Position numbers and translations under genes: made by a program. From Lentisphaeria bacterium (GTDB lineage Bacteria > Verrucomicrobiota > Lentisphaeria > Victivallales > Victivallaceae): 64,000 bases of DNA. Below are positions 1-64,000 of the stretch, one piece after another. The stretch spans positions 1 to 64,000 of the forward strand of contig JAFTRX010000101.1 in the NCBI GenBank assembly GCA_017462015.1, given 5' to 3'. The notes under the pieces are model-generated. The model was not told the DNA's origin and did no database searches. It saw only the letters and a program-made list of their open reading frames with translations. Positions within the stretch are counted from its first letter, which is position 1; every line of letters begins with the position of its first letter.

Positions 1-162
1 CGCGGCTTACTGCTCGGCTTCCTCCGCCCGCGCTGAATTTCTTCAGCGCGTCCGCCGGCTGTTGACCGGCGGTTCGCTTCGTCCAGGAGCGCGCGCTCGG
101 CGGCAACCGCCTCGCATCACTATTCCAAGACGAGGTTTTGCCACAATATACGCCGCTTGAGT
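1..162. repeat. GC-rich palindromic intergenic stretch
   Basis: Two perfect stems are visible: 29-37 with 42-50 (9 bp, 4-nt loop) and 52-58 with 66-72 (7 bp, 7-nt loop). The rest is GC-rich and shares the words GGTTCGCTTCG with the hairpin at 63826-63896. A minus-strand frame is open from about 133 to the left edge but has no ATG, so I do not call a gene. It lies downstream of the gene ending at 163 and could act in 3' end formation, though no T-run follows the stems. Confidence 0.5.
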
Positions 163-2613
163 TTACCGCTTTTGATAAATGAACAGATTCCGGAAAATTC
201 CACCGAAACCGGCTTTATCAAGCGCCTGCACCCGGATCACGATCCGGTTTTTGCCGGGTTTCAACACTCCGGCAGGCAAATCTTTTATCCAGGTGTAACT
301 GTAACGCGCCCACCAGCTGTGGAAGGGCTGATGCGCCACGACCTGACCGTTGATCCAAATCCACGCCTCATTGTTGATACCACCGACATAAAGCGCGAGT
401 TTATCCGGATCGAACTTGCTGTCCAATTCAAAGTCAGTAGCATAATACATTTCCCCCAGATAAGGAACCATGTGTTTTTTGTCGGTGAAATATCCCTGCA
501 TTTCAATTGCCCGCGGCACCTGGATATCGCTCCACTTGGAAATATCCAGATCTTTGCGGAACCACTCATCCATGATACCCAGCGAAAGTTCATCTGTTTT
601 GAACTTCCAGATACGGGGGAAATCCACCGCCAGCGTTCCTTCTGTACCATTGCGCAACGCATCGGTGTTGCGGTACTGCATCATCTTGCCGTAAGAAGAA
701 CGGTTGGCGCCGAATTTACCATAAACGGGCCGCTGATCCATCCGGTAATCTGAAGTCTTGAAATGAGAGGGGTTCAGTTTCATCATTTCCGCTTCCAGTT
801 TCTGCATCTTCTCCGCGAGCTTGGCAGCACCTGCATAATCACAGTTAAGTTCGCAAACTCCGCGCATCTTGCTGTAAGTATAGATGTGGTCAGCGGTAAT
901 GCGGAGCATTCTCATCCGGAGTTTTATACCTTCATCGGTGATACCGGAAGTGAGCTTTTCCGCTTCGTCGATCAGCGGCATCAAGCTGGAAATAAACTTG
1001 TAGTTATAAAATTCCGGAATCAGCTCCTCTTCGTGGGTGTTGACGGTGAAGTTGCGGACCGCATCTTCCAGTGCGGTATAGAATTTTTTGACCGGTTCGG
1101 CGGCAGGACCGTAAAGTTTGCTGTAAGCTTCATCCAGAATTTTTTCGCCGTCACCCGCCGGATTCCAGAGCATTTTGCCCAACATATATATGTTGAGGAA
1201 GTGCAAATTCCACACCTGACGACATTCCCAGCGCATACCCAGCGGCTTGCGTTCCGGATCGGCGAGAAATTTCACATCCTGAATGATATTGTGCATCTGC
1301 GGGATCGGCAGCGTCAAATTGAACATGAAGTTGGGATAATAGGGACGATAGATAAATTTATCCATCCGCCGTTTCCACGCTTTGAACATCGCGGCAATCT
1401 GCTGCGACTGCCAGTTATCCGGATGATTGATCGGCTTGACCAGAGAATATTCCAGAAGCGCGAGATGTCCGCCGACATTATCCGCAAACTTGAATTCGGT
1501 CGGCGGAGTGTAGATTCTGCCGCAATAGATACTGGCAGAGATGATCTTATCCGGAAATTCCGGTTTCAATCGGGCGGCGACATTGCTGATGAGCCGGTAA
1601 TACGAACCGCTCACTGAAGGCTTACCGCGACCGGCGATCCCCTCTTTACGGATATTGCCGTTGGCGGCAAGACAGTTGGGGCAGTAACAGATGAACATGC
1701 CGTCATGGGGGGCAAATCCGACATAGGTGATGTCCGGATTTTTCTTGAAAAATTCCCGGATTTTTTTGACGAGGATCTCTTCAACATCCGGGTGCGTCAT
1801 GCAGATAACTTTGATATCCCGCCCCTTACCGTCCGGAAGAAGTCCGAAGTACTCCGGATGCTTTTCGAACATCCTGTTGGTGATGAAACGATGGATGGAG
1901 CTGTCTTCAGCATTGCTGAATCCGGCACTGAATTCCAAAAAGCGGTTGCGGTGAAAAAACGCATCCAGATCGTTGGCAGCACTTTTATCCGGAGTGAGCC
2001 AGTAGCCGCGCATCAGAAATCCCGGACGTTCAAAAATATCCAGTTTCCCGACCGCAATGTTTTTGTTGGAGGGAACAACTTCGCCAACTTTGCCGGGCAT
2101 ATACCAGCGGCAGCCGAGCTGTTCCAGAAAAGCGTAAACGGCAAACAACGTTCCCTTGTATGCCGTGCCGAAATTCAAATCCCACGGGCGATTGGGATCC
2201 GCACCTTTGCGCTTGGAGGGACGACCGCCGCGACTGGTGGCAAGTTTCCAGCCATCATCATTACCGGCGAGCACCAGATCTTTGCCGACCGTTTTGACGA
2301 TAAAACCCTCTTTGATCTCCTCGTAACTCTGCCCGGAGGGGATATCGAGTTTCATTTTGGCGGTATACCGGCTGCGGCCGACCAGAATTTTGGGTCCGGT
2401 AACTTTCTGATCGTCGGTCTTGATCACAAAATCAGCTCCGGAAATCCGGTCGAGAAAGTGTTTCAACTCTTTGGCAGCAAGCTGATTTTTGTACGGCGCG
2501 TCGGCGGCGACGACTATAGTCGCCTTGGCTTTACCGTTTTCTGTAATTATCATCTTTGCCTCTGCGGCTGCCATGATCGTAACACCTGCCATCATCATCA
2601 AAATTTGCTTCAT
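163..2613 (-). CDS. Secreted DUF4838 / GH67-like protein with C-terminal sugar-binding domain
   Basis: Predicted exported protein of 816 aa. A signal peptide (about residues 1-19, ending AEA) is followed by a GH67-N-like domain (AAKELKHFLDRISGA near 46-60, and GCRWYMPGKVGEVVP near 167-181) and the DUF4838 core, with HPEYF near 253 and a CYCPNC cluster near 310. Residues of about 695-816 look like a beta-sandwich sugar-binding domain of the GH2 type. The family resembles alpha-glucuronidases but no activity is established, so polysaccharide or glycoconjugate binding or hydrolysis is inference. It is the last gene of a minus-strand cluster, 36 bp after the pseudopilin gene. The SD is weak (AGAGA). 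Confidence 0.85.
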   Translation of the reverse strand: MKQILMMMAGVTIMAAAEAKMIITENGKAKATIVVAADAPYKNQLAAKELKHFLDRISGADFVIKTDDQKVTGPKILVGRSRYTAKMKLDIPSGQSYEEIKEGFIVKTVGKDLVLAGNDDGWKLATSRGGRPSKRKGADPNRPWDLNFGTAYKGTLFAVYAFLEQLGCRWYMPGKVGEVVPSNKNIAVGKLDIFERPGFLMRGYWLTPDKSAANDLDAFFHRNRFLEFSAGFSNAEDSSIHRFITNRMFEKHPEYFGLLPDGKGRDIKVICMTHPDVEEILVKKIREFFKKNPDITYVGFAPHDGMFICYCPNCLAANGNIRKEGIAGRGKPSVSGSYYRLISNVAARLKPEFPDKIISASIYCGRIYTPPTEFKFADNVGGHLALLEYSLVKPINHPDNWQSQQIAAMFKAWKRRMDKFIYRPYYPNFMFNLTLPIPQMHNIIQDVKFLADPERKPLGMRWECRQVWNLHFLNIYMLGKMLWNPAGDGEKILDEAYSKLYGPAAEPVKKFYTALEDAVRNFTVNTHEEELIPEFYNYKFISSLMPLIDEAEKLTSGITDEGIKLRMRMLRITADHIYTYSKMRGVCELNCDYAGAAKLAEKMQKLEAEMMKLNPSHFKTSDYRMDQRPVYGKFGANRSSYGKMMQYRNTDALRNGTEGTLAVDFPRIWKFKTDELSLGIMDEWFRKDLDISKWSDIQVPRAIEMQGYFTDKKHMVPYLGEMYYATDFELDSKFDPDKLALYVGGINNEAWIWINGQVVAHQPFHSWWARYSYTWIKDLPAGVLKPGKNRIVIRVQALDKAGFGGIFRNLFIYQKR

Positions 2614-2649
2614 ATTTTCTCTTATACTTATATATGTTGTATATTGTAA

Positions 2650-3408
2650 TTACCAATTCGGGGCCATTTTGAGATTCTTTTCGCCCTGTGGACCGACAAT
2701 ATAGTAGTAGTTCAACGTCTCCTGTTTCGGGCGGAGCGTAAATCCGGAACCATCGCAACGGCTGACGTTCCGCGGAATAGTTTTGTTGTTATGCGGATTT
2801 CCGCCGTGACCGTAGCGGAAAAAGCCTTTGACCCCGCCGGCTTCATAAGCGCAATCATTCACATCCTGCGTGCGCCAGTTGGTCTGCCGTCCTTCCGTAA
2901 TAAACAACACCCGGCTGGGACGGCGCACCTTCTTGAATCCGCCTTTGTCAGTATTTTCCCGCCGTGTACTCCATTTATTGCACCCCAGCCACGCATTTAT
3001 TCCGTAGGTGCGGTCGTCCGCCAGATAGTAACCCGAAGAACGGATACGCGCCGGTGTCCCCGGACAATACATCACATGACTGCGGGTGTACCACTTGTCA
3101 CGGTTCAACTTGAATCGCGCCATCATTTTTTCAATCCAGAAATCACCGACCCACTCCGTCTCCTGCGTGGTGATGCCGTCATAATCACCGATGTAATTCA
3201 ATGTTTCCATCGTCACCTGCCGTACATTACCCAGACAGTTGGCAATCCGCCCTCTCTCCCGCGCACTCTGCAACGCCGGAAGCAGTATCGCCGCCAGAAT
3301 GGCAATAATCGCAATGACGACCAGCAATTCTATCAACGTGAAAGGCTTTACGGGAGTATTTTGCTGTTTCAGTCGGTAGCAGCTTGCAAAACGAAGATTC
3401 GACGACAT
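2650..3408 (-). CDS. Type II secretion-like pseudopilin (prepilin N-methylation domain)
   Basis: 252 aa. A short basic leader (1-22) precedes the class III helix starting FTLIELLVV at residue 23, with Glu27 at the +5 position expected for prepilin peptidase and assembly. The residue before the cut is Pro22, not the usual Gly. The C-terminal part is a soluble domain with GYGINAW-like and H...DG elements seen in Lentisphaerae/Planctomycetes pseudopilins. The start codon overlaps the stop of the upstream gene by one base (TAATG), with GGAG 8 bases before it, so translation is probably coupled. It likely belongs to an inner-membrane-anchored pseudopilus or acts as an anchored accessory of the secreted proteins around it (inference). 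Confidence 0.85.
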
Positions 3409-4829
3409 TATTTTTTCTCCTCAATGACTTTGGCTTTATTGGAAATGGTACTTAAAAATTCCTGTGCTTCTTTATACTGTCTGCGGAAAACATTGTCCAG
3501 AAGAGCTGCCGCCTCCTTGCGTTTTCCATTCACAAGCAGCTTGCGCGCCTGCTCTCTCACGACAAAATATTCGTCGATGAAACGGGTTTCCACCTTTTCA
3601 AATTCGGGAATAAAGTTGTGATCCAGCGGCAATTTTTTCTTCAAATCCAGAGCCCGCTTACCCCAATCGCCATTGGCAAGCGATTCCGGAACAGCGGTCA
3701 ATCCCATCGGTATCGGCAGAAACACCGTGTGGCGCTGCGGTCCGAGAGCGACAAAGGTGACACTCAAATAATCGGGGAACTGCCGGTCGGGAACGAACAT
3801 GATGCTGGAAAGAGAGGCATCGACACAAACCGAACGGAATTTGAACTGTTTCTCTATCTCCGGTTCGCGGAAACGGGCAAGGCGCATCAGATCAAAAGGA
3901 GCAACTTTGCCTTTTTCGGCAATCACATTGCGGAGAAACTCCGATGCGGCATAGCGGCGGTTGGCTCCGTTGAGAAAAGCATCGCGCTTCTGCTTGATGA
4001 CATTCCGCATACCGGGAAGCAGATAGTTGTTCGCGCGCACTTCAAAGGAGAAATTCACTTCACCGCAGGCAAAGTAGCGCGGAGTTGCTTCAAAAATCAT
4101 GCCGCGGTCAAGGTCAGCCATAAGGTAGAGAGAGAGCGAACGCACCAGTCCCATACGATGCAGTTTTTTCATCATCGCCGCCGCTTCATCCAGATTGGCA
4201 CAATGTTCAGCGACATAACGCAACGTAAAGATCGAACCGATATGAGTTGACCGGTTGTAGTAAGCACTGCCCACGGCGGAGTTGCCGTCGTTCTGAACGA
4301 TCATCAAACCGCGTTCATTCATCACCGCACCGGCGCCGGAACTCCAGAGGTCGTTGACGGTGATTACTTTGTACTTACCGGGGAACGCACGGAAAAGTCG
4401 GGCGCTCAAAAGGTTCTGGCCTTTGTAATCGCGGTTTTTCTGCACCATGCAGGCGCCGGTCGCGGATACTTCCGGGGTGATTATCCAGGAGGTGCATCCG
4501 GTACGGGTATAGAAAAAGTTGTTGTGAAAGGTGAAATCACCTTTTTTCCACTTGAGTGCGCGCTCAATAGCTTCATCTTCAACGCGATAGCTTGGCAAAC
4601 CATTGTTTTCCAGCATCAAATGGAACGCTTCGGCAAATTGCGCCCGGCCGGCTCCGTTTTTCAGTTTATCCAGCTTGGAACGGTAATACTGTTCCCGGTC
4701 TTTTCTGGTCTTTTGTACAGACTTGACAAACCAGTTACCCGGCATCATATCTTCGACCGGGATATACGTTTCTTGGGCGCACAGGACAACCGCGGCAGAC
4801 ACTGCCAACAGGAAACCGACCTTCTTCAT
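3408..4829 (-). CDS. Exported Ntn-hydrolase of the C45 acyltransferase/amidase type
   Basis: 473 aa with a signal peptide (about 1-18, cut after CA). Cys112 in RTGCTSW fits the N-terminal nucleophile of the C45 group (acyl-CoA:6-aminopenicillanate acyltransferase, acid ceramidase and bile-salt-hydrolase-like folds). It is followed by the typical [35 protein letters not shown] and later strands. Members make their active Cys by self-cleavage, and the 111 residues before Cys112 would then be the propeptide. The substrate is unknown; an amide or N-acyl bond in a glycoconjugate or peptide is plausible from the context. It sits between a DUF4838 gene (13 bp upstream) and a pseudopilin gene (1-bp overlap), so the three are likely one transcript. 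Confidence 0.75.
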
Positions 4830-4842
4830 CTCTCATCCACCC

Positions 4843-7260
4843 TTATTTGAATTCAACACTGTGATAATACTTCGACTGGCACCGGCGACCGGTAAAGAGG
4901 ACCGCCGCAGTCCAGGCGATTTTTCCCTCGATTTTATGCCGGTTGTACTGACGGATGAACTGCCCCTTCATCTTTCCCGCTTTGGCAGGGGTAGTTTTCA
5001 AATCTTTCCACGGGATCGTGAAAAGCGCGCACCAGCCGTAATCCGTGATCTTGACCTGATTCTTCCAGTTGACCTTGCGGCCGCCGGAATAACGGTTGCC
5101 GGAGGGGTCGGTGGCAATATGCATAAGACCCTTTTTTCCGCCGGTGGTAAGGATGATCTCAAAACCTTCGCCGTGCGGCAGCACCTTTTCTCCGGGGATA
5201 TGACGGCGGTACTTCATCTTCTTGACATCGGGATACTCACATTTCACGCCGATGTAAATATTGGTGTCATCATAGAGCATCCGGGCTTCGGTTTTGTTGG
5301 GATGAAGACCGGTTCCGGTGTTGTGGAAAAACTGGTCGAGAACCGGAGCGGAAACCCAGGCAGCGGTGCTGAAATCCGGATCAAATCCCGGATTACCGAT
5401 GGTACGTTTACCGACGATCACCTTGCTGGTTTCAAAATTCATGTGCTTTTCAAAATTGTCTTTGAGTGCGGCAAAGAACTTTTTGCCGTTGGGTTTGACC
5501 TTGCCTTCGGCACGTTTGAGAACGGCACGGCAGGCGGCGGCAACTTTGGGCTTGCTGATAACGCACTCCTGCCAGGCGGTATGAGCGACTTCGTTCCAGA
5601 TGGCACGGCCGGGAGTTTTGCTCCACTGTTCACCGATGATATTATAGTATTCGGCAATATCCGGAGCCGCTTCTTTACCGTAAACGCGGGTCAAAAATTC
5701 CATCCGCAACTTTTTGTAATCCTGCATCGGATCCCAGCTTCCCTGAGTCAGCACCCAGTAGTGCATGGCATTGACATCCCACGGATTGCTGAGGAAAGCG
5801 GCATATTTGGTATCGGCACGCATTTCACTGTAAGTGCGGCGGACACCGCGCTGGTACATATACTGCCAGTCGCCGAAAGCGGTCTTGTCGATCGAACGGG
5901 GGAAGTCACCTGCCAGACCGTAATATTCACGCAATGTGATATTTTTGGTGATTTCACTCCACTTGAGGAACTGATCCCGAGTCTTTTGAGACTGCGGTTC
6001 GGAGATGTCGAACCGGGCATTCTTACCGATGGGAGCAAAGGAGATGTCGATGTTGTCTTCCACCGGGCACTTCGGCGGGATAACAGTGAAAAGATAGGCA
6101 AAAGTCAAAATCCGCTTGCCGGGATAGTTGGCTTTCATGTGCTTGCCGATCTGATTGAGGAACATAAAGAACTGCGTGGAACGGAATGCCGGATCATTCG
6201 CCGGAACAGTAATTTCTCTGTAAACCGTTTTGCTGTCAACCACTCCGGGACGCGTGTTCCTGCCGGAGCGGGATATCCCTGTGGCGCGGGAAGTTCCGGC
6301 TGCCGGAGCGACCGGAATTTTTACGATCAACGGCTTCATGCACTCTGCACATTCGCAGAGATTGCGGTTATCTTCGTTCATAATGCGGTAAGTTGCATAA
6401 TCAGGATGCTTTTTGATCAGAGCATCGACCTCGCTGATAAAAGCTTTTATCATCTCCTGATTGGTAAAACAAAGCTGCACCGAACCTCTGAATTTGCTCG
6501 GCTGCATCCGTTTACCATCTTTCAGGGGGTAGAATTCGGGGTGGGTCTTGAAATATTTTTTCTCGGAGATGAATCTGCCGACGATGTTGTGACCGCCGCC
6601 GAATTCCAGAATCGCACCAAACTTCCGCTTGAGCGCGGAGTGAGCTTCAAGCGAGTTCCAATTGGTACCGTTACGGGTCTGCCAGAGGTAACTTTTCAGG
6701 AGATGTTTACCTTTGTAGAGCGGAGGCATCTGCCAGCCGCGCAGCAGAAATTTGGGAATGTCGATATAATCGGTGTTGGTCAGGGTCAGATTTTTATCGG
6801 GAGTGTAAACCGTACCGAACTCTTCGTCCGGACGCGCCCAGATGATATCACTGTTCTTGTAAAGCATCCGGAAGACACCGTTGAGAACACCTTTGGAGCA
6901 ACCGGCGTTAAGGTAGACTTTATTCCCTTTCTGCCGCACAGAATAACCATCGTTTCCGGCAAATTTCGCCGCATCTGCCGGAAAGTTTGCTGACACCGGG
7001 TCGAGAACGATCTGCTTTTTACCGGCAGCAACGCTGTTGACCAGAGGCAGCTGCGCTCCGGAGATGCGCTTTATCCAATACTGCAGCTCCTCTGCAGCAA
7101 ACTTCAACACCTGATCGGCGTTGGCAGGAACCACTATTTCAGCAACCGGCTGACCTTTTGATGCCAGCGGCAGAGCCGCAAACACCGACGGGAAAGAGAA
7201 CACCGCCGCAAGCATCAGAACCGGCAGCGGACGACAGAAAAACATCTTTTTTTCGACCAT
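4843..7260 (-). CDS. Secreted DUF4838 protein with C-terminal CBM9-like domain
   Basis: 805 aa. Signal peptide about 1-28 (ends VFA). A GH67-N-like domain follows (FAAEELQYWIKRISGAQLP near 54-72), then the DUF4838 core with HPEFY near 238 and LCECAEC near 303, matching the same landmarks in the other DUF4838 protein of this cluster. Residues of about 607-805 fit a CBM9-like beta-sandwich (MLYDDTNIYIGVKCEYPD, a GEGFEIIL strand and PWKDL). The paralog carries a different C-terminal binding domain, so the pair may attack two ends or branches of one glycan (inference). AAAGGA lies 8 bases before the ATG. A promoter candidate is at 7301-7329. Confidence 0.85.
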   Translation of the reverse strand: MVEKKMFFCRPLPVLMLAAVFSFPSVFAALPLASKGQPVAEIVVPANADQVLKFAAEELQYWIKRISGAQLPLVNSVAAGKKQIVLDPVSANFPADAAKFAGNDGYSVRQKGNKVYLNAGCSKGVLNGVFRMLYKNSDIIWARPDEEFGTVYTPDKNLTLTNTDYIDIPKFLLRGWQMPPLYKGKHLLKSYLWQTRNGTNWNSLEAHSALKRKFGAILEFGGGHNIVGRFISEKKYFKTHPEFYPLKDGKRMQPSKFRGSVQLCFTNQEMIKAFISEVDALIKKHPDYATYRIMNEDNRNLCECAECMKPLIVKIPVAPAAGTSRATGISRSGRNTRPGVVDSKTVYREITVPANDPAFRSTQFFMFLNQIGKHMKANYPGKRILTFAYLFTVIPPKCPVEDNIDISFAPIGKNARFDISEPQSQKTRDQFLKWSEITKNITLREYYGLAGDFPRSIDKTAFGDWQYMYQRGVRRTYSEMRADTKYAAFLSNPWDVNAMHYWVLTQGSWDPMQDYKKLRMEFLTRVYGKEAAPDIAEYYNIIGEQWSKTPGRAIWNEVAHTAWQECVISKPKVAAACRAVLKRAEGKVKPNGKKFFAALKDNFEKHMNFETSKVIVGKRTIGNPGFDPDFSTAAWVSAPVLDQFFHNTGTGLHPNKTEARMLYDDTNIYIGVKCEYPDVKKMKYRRHIPGEKVLPHGEGFEIILTTGGKKGLMHIATDPSGNRYSGGRKVNWKNQVKITDYGWCALFTIPWKDLKTTPAKAGKMKGQFIRQYNRHKIEGKIAWTAAVLFTGRRCQSKYYHSVEFK

Positions 7261-7300
7261 AAAAAAATCCTTTCATACAAGTTTATCAAAGCGTCGTTAT

Positions 7301-7329
7301 AACTTACTTGCTGAAAGTGATTTTTTCAA
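7301..7329 (-). promoter_or_regulatory. Candidate promoter of the DUF4838/Ntn-hydrolase/pseudopilin cluster
   Basis: On the minus strand TTGAAA (7324-7329), 17 bases, TAAGTT (7301-7306). The -10 box is poor, so this is only a candidate. It lies 40 bases upstream of the start at 7260 and downstream of the 695-aa gene, so it would allow separate expression. Confidence 0.35.
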
Positions 7330-7356
7330 GGTGGAATAACTCTTTTTCTTTCAAAT

Positions 7357-9444
7357 TCAGTACAAATCGCACTGTCCGGGAAGAATGTCCCTGCCGTCAA
7401 AGTTTTCCGGAAGAGTTCCGAAGTTGGCGGCAAAACGCCAGACCTTTCCTTCCGGAGTGGAAAATTCCACCGCCCGGAGTTCTCCCGGAGCATCCAGACG
7501 GCGCAGCTTGTACCCTTCTCCGTCAGCGGCACTTACTCCGGCGATGACCGCGTAGCCGGTATCTGCCAGCACATCCCCCGGCATACGGCGGCGGGCGGGG
7601 AGTTCCTCGACATTACCGCAAATCTCATTGACATAAAGTGAGGTCATGGACCGGCAGGTTTTTATAACGCCCATCGCCTGTTCCGGAGCGTAAATTTTGA
7701 GTGAATCCGCGCCATATCCCAGCACCAGAGAGATCTTGTCATCCACATTGACATGCGTAGAAGCGGTATCGATAACTCCGTCTCCGGAATAAGATTTCAG
7801 CTCCCGGCGGCTGCCGTTCCAATAGAAACTGCGCTTTTTGTCATTATGCACATCGTTGGGGATCTTCCAACCGATGGAACGCAGCGAAAAGAGCATGTGT
7901 TCTTTTACGACATGTGCTTTTTCCAATATTATCATACTCTTGCCGTCGGGCAATGCGGCGCAGGCGGCGGAACTGTTGGCAATAACATAGATACCTTCAC
8001 CCTCACCGACCGGTAAACGTTCCGATATTTCCGTATCTCCGGAATTGATGAATCCGCCGGGGAAACTGCGGTTGAACTTGCTCGTTTCGTGATATATCGA
8101 TGCCCGCCCCAAAAGTTGCGCATGGCCGTTACCGCACCATTCGGCAAGTGAACTGTCATCCAGCGGCAACGCCAGTGCCACCGGACCTTCCGCTCCACGG
8201 CGCACCATGGAACGGACGACTTTGTCACTCCGGACGATATTTGCCGCATGGAACGCATCCTCCCACTCCGCGGGTGAAGCAGAAACCGTTTGCGGTTCCT
8301 CATCGTCTCCGAAACGGCGGCGGAAGTCGGCGCAAAATGCCAGCGCGGCAAAGGGATCGGATTCCAAGCGGGTGTAATAGTAACGGCTGATGACTTTCAT
8401 ATCTGCCAGCCGGGTACCGAAAAAAGAACCGTCCGGATTATCCAGCTGCTCATGTCTGATCGTGGCAAGCATACCGTTTTCAAATTGCAGCGCATCCTGA
8501 TCGCCCTGATCCTTCATCATCATCAGGATCGGCAGCAGATACATCTGGCAATAGCAGTAACGGGCGCGGGAATCGCCCCCCAGACGGAGCAATCTTCCGT
8601 CCGGGAAAATGAAGTTCTTCACAACCTTCCACAAATCGTGAACATGGAGCCGGGCAAAATCCGGAAACTCCTGCTTGCGCGCTTTGCAGTAGAAGTACAA
8701 ATACGCCGCATGGGACAAGGTTATCACGCTGTAACCGACATTCATATATGCGTGATGATCCAGCGAATAATTGGGCGTAAAGTTGAAACCGATGTGCCAA
8801 TTCCGCAACTCCCTGCCCAGATAGGGGTCAATGCTTGCCGCATCCAGCGGATGAGAAATGGCGTTGAGCAGAAATGCACAACTTTTTTCCAGATACGCTT
8901 CGCGGTTCGGAGCATCGGGATAGTCGATATAAGCCCGGTAAAGGAAACTTCCGTTCCAGTAGTTGGACTCCGGTTTGTTCCCACTGTCATCGGCACACAT
9001 TCCCGCCACGATGTCGTAAGTTAAAAGAAAATCCGCCTCCGCCAGACGCAGCTTGCGGAACGCTTCCCGGTCGGCATCGGTAAAATAGGGTTCCAGCGCC
9101 AACTGTCCGGCGACCATCCGTTCCAATCCGAGAATAGATATCCATGAACATCCCCATTTATTGCCGCAGGATGCTTTTCCGTTTCCGGTCTGGTGTGCCG
9201 CCAGATTATAACGGAACAACCGCAGAGCCATTTCCCGCAACTCATTTTTATCCAGCGGGATATCCTCTTTGGTCTCCGCAAGCACCGCCAATGCTCCTGC
9301 GACATTGAAGTTGCTCTGGATCGCCCAGTGTCCGGCTTCGCCGGTGCCGTAGTAGGAGAGTTTCTCATCCACCTTACGGATCTCCTGCCGGGCAAAGTTA
9401 TAAAACGGAACCATCAAATCGATATATCTTTTCTCGTTCAACAT
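7357..9444 (-). CDS. Unassigned 695-aa protein, likely (alpha/alpha)-toroid plus beta-sandwich, polysaccharide-lyase-like
   Basis: I do not recognise the family with certainty. There is no signal peptide, so it is probably cytoplasmic. The first about 400 residues are helix-rich and aromatic (GEAGHWAIQSNFNVAGALAVLAE, YNLAAHQTGNGKASCGNKWGCSW, NYWNGSFLYRAYIDYPDAPN), which resembles the (alpha/alpha) toroid of heparinase II/III and alginate lyases or unsaturated glucuronyl hydrolases. The C-terminal 290 residues look beta-rich. ATG at 9444 is preferred over the TTG three codons upstream, because AAGGA lies 9 bases before the ATG but touches the TTG. It faces the GntR-type regulator, which is likely its controller, and may process oligosaccharides released by the cluster (inference). 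Confidence 0.6.
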   Translation of the reverse strand: MLNEKRYIDLMVPFYNFARQEIRKVDEKLSYYGTGEAGHWAIQSNFNVAGALAVLAETKEDIPLDKNELREMALRLFRYNLAAHQTGNGKASCGNKWGCSWISILGLERMVAGQLALEPYFTDADREAFRKLRLAEADFLLTYDIVAGMCADDSGNKPESNYWNGSFLYRAYIDYPDAPNREAYLEKSCAFLLNAISHPLDAASIDPYLGRELRNWHIGFNFTPNYSLDHHAYMNVGYSVITLSHAAYLYFYCKARKQEFPDFARLHVHDLWKVVKNFIFPDGRLLRLGGDSRARYCYCQMYLLPILMMMKDQGDQDALQFENGMLATIRHEQLDNPDGSFFGTRLADMKVISRYYYTRLESDPFAALAFCADFRRRFGDDEEPQTVSASPAEWEDAFHAANIVRSDKVVRSMVRRGAEGPVALALPLDDSSLAEWCGNGHAQLLGRASIYHETSKFNRSFPGGFINSGDTEISERLPVGEGEGIYVIANSSAACAALPDGKSMIILEKAHVVKEHMLFSLRSIGWKIPNDVHNDKKRSFYWNGSRRELKSYSGDGVIDTASTHVNVDDKISLVLGYGADSLKIYAPEQAMGVIKTCRSMTSLYVNEICGNVEELPARRRMPGDVLADTGYAVIAGVSAADGEGYKLRRLDAPGELRAVEFSTPEGKVWRFAANFGTLPENFDGRDILPGQCDLY

Positions 9445-9447
9445 GGT

Positions 9448-9506
9448 ATACAATCCTTATTTAATATTGGTTGTTATAATATATATTGTATGATTCCCGG
9501 AGTCAA
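9448..9506. promoter_or_regulatory. Promoter of the 695-aa gene with flanking inverted repeat
   Basis: The minus-strand promoter reads TTGACT (9501-9506), 17 bases, TATATT (9478-9483). An inverted repeat ATACAAT (9448-9454) / ATTGTAT (9485-9491) lies across the -10 and leader. It is a candidate site for the regulator encoded next door, and the promoter is more secure than the operator. Confidence 0.5.
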
Positions 9507-9528
9507 ACCGATTTTCCGCAAAAGTTAT

Positions 9529-9557
9529 TTGCTTATCCGGTCAAAATGTGCTATATT
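9529..9557 (+). promoter_or_regulatory. Promoter of the GntR regulator / SMP-30 operon
   Basis: TTGCTT (9529-9534), 17 bases, TATATT (9552-9557), about 53 bases before the ATG at 9610. GGTTGTTA occurs next to it (9560-9567) and again at 9469-9476, so it may be a shared half-site. Confidence 0.5.
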
Positions 9558-9609
9558 ATCGGTTGTTAACGGTTCAATCGACATAAACAAATTATACGGT
9601 TATACGGCA

Positions 9610-10599
9610 ATGACCAAAAGCGAAGCTCTGGAAAATATTCTGCTCTCCGGGATAAAAAACGGTAATTTCCGCCCCGGAGAAAAAATCCCATCCCGCAATA
9701 TGCTGATGCAAAAATACGGTTTGTCACGGGAAACCGTGGAAAAAGCAGTCGGCAATCTCGTCCGTTCCGGAGTTCTGCTCGCGCGCCGCGGTTCAGCGAC
9801 AACAGTCGCCCCGGAACGATGCCGGAACGGAAACAGTTTTTCCCGGATACTCTTCATATATCCCTGCCGCATGACACCGCCGTCTTTGCGCTGTTTTGAA
9901 GCTGACTTTGAAATCAGAAGCTGTACCTGTGATGAATTTATGTTTCACGAAGAAAAATATTCAGCCGTTGACACTTTGCTTATCTGGTTTTATCCCGGTT
10001 ACAGCATGTTGAGCACCATCAACCGGCTCGAAGCCAAAGGGTTCCGGCAACTTTTGATAAACCGCCGCTTCGGAGAAGTGCCTTACGTCACCATCGACTA
10101 CGAAAGCGGATTGAAAGCCGGTTTGCAGCAGTTGAAAGAGAAATGCGGCAGCGATTGCGCCGTTATCAGCAATGACATTTACCAATGGGATGAACCGTTT
10201 CACGCCGAAAGACTGGTAAGTTTTTACCGTGCCGCCGGAACATTGGGGATCTGCACCAGAGAAAACCATGTCTTTATCGGCAACGATACCGTGACTGTCC
10301 GCAAAGCTGTGCAGACATTATTCATGCCCAATTCGCCCAAACGCGGCATAACCATCCTCAGCACCAGACTGATCGACCCGTTTCTGCTGGAGGCCGCCGC
10401 CATCGGCAAAGCTCCGGGAAGAGACTTTGAACTGCTGCTGTGCGATTACCGCGCCGGACTGGAACTCTACCCCGGCATCCACATGCTCAACCAGCGCGGT
10501 TATCACATCATGGGAGAATATATGCTCCAACTCGCCGCCTCCGCCATCAAAAAGGGGGAACTGCCTCAACAAAAAATCAATCTTGAACTGATCAAGTAA
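9610..10599 (+). CDS. GntR-family transcriptional regulator with degenerate sugar-binding domain
   Basis: 329 aa from the ATG at 9610. A longer open frame upstream has no coding character and overlaps the divergent gene. Residues 1-75 form a GntR winged helix (NGNFRPGEKIPSRNMLMQKYGLSRETVEKAVGNLVRSGVLLARRGSATTV). The rest has the alternating strand-helix pattern of a LacI-type periplasmic-binding effector domain (GFRQLLINRRFGEVPYVTIDYESGLKAG). This architecture is common for sugar-responsive repressors in this lineage. It is 16 bp upstream of an SMP-30 gene and divergent from the 695-aa gene, so it probably controls both. No clear SD is seen. Confidence 0.8.
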   Translation: MTKSEALENILLSGIKNGNFRPGEKIPSRNMLMQKYGLSRETVEKAVGNLVRSGVLLARRGSATTVAPERCRNGNSFSRILFIYPCRMTPPSLRCFEADFEIRSCTCDEFMFHEEKYSAVDTLLIWFYPGYSMLSTINRLEAKGFRQLLINRRFGEVPYVTIDYESGLKAGLQQLKEKCGSDCAVISNDIYQWDEPFHAERLVSFYRAAGTLGICTRENHVFIGNDTVTVRKAVQTLFMPNSPKRGITILSTRLIDPFLLEAAAIGKAPGRDFELLLCDYRAGLELYPGIHMLNQRGYHIMGEYMLQLAASAIKKGELPQQKINLELIK

Positions 10600-10615
10600 C
10601 CACGAAGAGGATAAC

Positions 10616-11545
10616 ATGAACAACCTGATTCCAGTTCAGTTTACCGATTATTCCGGCAAAAACATCCCCGCACCGGAAATAACTTTATACGCCGAAACTC
10701 CCTGCGACCTCAATGAAGGCCCTTTCTGCGCCCGGAACGAAAACACACTATACTGGGTCGATCCCCGCTTCGATCTCCATCCGGAAACGGCAAATTGTCT
10801 GTTCCGCAAAACCGGGCCGGGAGCTGATGAGTTTGAAACCTTCGATCCCGGAATCGGTTCCGTCTCCGCTTTTTCGCAAACTCCGGACGGAACTTTTCTG
10901 CTCTTTGCCTCGCATTGCCGGGTCTGGCTCTGGAAGCCCGGAAAAAATGCGGAACTCTTCGCGCAACTCCCCGGTGACCGCTTCAAATTCAACGATGTGA
11001 CCACCACGCCTGACGGCCACGTTTTCTGTACCGTCCTGCCGCGAGACCGTTACAACGGTGCCGGCGAACTCTTTGACCTGTCTCCTGACGGCACATTCCG
11101 CTTACTCGATGCGTGCCGGGGTATTCCCAACGGTATGGGGTTTTCTCCGGATCACACAAGATTCTACTTTACCGCCACGACCGAAAAAATCATATACTGC
11201 TACCGTTACCATGATGGTGATATCCGCGACAAAACCGTCTTTGCCGGCGGTATCGGCTGTGACGGTCTTGCCGTCGATACCGAAGGCGGCATCTGGTCGG
11301 CAGGATGGAAGGAAAAGATACGCCGCTTCACCCCAGACGGCAAAGTTGCGTTGGAACTGCGGTTTCCGGGAATGATCGTCAGCAGTCTCTGTTTTTCCGG
11401 GGAATCCGGACGGGATATCTGCATCACGGCCGGAGCATCCCCCAACGCCGACCTTCCGCTCTCCGACAAAAATTCAAGTGCCGTTCTGCTCTGGAAAAAT
11501 TCTCCGTTTCAGGGAATCCCCATCCCGCTTTTCGGTTCGCGTTAA
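10616..11545 (+). CDS. SMP-30/gluconolactonase/LRE family protein
   Basis: 309 aa six-bladed beta-propeller. The metal-site residues of the family can be aligned: Glu34 (NEGP), Asn126-Asp127 (FKFNDVTTTPDG), Asn172 (GIPNGMGFSPD) and Asp216 (CDGLAVD). The family hydrolyses aldonolactones such as gluconolactone with a divalent cation. There is no signal peptide, so the site is cytoplasmic. It follows the GntR regulator by 16 bp with AGAGG before the start, and is probably its co-transcribed target. The context suggests oxidation and lactone opening of a sugar released by the neighbouring cluster (inference). Confidence 0.88.
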   Translation: MNNLIPVQFTDYSGKNIPAPEITLYAETPCDLNEGPFCARNENTLYWVDPRFDLHPETANCLFRKTGPGADEFETFDPGIGSVSAFSQTPDGTFLLFASHCRVWLWKPGKNAELFAQLPGDRFKFNDVTTTPDGHVFCTVLPRDRYNGAGELFDLSPDGTFRLLDACRGIPNGMGFSPDHTRFYFTATTEKIIYCYRYHDGDIRDKTVFAGGIGCDGLAVDTEGGIWSAGWKEKIRRFTPDGKVALELRFPGMIVSSLCFSGESGRDICITAGASPNADLPLSDKNSSAVLLWKNSPFQGIPIPLFGSR

Positions 11546-11554
11546 AAAGCGATA

Positions 11555-11582
11555 TTGATTTTCTCTCTCAAACGGTTATATT
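11555..11582 (+). promoter_or_regulatory. Promoter of the nitroreductase gene
   Basis: TTGATT (11555-11560), 16 bases, TATATT (11577-11582), 38 bases before the ATG at 11620. Confidence 0.55.
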
Positions 11583-11619
11583 ATGTTTGCAGAGAATAAT
11601 TGACTGAAAGGAGAAGATC

Positions 11620-12132
11620 ATGAATTTCACTACCCTCACCCTGGAACGCTATTCCGTACGCAGCTTCAAAAATGAACCTGTCACCGAAAGCCAGATCGAG
11701 GAGATTCTCGAAGTTGCCCGCAACGCCCCCACCGCCTGCAACCGTCAGCCTCAACGGATTTTCGTTCTCTTTTCCCATGAAGGCAGGGAGAAAATCAAGC
11801 GCGCCACCGAGTGCCATTTCAACGCCCCGATGTTTTTTGTCGTCTGCTACGACCGCAATGAATCCTGGAAACGCGCCTTCGATGAACAGGATTACGGCAT
11901 GGTCGATGCCGCCATCGTCATGACTCAGATGATGCTTAAAATCCATGAAATGAAACTCGGCAGCACCTTTGTCGCCTGGTTCGACCCTGAAGTTTTGCGC
12001 CAAGAACTGCAGTTGCCGGAAAACCTCATCCCGGTCGGAATCCTTCCCTGCGGTGTTCCGGCGGACAACTCCGCCCCGCTGGATATGCATTCCGATAAAA
12101 AACATCTCTCCGAAATCACCACCTTCATCTGA
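11620..12132 (+). CDS. Nitroreductase family protein
   Basis: 170 aa, FMN-dependent nitroreductase fold. The family start LERYSVRSFKNEPV (R-S-x-R-x-F type FMN phosphate contact) and ARNAPTACNRQPQRIFVL (residues near 30-48) are clear, with a GVPADNSAPLDMH segment near the C-terminus. Members use NAD(P)H to reduce nitro, quinone or enone substrates, and the physiological substrate cannot be told. The length matches short nitroreductases. AAAGGAGA lies 7 bases before the start. It has its own promoter and no operon partner, apart from a possible 40-codon frame 100 bp downstream. Confidence 0.88.
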   Translation: MNFTTLTLERYSVRSFKNEPVTESQIEEILEVARNAPTACNRQPQRIFVLFSHEGREKIKRATECHFNAPMFFVVCYDRNESWKRAFDEQDYGMVDAAIVMTQMMLKIHEMKLGSTFVAWFDPEVLRQELQLPENLIPVGILPCGVPADNSAPLDMHSDKKHLSEITTFI

Positions 12133-12232
12133 CAGGTCAAATTCAGAGCTTTAAAATCCGGAGAAACGGGCTGTGTTAACCCCGTGACCGATGCAAGCGG
12201 AATAGTTCATATCGCAATAACGGAGGTCTGAT

Positions 12233-12355
12233 ATGCCGCAAGGCGAACTTTGGAAAGCCAGCAGCGCAATACGACCAACTGCTCCGACCGTCCGGGCAAA
12301 TATCCGGAAAAATCCGGCTCGACTTTCCAGATGGTTAATGTCCCAAATTTTGTGA
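12233..12355 (+). CDS. Possible 40-aa basic small protein
   Basis: An open frame ATG...TGA of 41 codons preceded by GGAGG with 6-base spacing, which is better than most genes here. The product is basic and Arg-rich (RPTAPTVRANIRKN) with no recognised domain. No promoter was found, so it would be read through from the nitroreductase gene. It may be chance, and only conservation in relatives would settle it. Confidence 0.3.
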   Translation: MPQGELWKASSAIRPTAPTVRANIRKNPARLSRWLMSQIL

Positions 12356-12417
12356 AACTGAATATTCTCTGAAAGAAAATTGTATTTATATTACTTAAAA
12401 AATATATGACAGAGAGT

Positions 12418-12602
12418 GTGATTTGTCAAGAATAAAAACAGTCGTTTGCAATCGGCGGATGGATCGTGCGGCAAGGTTGCTGGTAAATCAAGGCGAAGCT
12501 GAAGGAGTGGACTTACGTCCTCGACTGAAGATGAGTCCGCAGATTTGCCGGTAAGATTGCCCACGAGGCGCCGCCGCAGTTTAGATTTCTCACAAAAAAT
12601 GA
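12418..12602 (+). repeat. Interspersed hairpin element, copy A
   Basis: 185 bp that recur inverted at 63608-63792 with 5 differences and no gaps (hand count). The 126-bp core (12453-12578) recurs at 22434-22559 at about 79% identity. The core folds into one long hairpin: CGGCGG/CCGCCG, CGTG/CACG, GGCAA/TTGCC, then a 13-pair stem including GGTAAATC/GATTTGCC, and an apical GGAC-TTAC-GTCC. It carries a weak open frame on the minus strand, but the copies differ at protein-changing positions, so it is not treated as coding. Confidence 0.85.
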
Positions 12603-12635
12603 TACAACACCTCCAGATGTGCAAAGATTACTGAT

Positions 12636-13610
12636 TCAGTAATCAGCGAGCATCGCCTGCAGCCGGCACTTGAATTCATCTTTTAAATTCTCCGGCTCAA
12701 GGAGTTTGACGTTACCTTCCTGAGAGAGAATAAAGGGAAACAACACCTCTTTTGCCACGGCGGGGATCGTCACAATTCCATCCTCGCTGATGATTTGATG
12801 CGTGTGCAGCGGCGCGGCTTTCAACCGGTCGAGCGCGTAATTTTCGGCGCGCAATTTGACATTTTCGATCTTTTCAAAGCCGAGAAAATCATCCGGATTG
12901 ACCGAGGAGATGATCTCATTATCCGGTTCAAAATCGCCATTCATCAATTCAGCAAACTTTATCCGCCGCAACGCAAATGTCCGCGGCTGCTGTTTCAAAT
13001 GGCAAAACGCTTTTGTATACCATGAGTTGTTGTAAAACACCAATGTGTGCGGTTCGATTATCCGCTCCGTAACGCCGCCCTGCCAGTCAGCGTAACTGAT
13101 TTTCACACAACGGTTGCTCTGCCACCCCTGAAAAACCGTTTGAAAAATCTCCGGCTCAATGTTGGCATACAGCCCGGAAAGAATATTCAACCCCTCCATA
13201 TTGGCGGTATCGAGAAAATCCGGATTATTGTTCTGCAAAAGATAATCCACGGCATTGCGGATCTTGTTTTTCAGCGGTGAAGGAAAGATCTCTTCGGCGA
13301 TCCGCGCACCGATAACCGCCGCAAGCATTTCATTTTCATCCAGTAACGCAGGCGCGATAAAGTCCCATCCGTGATGTTTGAGATAATAACCATTACGGCC
13401 GCGATCAAAGCCGAGCGGACAACCGAACTCCTTTTCCAGCACCTTCATATCCCGCAAAATCGTCTTTTTGCCGCACTCGATATCCAGCTCCTCCTCCACT
13501 GCAATGCGCCGGAATTCTTTGACAAGCGTTTCAGAATTAGGATAACGGTTCTCTTTCAGCAACGCGGCGATCCGCATCAATCGGTGCATCCGGGATTTCT
13601 GCATCGGCAT
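12636..13610 (-). CDS. WYL-domain transcriptional regulator (YafY/DeoR-like HTH)
   Basis: 324 aa. The N-terminal helix-turn-helix (MHRLMRIAALLKENRYPNSE, KKTILRDMKVLEKEFGCPL) is of the DeoR/YafY type. The WYL domain runs from about 165 to 235 (CVKISYADWQGG, IIEPHTLVFYNNSWYTKAFC, RTFALRRIKFAEL), with SWY in place of WYL and the Arg-rich RTFALRRI strand expected for ligand or nucleic acid contact. A C-terminal WCX-like extension follows. The family responds to ligands, often DNA damage or phage signals, and the target here is unknown. It stands alone, facing a possible 35-aa gene across a 327-bp gap that contains a palindrome at 13829-13843. Confidence 0.88.
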   Translation of the reverse strand: MPMQKSRMHRLMRIAALLKENRYPNSETLVKEFRRIAVEEELDIECGKKTILRDMKVLEKEFGCPLGFDRGRNGYYLKHHGWDFIAPALLDENEMLAAVIGARIAEEIFPSPLKNKIRNAVDYLLQNNNPDFLDTANMEGLNILSGLYANIEPEIFQTVFQGWQSNRCVKISYADWQGGVTERIIEPHTLVFYNNSWYTKAFCHLKQQPRTFALRRIKFAELMNGDFEPDNEIISSVNPDDFLGFEKIENVKLRAENYALDRLKAAPLHTHQIISEDGIVTIPAVAKEVLFPFILSQEGNVKLLEPENLKDEFKCRLQAMLADY

Positions 13611-13828
13611 TTTGGCGACCTCCTAAAATTGGGAACTTGGATTAAAAATGACGCTCAATTGTAAAAGTCAAGCCTTGCGCGTATCCGGTTAACTCTGTTA
13701 GCCTGATACTTGCAAAACTTGATTTTCGCTGATTGAATTGTCTATTTTTACTCTCAAGCCAATTTTTATCGGTCGCCATGACATATCTCCAAAAAAATTT
13801 CAAAATTTTTTATGCTCGCAACAAGACG

Positions 13829-13861
13829 GGACACAAGATGTCCACTTGCGTGTAATATATT
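13829..13861 (+). promoter_or_regulatory. Palindrome plus -10 box ahead of a possible small gene
   Basis: GGACA-CAAGA-TGTCC (13829-13843) is a perfect 5-bp inverted repeat, followed by TATATT (13856-13861). There is no -35 box at the right distance, and the palindrome sits where one would be, so an activator-dependent promoter is possible. The remaining sequence 13611-13828 shows nothing else I can name. Confidence 0.35.
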
Positions 13862-13937
13862 ATGCACAGAGAGAAAAATCAAGCTGTTTAAAGAATTTTT
13901 TCCATGCAGGAAATTGAAATATGAAAGGATTTTCGCT

Positions 13938-14045
13938 ATGCTGAAAAAAATAATTGCCATCTTCCGCCGTAAAACCATCGAGAAGCCCTACACCCCGAAA
14001 CAACCGGCATACCGTTATCAGCCGGAACTCCCTTTTGGAAAATAG
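13938..14045 (+). CDS. Possible 35-aa basic small protein
   Basis: ATG at 13938 with AAAGGA 8 bases upstream. The product starts with an amphipathic basic helix (MLKKIIAIFRRKTIEKP) and ends with YRYQPELPFGK. It is unlike any family I know. A TATATT box 77 bases upstream and a palindrome support a transcript. A longer in-frame start at 13812 has no SD. Confidence 0.4.
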   Translation: MLKKIIAIFRRKTIEKPYTPKQPAYRYQPELPFGK

Positions 14046-14075
14046 AATCAATGGACTCAGAATAAGAAAAAAATT

Positions 14076-14105
14076 CAGTTGCCGTTAAAAAAAAACTTGC
14101 AACTG
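14076..14105. terminator. Weak hairpin with A/T tract downstream of cmk and the small frame
   Basis: CAGTTGC (14076-14082) and GCAACTG (14099-14105) form a 7-bp stem around a loop containing A9. On the minus strand a T9 run follows the cmk stop region. It is not a canonical terminator, but it is the only candidate at the end of the ribosomal protein operon. Confidence 0.3.
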
Positions 14106-14132
14106 GAACGCTGCCAGACAGCAGGTTTGCCG

Positions 14133-14777
14133 TTACTGCACCTGAATCAAACCGGCGATTTTGTCAATAACACCTTCAATCGACAATCCGGTCGTATCAA
14201 TGATCTGCGCATCAGCAGCAGGTTTCAACGGCGCTATCGCCCGGGTGGAATCACGTTCATCACGCTCTTTTATGTCAGCAAGAATACGCTCAAAATCAGC
14301 GCCTTGAGGTATTTCACCTGCTTGCAGCATCCGGCGGCGGGCGCGCTCCTCCGGTGTTGCAGTTACAAAAAATTTATATTTGGCATCCGGAAATATCACC
14401 GTGCCGATATCACGGCCTTCCATCACGATCCAGCAATTCTTCGCCGCACCGCGCTGTACCGGCAGCAAATAGTCGCGCACACACTTCTGTTTGGAGACCA
14501 GACTTGCTCCCTGCGCCACCTCCGGCGCACGCAGCTCATCTCCGAGCAGCGTTCCATTAAGATACAAATCTGCACCTCTGAACTCAAGCTGCTGCTTATG
14601 GAGAAATTCTTCATTCAACGCACCGGGATCGATACCCGCTCTCTGCGCACACAGCGCCAGGGCACGATAAAGGCTGCCGGTGTTCACATAGGCAAAACCC
14701 ATGCGTTCAGCCAGCAGCCTCGCTACGGTGCTTTTGCCGGCCCCGGCGGGACCGTCGATGGCAACCACAGTATCCAT
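14133..14777 (-). CDS. cmk: Cytidylate kinase
   Basis: 214 aa, phosphorylates CMP and dCMP with ATP in pyrimidine nucleotide salvage. The P-loop GPAGAGKST is at residues 9-17, followed by NTGSLYRALA and the GRDIGTVIFPDAKYKFFVTATPEERARRR lid region. The start at 14777 is chosen because the secY stop and this ATG are arranged as TGATATG and the P-loop is at the usual distance; the longer frame would add 17 unrelated residues. It is translationally linked to secY, an unusual place for cmk, where most bacteria have adk, map or rpmJ. Confidence 0.93.
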   Translation of the reverse strand: MDTVVAIDGPAGAGKSTVARLLAERMGFAYVNTGSLYRALALCAQRAGIDPGALNEEFLHKQQLEFRGADLYLNGTLLGDELRAPEVAQGASLVSKQKCVRDYLLPVQRGAAKNCWIVMEGRDIGTVIFPDAKYKFFVTATPEERARRRMLQAGEIPQGADFERILADIKERDERDSTRAIAPLKPAADAQIIDTTGLSIEGVIDKIAGLIQVQ

Positions 14778-14778
14778 A

Positions 14779-16164
14779 TCAGTTTCCGGAACGACTGCGC
14801 AAACGGCCGCTTTTGAGGAAACCATCATAATGGCGCATCGTCAGGTGGCTTTCCAGCTGACTCATCGTATCCAGCACCACGCCGACCATAATCAGCAAAC
14901 TGGTGCCGCCGAAGAACTGCGCGACCATGAAGGGAATACCGAAGTTGTTGTACAAAAACATCGGGAAAAGCGCCAACACCAACAGGAAGACTGCGCCGCC
15001 TGCGGTCACCCGCGTCATCGCCGCATCAAGATAATCTGCGGTCGGCTGACCGGGACTGATACCGGGAATGTAAGCACTTTCTTTTTTCAAATTATCCGCG
15101 ATTTGCAGCGGATTGAACTGAGTGGCAACCCAGAAGAAGCTGAAGAGCATTATCAGCACGCCGTACGTGAGAATATATCCCAGCCCGTCCTGGTTGAAGG
15201 AAATCGCCAATGTCTGCCAGATGCGCGCGGCATCCGGACGGTTCGCCAGCGCCGGAAACACGGTCTGGGGAATCATCAGGATCGCTCCCGCGAAAATGAT
15301 CGGCATAACGTTGGCAAAGTTGACTTTCAGCGGCATATAGGTCGATCCGCCCATCATCTGCCGTCCAACACTTTTTCTGACCATCTGGATGGGAACCCGG
15401 CGATAGCCCTGCGACAACAGGATCGTCGCCGCCGTAACCACGCAAAACACCACCATCAGCAACAGAAACTGCACCGGGCGGAAGGGGCTGCCATCGGGAG
15501 TAGATCCCTTCATCGCCATGTCAAAGAGTTCAATGACACTGTGCGGCATCCGGGAAACAATACCGATTGTAATGATCAGAGAAACACCGTTGCCGATACC
15601 GCGCTCAGTTACCTGTTCACCGAGCCAGGTAAAAACCATAGTCGTGCAGGTGAGCACCAGTATATTGACGATGATGAACGTAATTTCGCTGCCGACAAAA
15701 AGCGGCGTCGCCGGAGCAGGAAGTCCCAGCTTGGCAGGGTTGATCATGGCAAGTGAAACCATGCAACCCTGAACCGCACACACCGCCAACGTAAGATAGC
15801 GGGTGTACTGCGCGATTTTGCCGTGACCGGTCTCCCCTTCGCGCTGGAGTTTTTCCAGCGCGGGGATGACGGGCATCAGCAATTGAAGAATGATCGATGC
15901 AGTGATGTACGGCATAATACCGAGCGCTCCCAACGCGAAGTGCGTGATCGCACCACCGGAAAAGAGGTCGATAGTTGCCATGACACCACCGCTGCTCCTG
16001 CTGCTGGCAGTGACGCTACCAATGAAGTCTTCCAGTGCCGCCGGATTGACTCCGGGACAGGGGATCCAGCTGGCAAAACGAACCAGCACAATAATCAAAG
16101 CTGTGAACAGCAAACGGTTCCGCAATTCTTTGACCTTCCACGCATTAAGTAACGCACGCCACAT
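14779..16164 (-). CDS. secY: Protein translocase subunit SecY
   Basis: 461 aa, ten predicted membrane segments. It forms the SecYEG channel in the inner membrane. Recognisable family blocks are RFASWIPCPGVN at TM1, GALGIMPYITASIILQLL (TM2), EREGETGHGKIAQYTRYLT, ERGIGNGVSLIIT and YRRVPIQ-type cytoplasmic loops, and NPLQIADNLKKESAYIPGISPGQPTADYL. It is 13 bp after rplO, in the usual spc-operon position, and touches cmk downstream. rpmJ, infA and the alpha operon do not follow here. Confidence 0.97.
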   Translation of the reverse strand: MWRALLNAWKVKELRNRLLFTALIIVLVRFASWIPCPGVNPAALEDFIGSVTASSRSSGGVMATIDLFSGGAITHFALGALGIMPYITASIILQLLMPVIPALEKLQREGETGHGKIAQYTRYLTLAVCAVQGCMVSLAMINPAKLGLPAPATPLFVGSEITFIIVNILVLTCTTMVFTWLGEQVTERGIGNGVSLIITIGIVSRMPHSVIELFDMAMKGSTPDGSPFRPVQFLLLMVVFCVVTAATILLSQGYRRVPIQMVRKSVGRQMMGGSTYMPLKVNFANVMPIIFAGAILMIPQTVFPALANRPDAARIWQTLAISFNQDGLGYILTYGVLIMLFSFFWVATQFNPLQIADNLKKESAYIPGISPGQPTADYLDAAMTRVTAGGAVFLLVLALFPMFLYNNFGIPFMVAQFFGGTSLLIMVGVVLDTMSQLESHLTMRHYDGFLKSGRLRSRSGN

Positions 16165-16177
16165 ATCAGTTCATTCC

Positions 16178-16624
16178 TTACTCAACGATTTCAACAGTAC
16201 CGCCGGCAGCCTGGATCTTGGCAGCAGCCGCAGCGGAGAACTTGGCGGCCTTGACCGTCAAAGCTTTGGTGATCTCGCCGTTGGCAAGGATCTTGATGAT
16301 GGTATCGCTCTTGGCGAGCAACTTTTTGGCGCGGAGAGCTTCGAAATCGACCACATCTCCGGCTTCAAAGTTGTCGTTGAGCTTATCAAGGTTGACCAAC
16401 GCGTAGATGATACGGTCGGCATTCTTGAAACCACGTTTGGGCAGACGACGGAAGAGCGGGATCTGACCACCTTCAAAGAAGGGGCGGATCACAGCACCGG
16501 TACGGGACTTCTGACCCTTTTCACCGCGTCCGGCAGTTTTGCCGAGACCGGAACTGTCACCACGGCCAACCCGTTTCCGGCGATGGCGTGACCCCGGAGT
16601 GGGGGCAATATCATGCAATTTCAT
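16178..16624 (-). CDS. rplO: 50S ribosomal protein L15
   Basis: 148 aa. The N-terminal MKLHDIAPTPGSRHRRKRVGRGDSSGLGKTAGRGEKGQKSR block is diagnostic of L15, which binds 23S rRNA late in assembly. AAGGA lies 10 bases before the start. It follows rpsE directly; rpmD (L30), which normally sits between them, is absent. Confidence 0.97.
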   Translation of the reverse strand: MKLHDIAPTPGSRHRRKRVGRGDSSGLGKTAGRGEKGQKSRTGAVIRPFFEGGQIPLFRRLPKRGFKNADRIIYALVNLDKLNDNFEAGDVVDFEALRAKKLLAKSDTIIKILANGEITKALTVKAAKFSAAAAAKIQAAGGTVEIVE

Positions 16625-16650
16625 AATTTATAGTTCCTTGATTTTTGGTC

Positions 16651-17172
16651 TCAGTTGTTTTCAGCTTCTTTGCTCACCGCGATTCCGCGACGGGCATAGA
16701 CCTGATCGCGGGTACGCAAGCTGGCGATCGCCTTGAAGGTGGCTTTCGCCACGTTCGCAGCATTGGAAGCTCCGAGAGATTTAGCCAGAACGTCTTCAAC
16801 ACCGCCGAGTTCGAGGATGGCACGAACTGCACCGCCGGCAATCAAACCGGTACCGCTGGACGCGGGACGGAGCAGAACACGGGCACCGCCGAACTTGACT
16901 TCGACTTCATGCGGCAAAGTATGACCATTCATCGGAATGCGGACGAGGTTCCGGCGGGCAGCTTCACTGCCTTTGCGGATGGCGTCGCTGACTTCGTTGG
17001 CCTTACCATAACCGTAACCGACCCGTCCGGCACGGTCGCCGACAACGACCAGAGCGCCGAAACTGAAGTTCTTACCGCCTTTGACGACCTTCGCGCTGCG
17101 ATTGAGCGCAATGACGCTTTCGTCGAATTCGCTGACGACGGCGGGTTCTACGATATTATCACGTTTTCCCAT
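16651..17172 (-). CDS. rpsE: 30S ribosomal protein S5
   Basis: 173 aa. Contains the S5 double-stranded-RNA-binding segment (VIALNRSAKVVKGGKNFSFGALVVVGDRAGRVGYGYGKANEV) and the C-terminal domain (LLRPASSGTGLIAGGAVRAILELGGVEDVLAKSLGA). S5 acts in decoding accuracy. The start at 17172 is chosen for AAGGAG 7 bases upstream and the family's usual N-terminus; the 14-residue upstream extension overlaps the end of rplR. Confidence 0.97.
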   Translation of the reverse strand: MGKRDNIVEPAVVSEFDESVIALNRSAKVVKGGKNFSFGALVVVGDRAGRVGYGYGKANEVSDAIRKGSEAARRNLVRIPMNGHTLPHEVEVKFGGARVLLRPASSGTGLIAGGAVRAILELGGVEDVLAKSLGASNAANVAKATFKAIASLRTRDQVYARRGIAVSKEAENN

Positions 17173-17182
17173 TGTTCGCTCC

Positions 17183-17545
17183 TTAGAACTTGAGGCCCTG
17201 TTCACGCGCCGCATCAGCGATAGCTTTCACCCGGCCGTGGAACTTGAAACCGCAACGGTCAAAGACCACTGTGGTGATGTTCGCAGCTTTGGCAGCTTCC
17301 GCAGCCAGCTTACCCAGCAACGCGGCGCCTGCCATATTCGGCTTGGCATTTTCGGCTTTGAACTTGGCGGACAGACTCGACTCAGCAGCCAGAGTGCGGC
17401 CGCTGACATCATCGATGAACTGGCAGTAGATATTGTTAGCGGTAACGCTGACGCAGAACCGCGGACATTCCGCCGTGCCGGAGATCTTTTTACGGATCCG
17501 GGCGTGACGGCCTTTACGCTGCGCTTTTTTATCGAAAACAGACAT
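17183..17545 (-). CDS. rplR: 50S ribosomal protein L18
   Basis: 120 aa, 5S rRNA-binding protein. RKGRHARIRKKISGTAECPRFCVSVTANNIYCQFIDD and the end VVFDRCGFKFHGRVKAIADAAREQGLKF match L18 closely in length and sequence. GGAG lies 9 bases before the start. It lies between rplF and rpsE, the standard spc order. Confidence 0.97.
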   Translation of the reverse strand: MSVFDKKAQRKGRHARIRKKISGTAECPRFCVSVTANNIYCQFIDDVSGRTLAAESSLSAKFKAENAKPNMAGAALLGKLAAEAAKAANITTVVFDRCGFKFHGRVKAIADAAREQGLKF

Positions 17546-17570
17546 CTTAACAGTCTCCTATGCCGCCGGA

Positions 17571-18104
17571 TCAACCAACGGACTTTCCTTCTTTAAGCAC
17601 GATGCGCTCATCGACATACCGGATACCCTTGCCTTTGTACGGTTCGGGCGGACGGAAACGGCGGATCTCAGCGGCGGTCTCACCGACCAACTGCTTGTCA
17701 GCGCCTTCAACGATGATCTTGTTTTCCGGAGTGACGGTAACAGTGATACCTTCGGGAACCGGAAATTCGATCGTGTGCGAATATCCCAGCGAAAGCGTAA
17801 GCTTTTTGCCGGAGAGCTGAGCTTTGTAACCGATACCGACGATCGCCAGTTCCTTGCGGAATCCGGTAGTGACGCCGATGACCATGTTATTGATCAAACT
17901 GCGGGCGAGACCGTGCATGGCACCGGCATTGCGGGCATCATCGGCCTGGGTGACCTGCAGCTGATTCTCATTGATTTCAACCGCGACATGAGGGGGGAGC
18001 GTCAAGGAGAGCTTGCTCTTGCCTTCGACCGTGATCACACCATCATTGAGCGTCACTTTGACGCCAGCGGGGATATCAACAGGTTTTTTACCAATACGGG
18101 ACAT
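17571..18104 (-). CDS. rplF: 50S ribosomal protein L6
   Basis: 177 aa from MSRIGKKPVDIPAG, the family's usual start, preceded by GGAAG. The signature region GVTTGFRKELAIVGIGYKAQ and the C-terminal RRFRPPEPYKGKGIRYVDERIVLKEGKSVG are present. L6 sits near the GTPase-associated region of the large subunit. The five extra residues of the longer frame are not needed. Confidence 0.97.
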   Translation of the reverse strand: MSRIGKKPVDIPAGVKVTLNDGVITVEGKSKLSLTLPPHVAVEINENQLQVTQADDARNAGAMHGLARSLINNMVIGVTTGFRKELAIVGIGYKAQLSGKKLTLSLGYSHTIEFPVPEGITVTVTPENKIIVEGADKQLVGETAAEIRRFRPPEPYKGKGIRYVDERIVLKEGKSVG

Positions 18105-18130
18105 AATTTCACTTCCCACAAATTTTGTGA

Positions 18131-18526
18131 TTACCAGACACGGCAGAGGATTTCGCCGCCGACGTTTTCTTTAACCGCCTTGCGACCACTCATAATCCCC
18201 TTCGGCGTGGACAGCACAACGATTCCGAGACCGTTACGGACGCGGGGGATCTCCCGGCTTCCGCAGTGAACACGGCAGGAACATTTGCTCACACGCTCAA
18301 TACCTTCGATGACCGGTTTGCCATCAACATACTTGAGTTCGATGACGATCTGACGTTTGACGCCTTCGCCTTCGACCGTAACTTTACCGACATAACCCTC
18401 GTCCTTGAGAACGTTGGCAATCGCTTCCTTTTCGCGGGAAAGCGGAATGCTCACCGTATCAAGTTCAGCAGCACCGGCATTGCGGATGCGGGTCAGCATA
18501 TCGGCAATAGGATCTTGCATACTCAT
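18131..18526 (-). CDS. rpsH: 30S ribosomal protein S8
   Basis: 131 aa, 16S rRNA-binding protein needed for central domain assembly and, in many bacteria, translational repressor of the spc operon. MSMQDPIADMLTRIRNA and the C-terminal RVRNGLGIVVLSTPKGIMSGRKAVKENVGGEILCRVW are diagnostic. AGGAG lies 8 bases before the start. Confidence 0.97.
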   Translation of the reverse strand: MSMQDPIADMLTRIRNAGAAELDTVSIPLSREKEAIANVLKDEGYVGKVTVEGEGVKRQIVIELKYVDGKPVIEGIERVSKCSCRVHCGSREIPRVRNGLGIVVLSTPKGIMSGRKAVKENVGGEILCRVW

Positions 18527-18551
18527 GATTTAATCTCCTTTTACCTTTTAA

Positions 18552-18737
18552 TTACCAGCTGGCCTTGGTCACGCCCGGGATCTGACCCTTGCTGGCCAGT
18601 TCACGGAAGCAGATACGGCAGAGTTGGAATTTGCCGATGTAAGCACGCGGACGGCCGCACGCCTTGCAACGAGTATAGTTCCGGACGGGGAACTTGTTGG
18701 GGCGGGAAGCCTTAACTATCAAACTGAGTTTTGCCAT
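18552..18737 (-). CDS. rpsN: 30S ribosomal protein S14, zinc-binding type
   Basis: 61 aa. Two CxxC pairs (CKAC and CRIC) mark the short zinc-ribbon (type Z) form of S14, as opposed to the longer C-minus form of about 100 aa. [35 protein letters not shown] is typical. It lies between rplE and rpsH as usual. Confidence 0.97.
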
Positions 18738-18752
18738 TTTTCTACCCCTTCA

Positions 18753-19289
18753 TCAGTCCTCGAAAGGAACTTCCATCATTTTCAACAACTCACGGGCGGC
18801 ATCATCGGTTTTGGCAGTAGTGACAAAAGCGATGTTGACACCGAGCGGATATTTCAGCTTGTCAGCATCGACTTCGGTAAAGACCGAAACATCGCTGACA
18901 CCCATATTGTAGTTACCGACACCGTCGAAACCGTTCTTGGGAATACCACGGAAGTCGCGGACACGCGGCATGGCGTTGTGCACGAAACGATCGAGGAATT
19001 CATACATGCGGTTTCCGCGCAGAGTCACCATAACACCGACCGGCATACCGACGCGGAGTTTGAAGTTGGAGACGTTCTTGCGGGCTTTGCAAATAAGCGG
19101 CTTCTGTCCGGTCATGGCACCGAGATGGTTCTGAGCTTCAGTGAACGCGTCGCGTTCCTTGTCGCTGCCGATACCGGTGGAAATGACGATCTTCTCCAGC
19201 TTCGGGATCTGCATCACATTTTTGATGCCGAGCTTCTCAGCGAGAGCAGAACGGACTTCTTCAACATATTTTTTCTTCATATCAGGCAT
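18753..19289 (-). CDS. rplE: 50S ribosomal protein L5
   Basis: 178 aa, contacts 5S rRNA in the central protuberance. MPDMKKKYVEEVRSALAEKLGIKNVMQIPKLEKIVISTGIG and GNYNMGVSDVSVFTEVDADKLKYPLGVNIAFVTTAKTDDAARELL match the family. The SD (GGAG) of this gene lies inside the end of rplX, as both are closely packed. Confidence 0.97.
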   Translation of the reverse strand: MPDMKKKYVEEVRSALAEKLGIKNVMQIPKLEKIVISTGIGSDKERDAFTEAQNHLGAMTGQKPLICKARKNVSNFKLRVGMPVGVMVTLRGNRMYEFLDRFVHNAMPRVRDFRGIPKNGFDGVGNYNMGVSDVSVFTEVDADKLKYPLGVNIAFVTTAKTDDAARELLKMMEVPFED

Positions 19290-19295
19290 GATCTG

Positions 19296-19610
19296 TTACT
19301 CCGTCTTGCCCTTGGCAGCCGCTTTGGCGGCACGGCGGGCATTCTTGGCTTCAAGTTTCGCCTGTTTGCACTCATCGGTCAGCGTGACATTGCTGACGGC
19401 GACCGACACGGAACGCTCGACCAAACCGCCGTTGGGGTTGGCTTTGCTCTTTTTGACGGTACGTTTGCCCAGCTTGCTCTCGCCATTGGCGAGTTCAAGG
19501 ACAACACGTTCCTTGGCGGGCAGGATCGCGGTAACAGTCGCTTCGGCACCTTTGAAGTTGCCGGCGTTAACCACAACCTTGTCACCTTTTTTCACATGAA
19601 AAGTGTTCAT
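19296..19610 (-). CDS. rplX: 50S ribosomal protein L24
   Basis: 104 aa with the KOW motif near the start (HVKKGDKVVVNAGNFKGAEATVTAILPAKERVVLE). L24 initiates 50S assembly. The N-terminus is normal; the C-terminal 20 residues are rich in Ala and Lys. Its ATG overlaps the stop of rplN by one base. Confidence 0.96.
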   Translation of the reverse strand: MNTFHVKKGDKVVVNAGNFKGAEATVTAILPAKERVVLELANGESKLGKRTVKKSKANPNGGLVERSVSVAVSNVTLTDECKQAKLEAKNARRAAKAAAKGKTE

Positions 19611-19975
19611 TACAGCACCTCCGGCGCCAGGGAAATGATCTTCATGAAGTTCTTTTCCCGAAGCTCACGGGCGACCGGTCCGAAAATACGGGTGCCGATC
19701 GGATTGTTTTCCTTGTCGATAAGCACCGCGGCATTTTCGTCGAAGCTGAGGTAGGAACCATCGGAACGACGGATCTTGCTTTTGGTGCGGACGATCACCG
19801 CGCGAACCCGCTGACGACGTTTGACCGTGCCGTCGGGAAGTGCGGTCTCAACCGCGCAGCTGACGATGTCACCGACGCGGGCAATGCGCTTGGCCTGCCC
19901 GAGAACAGTGATAGTCAGAAGCGACTTGGCGCCGGAATTGTCGGCGACTTCAAGAATGGACTGCATCTGAATCAT
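19610..19975 (-). CDS. rplN: 50S ribosomal protein L14
   Basis: 121 aa. [92 protein letters not shown]: near-complete match to L14, which lies at the subunit interface. AGGAG lies 8 bases before the start. One-base overlap with rplX downstream. Confidence 0.97.
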
Positions 19976-19979
19976 AATG

Positions 19980-20255
19980 TTACTCCTGGACGGCGCGGCT
20001 GATGATCTCGATCAGACGCCAGCGCTTGTTGCGGCTCAGAGGACGGGTCTCGCCAATACGGACGGTATCGCCTTTTCTGGCCTCGTTCTTTTCATCGTGC
20101 GCAGTGAACTTTTTGCTCACTTTGACGATCTTGCGGTACAGCGGATGAGCAGTACGACGTTCGACCCGGACAACGATGGTCTTGTCCTGGACGTCGCTGA
20201 CGACGACGCCGACGCGCTCTTTGCGGTTGCCGCGTGCTTCGATATTCTCGCTCAT
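19980..20255 (-). CDS. rpsQ: 30S ribosomal protein S17
   Basis: 91 aa from [45 protein letters not shown], an OB-fold 16S rRNA-binding protein. The start at 20255 overlaps the rpmC stop by one base (TAATG) with GAGGTG upstream. The longer frame would run back into rpmC and is rejected. Confidence 0.96.
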
Positions 20256-20458
20256 TATTTCACCTCGGCTTGGGCTGCGCGGGCAGTCATTTCGGTCAGG
20301 CAACGCGCGATGTCGCGGCGGACCTCACGAACCCGGGCGGTCTTTTCCAGCTGTCCGGTACGGGACTGGATTTTCAAGTTCAATTTTTCCCGGCGCAGAT
20401 CAGCAACCTGAGCGGCGAGCTCGGCGTCGGTCATTTCACGAATGTCTTTGTTATTCAT
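20255..20458 (-). CDS. rpmC: 50S ribosomal protein L29
   Basis: 67 aa from [52 protein letters not shown], the two-helix hairpin of L29 at the polypeptide exit tunnel. AAGGAG precedes the ATG at 20458. An in-frame upstream extension of 20 residues would overlap rplP and is not supported. Confidence 0.95.
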
Positions 20459-20481
20459 AACACACATGCTCCTTACAGAAA

Positions 20482-20895
20482 TCAGGCTTGGCGCGCCAGG
20501 AATTTGCAGCGCACGCAAAGCTTGTTGGCAGCACGGCTCATCGCCTCTTTCGCCACGGCTTCGCTGCAGCCGGAGATTTCAAACAGGATACGTCCCGGAA
20601 GAACCGGAGCGACCCAGCCTTCAACAGCACCTTTTCCCTTACCCATACGGACTTCCAAGGGTTTCTTGGTGTAGGAACGGTACGGGAACATGCGGATCCA
20701 CACGCGACCGCGACGTTTCAGGTGACGGGTAATAGCCACACGAGCGGCCTCGATCTGATTGTTGGAAATGTACCCACGGGTCAGCGTCTGAAGCGCGTAA
20801 TCGCCAAAATCAACTTTGTTGTTGGTTGTGGCGAGTCCGGCGTTACTTCCGCGCTGAACCTTTCTGTACTTTACCCTTTTTGGCATTAACGGCAT
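20482..20895 (-). CDS. rplP: 50S ribosomal protein L16
   Basis: 137 aa. [16 protein letters not shown] at the N-terminus and [65 protein letters not shown] are diagnostic; L16 helps position tRNA at the A site. The conserved N-terminus fixes the start at 20895 (SD GGAGGAA, 9 bases). This start lies 53 bases inside the end of rpsC, in another frame. Confidence 0.97.
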
Positions 20896-21550
20896 AATCT
20901 TCTTCCTCCGCAGAGTCCTTATGACAAATCCAAACCTTCACGCCGATCTTTCCGGCGGTCGTGTTTGCCTCAATGAAACCGTAGTCGATGTTCGCCTTCA
21001 AGGTGTGAAGGGGAACGCGACCTTCCTTGTACTGTTCCTCACGGGCAAGTTCAGCCCCGCCGAGACGACCGGCGCAGTTGATCTTGATACCGTCAGCGCC
21101 CATGTCCATAGCGGACTGGATGGCGCGCTTCATGGCGCGACGGAAACCGATACGGCGCTCAAGCTGCTGGGCAACACTTTCGGCGACCAGCTGGGCGCAG
21201 GTTTCAGCGCGACGCATTTCAGAAACTTCGACAAAGACTTCCTTATCAGAGGCAAGCTTGGCGACGGCGGCACGCAGGCTGTCCAATTCGGCACCTTTTT
21301 TGCCGATGAGGACGCCCGGACGGGCCGAAACGATGGTAACACGCACGCGATTGGCAAAGCGCTCGATCTGAATACGGGCGATTGCGGCGGCGGCAAATTT
21401 TTCCTTGATGAAACTGCGGATGGCGAGATCCTCATGCAGCCAATCTCCGAACTGAGTGCGTCCGGCAGTCTTCTTATCAGAAAACCAACGGGATTCCCAA
21501 TTCTTGGTCAAGGCGGTTCTCAAACCGATCGGATTAACTTTCTGTCCCAC
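20843..21550 (-). CDS. rpsC: 30S ribosomal protein S3
   Basis: 235 aa, starts with GTG at 21550 (GAGGAAC upstream). [23 protein letters not shown], the KH domain ([36 protein letters not shown]) and [75 protein letters not shown] are all present. S3 lines the mRNA entry channel. The last about 17 residues (rich in Lys) are encoded within the start of rplP. Confidence 0.97.
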
Positions 21551-21567
21551 GATTTGTTCCTCTTTCC

Positions 21568-21900
21568 TTAGATGTCGCTCAAAACGACTTCCAGATGACT
21601 GGTGCGTTTGCGGATGCGTCCGGCCGAACCGCGTGCCTTCGGACGGAACCGACGGATGATCGGACCCGGGCTGACGAGCGCCGCCTTAACGGTGAGCGCC
21701 TTGCGGTTGACGTCGCAGTTGTTTTCGGCGTTGGCAACGGCGGAGCGCAGCGTTTTGCCGATCAGAGCGGCCGCCTTACGCGGGCTCAGGTCAACGATCG
21801 CGAGCGCTTCGACCACGCTTTTTCCCTGGATCAGACGGGACACATGCCGCGCCTTCTCCGGAGAAATCCGGACGTTTTTGGTTAAAGCTCTTACTTCCAT
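21568..21900 (-). CDS. rplV: 50S ribosomal protein L22
   Basis: 110 aa. [52 protein letters not shown] and the exit-tunnel hairpin region [27 protein letters not shown] identify L22. It is the first gene of the operon here: rpsS, rplB, rplW, rplD, rplC and rpsJ, which normally precede it, are not in the window. The SD is weak (GAAAG). A promoter and a leader of about 340 nt lie upstream. Confidence 0.96.
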
Positions 21901-22241
21901 AATCTGCTTTCTTTATATTTTTTAACCAGTTCGCTTTTGTCCGCGTTCGCGAGCGTTTACGTTTCGCGGAGCGAACTACTCTACTCCGGTAATCAGACCA
22001 CACGCTTCACCTTCCCAAGTTCTGCGATCACTTCAAAGCGTTTTTCGCACGTCCTTATAAAGAACACGCTTTTCAGTGCGGCCGTTTCCCGGCTGACACG
22101 TGCTTTCAGTTAAACCACGCGCTGTACGGAACTCTCATTTTCAGCATCTTTTAAATGAAAACTCCGTTTCAACGCGCCGTCCTCCCGGCGGCACTTTCTT
22201 CATCAATCAAGGTACAGCAAAGCCCTGCCTTCACAATGAAG
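21901..22241 (-). promoter_or_regulatory. Long structured leader upstream of rplV
   Basis: About 340 nt between the promoter at 22249-22277 and rplV, without a credible gene. Read in the direction of transcription it holds two diverged copies of a roughly 70-nt unit (about 22197-22130 and 22098-22020), each opening with GTGYCRSCCGGGA and a small hairpin GCCG...CGGC (22176-22189 and 22081-22093). A further stem GTTCGC/GCGAAC lies near the gene. This suggests a folded leader RNA, perhaps for ribosomal protein feedback (inference). I see no remnant of rpsS. Confidence 0.5.
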
Positions 22242-22248
22242 ATTTCAT

Positions 22249-22277
22249 AATATATCGTCAAAAACCCACTTTATCAA
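22249..22277 (-). promoter_or_regulatory. Promoter of the rplV-cmk operon
   Basis: Minus strand TTGATA (22272-22277), 17 bases, TATATT (22249-22254). The expected transcript start is near 22241, giving a leader of about 340 nt before rplV. Confidence 0.65.
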
Positions 22278-22387
22278 GTCATTTTTTAAAAAAAATCGAC
22301 TTTTTTTCCGTTTTTGGCACGAAAACGACCGTTTTTCGTTGCCCGCGCCCTTTTTTTCAACGAACCGTCGGACGAGAGCAAGACGCG

Positions 22388-22560
22388 TCCGCGAGGCGCC
22401 GCCGCATGCCATGCTGAACGACCAGACCCCGCGCGGCGGATGCATCGTGCGGCAAGGTTGGGGGGAAATCAAGGTAATGCCGAGGGAGTGTACGACTGTA
22501 CTCGACCGAGGCAGAATCCGCAGATTTGCTCCCAAGATTGTCCGCGAGGCGCCGCCGCAT
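22388..22560 (+). repeat. Interspersed hairpin element, copy C, flanked by 20-bp direct repeats
   Basis: The core 22434-22559 aligns with 12453-12578 without gaps (about 100 of 126 identical by hand) and keeps the same stems. Differences fall in paired bases: GGGGGGAAATC pairs with GATTTGCTCCC with one mismatch, and the apical stem becomes GTAC-GACT-GTAC. The 20-base sequence ending the element (22541-22560) also occurs just before it (22388-22407), so a truncated second unit or a target duplication lies upstream. Its last base is the first base of the stop codon of the symporter gene. Confidence 0.8.
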
Positions 22561-23912
22561 CAAAAGAACTGAATGTAGCCCCAAATAAATATAGTTATAA
22601 CGATGAGCGGCAGAATGAAGCGGCAATAATTTTTCATCCATGCAGGGAAAAGCACACCCTTACCGGTATTTGCCTCCTGAGTAAATGCCTGCCAGTTCAG
22701 CGCACAATACAGCACGATCAGCAATGAACCGATGGGCAGCAGATTCTGGCTGACGAGAAAATCCTCCAAATCGAGAATGGAACTGTTTCCGCCCAGCGGA
22801 TGAACACTTTTCCATATATTAAAGCCGAAGACGCATGGAAGCGAGAATATTGCCACGCCGACACCGGTTATCAATGCGGCAGCTTTGCGCGGCAATTTCA
22901 CTTCGTCGATGAAAAACGCAATCAGGTTTTCAAATACCGCCACCACCGTGGTCAATGCCGCAAGCGACAGAAACACAAAAAACAATGCGCCCCAGAAACG
23001 TCCTCCTGCCATATTATTAAATATGTTCGGCAGGGACACAAAAATCAATCCCGGCCCGGAATTGACACCGACACCATACGAAAAGCATATCGGGAAAATT
23101 ATCATACCGGCCATGAACGCTATCAGCGTATCAAGTGCAATGATAATCACGCTCTCTCCGGCAAGCCGCCGTTCTTTGCCGATGTAACTGCCGAAGATCG
23201 CCATACTGCCGACACCGATGCTCAAGGTGAAAAACGCCTGCCCCATCGCCGCGAAAACCGTTTCTCCGGGGGCAGAGACAAAGTTGTTCCAATCCGGCTT
23301 GAGATAGAAGGTCAGCCCTTCCGCACACCCTTTGGTCGTCAACGCATATCCGGCAAGCACAGCGATCAGGACAAAAAGCGCGCCCATCATATATTTCACC
23401 ACCTTTTCCACTCCGTTGCGCAAACCTCCGGCGCAGATAACGGTTGCCAGAAACACCGTCAGCAACATATAACCGCCGCTGACTGACGGCGTACCGGTAA
23501 GTTGTTCAAATGCCGCGCCCACTTCACTTGCAGGGACATTGACCAGCGAACCATCTATATAATTTTTGGCATACGCCAGCAACCATCCGCTGACGGTGGT
23601 ATAATAGATCATAAGGATGAAATTGCCGATAAACACCAATTTTGCCGGCAACACCCAGCGGCGGCGGTTATCAGTGAGGTTGCGGAAACTTCCGATAAGA
23701 TTCGCCTGTCCCATTCTGCCGACACTGAGTTCCATGGTCAATATGGGAAATCCCAGCAACGCAAGAAATATCAGATAAAGCAGAACAAACATCCCACCGC
23801 CGTATTTCCCCGCAACGAACGGGAAACGCCACACATTACCCAATCCGACGGCACACCCGACCGACAACATAATGAAACCCAACCGGCTTCCTAAAGATTC
23901 TCTGTTACTCAT
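22560..23912 (-). CDS. Sodium-dependent transporter of the neurotransmitter:sodium symporter (NSS/SNF) family
   Basis: 450 aa, about 11-12 membrane segments. The family N-terminus RLGFIMLSVGCAVGLGNVWRFPFVAGKYGGGMFVLLYLI holds the unwound TM1 sodium/substrate site (GCAVGLGNVWRFP). TM6 shows FFTLSIGVGSMAIFGSYI. Bacterial members import amino acids or related amines with sodium; the substrate is not predictable. AGGAG lies before the ATG and a good promoter upstream. The stop codon lies exactly at the edge of repeat element C, so the C-terminus may have been reshaped by that element. Confidence 0.92.
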   Translation of the reverse strand: MSNRESLGSRLGFIMLSVGCAVGLGNVWRFPFVAGKYGGGMFVLLYLIFLALLGFPILTMELSVGRMGQANLIGSFRNLTDNRRRWVLPAKLVFIGNFILMIYYTTVSGWLLAYAKNYIDGSLVNVPASEVGAAFEQLTGTPSVSGGYMLLTVFLATVICAGGLRNGVEKVVKYMMGALFVLIAVLAGYALTTKGCAEGLTFYLKPDWNNFVSAPGETVFAAMGQAFFTLSIGVGSMAIFGSYIGKERRLAGESVIIIALDTLIAFMAGMIIFPICFSYGVGVNSGPGLIFVSLPNIFNNMAGGRFWGALFFVFLSLAALTTVVAVFENLIAFFIDEVKLPRKAAALITGVGVAIFSLPCVFGFNIWKSVHPLGGNSSILDLEDFLVSQNLLPIGSLLIVLYCALNWQAFTQEANTGKGVLFPAWMKNYCRFILPLIVITIFIWGYIQFF

Positions 23913-23938
23913 AAAAAACTCCTGTTCGCAACCGGTAT

Positions 23939-23967
23939 AAAATACTGCACAAATGTGCGTTTGTCAA
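23939..23967 (-). promoter_or_regulatory. Promoter of the NSS symporter gene
   Basis: Minus strand TTGACA (23962-23967), 17 bases, TATTTT (23939-23944), 27 bases before the start codon. The spacer is partly palindromic (GCACATTTGTGC). Confidence 0.65.
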
Positions 23968-23978
23968 CCAACTTCTGT

Positions 23979-25334
23979 TTATCGGGTCAGGTTTTTCACC
24001 CACTGATATTTGCGATAGTGGTGCAGTACCCAGGGGACTTTGCCCACTTCGTCCAGACAGGTGCAGGCATACACCGCCAATATCGGCAGGCGAAAGTAAA
24101 ACGCTCCGGAAAAAGCACACGGCAATGCGATTCCCCACATGCACACCAACAGCGAATAGACATCGAACCAGGTATCTCCTCCGGCGGTAAACACACCGTT
24201 TATCACCACGGTACAGACACAACGTCCTATCATATATACTGCGAGGATGAAAAACATTCCGGTCATATATTCGTGTGCCTGCGGCGTGAGCTTGATGCAG
24301 TTGGAAACGATCGGCAGTGAGGCGAGAATAACCAAAGACGAAAGCGCCCCGACAATAAATGCCAGCACCGTCATCCGATCCCCGTAACGTCTGCCGGTCT
24401 CAAGGTTTCCGGCTCCGAGTTCGTTGCCGATGAGAATCGCACTGCCGCCGCCGATACCGTTACAGAGACAACACATAAGGTCGCGCACCACTGCCGCAAT
24501 GGAGTTGGCAGCGGCGGCATCTTTACCCAGATGTCCCATGATGGCGGTGTATGCGGTAAATCCCACTCCCCAGAAGACATACGCTCCCAATACCGGCAAC
24601 GCATAACGCCAGAAGTCCAGCACCAGCATTTTATCGAAAGAAAAGATGTTGCGCAAACGGAGTTTTATGTACTCTTTTTTGGTGCTTACCGCTATGCACC
24701 AGAACAATTCCAATATCCGCGCCGCCACCGTGGCAAGGGCGGCTCCACGCACGCCGAGGGCGGGAAATCCGGCAAGTCCGAAGATCAGCAGTGTATTGAA
24801 CACAATATTCATGATAACTGCTCCGGAACTTATCCATGCCGACATGGCGGCTTTATCACTCACCCTCATGATGGCAAGGTAACACTGTGATATTCCGGTG
24901 AGCAGATACGACCACGCAGCAATATGGAGATATTCCGCCCCGATGGAAATAAGCGTGGGGTCGCTTGCAAAAATTTTCATCAGAATATGGGGGAAGAAAT
25001 AGCATCCGGCAAAGAAAAGCAGTGATACTCCCAGTGCCTCCTGCACGCTTATACCGAAAATTTTCTCCAACACATTGCGGTCACCTTTCCCCCAGTATTG
25101 CGCTCCGAGAATACCGACTCCGGCGGCAATGGCGCCCAGAAGCATGTTCTGGATAAACTGTATCTGCGTGGCGAGCGAAACCGCCGCCATGGCATCCTGA
25201 TCGAGCCTGCCGAGCATAAAGGCATCGGCGGCGGCAACCAGTGCCAGCATCAGACTTTGCAGTGTGATGGGAAAGGTCAACGCCAACAGCTTGCGGTTGA
25301 AGCGGTGGTCACGGATAATGTCAGTTAATATCAT
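23979..25334 (-). CDS. MATE family efflux transporter
   Basis: 451 aa, 12 membrane segments in two related halves (FPITLQSLMLALVAAADAFMLGRLDQDAMAAVSLATQIQF in the first; DFWRYALPVLGAYVFWGVGFTAYTAIMGHLGKDAAAANSIAAVVRDL in the second). MATE proteins expel drugs or metabolites in exchange for Na+ or H+. The ligand is unknown. It has its own promoter; the SD is weak. It precedes the symporter gene by 66 bp, but each has a promoter, so they need not be an operon. Confidence 0.92.
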   Translation of the reverse strand: MILTDIIRDHRFNRKLLALTFPITLQSLMLALVAAADAFMLGRLDQDAMAAVSLATQIQFIQNMLLGAIAAGVGILGAQYWGKGDRNVLEKIFGISVQEALGVSLLFFAGCYFFPHILMKIFASDPTLISIGAEYLHIAAWSYLLTGISQCYLAIMRVSDKAAMSAWISSGAVIMNIVFNTLLIFGLAGFPALGVRGAALATVAARILELFWCIAVSTKKEYIKLRLRNIFSFDKMLVLDFWRYALPVLGAYVFWGVGFTAYTAIMGHLGKDAAAANSIAAVVRDLMCCLCNGIGGGSAILIGNELGAGNLETGRRYGDRMTVLAFIVGALSSLVILASLPIVSNCIKLTPQAHEYMTGMFFILAVYMIGRCVCTVVINGVFTAGGDTWFDVYSLLVCMWGIALPCAFSGAFYFRLPILAVYACTCLDEVGKVPWVLHHYRKYQWVKNLTR

Positions 25335-25367
25335 AGTATATCAGAATTTGAAAAAAATATTTCGCAT

Positions 25368-25395
25368 AATATACTGCCGAATCGGATTTTGTCAA
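25368..25395 (-). promoter_or_regulatory. Promoter of the MATE gene
   Basis: Minus strand TTGACA (25390-25395), 16 bases, TATATT (25368-25373), 33 bases before the start codon. Confidence 0.6.
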
Positions 25396-25404
25396 TGGGG
25401 GCGA

Positions 25405-25447
25405 TAATAAAAAATCCCCGGTATCGTTGAAAATACCGGGGAAAACA
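25405..25447 (-). terminator. Rho-independent terminator of the 1030-aa gene
   Basis: Perfect 9-bp stem CCCCGGTAT/ATACCGGGG (25416-25424 with 25433-25441), 8-nt loop, followed on the minus strand by ATTTTTT. It starts 16 bp after the stop codon at 25457. Confidence 0.9.
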
Positions 25448-25456
25448 GTTCTGGCT

Positions 25457-28400
25457 TCAGTTTGCGTACGGGTCGTCAATACGGTTTTTGTGTTTATCCA
25501 GATAAGCGTGCATCTTGGCGGCGGCACTTTCCAGACGGCTGCACGCCTTGTTCGCGGCATCCGCACTGACGGAAACGCCTTCATCCAGTTGGTCGGAGAC
25601 CGCGTAGAAATCCGCATACGCGGCGGCAAGTTCGGTCCGCAGAGCCATGAACTCTTTGTCCGGATGGGGGGCGAACCGGGCATAGCGCCGGGTCTTTTTG
25701 AAGACCTCCGCCGGAACTGCGATCTCATAGGCGCGGCAGAGACGGAACTCGATATTTTCCAGCACTTCCCGGGTCTTGTCGACCTGAGCTTTGATTTTGC
25801 CGAAGGGGGTCGCGGCAATCCGCTTTTCCAATGCGGCATATTCAGCAATAAGTCTGGTCACCGCCTGATGGGGCGGGAGTTTTGCCAGCGTATCGGGATC
25901 AATAGTGCTGATGTTCTGTCCTTTTACGCTGTCTGCCAGCAGCAGATAACGGCGGCGTTCTGCGGTGAATCGTCCGCGCAGTGCCGGGGCGGCACCATCC
26001 AGGCTTTTTCCGCAGAAGAAGTACGCGGCGCTGCCCGGCTGCAATGTGAGATCGAACTTGCGGTTTTTGATCTCTTTCAACGCGATCAGGTCATAAAGTT
26101 TTCCCTGCGGCAGCGTGACGGTCGCTTTTTCCGGGGCGGCGACATTCTGGTTGACGGCGATGAACACTGTCCCTTCCGGAGCTTTCAGTGCAAAAAGGCG
26201 GACGGCGGCTCCATTATAAAAGTTGCCGCGGGAAGTGTAATCCCGGCTCTGGATGGATGCTCCCGCCGGAAGTGCGACCGGTTTTGCCTGCAAAAGCAAT
26301 CCACCTGCGGATGCCATGGCACGACTGGCATCGACTACGCCCGCCCATGAGGGGGTACGCTGTCCGGCACCGCCGAGCATACTGTAACGATACATGCTGT
26401 AATTCATCATCCACGGCCACGTTCCGCTGGGGAACCCGTGCCAGGAGACACCTTTCACTCCAGCGGCAAGCGCCAGATGCAGCATCAAGCTGATTTCCGA
26501 AGCCGTCGGGAAGGCGTAGGTACTGACAGGACCGCCGCCGAAGCCTTGCGGCATGAACCACACCGGCGTGTCACCGGCACGTTTGACCACTTCGGAAAAG
26601 TGGGTGTATACGCTCCACGGATTGCGGCCGGAGGCGTTCTGCCGTTTCACCGGGTAGAAATCGCCGACAAAGACCGGAACGTAGGGAATGAAGTCCATGG
26701 AGACGCTGTTCAGATACGGGAACATGGCAATCTGTTCGGGCAAAATCTTTTTCAGCTCTTCATTGATCTTGAGCATAACATCAATGTTCTGCGGCAGCAG
26801 TTCATCGCCGGTGAAAAATACCGGGATACGGTTCTGGTATTTTTTGATAAAGCGCTGCAGCGCCGGGTTGGTGACCGTGGTGCGGATGGCAGGGAAGCGT
26901 TTTTTCATGTAGGTGTCAACATCCACGTCACTGCGGAGAAGCGTCAGCGTTGACAGAATGAAGAACGCATCGTAACGGTTGAGCATCTCACCTATTTTGT
27001 GTTCGCCTTTCTCGTTGAACATCGGTTCGTGCATGTTGCCGTAGATCATCCGGCTCGGCGCGATGCCGTTCATGTAGCCGTCAAGCTGGATACGGAAGAG
27101 GCGCGGCGCGATTTTGGCAAAAATTTGCGGGTATCTGCCTTTGGTCCATCCTGCCATTTCCGGCTGGTTCAAGTTGCCCAGACCGCCGATGTGGGGAAAG
27201 ACGTTGCGGAAGTTTTCCGGAAGCGCGGACTGTTTGGGCGCAGGCGGCAGTTTTATCGGTTCAATAACTTCAAAGCGCTGTTTTTCGCCTTTGGCATCTG
27301 CGTAATAATCCCGCTTGCCGGGGATGAGGCTGATATTGAAGTCAAAACTTCTCTTTTCTCCCGGCGCCAGCTGGAACTGGTTGAGATAAAATTCCATCGT
27401 GCCGCAACCGGGATGACGGCTGAAATAGCTGTACAATCTGCGGAGCTGACGGCTGTCTCCGCTGCACACAAATGAGGTTTGCAAGTCGTTATAGTAACGG
27501 GCGATCCATCCGGCGCGGAACTGATCGGTGAAGTAGGCGTTCATTCCGTTGAGCGGTTCTTTGCCCTGACGGAAGATGGTGACCCAGTCCTGTGTCGGCC
27601 ATGACCACACCCCCGGCTGGGAGAATACAAAGTTCTGAACCCGGCAGCTGGTGGCAAGTTTTTTCTTTCCGGTATTGGAGAAGGTGAGTTTCACGTCAAC
27701 GCCTTTGTCGGTAAGCGTGTATTTTTTATCCAACCGGAGACCGTTGAGGTCGCCGTGGTCAAGCGTACAGCGGTAGGTCGCACTGTTGGCGGTCATCTCC
27801 ACGCGGGTGAAGCCTTTTTCTGCAAAGACACCGGGAATACGCTTATCCGGAACGATCGTATTCATCAGCGCACCGCCGCCGCCGAAACTGCGTTTGGTGG
27901 TAAGTTCGATATTGCGTTCCTTCCACAGCAATGAGTCGATAACGCCGCCGATACGGGGATTGAAGGTAATGCGGAACTGTTTGTTTTCCAGCACGTCGCC
28001 CTGCGCCACGGTCAAACTGGCATCATCAAAGGTGACATCGGCATCGTTACGCAATGTTTCCACTGCAAAACGCAAATTTTTGACACCGGCAGGAACTTTG
28101 AAACGCAACAGCAGCTGGGTATATTCCGGTTTGGCATTGCTGCCGAGCATCTTGTATTTTTTGAGATATTTGCCGTTGGCATCGTGGTAATAAATGCGGA
28201 TGTAACCGGTTCCTTTGCCTTTGAACATGACACTCGCGGTGACGACTGCACCTTCGGAAACCGGAATCAGCTTACGGTTGGAAAGCGAGTTGAAACCGCT
28301 TTTGCCAATGGTTTGGATACGTACTGCCTGCTTGCCGGTTTTAGCATCAGTGGAAAGTTCGATGCGCCCTTTTTTATATCCGCTGTTGAGCAATCCGTGC

Positions 28401-28549
28401 CAATCTTTCAATATCTCGACGATGTAACGCTTGCCGGGTGCTTTGCCGGTCGCGTTCTCAAACGACGGGTCAGTAAGCAGATTTTCCGCACCGGCGGCAA
28501 ATGCCACGCTGATACCTGCACATAAAACAATGCGTTTTATCCAATTCAT
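25457..28549 (-). CDS. Large secreted protein with N-terminal carbohydrate-binding module and glycosidase-like barrel
   Basis: 1030 aa with a signal peptide (about 1-21, ends AGA). Residues of about 22-180 fit a CBM4/9-type module (NLLTDPSFENATGKAPG, then AVRIQTIGKSGFNSLSNRKLIPV). A beta-rich domain (about 190-450) follows, then a region of about 460-850 that looks like a TIM-barrel hydrolase (RLFRIQLDGYMNGIAP; VSMDFIPYVPVFVGDFYP; AAGVKGVSWHGFPSGTWPW), and a helical C-terminus. I cannot name a GH family or place the catalytic acids. It is 21 bp downstream of a pseudopilin gene and shares its AraC-controlled promoter, with a strong terminator after it. Role: extracellular glycan attack (inference). 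Confidence 0.65.
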   Translation of the reverse strand: MNWIKRIVLCAGISVAFAAGAENLLTDPSFENATGKAPGKRYIVEILKDWHGLLNSGYKKGRIELSTDAKTGKQAVRIQTIGKSGFNSLSNRKLIPVSEGAVVTASVMFKGKGTGYIRIYYHDANGKYLKKYKMLGSNAKPEYTQLLLRFKVPAGVKNLRFAVETLRNDADVTFDDASLTVAQGDVLENKQFRITFNPRIGGVIDSLLWKERNIELTTKRSFGGGGALMNTIVPDKRIPGVFAEKGFTRVEMTANSATYRCTLDHGDLNGLRLDKKYTLTDKGVDVKLTFSNTGKKKLATSCRVQNFVFSQPGVWSWPTQDWVTIFRQGKEPLNGMNAYFTDQFRAGWIARYYNDLQTSFVCSGDSRQLRRLYSYFSRHPGCGTMEFYLNQFQLAPGEKRSFDFNISLIPGKRDYYADAKGEKQRFEVIEPIKLPPAPKQSALPENFRNVFPHIGGLGNLNQPEMAGWTKGRYPQIFAKIAPRLFRIQLDGYMNGIAPSRMIYGNMHEPMFNEKGEHKIGEMLNRYDAFFILSTLTLLRSDVDVDTYMKKRFPAIRTTVTNPALQRFIKKYQNRIPVFFTGDELLPQNIDVMLKINEELKKILPEQIAMFPYLNSVSMDFIPYVPVFVGDFYPVKRQNASGRNPWSVYTHFSEVVKRAGDTPVWFMPQGFGGGPVSTYAFPTASEISLMLHLALAAGVKGVSWHGFPSGTWPWMMNYSMYRYSMLGGAGQRTPSWAGVVDASRAMASAGGLLLQAKPVALPAGASIQSRDYTSRGNFYNGAAVRLFALKAPEGTVFIAVNQNVAAPEKATVTLPQGKLYDLIALKEIKNRKFDLTLQPGSAAYFFCGKSLDGAAPALRGRFTAERRRYLLLADSVKGQNISTIDPDTLAKLPPHQAVTRLIAEYAALEKRIAATPFGKIKAQVDKTREVLENIEFRLCRAYEIAVPAEVFKKTRRYARFAPHPDKEFMALRTELAAAYADFYAVSDQLDEGVSVSADAANKACSRLESAAAKMHAYLDKHKNRIDDPYAN

Positions 28550-28570
28550 AACAACTTTATTCCTTATATT

Positions 28571-29488
28571 TTAACGGTTGAATTTTTGTCCAAGAGTACT
28601 TGCGGTGCAGTCCCAGATGGTGAAGCCGCTGGTCGAGGTGTTGTAGTAGATATAATCTTTCATTTCGACATGACCGTCCAGATACTGCTGGTTCATGCTC
28701 CTCTTGTGGGCACCGTAGATGCCGACGTTGGCTTTGCTGGAGGCGTTCAAATATGGAACCGCGTTAGCTCCATTGCTCCATTTGGCGGCATTTTCCGCTG
28801 AATAGCGATACCATGCCCAAGTATCTCCGGTCTGGACAATTTTGTTGAGATGGGGGATCCCCTGCGTGATCTTGCGCAGTCTTGAATATCTCTTTACGGT
28901 CTGTGAATAGTCCTCTTTATAAAGCCCGGCAGTGGTAGCATCGCCTATGTAGGTGTGGTAACCGTAGGAGAGCGGAATTTTGAATTGAGCGTAATAGTTC
29001 TGAAGTTTGCCGTCACCGGCACAGGAAAAGAGTTTGCAGTTTTCCGAGTAAGTGCCTATGCCGGTACGATTTTCCGTGCCGCGGACGTAAAGCATATAGA
29101 TATGCTCAAACCAGAATGCACTTTTGGAACTGCTCCAATCAGCATTGAGCAGTGCCGAAAGCTGGTAACTGTCATTGTCATCGGCATAGGTGGCAAAATA
29201 TGTGCCAAGCTGTTTGAGATTGGATGCACAGGATGCCGCCTGCCCGCGGGCGCGGGCGCTCTGCAGCGACGGAAGCAGAATTGCCGCCAAAATGGCGATG
29301 ATCGCAATGACCACCAGCAATTCTATTAAAGTGAAATTGGTGTGTGCGGGGGAAAGAGGAAACTTTTTTTCACGGGAAAAAAAGTTTCCTCTTTCCCCCG
29401 CGCCCCCTTTCTCTTTCAAAAAAAGCGGAGTATTTTGCACCTCCAGTTCGATTAAAGTTCCCCCGGATTTGTTTTCAGTTTCCTTCAT
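28571..29488 (-). CDS. Type II secretion-like pseudopilin with an unusual long, palindrome-encoded leader
   Basis: 305 aa. The class III helix [22 protein letters not shown] begins at about residue 52, with Asn before the expected cut instead of Gly. The C-terminal domain ends with the family's [14 protein letters not shown] motif. The leader is about 51 residues, far longer than the usual 6-25; about half of it ([18 protein letters not shown]) is encoded by a perfect 25-bp palindrome. GGAG lies before the ATG at 29488. A later start is not available between the palindrome and the helix, so the leader seems genuine. It is first in an operon with the 1030-aa secreted protein. Confidence 0.82.
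29346..29401. repeat. Perfect 25-bp palindrome with 6-nt loop inside a pseudopilin gene
   Basis: Arms 29346-29370 and 29377-29401 are exact reverse complements around CACGGG. Both strands read the same peptide [19 protein letters not shown]. In mRNA it would form a very stable hairpin about 90-145 nt into the reading frame. Confidence 0.9.
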
Positions 29489-29521
29489 TTTTTTATCTCC
29501 CCTGTAAATTTATCAATTATT

Positions 29522-29574
29522 AACATACTTTTCCGGTTGCAATTCTGCAATTCCGGTTGTACATTTATTATAAT
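29522..29574. promoter_or_regulatory. Overlapping divergent promoters with AraC-type direct repeats
   Basis: For the pseudopilin operon (minus): TTGCAG (29545-29550), 17 bases, TATGTT (29522-29527). For the AraC gene (plus): TATAAT (29569-29574) with a poor -35. Two exact TTCCGGTTG repeats (29531-29539 and 29551-29559) are spaced 20 bp, two helical turns, one on each side of the minus-strand -35 box. This is the usual layout of an AraC-family activator site, and the neighbouring regulator is the obvious binder. Confidence 0.6.
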
Positions 29575-29614
29575 GTCAAATCGTGTTTTGCAAATGTTTA
29601 AAACGGTCTAAAAT

Positions 29615-30451
29615 ATGTCTGAAATTGTCAAAAAGTGGAATTTGCGCTACTCGGAGCTGCTTTTTTTCAAAGAACTGACCTTATTGAACGCAGGTTTCGT
29701 CGATCCGCTGCGTATCTGGAACGCTCAAAACTGTATATCTCCATTTTGGGTTTTGTGGTATAATTTTGCTCCCGGCAACCAGTGTTTTGCCTGTAACAAA
29801 TCATATCCGTTGACTCCCGACCGGATATTGCTCATCCCTCCCAATATTCTTTATTCCGGCTGGCTGGGGGCGGAAGTATCGCACTTCTATGTTTGGTTTC
29901 AGACTAAAACTCCCTTTGATCATCCCCGGAAAGAGATTATTGAGATACCGGCAGAACCATTCATCGAGAGGATAAAATCCACGTTGACTGTCAGTGCCCG
30001 GCAGAAATTTCTGCTTTATACGCTGGTTTCGGAAATTCTCGCCGAAATACCGGAGGAGTTTTTCAACAACAAAAATGCTTCCCATTGCTCCATGATCATC
30101 GAAAAGGCGCTGAATATCATCAACCACCGGGACGGATGTATCAGCAATGAAGAGCTGGCATCTGAACTTCACTTGTCAACGACCCGAATCTCCCATTTGT
30201 TCAAGTCTGAAGTCGGTATTTCTCCCCAGCGTTACTGCACCCAGGTCAAAATGTACAAAGCCGGACATCTGCTCCGCGCCGGACACAGCATCGATATCGT
30301 GGCGGCATCCTGCGGTTTTGCCGACCGTTACCACTTTTCCAAAGAGTTCAAACGGTGTTTCAGCGTTTCGCCCGGACGGTGGCAGAAGGATTTTCTCAAT
30401 CAGAAAAACGATTCTGCGGAGAATGATCCGGCTCCGTCCGTGATGTTTTGA
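29615..30451 (+). CDS. AraC family transcriptional regulator
   Basis: 278 aa. The C-terminal 100 residues contain two helix-turn-helix motifs (ISNEELASELHLSTTRISHLFKSEVGISPQRY and SIDIVAASCGFADRYHFSKEFKRCFSVSPGRWQKDF), the AraC/XylS signature. The N-terminal half is a cupin-like ligand domain (APGNQCFACNKSYPLTPDRILLIPPNILYSGW). It likely senses a sugar or oligosaccharide and controls the divergent pseudopilin/secreted-protein operon through the repeats at 29531-29559. Its stop is one base away from the stop of the convergent metH gene, with no terminator between. Confidence 0.92.
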   Translation: MSEIVKKWNLRYSELLFFKELTLLNAGFVDPLRIWNAQNCISPFWVLWYNFAPGNQCFACNKSYPLTPDRILLIPPNILYSGWLGAEVSHFYVWFQTKTPFDHPRKEIIEIPAEPFIERIKSTLTVSARQKFLLYTLVSEILAEIPEEFFNNKNASHCSMIIEKALNIINHRDGCISNEELASELHLSTTRISHLFKSEVGISPQRYCTQVKMYKAGHLLRAGHSIDIVAASCGFADRYHFSKEFKRCFSVSPGRWQKDFLNQKNDSAENDPAPSVMF

Positions 30452-30452
30452 A

Positions 30453-32852
30453 TCAGGATTGCAGCAGCGCCGAGACTGTTTTCATGGTATCGACCGGGGT
30501 TTTTCCATATTTTGCACCGATGGAGTCGGCAAATTCCTGATCGACCACAGCTCCTCCGACAACAAATTTCAACTGGTCAAGCTGACGCTCTTTTGCCAGA
30601 GAGATCACCTCACGCATAGCCCCCATGGTGGTGGTCATCAGCGCGGAAAGGCAGATAACTTTAACATTTTCAGCAACTGCAGTATCGATAATCTTCTCTT
30701 TCGGAACATCTTTCCCCAGATCCAGTACGTCAAAACCATAGTTGCGCAAAATCACGGCAACGATATTCTTTCCGATATCGTGAATATCGCCTTTGACCGT
30801 GGCGATGATGACTTTGGGGCGGCTGGTTCCGGCATCATTATTTCCGGAGAGCATCGGTTCCAGGTAACGGGTTCCGCACTGCATGGCATCGGCACCGGCA
30901 ATCAGCTGCGGCAGGAAGAACTCTTTCTTTTCATACTTGTCACCGACGGCGGTTATTGCGGGAATCAGAATGTTGTTGATAATATCTGCCGGAGAAATTT
31001 TCTGCGCCAAAAGAGCATCTATTTTTGCCGGAACCGTTTCGCGGTCTCCCTGTAAAACTGCCTGAGAAAGCGCTTCTTCCGGAGATATGGTCTTTTTCCC
31101 GGACACCGGGGCGCTGTTGGCAGCATCAGCAAACTTCTTCAGAAAATTTCCCATGTTCCGGTCTCTGCCGGATAATGCATCTCCGGCATGTATGGTCTGC
31201 ATGATGTCGTCAAAGAGCGGATTGGCGATCGCCATATTCAGTCCGCATCCCATCGCCATACTGAGGAACGTCCGGTTGACCAGAGTTCTTGCGGGAAGCC
31301 CGAAGCTGATATTGGACAAACCGCAGACGGTGTTCAAGTTCCTTTTTCTGCATGCGGAGATGAATTTAAGCGCACTGTTGGCGGCTTCCGGATCGGTGGA
31401 AACGGCAAGGATCAACGCATCAACACAGAAATCCTTCTCTTCATAACCATACTTTTTGGCTTCCGTTATGATGGTTTCCAGAATAGAACAGCGCTCTTCG
31501 GCACTTCCGGGCAACCCCTCATCGGTCAACGGCAGTAAAATCAGCATGGCGCCGTATTTGGCGGCGATGGGAAGAATTTTTTCCAAACGGGAACGCTCTG
31601 CGGAAATGGAGTTCAGCAAAGCTCTGCCCGGATAGATCCGCAACGCCCGTTCCACGGTTTCCGCATTTGTAGAGTCGATGCACAACATTGCCGGAGTGGA
31701 TTTCAATATCCGGTGCAGCGCGGCATCCATCATGGATTTTTCATCAATGCCGGACAACCCCATGTTGACATCAAGCACCTCTGCTCCGGCGGAAAACTGC
31801 TGGGTGGCAAAATCAAAAATCAAATCGGTCTTTCCGGCGCGCAGTTCGGCTTGAAGTGCTTTTTTTCCGGTGGGGTTGATACGCTCTCCGATGATGGTAA
31901 ACGGTTCAGTCGGCGCCAGCACCCGGTAACGCGAGGGCGAGGAAACAGCGCTGAATGGCGGCGGGGAAACTTTCGGAACGGAGTGCTGACGGAAAACTTT
32001 GTTCATCTCCCGGATGTGGTCAGGAGTGGTTCCGCAACAGCCGCCCATAATGGAACTTCCGGCATTGAGCAGTTCCGGAACTGCGGCGGCAAAACCGGCA
32101 GCATCAAGTTCAAAGACACTTTTGCCGTTGACCATCTTCGGCAGTCCGGCGTTGGGTTTGGCGATAAGCGGTATTGCCGCAAACGGTTTCATTTTGGCGA
32201 TGACCTTCGCCATCTCTCCGGGACCGGTGGAACAGTTACAGCCGAAAGCATCTGCCCCCAGACTCTGCATGGTTATCAATGCGGCTACCGGATCACATCC
32301 GGTGAGGGTTTTTCCGGAATCTTCAAAGGTCATCGTCACCATGACCGGCAGCTCCGGCGCCGCCTCTTTGCATCCAAGCAGAGCCGCGCGCGCTTCCTGA
32401 ATATCCATCATAGTCTCAATAACAAAACCGTCGGCACCGTTGGCGGCAAGGATTTGAGCAAATTCCCGGAATATTTCCACTGCTTCGTCAAAAGGCAGAT
32501 CACCGAATGGTTCGACAAATCTTCCGGTCGGCGCGATATCTCCGAAGACCAGTTTATCTTTTGCCGATTCTTTGGTCATACGCATCAAGCCGCCGATGAT
32601 CTCCTCCTGACGGGATTCCAGACCGAACTCCGCCAGTTTACAGCGGTTGCCGCCGAAGGTCGGGGCGTAAACGATATCGCTTCCGGCACTGCGGTAGGCG
32701 TTGTGTACTTCAAAAATCGCCTCCGGATGCTCATAAACCCACAGCTCCGGTGAAACTCCGGCGGGCATACCCCGTTTTATCAATTCAGTTCCGGTGGCTC
32801 CATCGAGGATGATGCCGCGGGCGGCAAGGGTTTTAAATTCAGCTTTGGTCAT
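30453..32852 (-). CDS. metH: Cobalamin-dependent methionine synthase lacking the reactivation domain
   Basis: 799 aa. Domains in order: homocysteine S-methyltransferase (about 1-290, zinc site ending GGCCGTTPDH near 272), pterin/methyltetrahydrofolate-binding domain (about 317-570, IIGERINPTGKK, DVNMGLSGIDE), helical cap (about 600-670) and B12-binding domain with D-x-H-x-x-G (KGDIHDIGKN) near 687. It transfers a methyl group from methyltetrahydrofolate to homocysteine in the cytoplasm. Full-length MetH is about 1200 aa; the missing S-adenosylmethionine-binding reactivation domain is encoded by the gene just upstream (3-bp gap). No B12 riboswitch was noticed upstream of the operon. Confidence 0.92.
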   Translation of the reverse strand: MTKAEFKTLAARGIILDGATGTELIKRGMPAGVSPELWVYEHPEAIFEVHNAYRSAGSDIVYAPTFGGNRCKLAEFGLESRQEEIIGGLMRMTKESAKDKLVFGDIAPTGRFVEPFGDLPFDEAVEIFREFAQILAANGADGFVIETMMDIQEARAALLGCKEAAPELPVMVTMTFEDSGKTLTGCDPVAALITMQSLGADAFGCNCSTGPGEMAKVIAKMKPFAAIPLIAKPNAGLPKMVNGKSVFELDAAGFAAAVPELLNAGSSIMGGCCGTTPDHIREMNKVFRQHSVPKVSPPPFSAVSSPSRYRVLAPTEPFTIIGERINPTGKKALQAELRAGKTDLIFDFATQQFSAGAEVLDVNMGLSGIDEKSMMDAALHRILKSTPAMLCIDSTNAETVERALRIYPGRALLNSISAERSRLEKILPIAAKYGAMLILLPLTDEGLPGSAEERCSILETIITEAKKYGYEEKDFCVDALILAVSTDPEAANSALKFISACRKRNLNTVCGLSNISFGLPARTLVNRTFLSMAMGCGLNMAIANPLFDDIMQTIHAGDALSGRDRNMGNFLKKFADAANSAPVSGKKTISPEEALSQAVLQGDRETVPAKIDALLAQKISPADIINNILIPAITAVGDKYEKKEFFLPQLIAGADAMQCGTRYLEPMLSGNNDAGTSRPKVIIATVKGDIHDIGKNIVAVILRNYGFDVLDLGKDVPKEKIIDTAVAENVKVICLSALMTTTMGAMREVISLAKERQLDQLKFVVGGAVVDQEFADSIGAKYGKTPVDTMKTVSALLQS

Positions 32853-32855
32853 GGT

Positions 32856-33485
32856 TCAATCTGTTTCCTGTGATCTGTTTACAAATGCGAAAGCGGTTAC
32901 ACTCTTTTCCGGAGTGAGAAATAAATTTCCGGTGATTTCCACCCCCATTTCCGACATGGCAAGCCGGGAATGAAAAAACTTCTGCAATTCCAGCGGCATA
33001 TCACCATATCCCGGAGAAAAACGCCGGGAATGAAGGAGCGCTCCCTGCCGGAGCAGTTCCGCATGCGCCAGTTTGAAAATGGTGTCCATCGCTTTGTCGG
33101 CACATTCACTTCCGACGGCATCGTAGATGGCACTGATACCGGTTTGTTCTTGTGCATCTCTTGCCTCAACGACAGCTTTGCCCACGGTAACAGCGCCGTA
33201 CCACAAATACTGCGCGCCGTCTGCGGTGGCGGTGAAAACTTTTCCCAATGGCAGGAATTTCCCACCTGTTTCCACTCCATCCGGGAAAAATTTTCCGATT
33301 TTCTCCACAGCGAACCGCCCGCAGGGGGCAATCAGCGAAAATGCCCTGCGGCAATGGTGTTGATAATCCGCTTGTTCTTTTGGAGAAATGACCGTTTTGA
33401 AGCGATTTCCCCCCAACCGGAAAAAGATCTCCTGCTCCGGAAAGTCGATTGCAATATGGGGAAAATCACGCCGCAAAACCACCAC
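32856..33485 (-). CDS. Stand-alone methionine synthase cobalamin-reactivation domain protein
   Basis: 209 aa matching the MetH activation domain: RRFSPGYGDMPLELQKFF (the RxSxGYG SAM-binding segment) near 160, and LTPEKSVTAFAFV close to the end. The family reductively methylates oxidised cob(II)alamin using SAM. Known two-part systems in Thermotoga and others pair such a protein with a shortened MetH, as here. The start is uncertain: GTG at 33485 has GGAG almost touching it, so GTG at 33482 or TTG at 33476 may be used. It lies 6 bp after an esterase gene. Confidence 0.8.
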   Translation of the reverse strand: MVVLRRDFPHIAIDFPEQEIFFRLGGNRFKTVISPKEQADYQHHCRRAFSLIAPCGRFAVEKIGKFFPDGVETGGKFLPLGKVFTATADGAQYLWYGAVTVGKAVVEARDAQEQTGISAIYDAVGSECADKAMDTIFKLAHAELLRQGALLHSRRFSPGYGDMPLELQKFFHSRLAMSEMGVEITGNLFLTPEKSVTAFAFVNRSQETD

Positions 33486-33491
33486 GCTCCA

Positions 33492-34307
33492 TCAATAGAA
33501 ACTGCGGGGGAACTTCAGCGTTACACTGAGAAAGTTCGCCGCCAGTGCCGTCCACTGGGAAAGGGCGTGACAGCCAAGTCCCAGACCGCGGCCGTGCGGA
33601 CCTTCCGGGAAGATGTGCATTTCGCAGATTTTTCCCTTCGCCATCATCGCATCGGCAAAAGCAAAAGAATTCTTCACCGGAACCGCCTGATCCGTGACCG
33701 TATGCCAGAGGAACGCCGGAGGAGCATCTTCCGTCACCGCTTTGTGAAGATCCATTTTAGCTCTCGCACTCTCCGGGGCATCAACGCCCAGCAGATTCCG
33801 GGGACTGCCCCGGTGAGCGTAATCTTCCGTTGCCGCAATCACCGGATAGCAAAGCAGCATGGCATCGGGACGGGCGGAAAAGCTGTCCGCTTCATCGCCT
33901 TCGCGATGGGTCGCATCCTGATAATAAAGTCCGGCAGTTCCGGCGAGGTGGCCGCCGGCGGAAAATCCGCAAACTGCGATTTTGTCCGGATCGACCGCCC
34001 AAGCCGTTGCATTCTGGCGGATGATCCGGATGGCACGCGCCACATCGTTGAGTCCGGCGGGATAGGTGTAGGGCTTCACCCGGTACTGCACGACTACCGC
34101 ATGGAAGCCTAATTCATTGAAACGCATGGCAATGGGGTCGCCTTCGTGATATGCCCGGTGACTGTATCCGCCGCCGGGGAGAACGACCACCAGACCGAGC
34201 GGATCTTTAGCGGCGGAAAGCAGAAAAGTGTCCATATAGGGAGCAAAAAAATCGTCCTGATTTCCGGTCGGCGCCGGAGCGGGGTTCTGATATAAATTGA
34301 TTCTCAT
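33492..34307 (-). CDS. Alpha/beta hydrolase, BD-FAE/esterase-lipase type (copy 2)
   Basis: 271 aa, no signal peptide. PGGGY (residues 44-48) provides the oxyanion hole, GFSAGGH gives nucleophile Ser116, TDQAVPV the acid and EGPHGRGL the His. Such enzymes remove acetyl or other acyl groups from sugars. It is a close paralog of the gene immediately upstream (31-bp gap, same landmarks at the same residues). AGGAG precedes the start. Position in an operon ending in metH is unexpected. Confidence 0.88.
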   Translation of the reverse strand: MRINLYQNPAPAPTGNQDDFFAPYMDTFLLSAAKDPLGLVVVLPGGGYSHRAYHEGDPIAMRFNELGFHAVVVQYRVKPYTYPAGLNDVARAIRIIRQNATAWAVDPDKIAVCGFSAGGHLAGTAGLYYQDATHREGDEADSFSARPDAMLLCYPVIAATEDYAHRGSPRNLLGVDAPESARAKMDLHKAVTEDAPPAFLWHTVTDQAVPVKNSFAFADAMMAKGKICEMHIFPEGPHGRGLGLGCHALSQWTALAANFLSVTLKFPRSFY

Positions 34308-34337
34308 ATTAAAAACTCCTGAATTGAAATTATTCTG

Positions 34338-35153
34338 TCAATACTGTATTGCCCGGGGAAAGCCGCAACTCTTTTCGAGGAAGGTCGCCGCTTCTTTGCT
34401 CCAAGTGACAATGTCCTTGTAGGCAATGGCCAAACCGCGGCCGTGCGGTCCTTCCGGATAGATGTGCAGTTCGCACGGACGCTGACATTTCCACATCTCC
34501 CGGGCAAAGGCAACGGAACACTCCACGGGAACGCTTTTGTCCGTCGCCGTGTGCCACACATAAGCCGGAGGAGTGTTGTCGTCCACCAGTTTCCACGGGT
34601 CGATCTCTTTACCGTTTTCATCGCGGTAGGGTGTACCGGAAGGCAGTTCCCTGCCGAGGTCGGTATAGGTCCAGGTGGTGGACAGCACCCCATAGCAGAG
34701 CAGCATGGCATCGGCATTGCCGGGGAAATTGTCCGCTTCATCACCTTCTGCGACCTGATAACGGTCACTGAGCATACCGGCGCAGGCGGCAAGGTGTCCT
34801 CCGGCGGAAAATCCGCAAACTGCGATCTTATCCGGCTGAACGCCCCAGGCTTCCGCATTGGCGCGGATGATTTTTATGGCACGCGCCGCATCCATCTGCG
34901 GAGCGGGGTAGGTGTAAGGCTGAACCCGGTACTGCAGCACAAAAGCGTGATAACCCAGACGGTTGAATGCTTCAGCAATGGGGTCGCCTTCATGGAACGC
35001 CCGATGGTTATAACCGCCTCCGGGAAGGACCAGCACCGCTCCGCAGGGATTTTTCACCTGACGGAGCAAAAAGGTATCCATGTACGGAGCAAAAAAATCT
35101 TCCTGACTGCCATTCGGCGCCGGAGCGTTCTCTTTGTAAAGTTCTATACGCAT
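34338..35153 (-). CDS. Alpha/beta hydrolase, BD-FAE/esterase-lipase type (copy 1)
   Basis: 271 aa, same length and landmarks as the downstream paralog: PGGGY oxyanion segment, GFSAGGH with Ser116, TDKSVPV and EGPHGRGL. The two differ mainly between residues 120 and 190 (DRYQVAEGDEADNFPGN here), which usually shapes the substrate pocket. Probably a cytoplasmic deacylase for imported sugars (inference). It is the first gene of the esterase-esterase-reactivase-metH operon and is divergent from a FadR-type regulator. Confidence 0.88.
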   Translation of the reverse strand: MRIELYKENAPAPNGSQEDFFAPYMDTFLLRQVKNPCGAVLVLPGGGYNHRAFHEGDPIAEAFNRLGYHAFVLQYRVQPYTYPAPQMDAARAIKIIRANAEAWGVQPDKIAVCGFSAGGHLAACAGMLSDRYQVAEGDEADNFPGNADAMLLCYGVLSTTWTYTDLGRELPSGTPYRDENGKEIDPWKLVDDNTPPAYVWHTATDKSVPVECSVAFAREMWKCQRPCELHIYPEGPHGRGLAIAYKDIVTWSKEAATFLEKSCGFPRAIQY

Positions 35154-35189
35154 AAATATTTTCCTTGATTGATTTTATGACACTCATGT

Positions 35190-35218
35190 AATATACGCCG
35201 GACAAACTTTTTTTGCAA
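35190..35218 (-). promoter_or_regulatory. Promoter of the esterase/metH operon
   Basis: Minus strand TTGCAA (35213-35218), 17 bases, TATATT (35190-35195), 36 bases before the start at 35153. Confidence 0.6.
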
Positions 35219-35250
35219 GCAGAATTTTCCCGGTTTTTTATGAATGAAGC

Positions 35251-35286
35251 TTGTAATTTTGCAGTTTTGGATGTATGGTAGTACCA
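35251..35286 (+). promoter_or_regulatory. Promoter and FadR-type operator of the sialidase/aldolase operon
   Basis: TTGTAA (35251-35256), 17 bases, TATGGT (35274-35279). The perfect 11-bp palindrome TGGTAGTACCA (35276-35286) overlaps the -10 box and fits the TGGT-N3-ACCA pattern bound by GntR/FadR-family repressors. The regulator gene starts 25 bases further on, so autorepression is likely. Confidence 0.65.
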
Positions 35287-35311
35287 GAGCGGAAAAAGAG
35301 GTGTTTTTATC

Positions 35312-35998
35312 ATGCTTGAACCAGTGAAAATACAACGTACCGTTGAAGCGGCGATCGAGAATATCGGAGCATATATCGCTACGCTTCACGAGGGGGATGT
35401 TCTGCCCGGAGAACGGGAACTTGCCGGAAAACTGCAGATCAGCCGTAATATCACAAGAGAAGCTCTTCAGCACTTCCGGACGTTGGGTATCATTGAATCC
35501 AAACCTAAAATCGGTTCTGTCGTCACCAAACTGCTTCCGGAAAATCCCTATGCCGGATACATGCCGTTCATTGCCGCCTCGCAACACACTTTACAGGAGC
35601 TTCTGGAACTGCGTTTTATTCTGGAAAGCGGCTGCTGTGACAGTGCCGTGAACAATGTTTCAATGTCCGATGTGGAGAAACTTCAGGATTTGGCCCGGCG
35701 CATCAAAGATGCCGACAACGACCGGGATCAGCGGGAGACGGCATATCAGCTGGATGTGGAGTTCCATTCGACCATTCTGCGTTTGAGCCGGAATACTCTT
35801 CTGGAATCACTTATCCCGCTTGTGGTGGAGTTTTTTTCCAAGAACTATCTGCAAAACAACTCTCAAGCGCCGCGGCGGGAGGGGTATGACGAACATTTTT
35901 CCATGGTGGAAGCGTTGAAACAGCGTGATGCCGCAACTCTGCGGCAGCTGGTAGCATTGCATTTGAGTGCATATCGAAATTTGGAGAGTGACAAATGA
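35312..35998 (+). CDS. GntR/FadR family transcriptional regulator (FCD domain)
   Basis: 228 aa. The winged helix (EGDVLPGERELAGKLQISRNITREALQHFRTLGIIESKPKIGSVV) occupies residues 25-75. The helical FCD domain follows, with LLELRFILESGCCDSAV, DVEFHSTILRLSRN (metal-binding Asp and His) and HFSMVEALKQRDAATLRQLVALHL. Family ligands are often organic or sugar acids, which suits the downstream aldolase. Its stop overlaps the start of the sialidase-like gene (ATGA), and a matching operator lies before it. Confidence 0.92.
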   Translation: MLEPVKIQRTVEAAIENIGAYIATLHEGDVLPGERELAGKLQISRNITREALQHFRTLGIIESKPKIGSVVTKLLPENPYAGYMPFIAASQHTLQELLELRFILESGCCDSAVNNVSMSDVEKLQDLARRIKDADNDRDQRETAYQLDVEFHSTILRLSRNTLLESLIPLVVEFFSKNYLQNNSQAPRREGYDEHFSMVEALKQRDAATLRQLVALHLSAYRNLESDK

Positions 35999-37137
35999 AA
36001 CTGAACAAACTGACTTGTATCGCCATTGGATTGGCATTTTTCGCCACTGTCTGCGGCGGTGCTGAAACATCAAACGGCGGAGGAAAAAAGATTATGAACA
36101 TTCAGAAACTGCACAGCGGAATCATCGACAAACCGACCTATCACGGCTGGCCCACAGTCATCCGTACCAAAGATAACAAATTGATTGCAGTTTGTTCCGG
36201 CAACCGGCAGAAACACGTCTGTCCCTTCGGCAGAGTGTGGATGTATGTTTCTGAAGATAACGGCAAAACATGGCAGGGACCGAAAAAACTCTCCTCCGGC
36301 CCGCTGGATGACCGCGATGCCGGTATTTGTCAGGCCGCAGACGGCTCTCTTCTGGTGAACTATTTCACCAGTACGGCAGCGATTTTCCGGGCAAAACGGT
36401 TGAGCAAAGAGTGGAAGGAGGTCGCGGAAAAGATCAATCTCACCACGTTGAGAAAAGAGCACGGTTTCTGGATGCGCCGCTCTACCGATGGCGGTAAAAG
36501 TTGGAGTACCAAGTACCGTACCCCCGTTTACAGTCCGCATGGACCGGTGCTGCTGAAAGATGGCAGATTGTTTTTTCCGGGACAACGGCAGGGCAGTCTG
36601 TGCGCGGAACTCACCGGCAAACCGGAATATCATGCCGCATTTTCCAACGACCACGGACAGACTTGGCAGATCGCTTCCGAAATTCCGCTTCCTGCCGGGC
36701 AGGATATCCGCAACATCCATGAGATCCACGGCGTTGAAGCACCTGACGGCACGCTGGTCGTCCAGTACCGCAATCACAACTGTTCCGGTTTGGGCGAAAC
36801 GTGGCAGAGTGAATCCACTGACGGCGGTAGAACCTGGAGTGCGCCGCATTTTATCTGCAAAGGATTTCCCACACATTTGCATAAATTCGGCAAAGACAAG
36901 ATGATAATGAGCTATACTTACCGTCTCAAACCTTACGGTATCCGGGCGCGGATATCTGAAGATTCCGGCAAAAGCTGGAGCAGTGAAATCATTTTGAGCG
37001 ATGACGGGAAAGTCTGGGATCTCGGCTATCCCTCCACCGTGGAAATGGCTGATGGAACTTTGTTTACTTTGTGGTACGAAAGACTGGGCAAAGGTGGTGC
37101 CAAGCTCCGTTATCTTAATTGGAAATTCAACGATTAA
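35995..37137 (+). CDS. Secreted BNR-repeat sialidase-like protein
   Basis: 380 aa with a signal peptide (about 1-23, ends GGA). Five Asp boxes are visible: SEDNGKTW, STDGGKSW, SNDHGQTW, STDGGRTW and SEDSGKSW, which mark a six-bladed GH33-type propeller. The family includes exo-sialidases and related hydrolases; I did not identify the full Arg triad (Arg in YPSTVEM.. and VIRTKD regions are candidates), so sialidase activity is not proven. It is the second gene of the operon and likely releases the sugar acid that the next genes catabolise (inference). Confidence 0.8.
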   Translation: MKLNKLTCIAIGLAFFATVCGGAETSNGGGKKIMNIQKLHSGIIDKPTYHGWPTVIRTKDNKLIAVCSGNRQKHVCPFGRVWMYVSEDNGKTWQGPKKLSSGPLDDRDAGICQAADGSLLVNYFTSTAAIFRAKRLSKEWKEVAEKINLTTLRKEHGFWMRRSTDGGKSWSTKYRTPVYSPHGPVLLKDGRLFFPGQRQGSLCAELTGKPEYHAAFSNDHGQTWQIASEIPLPAGQDIRNIHEIHGVEAPDGTLVVQYRNHNCSGLGETWQSESTDGGRTWSAPHFICKGFPTHLHKFGKDKMIMSYTYRLKPYGIRARISEDSGKSWSSEIILSDDGKVWDLGYPSTVEMADGTLFTLWYERLGKGGAKLRYLNWKFND

Positions 37138-37154
37138 CCAGAAGGGATCATATT

Positions 37155-37940
37155 ATGTTCACTCCCAGACGCAGCCGCATGCTCGATAAGATGCGTGCCG
37201 GACAAAAAGTAATCTCCTGCAAACTCAATTTCTCCTGCTACCGTTCTGCTGAACTTATGGCATTATCCGGCTTTGATGCCATCTGGATATGTCAGGAACA
37301 TGTGCCGACCGACTTTGCGACCATGGAAGCGCAGATCATGGCGGCGAAGTGCCACGATTGCGATACTGTCGTCCGGGTTCCCAAAGGTTCATACAGTGAC
37401 TACATCCGTCCGTTGGAAGCGGATGCCTCCGGTATTATGATACCGCATCTTATGAGTTTGGAGGAAGCAGAAGAAATTGCTTACACCGTCCGTTTTCATC
37501 CCATCGGGCGCCGTCCGGTGGATGGCGGAAATGCTGACGGGTTGTATTGCAAACTGGATTTCAAAGAATATATCCACTTTATGAACGAAAACCGCATGAT
37601 AATCGTCCAGATCGAAGATCCGGAACCGCTGGAAGAGCTGGATAAGATTTGTCAGGTTCCGGGGATCGACATGATATTTTTCGGTCCCGGCGATTTCAGC
37701 CACGCCATTGGGCATCCGGCAGAGTTCGATCATCCGGAGGTGGTGCGCGCCCGCAAACTTGTGGTCGAAACGGCGCACAAATACGGTAAGTTTGCCGGAA
37801 CGGTCTCTGTTCCGTCTCTGGCGCAGTGCTATGCTGAAGGCTTTGATTACGTCAACTGCGGTTCTGATGTCAACTTTATCGGAGCAAAGTGTCAGGCGGT
37901 CATGGACGAGTACCGGAGATTGATGGATGAAAAACAGTAA
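37155..37940 (+). CDS. HpcH/HpaI family aldolase
   Basis: 261 aa from the ATG at 37155 (GAAGGGA 8 bases upstream). Class II metal-dependent pyruvate aldolase barrel: IWICQEHVPTDFATMEAQI corresponds to the usual IDLEHGP segment, and the metal ligands lie in QIEDPEPLEELD and GPGDFSHAIG. The family splits 2-keto-3-deoxy acids into pyruvate and an aldehyde. Gln-Glu-His replaces the common Asp/Leu-Glu-His, a modest variation. Cytoplasmic. Between a secreted sialidase-like protein and a propeller protein, it probably handles a keto-deoxy sugar acid. Confidence 0.88.
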   Translation: MFTPRRSRMLDKMRAGQKVISCKLNFSCYRSAELMALSGFDAIWICQEHVPTDFATMEAQIMAAKCHDCDTVVRVPKGSYSDYIRPLEADASGIMIPHLMSLEEAEEIAYTVRFHPIGRRPVDGGNADGLYCKLDFKEYIHFMNENRMIIVQIEDPEPLEELDKICQVPGIDMIFFGPGDFSHAIGHPAEFDHPEVVRARKLVVETAHKYGKFAGTVSVPSLAQCYAEGFDYVNCGSDVNFIGAKCQAVMDEYRRLMDEKQ

Positions 37941-39351
37941 GTTGATTTTTTGCGGATGCGTTGCGACGGCAATGCTTTCAACTGCCGCCGGCAATATAAC
38001 AGCAGGAAAAAACAGCACCATGGATAATATTTACGATGTAACCGGGAAGCGGGAACTTTTTATCGACGACTTTCTGATCGAAAGCAAGCGCGGCATCGCC
38101 ATCAAACAGCACGCGCCGGTGGAACTTCCCAGTAATCCAGATAAGCCGATTGGTCATTACAATACCATTTTACAAAAACCCGATGGAACGTATTTATGTT
38201 ACTTCCGCGGTGTTGACAATGTTTACAAAGGCAAGATGTACAACAATCACCCGGGCGAATATGTCGGCGTGTCGACCAGTAAAGACGGGGTGAAGTGGGA
38301 AGCACCGGATTACAAATTGTTTCCCGGCAAACCGGTTCCGGGCAACGCCATTCTTTACGGCGGCAACGGGATCACACACAACTTTGTTCCTTTTTACGAC
38401 ACCAATCCTGAGTGCAAAGCATCCGAGCGTTACAAAGCAGTCGCCGGAGTGCGGGAGACCAGGGGGCTGTTTGCCTACTGTTCTGCCGACGGTATCAACT
38501 GGAAGATGTACGGAACTGCTCCGGTGATAAAATATGAGCCTGAGAAAACCGGCGGACACATGCTGGATTCTCAAAACGCAGTATTTTATTCGCAGGAAGA
38601 AAAATGTTACGTCATGTATATCCGGGTGTGGAAGACTGCCGACAACTTGAAGGGATTGCGTTCCATTGCCAAGGTGGTCAGCAAAGATTTCATCAACTGG
38701 AGCGAACCGGAATTTCTCAAAATGAACCGCAAAGGCGAACACATCTACGTCAGCGGTCTTACCCCCTACTTCCGGGCGCCGCACTATTATGCCGGAGCCG
38801 CCACGCGTTATTTCGGGAACCGGGGTTCTGCCACCGATGTGGTGCTGCTCTTTTCCCGCAGCGGCAAGGGGATCATCCGTCCTTCGTGTGAAGCGTGGAT
38901 CCGTCCCGGACTTGATCCGGAGCGCTGGCTCAACCGGATGAATTATCTTTCTCTGGGTATCGTGCGGGAAAGTCCGGAAACGATGCTGCTTTATCACAAC
39001 CGCAAGAAGTTGATGTACCGGTTGCGGACGGACGGTTTTGCTTCACTCAACGCCGGGATCACCACCGGAACAGTATTGACCAAAGTTCTTTCCCGGCGCG
39101 GCGGCAATGTGGAATTCAACATCGCCACCAGTGCCGGAGGTGGATTCCAAGTGGAAGTGTGCGATGAAAACGGCAACGCTCTGCCGGGATACCGTTTTAC
39201 TGATATGAAAGAGTTTTACGGCGACAAAATCGCTTTTGTTCCGCAGTGGAAGGGTGGAAGATCCCTTGCGGATCTGCCTGCCGGAAAATTCCGGCTGCGG
39301 CTGCACTTGAAAGAGTGCGATCTTTACAGCGTAGCGTTCCCGGAGAAATAA
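37927..39351 (+). CDS. Secreted five-bladed beta-propeller protein, GH43/GH32-like
   Basis: 474 aa with a signal peptide (about 1-21). GKRELFIDDFLIES near 37-50 is a hallmark of a large family in Planctomycetes, Verrucomicrobia and Lentisphaerae. HYNTILQKPDGTYLCYFRG, STSKDGVKWEAPDY, GNGITHNFVPFYDTNP and MLDSQNAVFYSQEEKCYVMYIRVWK follow the pattern of GH32/GH43/GH117-type propellers. The catalytic residues cannot be assigned safely. The start overlaps the aldolase end by 14 bp, with GGAG upstream, so it belongs to the same operon. A role in glycan trimming is inference. Confidence 0.7.
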   Translation: MKNSKLIFCGCVATAMLSTAAGNITAGKNSTMDNIYDVTGKRELFIDDFLIESKRGIAIKQHAPVELPSNPDKPIGHYNTILQKPDGTYLCYFRGVDNVYKGKMYNNHPGEYVGVSTSKDGVKWEAPDYKLFPGKPVPGNAILYGGNGITHNFVPFYDTNPECKASERYKAVAGVRETRGLFAYCSADGINWKMYGTAPVIKYEPEKTGGHMLDSQNAVFYSQEEKCYVMYIRVWKTADNLKGLRSIAKVVSKDFINWSEPEFLKMNRKGEHIYVSGLTPYFRAPHYYAGAATRYFGNRGSATDVVLLFSRSGKGIIRPSCEAWIRPGLDPERWLNRMNYLSLGIVRESPETMLLYHNRKKLMYRLRTDGFASLNAGITTGTVLTKVLSRRGGNVEFNIATSAGGGFQVEVCDENGNALPGYRFTDMKEFYGDKIAFVPQWKGGRSLADLPAGKFRLRLHLKECDLYSVAFPEK

Positions 39352-39354
39352 ATC

Positions 39355-40239
39355 ATGGCAGTAAATATCGTTTTTGCCGGTGAGGATATTGAATTTCAGC
39401 GGCAGGCAGTTGATGTTCTTGCCCGCTGTTTTGATGTCTGGCAGATGCGTAAACAGCAGTATCACGGCAGATTTCCGTTCCGGGAGCTATCATTTGTGGC
39501 GATAACTGACGGAACGGTCATCGGACACGCGGGGATCATTCCGTTTGAAGTTCAAGCCTCCGGCGGAAAAACGCTGAAAATGGCAGGCATTGCCTCGGTT
39601 GCCGTTGCTCCTGAGTGGCGGCAGCAGGGAATTGCCGGAAATTTGTGCCGCCACGCCGCCGCATGGGCGGCAGAGCAGAAATTCGATGCGATGCCGCTTT
39701 ATACGGAGCGGGTCAATGTTTACAAGCATTGCGGATGGGAGATATTCCCGCCGGGAGTGGCGACATTGACTTCTCCGCGCGAAAAAAAGAGTGACTTGAG
39801 CAAGTGGCTTTCTCCTGAAGAGTTGTCTGTGGCAGATAAGGAGCTTATCATCCGCAGTTACCGGGATGCTGCCGCCTGCCCCGGACGGGTGGTGCGGGTG
39901 GATGATCCGGCATCGGCGATGTCGTGGAGTTATCTTTTCCGCAAAGCTGCCGGGCGTTGGAAAATTTTCCCCGGCAAAGGATATCTTCTCGCCATGGACG
40001 GCGTGCTTGCCGAATACGGCGGAGAGATCGAAGCTCAAATGATAAATGAGTCCCAAGTGGCTCAAGCGCTGTTTTCTCCTGCCGATCCGATGTGCGCAAA
40101 TTTGGCGGCGCTTAATTGGCAGATAAAGGTGCATCATGACGACCTTCCCGAGTGTTGGGAAGGTGAAGCAGTCATGATGCGGACTCTTACGGAAAAAGCG
40201 CTTCCGGAGCTGTTTTTTCCGCTTGCCAACAAATTTTGA
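39355..40239 (+). CDS. GNAT family N-acetyltransferase
   Basis: 294 aa. The acetyl-CoA site VAPEWRQQGIAGNLCRHAAAWA (about residues 82-103) is clear, preceded by GHAGIIPFEV. The length and two-part layout resemble the Eis-like or YitI-like GNATs with a second half. The acceptor is unknown. It begins 3 bp after the propeller gene with GGAG upstream and is the last gene of the FadR-controlled operon. It converges with the 1604-aa gene across 21 bp without a terminator. Confidence 0.85.
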   Translation: MAVNIVFAGEDIEFQRQAVDVLARCFDVWQMRKQQYHGRFPFRELSFVAITDGTVIGHAGIIPFEVQASGGKTLKMAGIASVAVAPEWRQQGIAGNLCRHAAAWAAEQKFDAMPLYTERVNVYKHCGWEIFPPGVATLTSPREKKSDLSKWLSPEELSVADKELIIRSYRDAAACPGRVVRVDDPASAMSWSYLFRKAAGRWKIFPGKGYLLAMDGVLAEYGGEIEAQMINESQVAQALFSPADPMCANLAALNWQIKVHHDDLPECWEGEAVMMRTLTEKALPELFFPLANKF

Positions 40240-40260
40240 TTTTACGGAACTTCCGCCGCC

Positions 40261-43200
40261 TTACTCCCACGAGAAGGTGCGCGTATCCGCATCAAACACC
40301 AGTGCGGTGGCATCAGCAAGAGATGCCGCCGCTTCCAACTGGATGTAGTAACTTCCGGATGCCAGCTGAATATCTTTGCCGGGAACGGTTTTGACCTGAG
40401 AAAGAACTCCTTTGCTTTCGTTGTACATGTAGAGTTCGAGCGAACCGTTGTCCGAAGAGGCAAAAGTGTACTCCCAACCGGCATCGGCGGAAGTAACATT
40501 GAAGTTGACCAGCGCAGTTCCGCCTCTGGACAATGCACCTATTTCCGCAGCGGCATCCTGATCAAACGCGGCATCGATATACGCCGCCGTCTTGCCGGAA
40601 GCGGAGAGAGAATAGATAGTTTCCTTTTTGGCATCTCCGGCTTCGAGTGCGGCGTAGTATTCAACACCGGCTTCGAGATGCACCGGAGCCATGACTGTAT
40701 CAGCTTTCAATTTTACGGTTTTGATGACGGCTGCCATCTTGCCGGAAGCCGAATCATAGCGGTAAAGGGTGAACTTCAGCGCATTGGAGGTTGCGATATT
40801 GAAAGTATACTCTCCGCTCTGCGCGGCAGTGAGGTTTATGTAATCATACTTATCGCCGTAACCGACAAAGCCCATATCTTTTCCGACCAGAACGGTATCA
40901 CCGCCGGCAACGACGGCGGTCTTGGCTGAAGCGGCACTGTTATCGCTGTTGTCGTTGTCCGCATGGTCAAATACGAGCGAACTTCCGGTACTGAGCGAAT
41001 AGCATCCGTAGCCGCCCTTTGCGGTATTGGCGCAGGATACGCCGATAAAATATTCACCTTTATCGAGGAGAAGATCTTTTTTGAGCGTGGCATCACCGGC
41101 GGCAGAGAGGTTGACCGTACCGAGTTTCACCAGCGCCGTACCGGCGGCGTTCCAGGTGTAGAGCGTGGCGGTGAGTTTGGCATTCTGTTCAGAGGAAGAG
41201 AGGGTGTAGTTGTAATATCCGTCATGCTCCACGTTCCAGACGAAGAAATCCTGTGCATCGCCGTACCCGGCAAAATACTTTTTTTCAACATCGATATTCT
41301 GAGCGTTGCAGACATCATCATCCAAAGAGGAGATATCGGCGTGATCGAAGACGACCGGAGCGTTGAAATCGAGGGTGTAAGTACCATATCCGCCCTTGCC
41401 GGTATTGGCACACTCAACGGAGACATAGTAATCTCCGGCAGTGAGGAAAACATCTTTTTTAAGCGTTGCGTCTCCGGTGGCGGTCGAGGCTGAGAGCGCG
41501 GTGGAACCGACTTTGACCAGTGCCGTACCGGCAACGTTCCATTGGTAAATGGTGACGGTCAGATTGGCAGAGCGCTTGTTCGACTTCAGCGCGAGATTAT
41601 ACCATCCGGCATAGTCGAGGGTGACTTTGCGGAAATCGGTATCATTTTCGCCGCCGAGGTAAGCATCGCGTGCCAGATTGACTGAACCGCATTCAGCGAT
41701 ATCGAAGCAGTATTCCGGGGCAAGCTGCCAGATGGCATCATCGGAGGAAAACACTTTTTCCGGTGTCGCGTCGGGGTCGACCCATGCGGCGGTAGTGGAG
41801 ACGGAAATTTCCGAATACAAGCCTTTTTTAGCGGCGGCGGTACTGTCGATCTGGCAGAAGTAAACACCGTTACCGGTAAGAGAGAGCGAATCGAAGGTCA
41901 CCGTTTTTCCGGCGGCGACAGAAACGCTCTTGACTTTTTTGACACTGTTGCCGTCATCGGAAAGCTGATAAATGGCAAACGCTGCCGCGCCGGAACCGGT
42001 ATTGCTGACGGTAAAGGAGAAAATACCGCCGTTGGCGACCTCGTCTTTGAGGTCAAAATTGAACCAACTGACCTGATCATCGCCGCCGGAAGCATAAGCC
42101 TTCAATAGAGACGGGGATTTTTTCTTTTTGATCTCAAGCGCGGCTGCCGCAGCAAAAGATGATGCTCCGACAGCAAGTTCCGGGGTCGTATCTGCAGTAA
42201 ATATCTTTTCCGGAGATGCCGTAATGGAAATATTGGCATACTGCTTGGATTTTGCGGCGGCGGCGCCGTCGATCTGGATAAAATATTTTTCTGCCGGATC
42301 AAGGGTGATCCCGGCAAGAGAAACGGTTTTTCCGGCGGCGGCGGTGACACTTTTCACCTTTTTGAGCGTATTGCCGATTTGCATCCAGATGGTGACAACA
42401 GCCTTGCCGTTGCCGGTATTGGCGACATCAAAAGTAAATTTGCCGCCATACGGAGCGCGCTTATCCATATCAAGGGCCAGAAACTCTGTTGCGGCGCCGA
42501 AACCGGCGTAAATATCGTTTTTGATGGTGGCATTGAGCTGAACGCGCTTGGCGTTGCGGAAATTTTCCGCGTTATCAGCGGCGACCGGATAAACGGTCTC
42601 TGCGTTGCTGTTGATGACGAAACCGACATCGGCGCCCTTGGCGGTATTGGCAGATTTGACCGAGATGAAATATTCGCCCTGCGCAAAAAATACGGATTTG
42701 GAAGAGAAAATCGTTCCAGCATCACCGGAGCTGACATTTTTGGTTTTGAAACTCAAAACTTTGGTCAGTGCGGTCTTGCCTTCATCCATGGTGTAAACCG
42801 TGATGGTGAGCGCGTTATTGCCGGAAGATTGTTTTATCTCCGGAGCGAGCGAGAGGGTATAAATGCCATCGGAGATGACGCTCCATGAATAAAACACTTC
42901 CGGAGAAGCGAAGTTCACTCTGCCGGAACTTACCTCCGAAAGCGTAAGAGTGGTCGTCAGCGCGGCGCGATCCTCAGCGGAAGAAACATCATAAACTTTT
43001 CCGGAGATACTTGCGCCGTAAATCGAACCATAACCCTTACTGCCGGAGGTCGATTCAAACTTGACATAATAGGTTCCCGAAGCGAGCTGTTTATCTTTGA
43101 TAAGCTGTGCCGCTTCAGCAGTATCTTTGAGAGAGACAGTCGCTATACTGGTGAGCTTGGTTCCGGAAACGGAATAAAGCGTAGCTTTCAAGGCGGTTCC

Positions 43201-45075
43201 GGTGCCGTTTTTCTTGGTCAGATCGATGGAATAAACGCCGTCCTGAGCGACATTGAGCTGGCGCCAGTCGGAAAGATCGCTGTAACCGACGAACTCATAA
43301 TAGTTGTCACCATCGGAGATGACCGCCGAAGCGATACCGTTTTCGCCGGGGGCAACGGTAATGCGCACAGCATCTTCAACGAGGGAGTTGAAAGAGTCAT
43401 CATCATAGAGATTGGCGCGGAAAAAGAGGTCGATACTTTCGATATGGGCAAAAGAATTTTCCTTGATCGCGCCGCCGATTTCCGGGGTGCAGATCAGGGT
43501 ATAATCACCTTCATCGAGGAGGAAATCATTTTTCTGCCCTTCGGCGACAGTGCCGCCTGTGATTTTCAAAGAGGCGACAATTTTGCCGGTGGGATCTTTG
43601 ATGACGGCACTGCCGGAAAAGTTGTTGGCGTTAATAAAATCACCGAGCTTGAAACGTCCGGCGCAGTTGAGAGAAAATTCCAGAGAAGCCACGTTTCCGG
43701 CAGAAAAGTTCCAGGAATTGAAGGTTTTGTCGTAGATGGTATTGTTGACCACGGAGACTTTGAGAGTGCCGTTATCGTTGGAAAGAGTGTAGTCGATATA
43801 ATTGGCGGAGATGGTCTCGCCGACAGAAACGTAGTAGGTTTTGGAAACCCAGTCATCGTTGTAGATGCCGAGAGAACCGGTAAAACCTTCAGCGCCGTCC
43901 GCGAGAGTATAGGTATTGTCGGCGATATCGCCGGGGACGGAGATAAAACAGTTGTCGGTATTTTCGCCGAGAAGGTTGAAGCTGTGGAGCATTGCCTTGC
44001 CGCTGATGCTGTCGATATTGGCGGCATCGAGCCAGAGATAGATACCGGAATCAGCATTGGTAAAGGTTATATCGCCGCCGACAGTTACTTCGCCTTTGGT
44101 AAAGAACTTGCCTTCGACGACCGCGCCTTCATCAAAATTAGCGGCACCGCCGATATCGGAGATATTTTCCTCTCCGGCAAGGATACCGCCGGAAGCGAAC
44201 TGCACCATACCGCCGTTGAGGACGATGGTATTGACGGCAGTACCGCCATTGCTGACGAATTGGGAACCGCCGGAAGAGATCACGGCATTTTCGGCAAAGG
44301 CAGATGCTTTGGCGACCTGCTGCAAACCGCCGACCACAGCAGAAACGGCACTGCCGGAAAGGACAGTTTGAGTACCTTGGGCGAGGATGACCGTCTCCGA
44401 AGCGAAGCCGCCGGAAATAAGTTGAGCGCCGCTGGAAACGACTGCGCTGACGGCAGTACCACCGGAAAAAACCGTCTGACTGCCGCGTTTGATGACCGTA
44501 TCTGCTGCCACGCCGCCGGAAGAGACGGCAAATGTGCCGCCGGAGACGATGGAAGCGGAATCAATGCCGCCATTGCTGACGGTCAAAGAGCCGGCGTTGA
44601 CAAAATTGGAAATACCGAAGCCGCCTCTGGCGATGGTGGCAGTACCGCCGGTCACGGTATTTTCACAGGCGGAACCGCCGTTGGAAGCGACGAGATGACC
44701 GGACACGAAACTGCTGGTGATGACACCGCCGGAAAAGACAGAAGCAGAACCGTTGCGTTTGATATCAAGTTCCGCGGCACTCCCCGCCATAAAGGAGGAT
44801 TTGCCGCCGGAAGAGACCATGCCGCCGGAAACAATGACCTTGCCGCCGGAAGAAACGGTGGTTTTGGAGAGAGTTCCTCCTGCCCAAACCTTGATCTGGG
44901 CACGGCTGCCGCCGACAGTTGCGGCACCGGGGACAGAACCGTAAGCAACACCGCCGGCAAGAACATTCAAATACCCGCCATCGGAAACGACAGTATCACA
45001 CCAGATTTTCCCACTGGCGATATTGGCATTGCCGGAAGTGACGACAACGCCGCTGGAAGTAAACTCATTACTCAT
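40261..45075 (-). CDS. Giant surface/secreted protein: AIDA-type repeats followed by PPC-like repeats
   Basis: 1604 aa from MSNEFTSSGVVV at 45075 (AAGGAG upstream); the longer frame runs into the promoter. Residues 1-about 310 are AIDA-like beta-helix repeats (VSSGGKVIVSGG, TVTGGTATIARGG and so on). From about 460 there are eight to nine units of about 130 aa resembling bacterial pre-peptidase C-terminal (PPC) domains, with GYGDAQDFFVWNV, a GDATLKKDLLLDKGEYFIGVSCANTAKGGYG strand set and DHADN linkers. There is no Sec signal peptide and no autotransporter barrel; it ends LVFDADTRTFSWE. Export by a type I system is possible but unproven. Adhesion is the usual role of such repeats. Confidence 0.75.
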   Translation of the reverse strand: MSNEFTSSGVVVTSGNANIASGKIWCDTVVSDGGYLNVLAGGVAYGSVPGAATVGGSRAQIKVWAGGTLSKTTVSSGGKVIVSGGMVSSGGKSSFMAGSAAELDIKRNGSASVFSGGVITSSFVSGHLVASNGGSACENTVTGGTATIARGGFGISNFVNAGSLTVSNGGIDSASIVSGGTFAVSSGGVAADTVIKRGSQTVFSGGTAVSAVVSSGAQLISGGFASETVILAQGTQTVLSGSAVSAVVGGLQQVAKASAFAENAVISSGGSQFVSNGGTAVNTIVLNGGMVQFASGGILAGEENISDIGGAANFDEGAVVEGKFFTKGEVTVGGDITFTNADSGIYLWLDAANIDSISGKAMLHSFNLLGENTDNCFISVPGDIADNTYTLADGAEGFTGSLGIYNDDWVSKTYYVSVGETISANYIDYTLSNDNGTLKVSVVNNTIYDKTFNSWNFSAGNVASLEFSLNCAGRFKLGDFINANNFSGSAVIKDPTGKIVASLKITGGTVAEGQKNDFLLDEGDYTLICTPEIGGAIKENSFAHIESIDLFFRANLYDDDSFNSLVEDAVRITVAPGENGIASAVISDGDNYYEFVGYSDLSDWRQLNVAQDGVYSIDLTKKNGTGTALKATLYSVSGTKLTSIATVSLKDTAEAAQLIKDKQLASGTYYVKFESTSGSKGYGSIYGASISGKVYDVSSAEDRAALTTTLTLSEVSSGRVNFASPEVFYSWSVISDGIYTLSLAPEIKQSSGNNALTITVYTMDEGKTALTKVLSFKTKNVSSGDAGTIFSSKSVFFAQGEYFISVKSANTAKGADVGFVINSNAETVYPVAADNAENFRNAKRVQLNATIKNDIYAGFGAATEFLALDMDKRAPYGGKFTFDVANTGNGKAVVTIWMQIGNTLKKVKSVTAAAGKTVSLAGITLDPAEKYFIQIDGAAAAKSKQYANISITASPEKIFTADTTPELAVGASSFAAAAALEIKKKKSPSLLKAYASGGDDQVSWFNFDLKDEVANGGIFSFTVSNTGSGAAAFAIYQLSDDGNSVKKVKSVSVAAGKTVTFDSLSLTGNGVYFCQIDSTAAAKKGLYSEISVSTTAAWVDPDATPEKVFSSDDAIWQLAPEYCFDIAECGSVNLARDAYLGGENDTDFRKVTLDYAGWYNLALKSNKRSANLTVTIYQWNVAGTALVKVGSTALSASTATGDATLKKDVFLTAGDYYVSVECANTGKGGYGTYTLDFNAPVVFDHADISSLDDDVCNAQNIDVEKKYFAGYGDAQDFFVWNVEHDGYYNYTLSSSEQNAKLTATLYTWNAAGTALVKLGTVNLSAAGDATLKKDLLLDKGEYFIGVSCANTAKGGYGCYSLSTGSSLVFDHADNDNSDNSAASAKTAVVAGGDTVLVGKDMGFVGYGDKYDYINLTAAQSGEYTFNIATSNALKFTLYRYDSASGKMAAVIKTVKLKADTVMAPVHLEAGVEYYAALEAGDAKKETIYSLSASGKTAAYIDAAFDQDAAAEIGALSRGGTALVNFNVTSADAGWEYTFASSDNGSLELYMYNESKGVLSQVKTVPGKDIQLASGSYYIQLEAAASLADATALVFDADTRTFSWE

Positions 45076-45103
45076 AAATATTCTCCTTATTTTATTCGAG
45101 GTA

Positions 45104-45132
45104 AATATACCACAGGAGAAGGAGTTTGTCAA
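45104..45132 (-). promoter_or_regulatory. Promoter of the 1604-aa giant gene
   Basis: Minus strand TTGACA (45127-45132), 17 bases, TATATT (45104-45109): the best promoter match in the window. The expected leader is about 20 nt with AAGGAG before the start. Confidence 0.75.
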
Positions 45133-45155
45133 GTGGCACTTCCGGGTGGAGCTGG

Positions 45156-45380
45156 CGCCAGTGCGGGCTGCCAATTGGAAACGACCGTTAGTACGGATAA
45201 GTACGGATGTGTACGGATAGGTACGGAGGGGGGCTGCTGGTGTGAAGGGCGGAGTATTCTGGTGCTGTAAGAAAGAACCCGTCTATGGACAAGCAACTCT
45301 ACACTCTCCGTACACATCCGTACTTATCCGTACACATCCGTACAGACCGGCTTGCGTGCAAGGGGCTGCCCGCACTGGCG
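45156..45380. repeat. Inverted repeat built of 10-bp tandem units
   Basis: Four units of GTACGGATnn stand at 45191-45230, and the same units in reverse at 45308-45343. 45191-45217 and 45307-45333 are exact reverse complements (27 bp). Outside them, 45156-45168 and 45368-45380 also match in reverse (13 bp). The whole is a 225-bp imperfect palindrome with a 90-bp centre, between the two giant genes. No transposase frame lies within it. Confidence 0.85.
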
Positions 45381-45394
45381 GCAGCCCTCCAAAC

Positions 45395-45424
45395 AAAAAA
45401 AACCTCCCCGGTTTGGGGAGGCTT
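45395..45424 (-). terminator. Rho-independent terminator of the 2890-aa giant gene
   Basis: Stem CCTCCCC/GGGGAGG (45403-45409 with 45415-45421), 5-nt loop, then T8 on the minus strand (45395-45402). It lies about 60 bp after the stop at 45485. Confidence 0.9.
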
Positions 45425-45484
45425 TGAGTAGACACTCGCAGGAGGAAGAGTTTTTCAACTCTTCCATCCTTGAGGGTTTGACCA

Positions 45485-48400
45485 TTACGCGATGGTGATG
45501 GTGTACGCCTTGAGGGTGGTGTCGTATTCGCAGGTCGCGGTAAGACCACCATCCAAAGTGAGAGACCAGCCCGCGATAGCAGCATCGTTGCTGACAGCAG
45601 CAGCGGACTTGAACAGCGTGACCACGTCATCGCCAGCGGCAAGACCGGCGAAGTCTTCTTTGGCCAGAGCGCTGAGGTCGAGGGTTGCAGCAGCAGCATC
45701 CGCAGCAGACAGCTCGGTCGTGAGATCGAGGAGCGTGGTTCCAGCGGCAACCGCAGCGGAGAGATCGAAGGCGATCGTCTCAACACCAGCCAGGCTGGCA
45801 GCCTTGACAGCAGCACCGATGACGAGCGTGTCAGCACCAGCGGCGAGGTCGATGGCACCGGCGTTGGCGCTCAGGGTCAGAACATCATCATTAGCGCTAC
45901 CGGCGATACCGGTGGTCGCCTGAAGAGCGACGTTAGCCGCACCGTCGATGGCAATGTTGGTAACACTGCCGGTACCGGTGTAGCTGCCGAAGCCGGAAGC
46001 AGTACCGCTGATCGCGGCGTTGGCGATGAGTTCAACACCGGCGGCACCAGTGACGTTACCGGTGATCGCGGAACCGATGGTCAGAGCACCGGCACCGGCG
46101 ATGGAGACGTTACCAGTCAGGGTACCGGCACCTTCGATGGCACCGTAACCGGAGAAGTAGACGCTCGCGGCGGTGTTGGCACCTTCGAGGGTCAGGGTAT
46201 CGACGGCGGTATCAGCGGAACCGGCGAAGTTGACGATCTGGACGTTAGCGCCATTCAAGGTCAGCTTGTCCTGAGCAACAGTACCCTCCAGGGTCGCCTT
46301 AACAGTACCTTCGCCAGTGACACTCATTTCGGTGAAGGCGATGGTGGTACCGTTCAGGACAGCATCCTTGTTGACGGTGACAGCATCGATACCGGAAGCG
46401 GCGGCGATGGTGTTGACACCATTGACGATCAGGCTGTCGATGTTGTTGGCGACGGCGGCATTGACCTTACCGTTGAGGGTCAGGGCGTTCAGGTTGGCAA
46501 CAGAACCGACCAAGAGGACACCGCTGTCGTTGACGGAAGCATCAGCACCGTCGATATCAGCAGCACCGGAGATGGTGAGGCTGGTAACGTTATTCTGACC
46601 GATAACAGTGATACCATCGACGTCATAGACGTCTTCCTGAGTACCGGTGACCGCGACGATGCTGTTGTTGACAACAGTGACGGCGGCGGCGTTGGCAGTG
46701 CCGTTGATCTTGGCTTCGTTGGCAACATTCCAGCTGCCGGCGCCGAAGTTGAGGGCACCCTGAGTGACAACAGCCACAGTGGCGGCGGGATCCTCAGTGA
46801 ACTCGACAACCTGATTCAGGATGACGTTACCGTTGATGACGGAGGTGAGAGAAGAATCAAACGCCTTGTTGAGGATGACTTCACCAGTGATAGCACCGAC
46901 AACCTTGAATCCATCAGCGTTGACCACAACACCGGAGGAGAGGTCGCCGTTGACGGTGAAGTAGGCGGCATCAACGATCGTGGAAGCGGCAGAGACGTTA
47001 CCATTGACGGTAACATTGGCGCGCGTGATGTTGAGGACAGCTTTACCTTCGAGATCGGCGTTGATAGCGGCATCGGCGGTGTAGCCTTCAGCTCCAACGA
47101 TGTTCAGGGAGTCGAACGCAACCTTGGCGGCGGTGAGAACAACGCCGTCAGCCATGACGATGGCATCAGTTCCGGCACCGAAGTCGAATTCTTTCTTGGC
47201 GCCATCGACGATAGCGGCATTTTCAGAACCGGCAACAGCTTCCCAGTAACCTTCGCCAGTGGCGGCATCGGTGATGACATACTGATAGTTGGTGGCAATG
47301 TCACCGATAACGATGTCGTTAAGGGTCAGGTCGCCGTTGAGAGCGAGGACATCATCAGCATCGCTGAGTTTGACGGAACCGTTGACAGTGATATCGCTGC
47401 TGACTTTGAGAACTCCGGCACCTTCAACGGTGGTGGTATCAACACCGGTGACAGTGACTTTGATGTTGCTCTTGTCGAACTTGGCGGGATCATCATCGGC
47501 GAGGGAGGCATCGATGAGTTCGAAGGCGACACCGTAGGTATTGCCGTTGATTTCGACGCTGAACGCGCTGGTGGTAACATCAGCGGTCAGGCTGTCGCCG
47601 AGAGCGGCGAGGATGGCATCTTCGAGCTGTTCTTTGACATCTTCCATCGCGACGTTGCGATCGAGGCTGACATTGTTAATGTCGAGACCGCCGTTGAACT
47701 TGACTTTGTCGACCGACAAGGTGTTGGCGGCGGCAGAAGTAAGTTTGTCCATACCGGCAGTGGTTTCGTTGACAGCGGCAGTACCGAAGTCGAGGACACC
47801 GGTGATGCGATCGTCGGAACCGACAGTAATGGTATCAACAGCGTTGGAACCGGTAACGTTGCCGATGATGGTAACGTCGTTTTCGAGAGTCAGCGCGACA
47901 TTGTCATACGCGGTAGTAACAACATCTTCCGACTTGAAAGCGCCGAGACCGGCAGGACCGAAGGCACCGAGCCACTTGTAGTAAGCGACATTGGCGTAGG
48001 TTCCCGGAGTGATGGAGGTGCTGAGTTCCGGAGCATCAGCGGTGAAGTTGGCAGTGATATCAGAACCAGCTGCAACAGTGAGCTCGCTGAAGGTGACTCC
48101 GCCGTTGACCTCGTTGTTACCGCCGAATTTATCAGCGTTGGTAAGGTCGGCAGCGCCGGAAACGACACCGTTGAGGGTGAGGTTGTTGGCACCGGCATAA
48201 CCTTCGCTCTTTTCGGCGAAGCTGACGTCGCCGGCAACATCACCATTGATGGTCGCACCAGCGACATCGGTGAGCACAACATTTCCAGCGATATCTGCGA
48301 TGATGGTCGCATTATCGGCTCCGGTGATCGCAACGTTGTCGTTGATCACAGAGGCACCGATCGTACCATTGCCGATCATGGAGAAACCGTTTCCATCGGT

Positions 48401-51400
48401 GTTGATGGCGGCATCTACGGTATTGAGGACATCCGGAGTTTCGGGGTTGCTGTCATCGTCCCAGAGGTAGGAGTATTCAGCGCTCAAAACTTTGCCGTTG
48501 AGAGCAACCGTGTTGACAGTGACACCGTTTTCGCCATCGACGGTCAGGTTGCTGCCGTCAAGGGTCAGCTTATCAGCGGTGAAGTCACCATAGACCTTGA
48601 CATTGGCTCCGGCGACGGTGAGGTCGTCAGCAGTGATGTCGGCAGTGATGACCCGGTCGAGGTTGGCATACAGCTTGTCGCTGCCTTTACCGAAGTCGAT
48701 AGCGGTCGCGGTAACGTCAGTGAAGGCATCGATAACGTCATCACCTTCTCCGAGAGCGATGGAACCATCGATCACAGCAGCAGTACCGGTGATGATCAAC
48801 TTATCGTTGACATCAGCACCTTCAGCGCCGTAGGGAACAGAGGTGATGTCGGCAGTGAGCTTGCCATTGAGGTTGGCGGTCAGGTTCTGGCTGAATTCGA
48901 CACCATTGGTGACAGCGACGTCAGCGCCGATGGTCAGGGTATTGCCTTCGACAGCAGTGGTCGCAACGTAAGAGAGCTTACCGGCGATTTCCTGCGCAAC
49001 GGAGATGGCAACCGCGTTGCTGTTGGTACCGACCATGGCGATATCGCCAGCCAGTTTGACGTTGGCATTGTTGATGGTCAACGCAGCATTTTCACCAGTG
49101 GTGATACCTTCGATGACGTTTCCGCCGACGATACCGTTGATGGTGAATTCTTTGTCACCGTTGACAGTGAGCTGGTTGGCTTTGATTTCGCCGCTGATGG
49201 TGAGCGCATTGCTGACGGTCAGTTCATCGACGGAGATGTTCGCGACGGTAACAGAACCATCAACACCAACGGTGAGAGATTTGGCAGTAATGTCGCCAGC
49301 GAGAGTGATCGCGCCATTGGCAATGATCTCATCCGTGGTGTAGATACTGTCGGCAATAAGTTCACCGGTGACGTTGACGTACCAACCGGCATTGACGGCG
49401 GCGACTTCAGCTTTACCTGTAACGTTGACGAAACCAGTGGCGGTAACATCACCGGCTTCGAGAGTTCCGGCAACGCCGACATTGGCGGCATCGACCGCAC
49501 CAGTGATAACAGCTTTACCACCGAGATCAACAGTGACATCGGAAGCGGCATCGACAGAAGCGGCATTCAGTTCACCATTGACATAGACGAGCCAGTCAGT
49601 CTTAACGGCTTCGGTGACATTGGCTTTACCGGAAACGCTGACGAAACCATCGGCATCGATGCTCTTGACGTTAGCTTCACCGGCGACGGCGACATTACCG
49701 GAAGCCTTGACATCGGCAGCGGTCAGTTCAGCATCAGCATTGACGTTGACGTTGGCAGCGGAGACAGCACCTTCGACAGCAGCTTTGCCGTTGATATCGA
49801 AATCACCGGCGATAGCAGCGCTTCCGGCTTCGAGTTCGCCGTTGACAACAGCGTATGCGGCGGAGAGAGCACCATCGACATCAAGTTTACCGATAACAGC
49901 AACAGCACCGGTCATAGCGGCATCGCCCTTGACAGCGGCAGTTGCATCATCCATGACAGTGAGATTGGCACCGGCAGCATCAACGCCGACGGTCATAGCA
50001 GCCTTCTTACCGACATAGATATCACCGGTGGCGTTCAAGTCAGCGGCAACATCAAGTTTGGCACCGGCTTTGCCTTCGATGACAGTATCTTCGAGAGCAA
50101 CGCTTCCGGCAGTCAGGTTGTTGAACGCGGCAGCAGCGCTGTCGTATTCTTTGGCACCATTGATGGTGGGAGCATCGGCTTTAACAGTAACAGCACCGGT
50201 GACGGTGGCATCTTCAGCGGTGAGCTTGGAGCCTTCGCCGACGTTAATGGCACCGGCAGTGATCGCGCCTTCGCTGATGATGGCTTCGACAGCCTGAGCG
50301 GCAACGTTCAGCAGAGTATCGGCCTTGACATTGCCCTTGATAGCGGCGTTGATAGCGGCGGTATCTTTATCACCCCAGATGACGTAGTCTTCTTCAGCTT
50401 CGCTCTTACCGAGGGTCAGAGTTCCGGCAACGTCGAAATCAGCATCTATGGTTCCGCCGAGAACGGTGAGATCGCCAGTGGCATTGACACCCTTTTCAAC
50501 GATGGAATCGCCTTCGACAACCAGAGTACCGTTGATGAAGTTGAGTTTGCCGTAAGCATCGGTGCTGTATTCGTCGTCATTGTCACGGAAGATTTCAGTA
50601 CCTTCAGCGAGGACAACGGTGGCATTATCAGCGGCGGTGACGTCGGCTTCGAACTTACCATCAAGTTTGACATTACCAATGGCAGTGATTCCGTTGGCAA
50701 CAGGGCCGTTGTAGTTCCAAACGCGGACATCGGCGGCGAGTTCAGCGTTGTTGACAACAACGCCACCCTTGACATCGACAACTCCATTGTCATCGTTGCT
50801 GGAGATAGCGAATTTGCCGTTGTTCAGGGTGAGACCGTTTTCGAAGTCGGCAGTGATAGCAGCTTCGCCTTCGGCAGTGAGGTTGGCAGCACCGGAGACG
50901 ACACCGAGATCGACGACAGCTTTGTCAGCGATGGTCGCGGCGGTGATGGCACTCTTTTCAGCGACAACAGCATCACCGATGGTACCGGCAACAACAGTCA
51001 GTTCAGCAATGTTGGATTCAGTGATGGTAGCACCGTTGATGGTGATCTTGGCGACATCGCCCTTGACCGTACCGGCAGTAGCGGTGACAGTGGCATCTTC
51101 GCCGATAACAACCTTGTGGCTGTCATCACCAAAGGTGAAGTCGGCAGCGATGTTCAACGCATTGGTGACAGTCAGGACACCGGCACCGGCGATAGCGGAA
51201 GTGGCATCGATGGCGAGAGTTCCGACCGTACCATCCTGCGCGATGTTCAGCGTGGAGTCAACGAGGTTGATGCTGATGGCATCAACAACACCTTCAACGT
51301 TGATAACAGAAGCGGTAGCATTATTGATGGAACCGGCGAAGTCAACGACGTTGAGAGTGGAGTTGGTCAGCGCGGCACTTGCGTTCTTGAGAACAGCAGT

Positions 51401-54157
51401 GGTGAAGTCAGCTTCATCGAGGACGATGGAGATGGAACCGTCAGCATAACCGAGACCGGCAACGTATTCGCGATCAGTGATGTCAGCGACGTTGACGGAA
51501 GCGTTGTAGACGTTGACGGTAACGTTGTTAGCGCCATAGACGAAACTGTCGATGTTGGCATCAGCGGCGAAGGTGAAGGTCGCATTAGCAACAGCAACGA
51601 GGCTGGTGGCATCGACTGCACCGTTGAAGTTAACCGCGTTGTCGGTGATGATTTCAGAACCATTGACCGCACCATTGATGGTGGCAGCAGCACCGGTCAT
51701 GGTCAAGCTGCTGTTTTCCAGATTGTTGATGGTGGCAGCGCCGGAAGCAATGATAACAGAATCACTGATGGTACCGAAAGCTTCGAAACCAGTGTTGGTC
51801 CAGTAACCGGAGTAGTTGTAGACGTAGGATTTGCTGGCATCCTGATCGACCAGCATGGAGTTGTCGCCGAACTTGACATCGCTGATAGCAAGACCAGCCT
51901 GAGTCCAACCACCAGTTACGGTGAAGGTGACAGCGTCTTTGAGTTCGAGAGTGACATCTTTGTACTTCAGGTCGAGAGCAGCGATGCTGCTGATGACACC
52001 GTCAGCGGCGATGACAACGTTGCTGGTTCCGCGACGGGATCCGGTGAAGGTTCCGGCGTAACCGGCATCATCGATGATGAGGGTGCTTTCAGAAGCACTG
52101 CGGAGGTCGATTTCTTTAGCATAAGCATCAGCGATAACAACGGTGGCTTGGCCGCCGCCGAGGGTGATGTCATTGATACCGGCAGCGTTGTTGACAACAA
52201 CAGTGTTGTCGCCTTTGGTCAGGGTCAGATCCTGAGCCGCGGCAGCGGCAACGTTCTGATCGGCGCCGGTGAGGAACTGGTCGACGGTGAAATTAGCCTG
52301 CCACGGAGTGACGGTTTCGATCCACTGACCGGAAGCGGCATCGTAGACAGCCTGAGTGACGCTGACGATTTTCTTCTTGCTGTTGACGGAATCAACGGTG
52401 GTGCTGCCATCGCTGTACAGGAAGACAACTTTATTCAGAGCGTTGACGGTTCCGGTATAGGAAACTTCGGTAGCGGCAAACTGGCCGTTGACGATGAAGG
52501 TGTTGACGCTGTCGTCGCTGGTGGTGATGTTACGGGCATCGAGAGCACCATTGATAACAACGGTGTTTTCACCGGCACCGGAAAGATCCAGCTTGGCAAG
52601 ACGGCCGTTGATGGTCAGAGTGTCGTTGCCGGCACCGAGAGAGAGCTTACCGGTGAAATAGGTGTTGTCGTCGATGGTAACAACGTCATCACCAGCCATG
52701 GTCTTGAAGTTGTAGGCGATTTCACGGTCGTAGTTCTTGTTGATGGGATCATAGCTCCAACCGAAGGAGACAACGTCGTCCGCACTGGACAGCACGTTGG
52801 CAACACCCTGACGGTTGATGTAACCATCGACGGAGAGTTCGAGGGTCGCGCCGGTGTAGGTGAAGATCAGCTTGCCGGTTTCGACCTGTTTGCCTTTGGA
52901 TTCAACGGTTTCAAAGGAGAGTTCATACTGATAATCAGCGATGAGACCGCCTTCGTCTTTCTTGATGTTGACCTGATTGACATCAAACTTGCTGCTGTTG
53001 AATTTGCCTTTGACGCCCTGAACCAGCGCGCGGCTGAAAGAACCGCCTTCGGTGATGAGATCACTGTCGATGGAAACGGTCAGCTTGTTCAGCTTGTAAT
53101 CGCTCTTGAGAGTCAGGATGGCAGCCTGATTGCTGTTATCGATTTCAGAAAGTTCGATGATGTATTCGGCGTTGACCATGGACTTGTCCTGACCTTTGGT
53201 GAAGGTGACAGCACTGTTGTCCTTGATGGTAACGGTGTCCATGCCCTTGACAGAAGCAGCGAAATCGCCCTGATAGGCATCGAGAACAAGGTTCTTGGAA
53301 CCGAAAACAACACCCTTGCCGCTGGGAGCGCCGACGATCTTGCCGATCTTGCCGTTGCTGCCGACAGCGCCGTTGGTGGTGACGGTGATGGTGACATCGC
53401 CGAGAACGTTGGCGTTCTTACCACCGGCATAGATAGTGCCGATGCTCATCGCTGCCGCGGCAGCGGCGGCGTTCATATCAACATTAATGTTGACATCGCC
53501 GATAACTTTGGCACCGTCAGTACCACCGGCGTAAACGTTGGTGACTTTGCCGCCGGAGATGTTGATGGTGGCATTTTCAGTGATGCTGGTAGCACCGGCA
53601 CCGCCAGCGTAAACGTTGGTGACGGTTCCGCCGATGACATCGATGCAGGCATCTTTGGTGATGGCCTGGACTTCAACTTTGTACTTCTTGGAAGTAGCAG
53701 TATCGGTCATGACCGCACCGGCAAAAGCATCGGTGACTTTGGCATCATAGATAACGACATCGGAATCAGCGATAACGACAGTTTTCGGCTCGACGCTGGT
53801 CGGAGCATACTTCTTGTCTTCAGCGGTGAATTCGACTTTGGAACCGGCGACCAATTTGGCGGTAATGCCATCTTCGAGGACGACAGTGGCACCGGCAACT
53901 TCGCCAGCTTTGTCGCTCAGCTCGATACCGGCAACGCTCTTGGCAGTACCTTTTCCGGCATAACCTTTGACAGTGATGTCATCGGTACCGTTGCCGTACA
54001 CGCCGATCTTGCTCACAGAACCATCGACGATGACAGTATCAACACCGTCTTCGACGATTCCGTTGGTGGTGTCTTTTCCGACAACCTGAATCTTGGAAGC
54101 AGCGAGGTCTTCCGCGTTCTGAAGGCCGTCAAAAAGATCTTTGACGTTTTTACTCAT
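45485..54157 (-). CDS. Giant repetitive beta-helix-like protein of 2890 aa with RTX-like patches
   Basis: Start MSKNVKDLFDGLQNAEDLAASK at 54157 (GAAGGAG upstream). No signal peptide, almost no Cys or Trp, and rich in Ala, Val, Asp, Asn, Gly and Thr. Most of it is short beta-strand repeats such as VNGELEAGSAAIAGDFDING and VTGKAEVAAVNAGWYVNVTG, like a long beta-helix. RTX-like calcium motifs occur near residue 512 (GAGNDTLTI), 1810 (GEGDDVIDAF, GKGSDKLYA), 2330 (GAGTDAIVM) and 2776 (AAGADTLVI). The C-terminus (LKAYTITIA) is short and hydrophobic as in type I secretion substrates (inference). A terminator follows. Function unknown, likely a surface or matrix polymer. Confidence 0.75.
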   Translation of the reverse strand: MSKNVKDLFDGLQNAEDLAASKIQVVGKDTTNGIVEDGVDTVIVDGSVSKIGVYGNGTDDITVKGYAGKGTAKSVAGIELSDKAGEVAGATVVLEDGITAKLVAGSKVEFTAEDKKYAPTSVEPKTVVIADSDVVIYDAKVTDAFAGAVMTDTATSKKYKVEVQAITKDACIDVIGGTVTNVYAGGAGATSITENATINISGGKVTNVYAGGTDGAKVIGDVNINVDMNAAAAAAAMSIGTIYAGGKNANVLGDVTITVTTNGAVGSNGKIGKIVGAPSGKGVVFGSKNLVLDAYQGDFAASVKGMDTVTIKDNSAVTFTKGQDKSMVNAEYIIELSEIDNSNQAAILTLKSDYKLNKLTVSIDSDLITEGGSFSRALVQGVKGKFNSSKFDVNQVNIKKDEGGLIADYQYELSFETVESKGKQVETGKLIFTYTGATLELSVDGYINRQGVANVLSSADDVVSFGWSYDPINKNYDREIAYNFKTMAGDDVVTIDDNTYFTGKLSLGAGNDTLTINGRLAKLDLSGAGENTVVINGALDARNITTSDDSVNTFIVNGQFAATEVSYTGTVNALNKVVFLYSDGSTTVDSVNSKKKIVSVTQAVYDAASGQWIETVTPWQANFTVDQFLTGADQNVAAAAAQDLTLTKGDNTVVVNNAAGINDITLGGGQATVVIADAYAKEIDLRSASESTLIIDDAGYAGTFTGSRRGTSNVVIAADGVISSIAALDLKYKDVTLELKDAVTFTVTGGWTQAGLAISDVKFGDNSMLVDQDASKSYVYNYSGYWTNTGFEAFGTISDSVIIASGAATINNLENSSLTMTGAAATINGAVNGSEIITDNAVNFNGAVDATSLVAVANATFTFAADANIDSFVYGANNVTVNVYNASVNVADITDREYVAGLGYADGSISIVLDEADFTTAVLKNASAALTNSTLNVVDFAGSINNATASVINVEGVVDAISINLVDSTLNIAQDGTVGTLAIDATSAIAGAGVLTVTNALNIAADFTFGDDSHKVVIGEDATVTATAGTVKGDVAKITINGATITESNIAELTVVAGTIGDAVVAEKSAITAATIADKAVVDLGVVSGAANLTAEGEAAITADFENGLTLNNGKFAISSNDDNGVVDVKGGVVVNNAELAADVRVWNYNGPVANGITAIGNVKLDGKFEADVTAADNATVVLAEGTEIFRDNDDEYSTDAYGKLNFINGTLVVEGDSIVEKGVNATGDLTVLGGTIDADFDVAGTLTLGKSEAEEDYVIWGDKDTAAINAAIKGNVKADTLLNVAAQAVEAIISEGAITAGAINVGEGSKLTAEDATVTGAVTVKADAPTINGAKEYDSAAAAFNNLTAGSVALEDTVIEGKAGAKLDVAADLNATGDIYVGKKAAMTVGVDAAGANLTVMDDATAAVKGDAAMTGAVAVIGKLDVDGALSAAYAVVNGELEAGSAAIAGDFDINGKAAVEGAVSAANVNVNADAELTAADVKASGNVAVAGEANVKSIDADGFVSVSGKANVTEAVKTDWLVYVNGELNAASVDAASDVTVDLGGKAVITGAVDAANVGVAGTLEAGDVTATGFVNVTGKAEVAAVNAGWYVNVTGELIADSIYTTDEIIANGAITLAGDITAKSLTVGVDGSVTVANISVDELTVSNALTISGEIKANQLTVNGDKEFTINGIVGGNVIEGITTGENAALTINNANVKLAGDIAMVGTNSNAVAISVAQEIAGKLSYVATTAVEGNTLTIGADVAVTNGVEFSQNLTANLNGKLTADITSVPYGAEGADVNDKLIITGTAAVIDGSIALGEGDDVIDAFTDVTATAIDFGKGSDKLYANLDRVITADITADDLTVAGANVKVYGDFTADKLTLDGSNLTVDGENGVTVNTVALNGKVLSAEYSYLWDDDSNPETPDVLNTVDAAINTDGNGFSMIGNGTIGASVINDNVAITGADNATIIADIAGNVVLTDVAGATINGDVAGDVSFAEKSEGYAGANNLTLNGVVSGAADLTNADKFGGNNEVNGGVTFSELTVAAGSDITANFTADAPELSTSITPGTYANVAYYKWLGAFGPAGLGAFKSEDVVTTAYDNVALTLENDVTIIGNVTGSNAVDTITVGSDDRITGVLDFGTAAVNETTAGMDKLTSAAANTLSVDKVKFNGGLDINNVSLDRNVAMEDVKEQLEDAILAALGDSLTADVTTSAFSVEINGNTYGVAFELIDASLADDDPAKFDKSNIKVTVTGVDTTTVEGAGVLKVSSDITVNGSVKLSDADDVLALNGDLTLNDIVIGDIATNYQYVITDAATGEGYWEAVAGSENAAIVDGAKKEFDFGAGTDAIVMADGVVLTAAKVAFDSLNIVGAEGYTADAAINADLEGKAVLNITRANVTVNGNVSAASTIVDAAYFTVNGDLSSGVVVNADGFKVVGAITGEVILNKAFDSSLTSVINGNVILNQVVEFTEDPAATVAVVTQGALNFGAGSWNVANEAKINGTANAAAVTVVNNSIVAVTGTQEDVYDVDGITVIGQNNVTSLTISGAADIDGADASVNDSGVLLVGSVANLNALTLNGKVNAAVANNIDSLIVNGVNTIAAASGIDAVTVNKDAVLNGTTIAFTEMSVTGEGTVKATLEGTVAQDKLTLNGANVQIVNFAGSADTAVDTLTLEGANTAASVYFSGYGAIEGAGTLTGNVSIAGAGALTIGSAITGNVTGAAGVELIANAAISGTASGFGSYTGTGSVTNIAIDGAANVALQATTGIAGSANDDVLTLSANAGAIDLAAGADTLVIGAAVKAASLAGVETIAFDLSAAVAAGTTLLDLTTELSAADAAAATLDLSALAKEDFAGLAAGDDVVTLFKSAAAVSNDAAIAGWSLTLDGGLTATCEYDTTLKAYTITIA

Positions 54158-54207
54158 TTTGTTCTCCTTCACTTTTAGGGTTAATGAGTGTTACAATTTG
54201 TTTAGTG

Positions 54208-54699
54208 TCAATTTCTAAATTTTTGCGTCAGTACACAGATGACTTTACCGTAACTCTGCATCTGACGGAGAAGTTCCGTACGGCGCACCGCACAAATGAC
54301 CTCCACCGCCCAAGCCGCTTCACAGCAGCTCACAGTGATACAGAATGACGAAAAATCGATTCCGGTACACAACTTGAAACAACCACATTCCGCCAGATCT
54401 GAAACCACTCCGATCACCGGAGTTTCATCCAGTTCCGCAGAACCGTCAAAAGAAAATTTCTCCGCTTCAACGTTGGAAATTTCCGCCGATACACATGCCG
54501 ATGAGGCGACATCAGCATATTCATTATATATATAGGCGGCTTCTACGGTGGAAACGGCATCAGAATTGCCATCAGAAGTGATGGAAGAAACAGCAGGGAG
54601 AACCTCTTGCTCATAAACACAAAAAGCCCTTGCCGAAACACCCGTTTCAGGTGTCAGCAAAGACAAATATCCGGTGCTTTTGCCGGTTGTGATAAGCAT
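54208..54699 (-). CDS. Unknown 163-aa cysteine-rich protein, first gene of the giant-protein transcript
   Basis: I do not recognise it. It has about ten cysteines, several clustered near 106-128 (ECGCFKLC, CITVSCCEAAW), an acidic Ser/Ala-rich middle and a basic tail (VRRTELLRQMQSYGKVICVLTQKFRN). There is no signal peptide. GAGG lies 10 bases before the ATG, and a good promoter 220 nt upstream would make it co-transcribed with the 2890-aa gene, whose start is 50 bp after this stop. It may help export or processing of the giant protein, or be a chance frame. Confidence 0.5.
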   Translation of the reverse strand: MLITTGKSTGYLSLLTPETGVSARAFCVYEQEVLPAVSSITSDGNSDAVSTVEAAYIYNEYADVASSACVSAEISNVEAEKFSFDGSAELDETPVIGVVSDLAECGCFKLCTGIDFSSFCITVSCCEAAWAVEVICAVRRTELLRQMQSYGKVICVLTQKFRN

Positions 54700-54925
54700 A
54701 ATAGATTCGCCTCTCTGTTAACTCATCATACTCTCCATTGCAAACCGGCGTTGCGCATTTGCCAATTTGCGATGGACAACTCTTTTATTTTCTTGTGCAG
54801 ACCACAGACAGAACCTCTTTTTCGCAGTTTCGCGGCTGTTGCAATCAACCGTTTCGCCGGAAATTTCCGTCCCGCAAACGGATTTCCCCCTCCCCGGGGT
54901 ACAATCCTCCTGTCGTCCGGCTATT

Positions 54926-54954
54926 ACTATAGCCCATATTCAAGTTAATTTCAA
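54926..54954 (-). promoter_or_regulatory. Promoter of the 163-aa/2890-aa transcript
   Basis: Minus strand TTGAAA (54949-54954), 17 bases, TATAGT (54926-54931). It leaves a leader of about 220 nt before the start at 54699. Confidence 0.55.
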
Positions 54955-55068
54955 GCAGAAAAAAAAAAAATCCATTTTTTTTTAAAAAAATCACCTCCGG
55001 CGGCGTGTAAAAATGCCAAACTGGCAGTTGACGCACTGCAAAACCCCTCTTGAAAGCGGAAAGCAGTT

Positions 55069-55102
55069 GTCGGACGAGTCGGACAAATCAGACTTGTCCG
55101 AC
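55069..55102. repeat. Short tandem/palindromic island of GTCGGAC units
   Basis: 9-bp units GTCGGACGA, GTCGGACAA, ATCAGACTT and GTCCGACAA in a row. GTCGGACAA (55078-55086) and TTGTCCGAC (55094-55102) form a 9-bp stem. It lies 27 bp after the trxA stop but has no T-run, so it is not a standard terminator. It resembles in style the 10-bp units at 45191-45343. Confidence 0.7.
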
Positions 55103-55128
55103 AAAAGCACTTGGAGTGTGGGGCGGGT

Positions 55129-55437
55129 TCAGGAGCAGAGCATTTCGATGATTTTTGCTTTGGACACCATGCCGCAACTGGCAAGATTTTTGCCGTCTTT
55201 ATACAGCACCAAAGTCGGGATGGTCGTCACATTGAAGCGGGCGGCAAGTTCCGGGTGATCGTCGATATTAACTTTCAACACCACGGCACTCTCCGGCGCG
55301 GAAGGAAGCGCCTGTTCGATGACATTGCCCAATACCCGGCAATAACTGCACCACGGCGCCCAGAAATCCACCAGAACAGTTCCCGTGGCGACAACGTCAT
55401 CAAAATTTTTTTCAGTCAATTCACGCATCACAGCCAT
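55129..55437 (-). CDS. trxA: Thioredoxin-family protein with CSYC active site
   Basis: 102 aa, a full single thioredoxin fold: VLVDFWAPWCSYCRVLGNVI with Cys30-Ser-Tyr-Cys33, and cis-Pro in TTIPTLVLYKDG. It reduces protein disulfides in the cytoplasm. The usual pair of residues in the site is Gly-Pro; Ser-Tyr would raise or lower the redox potential, so it may be a specialised thioredoxin. GGAGG lies 9 bases before the ATG, and an 11-bp inverted repeat lies just ahead of that. Confidence 0.88.
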   Translation of the reverse strand: MAVMRELTEKNFDDVVATGTVLVDFWAPWCSYCRVLGNVIEQALPSAPESAVVLKVNIDDHPELAARFNVTTIPTLVLYKDGKNLASCGMVSKAKIIEMLCS

Positions 55438-55451
55438 TTTCGATTCCTCCA

Positions 55452-55484
55452 GTGTTATATTGCCTTCTTCCTACAATATAACAC
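55452..55484. promoter_or_regulatory. 11-bp inverted repeat upstream of the thioredoxin gene
   Basis: GTGTTATATTG (55452-55462) and CAATATAACAC (55474-55484) are exact reverse complements around 11 bases. It ends 2 bases before the GGAGG of the thioredoxin gene and lies 30 bp after the tyrS stop. It may be an operator or an mRNA hairpin near the ribosome site; no T-run follows. Confidence 0.5.
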
Positions 55485-55513
55485 CGGGAGGGAAAAATGC
55501 AAGTGATATGCGC

Positions 55514-56800
55514 TCAGTTGAAGATGACTTTTTTGAAGTTTTTCTTTCCGGTTTGCAGCAAAAGTTCACCGTCAGCAACCGCATCACGTTTCAGTGACAG
55601 ATTCATATCGGTCACTTTTTCGCCGTTGATTTTTACTGCGTTGCCCTGGATCAGACGGCGGGCATCGCTGTTGGTTTTGCACATACCGGCGCTGACGATA
55701 AGTTTCACGATCCACAGACCATCGCCGTCAAGTTCGCTTGCGGGAATGGTGACTTCAGGATAGTTGACTTCGACCTTGCATTCGATGCCGGCGATGGCGC
55801 TGGTGGTGACGACTTTGCGTTCCGGATCGGCGAAACCGAACTGGCTTCCGGCGGTGAGGAACGCCTCTTTTGCCGCCTGTTCGCCGTGCGCCATTTTGGT
55901 CGCTTCAAAGGCGAGGATCTCTTTGACCCGGTTGATATTTTCACATTCAGCCAGAGCCACACACTCTTCAACCGGAAGTTCAATGGCGAACTTCTTGAGC
56001 AGTTCACCGACCATGGCATCGTCGATGTTGCGCCAGAACTGGTAGTAATCAAACACACCGGTGCGGTTGACATCCAGCCAGACACTGGCTCCGCCGACGG
56101 ACTTGCCGAACTTCTGTCCGGTGGCGGGGTTCATCAACAACGGAATGGTCAACACATGAACTTCACGTTCCTCTTCGTACATACGGCGAATGAGTTCAGT
56201 TCCGGCAACCATGTTTCCCCACTGATCCTGACCGCCGATCTCCAGCGTGCAGTTGTACTCTTTGTTGAGGTGGTAGAAGTCATATCCCTGCAGCAGTGAG
56301 TAACTGAATTCAAGGAAAGACAGACCGTTTTCCAACCGGCTTTCGACCGATTTCTGCGCCAGCATGCGGTTGACGGAGAAACGGCTGCCGATGTCACGCA
56401 GGAAGTCCAGCAGCTTGAGGTTGCCGAACCAGTCGTGGTTGTTGACGAAGTTGGCTTCGCCGTTTTCCAGCGTGATGAAACGGGAAAGCTGCGCTTTGAG
56501 GCATTCCACGTTGTACGCGACCTCCTCCATGGAGATCATGTTGCGCGCAGAGGAACGGCCGGACGGATCACCGATAGCTCCGGTGGCTCCACCAACCAAT
56601 ACCGTCGGAACGTGACCGGCTTTCTGCAGCAGACGCATCGCCATCACCGGAAGCAGATGGCCGACGTGCAAACTGGAACCGGTAGGATCAAAACCGCAAT
56701 AAAAGACCACTTTTTCAGTGGAAAGTTTCTTTTCGATCGCCGCTTCATCGGTCATCTGGTAGACGAAACCGCGCGCTTTTAATTCCTGAAAGATATTCAT
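55514..56800 (-). CDS. tyrS: Tyrosyl-tRNA synthetase
   Basis: 428 aa, class I. HVGH at 45-48 is the HIGH motif, KFGKS (after MNPATGQ, near 230) the KMSKS motif, and the C-terminal S4 RNA-binding domain (KTNSDARRLIQGNAVKINGEKVTD) is present. It charges tRNA-Tyr in the cytoplasm. AAGGAA precedes the start; it is 16 bp after trmB in the glyS-rdgC-trmB-tyrS run. Confidence 0.96.
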   Translation of the reverse strand: MNIFQELKARGFVYQMTDEAAIEKKLSTEKVVFYCGFDPTGSSLHVGHLLPVMAMRLLQKAGHVPTVLVGGATGAIGDPSGRSSARNMISMEEVAYNVECLKAQLSRFITLENGEANFVNNHDWFGNLKLLDFLRDIGSRFSVNRMLAQKSVESRLENGLSFLEFSYSLLQGYDFYHLNKEYNCTLEIGGQDQWGNMVAGTELIRRMYEEEREVHVLTIPLLMNPATGQKFGKSVGGASVWLDVNRTGVFDYYQFWRNIDDAMVGELLKKFAIELPVEECVALAECENINRVKEILAFEATKMAHGEQAAKEAFLTAGSQFGFADPERKVVTTSAIAGIECKVEVNYPEVTIPASELDGDGLWIVKLIVSAGMCKTNSDARRLIQGNAVKINGEKVTDMNLSLKRDAVADGELLLQTGKKNFKKVIFN

Positions 56801-56816
56801 TATAAATTTTCCTTAA

Positions 56817-57431
56817 TTAGTGTCCGATCGTTATCTCCGGGAGCGGCAAAGTTTTCCACGCCCGGTGATGCACCATTTTGCCTTCCGACAACCAGCGGTT
56901 TTCAAAATCACTGCGGATATTTCCAACATCTTCGATACCCGGCATGTACAATTCAAACAAACCGGAACTTTCCATCACCCGGTTGACAGCATCACAATAA
57001 TTTTCATCATCACTGGAAAAATGGAAGATGCCGCCGGGTTTCAGCACCCGGTGCAGCTGAGTGGTGAAGTCACAGCACAGCAAACGGTGTCCGCGATGAC
57101 GGTTTTTCGGCCACGGATCAGGACACAGCAGATGGATCCGATCCAGTGAATCATCAGGAAACATGATGCCGATAAGATGGCGCGCCTCCACCCGGAGTAC
57201 TTCCAAATTGGCAACTCCGGCACGGTTGCGCCGCCGGACGACTTTACGCAGCCGCCCAAGCATCACGTCCGCACAGAAAAACTGCCGTTCCGGATAACGC
57301 GCCGCCAGCGCAATGGTGAAACTTCCAGTGCCGCAGCCAAGATCAAGCTCCGCCGGACGGTCACCGGGAACCGGCAAGCGTTCATACGCTCCGGTAAGTA
57401 TCCGGATCTCAGCATCTTCGTTGTGCGCCAT
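56817..57431 (-). CDS. trmB: tRNA (guanine-N7-)-methyltransferase
   Basis: 204 aa. SAM-binding motif ELDLGCGTGSFTIALAARYP, and the family signature LLCPDPWPKNRHRGHRL for tRNA binding/catalysis. It makes m7G46 in tRNA. The start at 57431 is preferred: TGATATG joins it to the rdgC stop, and the longer frame would lie inside rdgC. Neighbours are tRNA synthetases, which fits. Confidence 0.93.
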   Translation of the reverse strand: MAHNEDAEIRILTGAYERLPVPGDRPAELDLGCGTGSFTIALAARYPERQFFCADVMLGRLRKVVRRRNRAGVANLEVLRVEARHLIGIMFPDDSLDRIHLLCPDPWPKNRHRGHRLLCCDFTTQLHRVLKPGGIFHFSSDDENYCDAVNRVMESSGLFELYMPGIEDVGNIRSDFENRWLSEGKMVHHRAWKTLPLPEITIGH

Positions 57432-57432
57432 A

Positions 57433-58530
57433 TCAAATCGCCTCCCGGGCATTGATCCACTCCCGCATGGCTTTTTCGACCGCAGACCGGTCAGCAAGCA
57501 TCGCCGATGCAAAGAGTTTGAAGTATTCGATCAGCACCGCCCGGAAGACCGCCAGCGCGCGCACTCGGTCAGCAAAAATCTCATCCTGATTCATCTCTTC
57601 ACCCTCCGGAAGTTTGAATGAACCGAAGACAAAATTGTCCGCATCAAAAGTTCCGCACCAGACAGCATTATCATCCCGGGTCAGGGTAAACTTCGCTTTG
57701 CGAAGCTTTTTGCCGACTTCCAGCGCAGCTTTAACTTCTGCCCCACGCAGAGGACTGTCCCCCTTTTTGACGGTAGTTTCACCGGCTCCGCGCGCTTCGT
57801 CTTCATCCAGCAAAACGATGGGCGCTTCCAGCATGATGTCAAATTCGTTCTGCTCAAACTGGAGTTTTCCGACACTTTCGCTGTAATACAACAGCCAGGT
57901 GAGGAAATCGCGCCCGACCTGCGGTTCTGCCGGTGTCGCCGGAGAATCGGTAAGTTTCAGCGGCGGAAACGCGGCACAGGTGGTCTGAAATTCCCGTTCC
58001 AGAATCCGCGCGGGAGTCAGCTGCAGCGGTTCCATCTTGGTCACGCGGTAGAAGTTCTCTATAAAGAGGTCGATCTGACTCTGACTGCCCGCTCCCAGAT
58101 AAAGAAGTTTGTCATTGGGTTCAAGAACCATGGAAATTCCGGAAAGTGCCGGCGGCATTTTGGTGATATGCCGGGCAATGACATCTTCCTTGATACGCTT
58201 TTTATCCTTGCCGGAAACATAATCCCGGCCGGGATTGGCGGCAAGAAACGCCTGCTCTTCCCGGCGGCACAACGCGTTGAGCAGCGATGCCGGTATCTTG
58301 CGCACCGCCTGACGCAAAGTGAGAAAATAACTGCCGCCGCACTGGGCGGAAGCGCCGTCAATAGCGGTGTCCAGCAAGTGATGTCCGGTGACCCAGCCCA
58401 ACTGGGGTTCTGCGGTCACCGAGTCCAGCGTACCTGCTTTGGCAGAGGCGAACTTTTCCACGAAATCTTCCGGAATATCTCCGGTAAGTTCAAACATGGA
58501 AAAGGTTATTGATCCACGGTCAAAGGGCAT
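57433..58530 (-). CDS. rdgC: RdgC-like recombination-associated protein
   Basis: 365 aa. Family landmarks can be matched: the LGWVTGH segment near 44-50, KDKKRIKEDVIARHITKMPPALSGISMVLEP near 108-138, and the C-terminal AKFTLTRDDNAVWCGTFDADNFVFGSFKLPEGEEMNQDEIFADRVRALAVFRAVL. RdgC forms rings on double-stranded DNA and restrains RecA. It is longer than the E. coli protein (about 303 aa) and the match is by eye, so the name is tentative. GGAGG precedes the ATG; it sits between glyS and trmB. Confidence 0.65.
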   Translation of the reverse strand: MPFDRGSITFSMFELTGDIPEDFVEKFASAKAGTLDSVTAEPQLGWVTGHHLLDTAIDGASAQCGGSYFLTLRQAVRKIPASLLNALCRREEQAFLAANPGRDYVSGKDKKRIKEDVIARHITKMPPALSGISMVLEPNDKLLYLGAGSQSQIDLFIENFYRVTKMEPLQLTPARILEREFQTTCAAFPPLKLTDSPATPAEPQVGRDFLTWLLYYSESVGKLQFEQNEFDIMLEAPIVLLDEDEARGAGETTVKKGDSPLRGAEVKAALEVGKKLRKAKFTLTRDDNAVWCGTFDADNFVFGSFKLPEGEEMNQDEIFADRVRALAVFRAVLIEYFKLFASAMLADRSAVEKAMREWINAREAI

Positions 58531-58556
58531 GACTTAACCTCCGAGAATAAGACCGG

Positions 58557-59891
58557 TCAGAAACCGATCTTGTTTTCCAGGTAATCCCGGAGCTGGGTGA
58601 TGTTGACACGATCCTGCTGCATGGTGTCGCGGTTACGGACGGTGACCGCGTTGTCATTGACGGAATCAAAGTCAAAGGTGATGCAGTAGGGAGTACCGAT
58701 CTCATCCTGACGGCGGTAACGCTTACCGATGCTTCCGGTTTCATCATATTCACTGCGGAAGTAACGGTTGATATCTTTATAAAGTTCGTAGGCGTTTTCC
58801 TTGAGCTTCTTGGACTGCGGCAGAACGGCGACCTGGATCGGCGCGACGCGGGCAGGCAGATGGAGAACGATACGGGTATCTTCATCCATGCCTTCCTTGG
58901 CAGTGGCAGCCTTTTCTTCATCGTAGGCGCGGCAGAGCAACGCCAGCATGGTGCGGTCGAGACCGACACTGGTTTCGATGACCGTCGGCATGAGAGTACG
59001 ATGGTTGTCGTGGTCGACATACTGGAGATTTTCGCCGGAGAATTCGCTGTGACGGCTCAAATCCCAGGTTCCGCGATGGTGGACACCTTCGAGTTCGCCC
59101 CAGCCGAAGGGGAACTTGACTTCGATGTCGATGGCGGCTTTGGCATAGTGCGCAAGCTTTTCATGTTCATAAATGCGCATGAAGTCGTCGGAGAATTCCA
59201 GCTTGTCGCGGTAATATTTGATACGCTGTTCTTTCCAGTACTCAAACCATTCCATACCCTCTTCACCGTCGCAGAAGAATTCCATTTCCATCTGGGTGAA
59301 TTCACGGCTGCGGAAGGTGAAGTTACGGGGATTGATCTCGTTACGGAACGCTTTACCGATCTGCGCCACACCAAACGGGAGCTTCTGACGGGCGGCAATG
59401 CGTACGCTGTGGAAGTCAACGAAGATCGGCTGGCAGGATTCGGCGCGCAGATAGGCGACGTGTTCATCGTCAAAAACCGGACCGACAAAGGTCTTCATCA
59501 TAAGATTGAACTCTTTGGGTTCAGTCAGATTCTTGGAACCGCAGTTGGGACAGGTGGTCTGGTCCGGCATCTGATCGACACGGTGACGGGCTTTGCAATC
59601 TTTGCAGTCGGTCATCAGGTCGCTGAACTGGTCGATGTGACCGGATGCCTTCCAGATGGTGGGGTTGGCGATGATAGTGGAATCGAGGCCTTCAACATTG
59701 TCGCGGGTTTCGACCATTTCGTGCCACCAGAGGTTTTCGATGGCGCGTTTCATACGGGAACCGTAGGGACCATAGTCCCAGAAACCGTTGAATCCGCCGT
59801 AAATTTCCGAACTGGGGAACACAAATCCGCGGCGCTTGCACAAACTTACGATTTTGTCCATCAACTCCTGACTCTTGAAATCATCCGACAT
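58557..59891 (-). CDS. glyS: Glycyl-tRNA synthetase (single-chain type)
   Basis: 444 aa, class II homodimeric GlyRS. MDKIVSLCKRRGFVFPSSEIYGGFNGFWDYGPYGSRMKRAIENLWW is the family start; FNLMMKTFVGP, FRNEINPRNFTFRSREFTQMEMEFF (motif 2) and ETSVGLDRTMLALLCRAYDE (motif 3) are present, with a C-terminal anticodon domain. A zinc-like set of cysteines (CKDCKARHRV, TTCPNCGSKN) lies in the insertion near 95-120. AAGGAT precedes the start. Confidence 0.96.
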   Translation of the reverse strand: MSDDFKSQELMDKIVSLCKRRGFVFPSSEIYGGFNGFWDYGPYGSRMKRAIENLWWHEMVETRDNVEGLDSTIIANPTIWKASGHIDQFSDLMTDCKDCKARHRVDQMPDQTTCPNCGSKNLTEPKEFNLMMKTFVGPVFDDEHVAYLRAESCQPIFVDFHSVRIAARQKLPFGVAQIGKAFRNEINPRNFTFRSREFTQMEMEFFCDGEEGMEWFEYWKEQRIKYYRDKLEFSDDFMRIYEHEKLAHYAKAAIDIEVKFPFGWGELEGVHHRGTWDLSRHSEFSGENLQYVDHDNHRTLMPTVIETSVGLDRTMLALLCRAYDEEKAATAKEGMDEDTRIVLHLPARVAPIQVAVLPQSKKLKENAYELYKDINRYFRSEYDETGSIGKRYRRQDEIGTPYCITFDFDSVNDNAVTVRNRDTMQQDRVNITQLRDYLENKIGF

Positions 59892-59942
59892 AATAATATC
59901 CTTTCATTAAAAATTAATGTAACAATATTTCATCAAAAAGAT

Positions 59943-59971
59943 AATATAACTCTGAAATCGCTTTTTTACAA
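59943..59971 (-). promoter_or_regulatory. Promoter of the glyS-rdgC-trmB-tyrS operon
   Basis: Minus strand TTGTAA (59966-59971), 17 bases, TATATT (59943-59948), leaving a leader of about 45 nt. No T-box leader was seen. Confidence 0.65.
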
Positions 59972-60034
59972 GTGGTTTAACACCGTAAATACAACTGTCT
60001 CATAAAAAAACGATCAACGGCGGCGCCATTGGGA

Positions 60035-60120
60035 GCCATCAGCAGAGTGCTGATGGCGTGAAGAGCGCCTCCGGCGCGTGAAGATGTGAAGGTGTGAAGT
60101 GCGCCCTTGCGGGCGTAAGG
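60035..60120. repeat. Hairpin plus GTGAAG tandem island upstream of the abiE pair
   Basis: A perfect 9-bp stem GCCATCAGC/GCTGATGGC (60035-60043 with 60049-60057) is followed by GCGTGAAGA, GCGCCTCCGGCGC, three GTGAAG-type units (near 60078-60100) and a GCGCCCTTGCGGGCG hairpin. Non-coding, between divergent genes. Confidence 0.65.
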
Positions 60121-60144
60121 ATGTGATATTTTCCTCAATCAGCA

Positions 60145-60177
60145 CTTGACATTGTGCGACTTTATGATAAATTATAT
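60145..60177 (+). repeat. 33-bp direct repeat, left copy, containing a TTGACA box
   Basis: Matches 61948-61980 at 30 of 33 bases. It begins CTTGACATTGTGCGA and contains a -35-like TTGACA (60146-60151) with TAAATT 16 bases on (60168-60173), so it probably includes the abiE promoter and perhaps the antitoxin's operator. Confidence 0.85.
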
Positions 60178-60197
60178 ATCGTACAAGAGGTAAAACA

Positions 60198-60995
60198 ATG
60201 AATACGACAGATCACAGACAGCAAAACTTTTTGAGAGCTTATCGGGTATTTAATACCGATGAGTGGGAACGTTATTGTTCGTTGTCCGGTCATCACAGCC
60301 GCAACCGTCTTGTAAAATTGGCTAAAAGCAATAAAATACGCAAAATACGCAACCGTTTGTATTCCGTTGTCCCGGAAGGTATGGAGCATTTTACTCCCCC
60401 GGCATTGTTGACTGCTGCTAAACTTACTCCGGACGCAGTTTTGGGGTATCGTTCTGCACTCTCTTTTTACGGAATGTCCCGCAATGCTTATTCCAGTCAT
60501 ACTTTTCTTTCCAAACACCGTATAAAACCCTGTACGGTGAATGATACATTGTTTCAACCTTGTTTGCCGCCTAAAAGTTTACATGATTTCAATACTTTGG
60601 TTGAAGAATACCGCATGTGGGATACTCCCGTAAGAGTGGTCGCAAAAGAGCGTTTACTGGTTGATCTGCTTGACCGAATGGAGTTGTCAGGAGGCTGGGA
60701 GGAAATAACCAATGCGTTTATGTACGAAACTGATCTCAACTGGCAGAAAGTGCTTGCTTATACCAAAGAGCTCAATCATCCGGCAACAGCGGCAAGATTG
60801 GGATTTATGCTTGAAAAATTTCAAAACTCCATGGGTGTTCCAGAGGAAGTATTAACCGAATTATCACTATTGACACCCAAAACACCTGAACACTTTTACC
60901 GTTCCAATCGGAAGGGAAATTTCGTTAAACGCTGGAACCTTTATGTGCCGGAAGATATGTTGAAACCGATGGAGGAAAACGATTATGAATTTTGA
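60198..60995 (+). CDS. Type IV toxin-antitoxin AbiEi-like antitoxin
   Basis: 265 aa. The N-terminal winged helix (WERYCSLSGHHSRNRLVKLAKSNKIRKIRNRLYSVVPEG) and the central domain (TPPALLTAAKLTPDAVLGYRSALSFYGMS, RVVAKERLLVDLLDRMELSGGWEE) fit AbiEi/COG5340 antitoxins, which repress their own operon. AGAGG lies 7 bases before the start. It overlaps the toxin gene by 11 bp. Base composition is more AT-rich than the neighbours, suggesting acquisition by transfer. Confidence 0.85.
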   Translation: MNTTDHRQQNFLRAYRVFNTDEWERYCSLSGHHSRNRLVKLAKSNKIRKIRNRLYSVVPEGMEHFTPPALLTAAKLTPDAVLGYRSALSFYGMSRNAYSSHTFLSKHRIKPCTVNDTLFQPCLPPKSLHDFNTLVEEYRMWDTPVRVVAKERLLVDLLDRMELSGGWEEITNAFMYETDLNWQKVLAYTKELNHPATAARLGFMLEKFQNSMGVPEEVLTELSLLTPKTPEHFYRSNRKGNFVKRWNLYVPEDMLKPMEENDYEF

Positions 60996-61947
60996 TGAAA
61001 ACGCCATCAATACTGTACATCAGCAAAGCGGATTTGACCCGCTCTACATCGAAAAAGTCCTTCGTTTATTGGGGATTTTAGAGCTCTTTTTCTCCAATTT
61101 AGTTTTGAAAGACAAATACGTCATTAAAGGAGGAACCGCCCTGAATCTGTTCCATTTCAAACTTCCCCGGCTGTCTGTGGATATCGATCTCAACTATCTT
61201 GGGCTTGATCGGGAAATTATGCTTACTGACCGTCAGGAACATGAACAGATTTTGAGCGGATTACTTGCTGATAACGGTTACAACTTGAAGCGTATTCCAA
61301 GTGAACATGCCGGTGGCAAGTGGCGTTTGGGATATCGCAGTTATTCCGGCATTACTCAAAATATTGAACTGGATCTCAATTATATGCATCGTATTGCATT
61401 GATGCCGGTCGAAAAACGCTCATCATTTCCGCTTGGCGTGTTCAAAGCTGATAATATTCCGGTATTGAATATTCACGAATTGGCAGCCGGGAAGCTTTGT
61501 GCATTGATCGCCAGATGCAAACCGCGTGATCTCTTTGATGCGTATCACCTGCTGAATTGTGCTGAACTTGATTTGCAGACATTACGCCGGTGTTTCGTTG
61601 TTTATGCCGCATTCAATAAAGTTGACTTTTCTGAAATATCTTGTCTTGGAGAATTGAAGTTTGACACACAGCAATTCCGGCAGGAACTCATGGAAACGCT
61701 GGCACACAGCACTACTGCTGATACTCCACAACAATATCTTGAAAAATTGTTGAATGGCTGCCAGGAAAAGCTGAATGCGATCTTGCCATTTACTGAGTCT
61801 GAATTGGCGTTCCTTACCGCTGTTAATAAACATGGGGAAATCAAGCCGGAACTGCTGAATAATTCTCCAACATGGTGCGAATTTGTGAGTAAGCATCCAA
61901 TGCTGCAATGGAAAGTATTCAATGTCCGTAAACATTACGGATTATAA
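60985..61947 (+). CDS. AbiEii/AbiGii nucleotidyltransferase toxin
   Basis: 320 aa. VIKGGTALNLFHFKLPRLSVDIDLNYLG (Gly49-Gly50, Asp66 and Asp68) is the nucleotidyltransferase core of the AbiEii/MenA family, and LNIHELAAGKLCALIARCKPRDLFDAYHLL is its second signature. Related toxins add nucleotides to tRNA or bind GTP to arrest growth, often blocking phage. GGAGG precedes the start within the antitoxin gene. The stop is followed at once by the right 33-bp repeat. Confidence 0.9.
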   Translation: MNFDENAINTVHQQSGFDPLYIEKVLRLLGILELFFSNLVLKDKYVIKGGTALNLFHFKLPRLSVDIDLNYLGLDREIMLTDRQEHEQILSGLLADNGYNLKRIPSEHAGGKWRLGYRSYSGITQNIELDLNYMHRIALMPVEKRSSFPLGVFKADNIPVLNIHELAAGKLCALIARCKPRDLFDAYHLLNCAELDLQTLRRCFVVYAAFNKVDFSEISCLGELKFDTQQFRQELMETLAHSTTADTPQQYLEKLLNGCQEKLNAILPFTESELAFLTAVNKHGEIKPELLNNSPTWCEFVSKHPMLQWKVFNVRKHYGL

Positions 61948-61980
61948 CTTGACATTGTGCGATTTTTTGATAAATCATAT
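61948..61980 (+). repeat. 33-bp direct repeat, right copy
   Basis: Begins on the base after the toxin stop codon and matches 60145-60177 at 30 of 33 positions. Its TTGACA box faces a region with no plus-strand gene. Confidence 0.85.
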
Positions 61981-62114
61981 TTTCAAATCCGCGCTCATTT
62001 ATCCTTCAATGGTTCGATGTGGATATTTCCCCCGACTTCACGGATTTTGAATTTGCCTGTGGATTTCTTCCAAAGCCAGCTTGAATTGATCGTTAAAATA
62101 TAGTGATCGTCCCG

Positions 62115-62206
62115 CTTTTGTGAAAAATCTTTACTGCTCCTAAGCAGTTGCAAGGCGAAGAGATTGTCCGCGAGGCGCTGCTGCAGTAAAGATTTTTACA
62201 AAAAAC
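62115..62206 (+). repeat. Short relative (D) of the interspersed hairpin element with terminal inverted repeats
   Basis: The right half (GATTGTCCGCGAGGCGCTGCTGCAGT, then AAAGATTTTTACAAAAA) matches the right end of copies A and B. The ends are inverted repeats: 62115-62137 against 62183-62205 pair over 21-22 bases with one gap. The left part of the long element is missing. Confidence 0.7.
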
Positions 62207-62222
62207 GGAACAGTGTAAACAA

Positions 62223-63578
62223 TCAGACGATACGTCCGGTTTTGATGACCTCACTCATCCACTTTGCACTGAGCTTGGGTGTGCGTTCCAGCGTGGAATA
62301 GTTGATGTAGATATATCCGAATCGGGGACGGAAGCCGTGATGCCATTCCAGATTATCCATCAAACTCCAATGATAATAACCCGTTACAGGTATTCCTTCC
62401 CGTACCGCTTTGGCAAGATACAACAACTGCAATCTCAAATGCCGGATGCGTTCATCATCATAAACATTTCCATCGGGCGCCAGCACGTCGGTCAATGACC
62501 GTTTGCCGTTTTCCGTGATCCGGATTTCCGGCACATTATACAGTTCATGGGCGATCCGGCATCCCCAATACATCGCCGCCGGTTCAAAATAGAAGTCGGC
62601 GATACCCGTCTGCCGGGCGAGATCGGTCTCTTCAAAGATATAATAACCTTCTTTCGTCTCCGGCGCGGGGCGCAACCGCTTACCGTGGTAGATATTCAAT
62701 CCCAGCCAATCCAGTTTCTGTCCGATGATCTTCATATCTTCATCGGTGAATTCCGGTGCATCATCTCCCTCTTTTTCCAAATAACAATCCAGATATTTAC
62801 CTTCCATCACCGCGGTGAGAAAGTGGGCATTGCACTCCCGGAACGCCTTTTTGGCGGCATCGACATATTCCGGGGTGTCGATCAGCGGAACCATGAAATT
62901 GGAATTTTCCGCCAGTGAAATTTTTGCTTCGCTGTCCGCCGCACGCAATGCGCTCAACGCCGTTCCGTGTGCCAGCAGCAGATGGTGCCGGATCTGATTG
63001 ACCCGTTTTTTGGGGAGCTTCAGCCCCGGCGCGATCAATCCCATACTGTATGCCACGTCAGATGCGGCAAGAAATTCATTAGTAGTACAGTAATACTTGA
63101 TCAAACCTTTGAACTCTTCTCCGATTTTTGCGGCATATTCACCGAAATATTTGACGCACTCCCGTGATTCCCAACCGCCGAAATCTTTTTGCAGAGCCAA
63201 CGGCAGATCCCAGTGATAAAGAGTCACACTGGGTTCGACACCGTTTTTCAGCAACTCTTCGCAAACGCGCTTGTAGTGATCGATACCTTTCTGATTGACC
63301 TTGCCCCTGCCATCCGGAAAAATCCGGCTCCACGCGAAGCTGAAACGGTAACCGGTCAGACCGATCTGCCGCATCAATGCGATGTCTTCTTTGTACCGGT
63401 GATAATGGTCACAGGCGATATTGCCATTAACATCGTCCCGCATGGCTCCGGGACGTTTTTCAAACTCGTTCCAAACGGAAGCTCCTTTACCATCTTCAAA
63501 TGGGGCGCCTTCGACCTGATAACTGGCGGTGGCGCTGCCCCAGACAAAATTTTCGGGAAAATCCCGTACAATACTCAT
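62223..63578 (-). CDS. Glycoside hydrolase family 1 beta-glycosidase
   Basis: 451 aa, full-length cytoplasmic GH1 barrel. FPENFVWGSATASYQVEGA at the start, Glu168 in TTNEF as acid/base, Glu356 in ITENG as nucleophile, and WSLMDNLEWHHGFRPRFG near the end. It cleaves beta-glucosides, beta-galactosides or their 6-phosphates; the C-terminal residues that recognise phosphate were not seen, so plain sugars are favoured. The canonical TxNEP is TTNEF here. GAGGA precedes the start. Repeat element B begins 30 bp upstream. Confidence 0.94.
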   Translation of the reverse strand: MSIVRDFPENFVWGSATASYQVEGAPFEDGKGASVWNEFEKRPGAMRDDVNGNIACDHYHRYKEDIALMRQIGLTGYRFSFAWSRIFPDGRGKVNQKGIDHYKRVCEELLKNGVEPSVTLYHWDLPLALQKDFGGWESRECVKYFGEYAAKIGEEFKGLIKYYCTTNEFLAASDVAYSMGLIAPGLKLPKKRVNQIRHHLLLAHGTALSALRAADSEAKISLAENSNFMVPLIDTPEYVDAAKKAFRECNAHFLTAVMEGKYLDCYLEKEGDDAPEFTDEDMKIIGQKLDWLGLNIYHGKRLRPAPETKEGYYIFEETDLARQTGIADFYFEPAAMYWGCRIAHELYNVPEIRITENGKRSLTDVLAPDGNVYDDERIRHLRLQLLYLAKAVREGIPVTGYYHWSLMDNLEWHHGFRPRFGYIYINYSTLERTPKLSAKWMSEVIKTGRIV

Positions 63579-63607
63579 AACAAATTATCCTCTGATTAGT
63601 TGTTATC

Positions 63608-63792
63608 TCATTTTTTGTGAGAAATCTAAACTGCGGCGGCGCCTCGTGGGCAATCTTACCAGCAAATCTGCGGACTCATCTTCAGTCGAGGACAATAGTC
63701 CACTCCTTCAGCTTCGCCTTGATTTACCGGCAACCTTGCCGCACGATCCATCCGCCGATTGCAAACGACTGTTTTTATTCTTGACAAATCAC
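63608..63792 (-). repeat. Interspersed hairpin element, copy B
   Basis: Inverted copy of 12418-12602 with 5 mismatches and no gaps over 185 bp. Two mismatches fall in the long stem and exchange paired positions (GCTGGT/GCCGGT in A, GCCGGT/GCTGGT here); three lie in the apical loop. It sits 30 bp upstream of the GH1 start and may carry or replace its promoter. Confidence 0.88.
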
Positions 63793-63825
63793 CGTGACAG
63801 GGCGGCGGCGCAGTCGGGCGCTTCT

Positions 63826-63896
63826 CTTCGCATTGCAACTGCGCCGGAGCAGTCGAGTACAGTCGTACCCCTTGTCCCGGCGCAGCCTTGGCGAAG
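63826..63896 (-). repeat. Hairpin element E, related apical loop
   Basis: A 71-bp hairpin: TTCGC/GCGAA outer pairs, a perfect 9-bp stem CTGCGCCGG/CCGGCGCAG (63877-63885 with 63839-63847), and an apical GGGTAC-GACT-GTACTC. The apical sequence TACGACTGTACTCGAC is identical to that of copy C. The outer stem differs, so it is a diverged family member or a relative. Confidence 0.7.
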
Positions 63897-63910
63897 CGAA
63901 CCATTACCGA

Positions 63911-64000
63911 TTAGTTTGCCCGCCGTACCTCAATGCGATCGACACGGAGATATTCAACATTTTTCGGGTTGAACGGCGCCTTGATATTGATCAACTGATA
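63911..64000 (-). CDS. C-terminal end of a minus-strand gene (partial)
   Basis: Open from the window edge to TAA at 63911-63913: 29 residues ending APFNPKNVEYLRVDRIEVRRAN. The alternating hydrophobic pattern suggests a final beta-strand pair, as in carbohydrate-binding or glycosidase C-terminal domains. Too short to name. Confidence 0.55.
   Translation of the reverse strand, partial: YQLINIKAPFNPKNVEYLRVDRIEVRRAN

Follow-up and report, generated by a model that had tools for sequence, protein, structure and literature searches.

What is the 126-nt repeat that occurs three times in the 64,000-nt stretch of Lentisphaeria DNA analyzed here (hereafter the window), and why do its copies keep a single long hairpin? 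We conclude that the repeat belongs to a new family of small non-coding transposons with one long, selectively maintained hairpin, and that the pairing of one particular strand is under selection.

Hairpin copies and their transposon vehicles

A preliminary description of the window had placed copies A (12453-12578, + strand), C (22434-22559, +) and B (63632-63757, -) where we also find them, and they align with one another without gaps. Copy C is 79% identical to A and B is 82% identical to C, while A and B share 96% identity across 195 nt. The stems proposed for the three copies are present both in the sequences and in the predicted folds, all three fold alike on the same strand, and the same two lines of evidence bear out the paired differences that had been pointed out: CTGGT/GCCGGT becoming GGGGG/GCTCCC, apical GGAC/GTCC becoming GTAC/GTAC, and CGTG/CACG becoming CGTG/CGCG. 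The view of the repeat as a 126-bp interspersed element holds for the hairpin but not for the mobile unit, which for copy A is 12334-12611, with inverted repeats and an 8-bp duplication. What the earlier reading missed is that two kinds of miniature inverted-repeat transposon carry the hairpin as cargo, and that it is also found outside them. The features of the window are as follows.

12326-12333, no strand: left target-site duplication TCCAGATG of A; the same 8-mer lies at the right flank
12334-12611, +: complete type-1 transposon of copy A, 278 bp, with terminal inverted repeats and 8-bp duplication
12334-12358, +: left terminal inverted repeat GTTAATGTCCCAAATTTTGTGAAAC; 54 genome-wide matches with at most 2 mismatches, reversed control 0
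12401-12429, -: outward promoter-like site TTGACA-N17-TATATT in A's element, reading left, away from the hairpin
12453-12576, +: hairpin copy A (fold, covariance-model match)
12586-12611, -: right terminal inverted repeat of A's element
12612-12619, no strand: right target-site duplication TCCAGATG of A
22384-22405, +: 3'-end remnant of a second copy adjoining C (CGTCCGCGAGGCGCCGCCGCA)
22434-22557, +: hairpin copy C (fold, covariance-model match); terminal inverted repeats not seen
63598-63792, -: stretch of B common to A; type-1 left end missing
63634-63757, -: hairpin copy B (fold, covariance-model match)
63843-63892, -: another stem, CTGCGCCGG/CCGGCGCAG, adjoining B and topped by the same apical motif GGGGTACGACTGTACTCGACT

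The two kinds of inverted-repeat element that enclose the hairpin were revealed by comparing the flanks of the copies. Type 1 (GTTAATGTCYCAAATTTTGTGAAAC...TTTCACAAAAAATGAGACAAYACC) is about 278 bp long and is bordered by 8-bp target duplications, and type 2 (CACAGATATCCCATAA...TTATGGGACAGCTGTG) is about 322 bp long with 9-bp duplications. At least seven identical flanking bases were found in 23 of the 43 two-ended elements, versus 2.6% of shuffled pairs, and the matching flanks are mostly of exactly 8 (type 1) and 9 (type 2) bases; the left end occurred in none of 90 control stretches. Element-free sites were sought for six of ten loci. The homologue of A's target (TTYCAGATGTGC) is uninterrupted in three related species (G016, G021 and G008), and for a type-2 locus (L101) the matching site in G003 is element-free, the base-exact junction there being blurred by diverged intergenic sequence. 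Short, non-coding and multicopy, with terminal inverted repeats, target duplications and homologous element-free sites, these elements are miniature inverted-repeat transposable elements (MITEs). In 15 of 25 type-1 elements, a consensus promoter (TTGACA, a spacer of 16-18 nt, 17 in 14 of them, and TATATT) lies about 95 bp in from the left end and points outward, away from the hairpin.

Not every copy sits in such a vehicle. Among the 99 copies of the source genome (G000) that have sufficient flanking sequence, both ends of a single type are present in 27, mixed ends in four, one end in 33 and neither end in 35; in the window, copy C has neither inverted-repeat type and copy B has lost its left end. 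Since at least 35 of the 118 mapped copies lack both types, another route of spread is needed, such as recombination or tandem duplication. Conversely, some type-2 elements of the source genome are devoid of the hairpin and keep both inverted repeats, with a short CCGCAG-like scar left (L351:1505-1745 and L356:440-830), suggesting that the hairpin may be dispensable for transposition.

A search with Y1, IS1595, IS1 and ISL3 models did not find a transposase with these ends (TGTCYCAAATTTTGTGAAAC or CACAGMTRTCCCATAA). Y1 transposases gave no match in six copy-rich genomes (G000, G003, G012, G015, G018 and G021), and mobilization of the REP/RAYT kind was rejected on this ground, the enzyme being absent from the source and several other copy-rich genomes. 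IS1595 and IS1, guessed from the inverted repeats and the duplication length, were rejected because they are absent from the genomes of the genus that were searched. The source genome has no ISL3 transposase and a few relatives have one; ISL3 was rejected because its clear ends in G014 (TCTTCGACGGTTTGTGACA) differ, and because type-1 ends are never paired around ISL3 genes. The absence of a transposase is weak evidence in a source assembly that is 93% complete and breaks at repeats.

Abundance and distribution

A BLAST search with copy A yielded about 40 near-complete copies in the source genome (2.8 Mb, 131 contigs). A covariance model of the kind proposed earlier, trained on 20 copies, revealed more than 100 further ones: with the best 150 candidates scored, it gave 129 rows in the source genome, where at least 118 distinct, non-overlapping hairpin copies were mapped, including a few that lie below the model threshold or come from related classes. 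Applied to 60 relatives, ten of which were re-scored in a further run, the model detected copies in 19 of the 34 genomes of the genus, many with 20-60 each, and in none of the 26 genomes of other genera. A pattern scan across the whole collection returned, among the matches listed, Lentisphaerae/Lentisphaeria metagenome-assembled genomes, some labelled sheep colon; the named matches listed are uncultured Lentisphaerota, mostly from the ruminant gut, and the two listed from outside the Lentisphaerota both fail the covariance model and were rejected as chance. A phage or plasmid origin was likewise rejected, as no match was found and a lone IMG/VR pattern match fails the model. Rfam gave no match at the gathering threshold, its best weak match scoring below, which agrees with the initial remark that no named family fits. 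More than a hundred intergenic copies in this uncultured bacterium of the ruminant gut, together with copies in about half the species sampled from its genus, mark the repeat as a genuine, mobile, structured element rather than a fold arising by chance.

Selection on the pairing of one strand

The folding energy of the sense strand corresponds to z-scores of -5.7 for A, -6.9 for C and -5.3 for B, with none of 200 shuffles as good, whereas the opposite strand, folded for A and C, is much weaker (-1.8 and -2.7). In the alignment of 20 copies, nine pairs have changed on both sides versus 2.7 expected by shuffling (reached in none of 500 shuffles), and the paired fraction falls from 97% to about 40% when the structure is slid. 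Relatedness was taken into account with 64 copies less than about 96.5% identical, aligned on sequence alone, for which a tree was built; under the null, substitutions were moved among columns within each branch, using our own implementation in the style of R-scape rather than R-scape itself. Of about 7,000 column pairs, the six that covary most strongly all belong to the proposed stems, and if only the 48 proposed pairs are counted, 13 reach E<0.05. The covariation signal, strongly positive at the proposed stems only, therefore supports the suggestion, first made from three copies, that a folded RNA or DNA hairpin is under selection. On this strand, G-U occupies 201 cells across the 48 pairs versus 52 for A-C.

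Columns 49,50/75,76 and 53,54/71,72 read GA/GA in 56 of the 64 sequences, making two conserved tandem G-A mismatches, and pair 51-74, which lies between them, is A-U in 33 sequences and G-C in 29. It could be argued that the covariation is a functionless by-product of palindrome correction, in which replication switches template between the two arms, as is known for long quasi-palindromes. But such correction would erase mismatches, and here GA/GA, GG/GA and U-G stay conserved next to pairs that flip, which argues against simple palindrome correction; we regard this explanation as improbable. An intrinsic terminator was rejected from the sequences of A, B and C, as the stem is interrupted and no T-run stands directly 3' of it.

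The hairpin is also modular. At least two further base stems bear the same apical module (L146-L148; L083, L159, L026 and L110), other species (G002, G016, G022 and G029) have a different middle stem (GTCGTGTTTTGCG..), and tandem arrays of the hairpin occur in G015, G030 and G003. Hairpin variants of 169-180 nt with a different apical part (GACCCGTCTCCGC..GCCGTGGCAAGG..CTTGTCGCGGCG..GAAGCCGGAAGTCC) were also noted (L149, L150, L168, L169, L102 and L092). In two other species, a REP-like hairpin of about 30 nt (TCCGCCTTTGCCAAGGCTCCGGCGGACAAGG) lies inside the apex of copies (L084:1243-1394, L161:1245-1399 and L070:1653-1807). A second recurrent small hairpin, CTTGTCNCGGCGTAGTGNAACGAAGNCGGA, stands beside the main hairpin or replaces it within similar elements (L078, L205, L153 and L004).

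Genomic placement and possible function

With genes called by our own hexamer scorer instead of a standard caller, 115 of the 118 copies lie outside predicted genes. The 3' end of the hairpin is near the right-hand gene, a median of 28 nt from the stop codon if that gene is convergent; for a codirectional gene the median distance to the start is 120 nt, with a lower quartile of 46. Orientation relative to this gene is random (58 versus 55), which is unexpected under a strict cis role in one gene. Left-hand genes are more distant and more often codirectional (62 versus 31, p=0.002, the copies not being fully independent). In the window, copy A is flanked by genes for a nitroreductase and a WYL regulator. 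A convergent SNF transporter gene (22560-23912, -) has its stop codon 2 nt beyond the end of copy C, and a GH1 glycosidase gene (62223-63578, -) begins 55 nt downstream of copy B, on the same strand.

On balance we favor the reading that these are MITEs in which the hairpin of one strand is under selection, probably as RNA within read-through transcripts. Short non-coding MITEs would be moved in trans by a transposase making 8-bp (type 1) or 9-bp (type 2) duplications. They carry the hairpin, of about 124 nt, near one end, and many more hairpin copies are now located outside any recognizable element. Because copies sit only some tens of nucleotides from where genes end or begin, neighboring transcription may read through them, and the folded strand may then act as an untranslated-region domain that binds a protein or an RNase and governs how the joint transcript is processed or how stable it is, a role that would resemble that of ERIC and NEMIS repeats. 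The likeliest candidate for the recognition site is the apical module with its two tandem G-A mismatches. The outward promoter of type 1 could in addition drive a gene on the other side of the element.

The main rival, which we consider unlikely, is that the hairpin acts as single-stranded DNA, extruded in replication or transposition and recognized by a host or transposon protein, so that pairing would be selected during propagation rather than in transcripts. That one and the same hairpin is found in both types of transposon, outside transposons and in tandem arrays is consistent with this, G-A and G-T pairs stack in DNA too, and the short scars of hairpin-less type-2 elements resemble palindrome deletion via slippage. 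However, the strong G-U excess and the near-invariant U-G pairs fit RNA better, a Y1/HUH transposase is absent from the source genome, and the hairpin-less elements keep both inverted repeats, so that mobility probably does not need the hairpin. Alternatively, the hairpin could be a small RNA gene in its own right, working in trans or as a decoy, which has hitched onto transposons and whose many copies raise its dose. The retention of the apical module on at least three different base stems would then suggest recognition by a shared partner, but an unsystematic look did not reveal a conserved sense promoter upstream, the conserved type-1 promoter points away from the hairpin, and about half of the genus lacks the hairpin, all of which makes such a gene improbable. 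More speculatively, and in our opinion doubtfully, a structured RNA or folded-DNA module with tandem G-A elements and a dedicated partner may have spread through the genus on at least two transposon types, swapping base stems and keeping its head. If so, bacteria would have their own version of a structured-RNA parasite or of a distributed RNA regulon.

Relation to known repeat families

The family belongs among bacterial MITEs with structured transcripts and appears undescribed, no description having been found in Rfam or in a literature search. The folding of bacterial MITEs is usually attributed to pairing of their own inverted repeats. In this family the fold is instead carried inside the element as a distinct cargo. 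Its pairing is under measurable selection across about half of the genus, is specific to one strand and reappears on different stems and in different vehicles; the new features are the separation of the hairpin from the inverted repeats, the apical tandem G-A module and the two vehicles.

The ERIC or IRU repeat of enterobacteria is a 127-bp intergenic MITE with tens to hundreds of copies, the transcript of which is one long stem-loop (PMC2229807, PMC10969869). Our elements are similarly intergenic and multicopy with one long stem-loop, but differ in sequence and phylum. In ERIC the termini are TA and the stem itself is closed by a 7-bp terminal inverted repeat, whereas the Lentisphaerota hairpin lies inside the element as cargo, with target duplications of 8 or 9 bp; ERIC membership was rejected, as the elements begin with GTTA or CACAG instead of TA. 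The Correia or NEMIS element of Neisseria is a short inverted-repeat element near genes, with outward promoter-like sites and an RNA stem-loop, and effects of read-through RNA have been argued for both NEMIS and ERIC (PMC2229807, PMC10969869). The likeness to NEMIS extends to all of the element features just listed, except that in NEMIS the stem is formed by inverted repeats of 24-26 bp with TA ends, while in our elements stem and inverted repeats are separate. RUP, BOX and SPRITE of the pneumococcus are MITE-like, structured and confined to close relatives, as are our elements, and BOX is modular (PMC3049150). Shared sequence with these was not noted, and RUP is linked to IS630-Spn1 (PMC2229807), in contrast to our elements, for which no partner was found. 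REP/BIME repeats are likewise interspersed intergenic palindromes, but REPs are short and tied to the Y1 transposase that is absent from the source genome. GTTRRRY core sites, as in the attC sites of integrons, were not noticed by eye. With hundreds of copies in many species, the family constitutes a well-sampled natural set for asking why bacterial interspersed palindromes stay structured, and it adds an undescribed repeat that fragments ruminant-gut Lentisphaerota assemblies.

Other features of the window

The region 20482-21900 contains a gene for ribosomal protein L22 (Pfam match), with neighboring ORFs resembling S3 and L16. Upstream come the repeat-rich stretch around copy C and then the SNF transporter gene, where an S10-type operon would predict more ribosomal genes. 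At 33572-35127 a gene segment is duplicated in tandem with a spacing of about 846 nt and 74-84% identity, and a long run of weak direct repeats at 40892-58683 suggests a very large repetitive protein gene.
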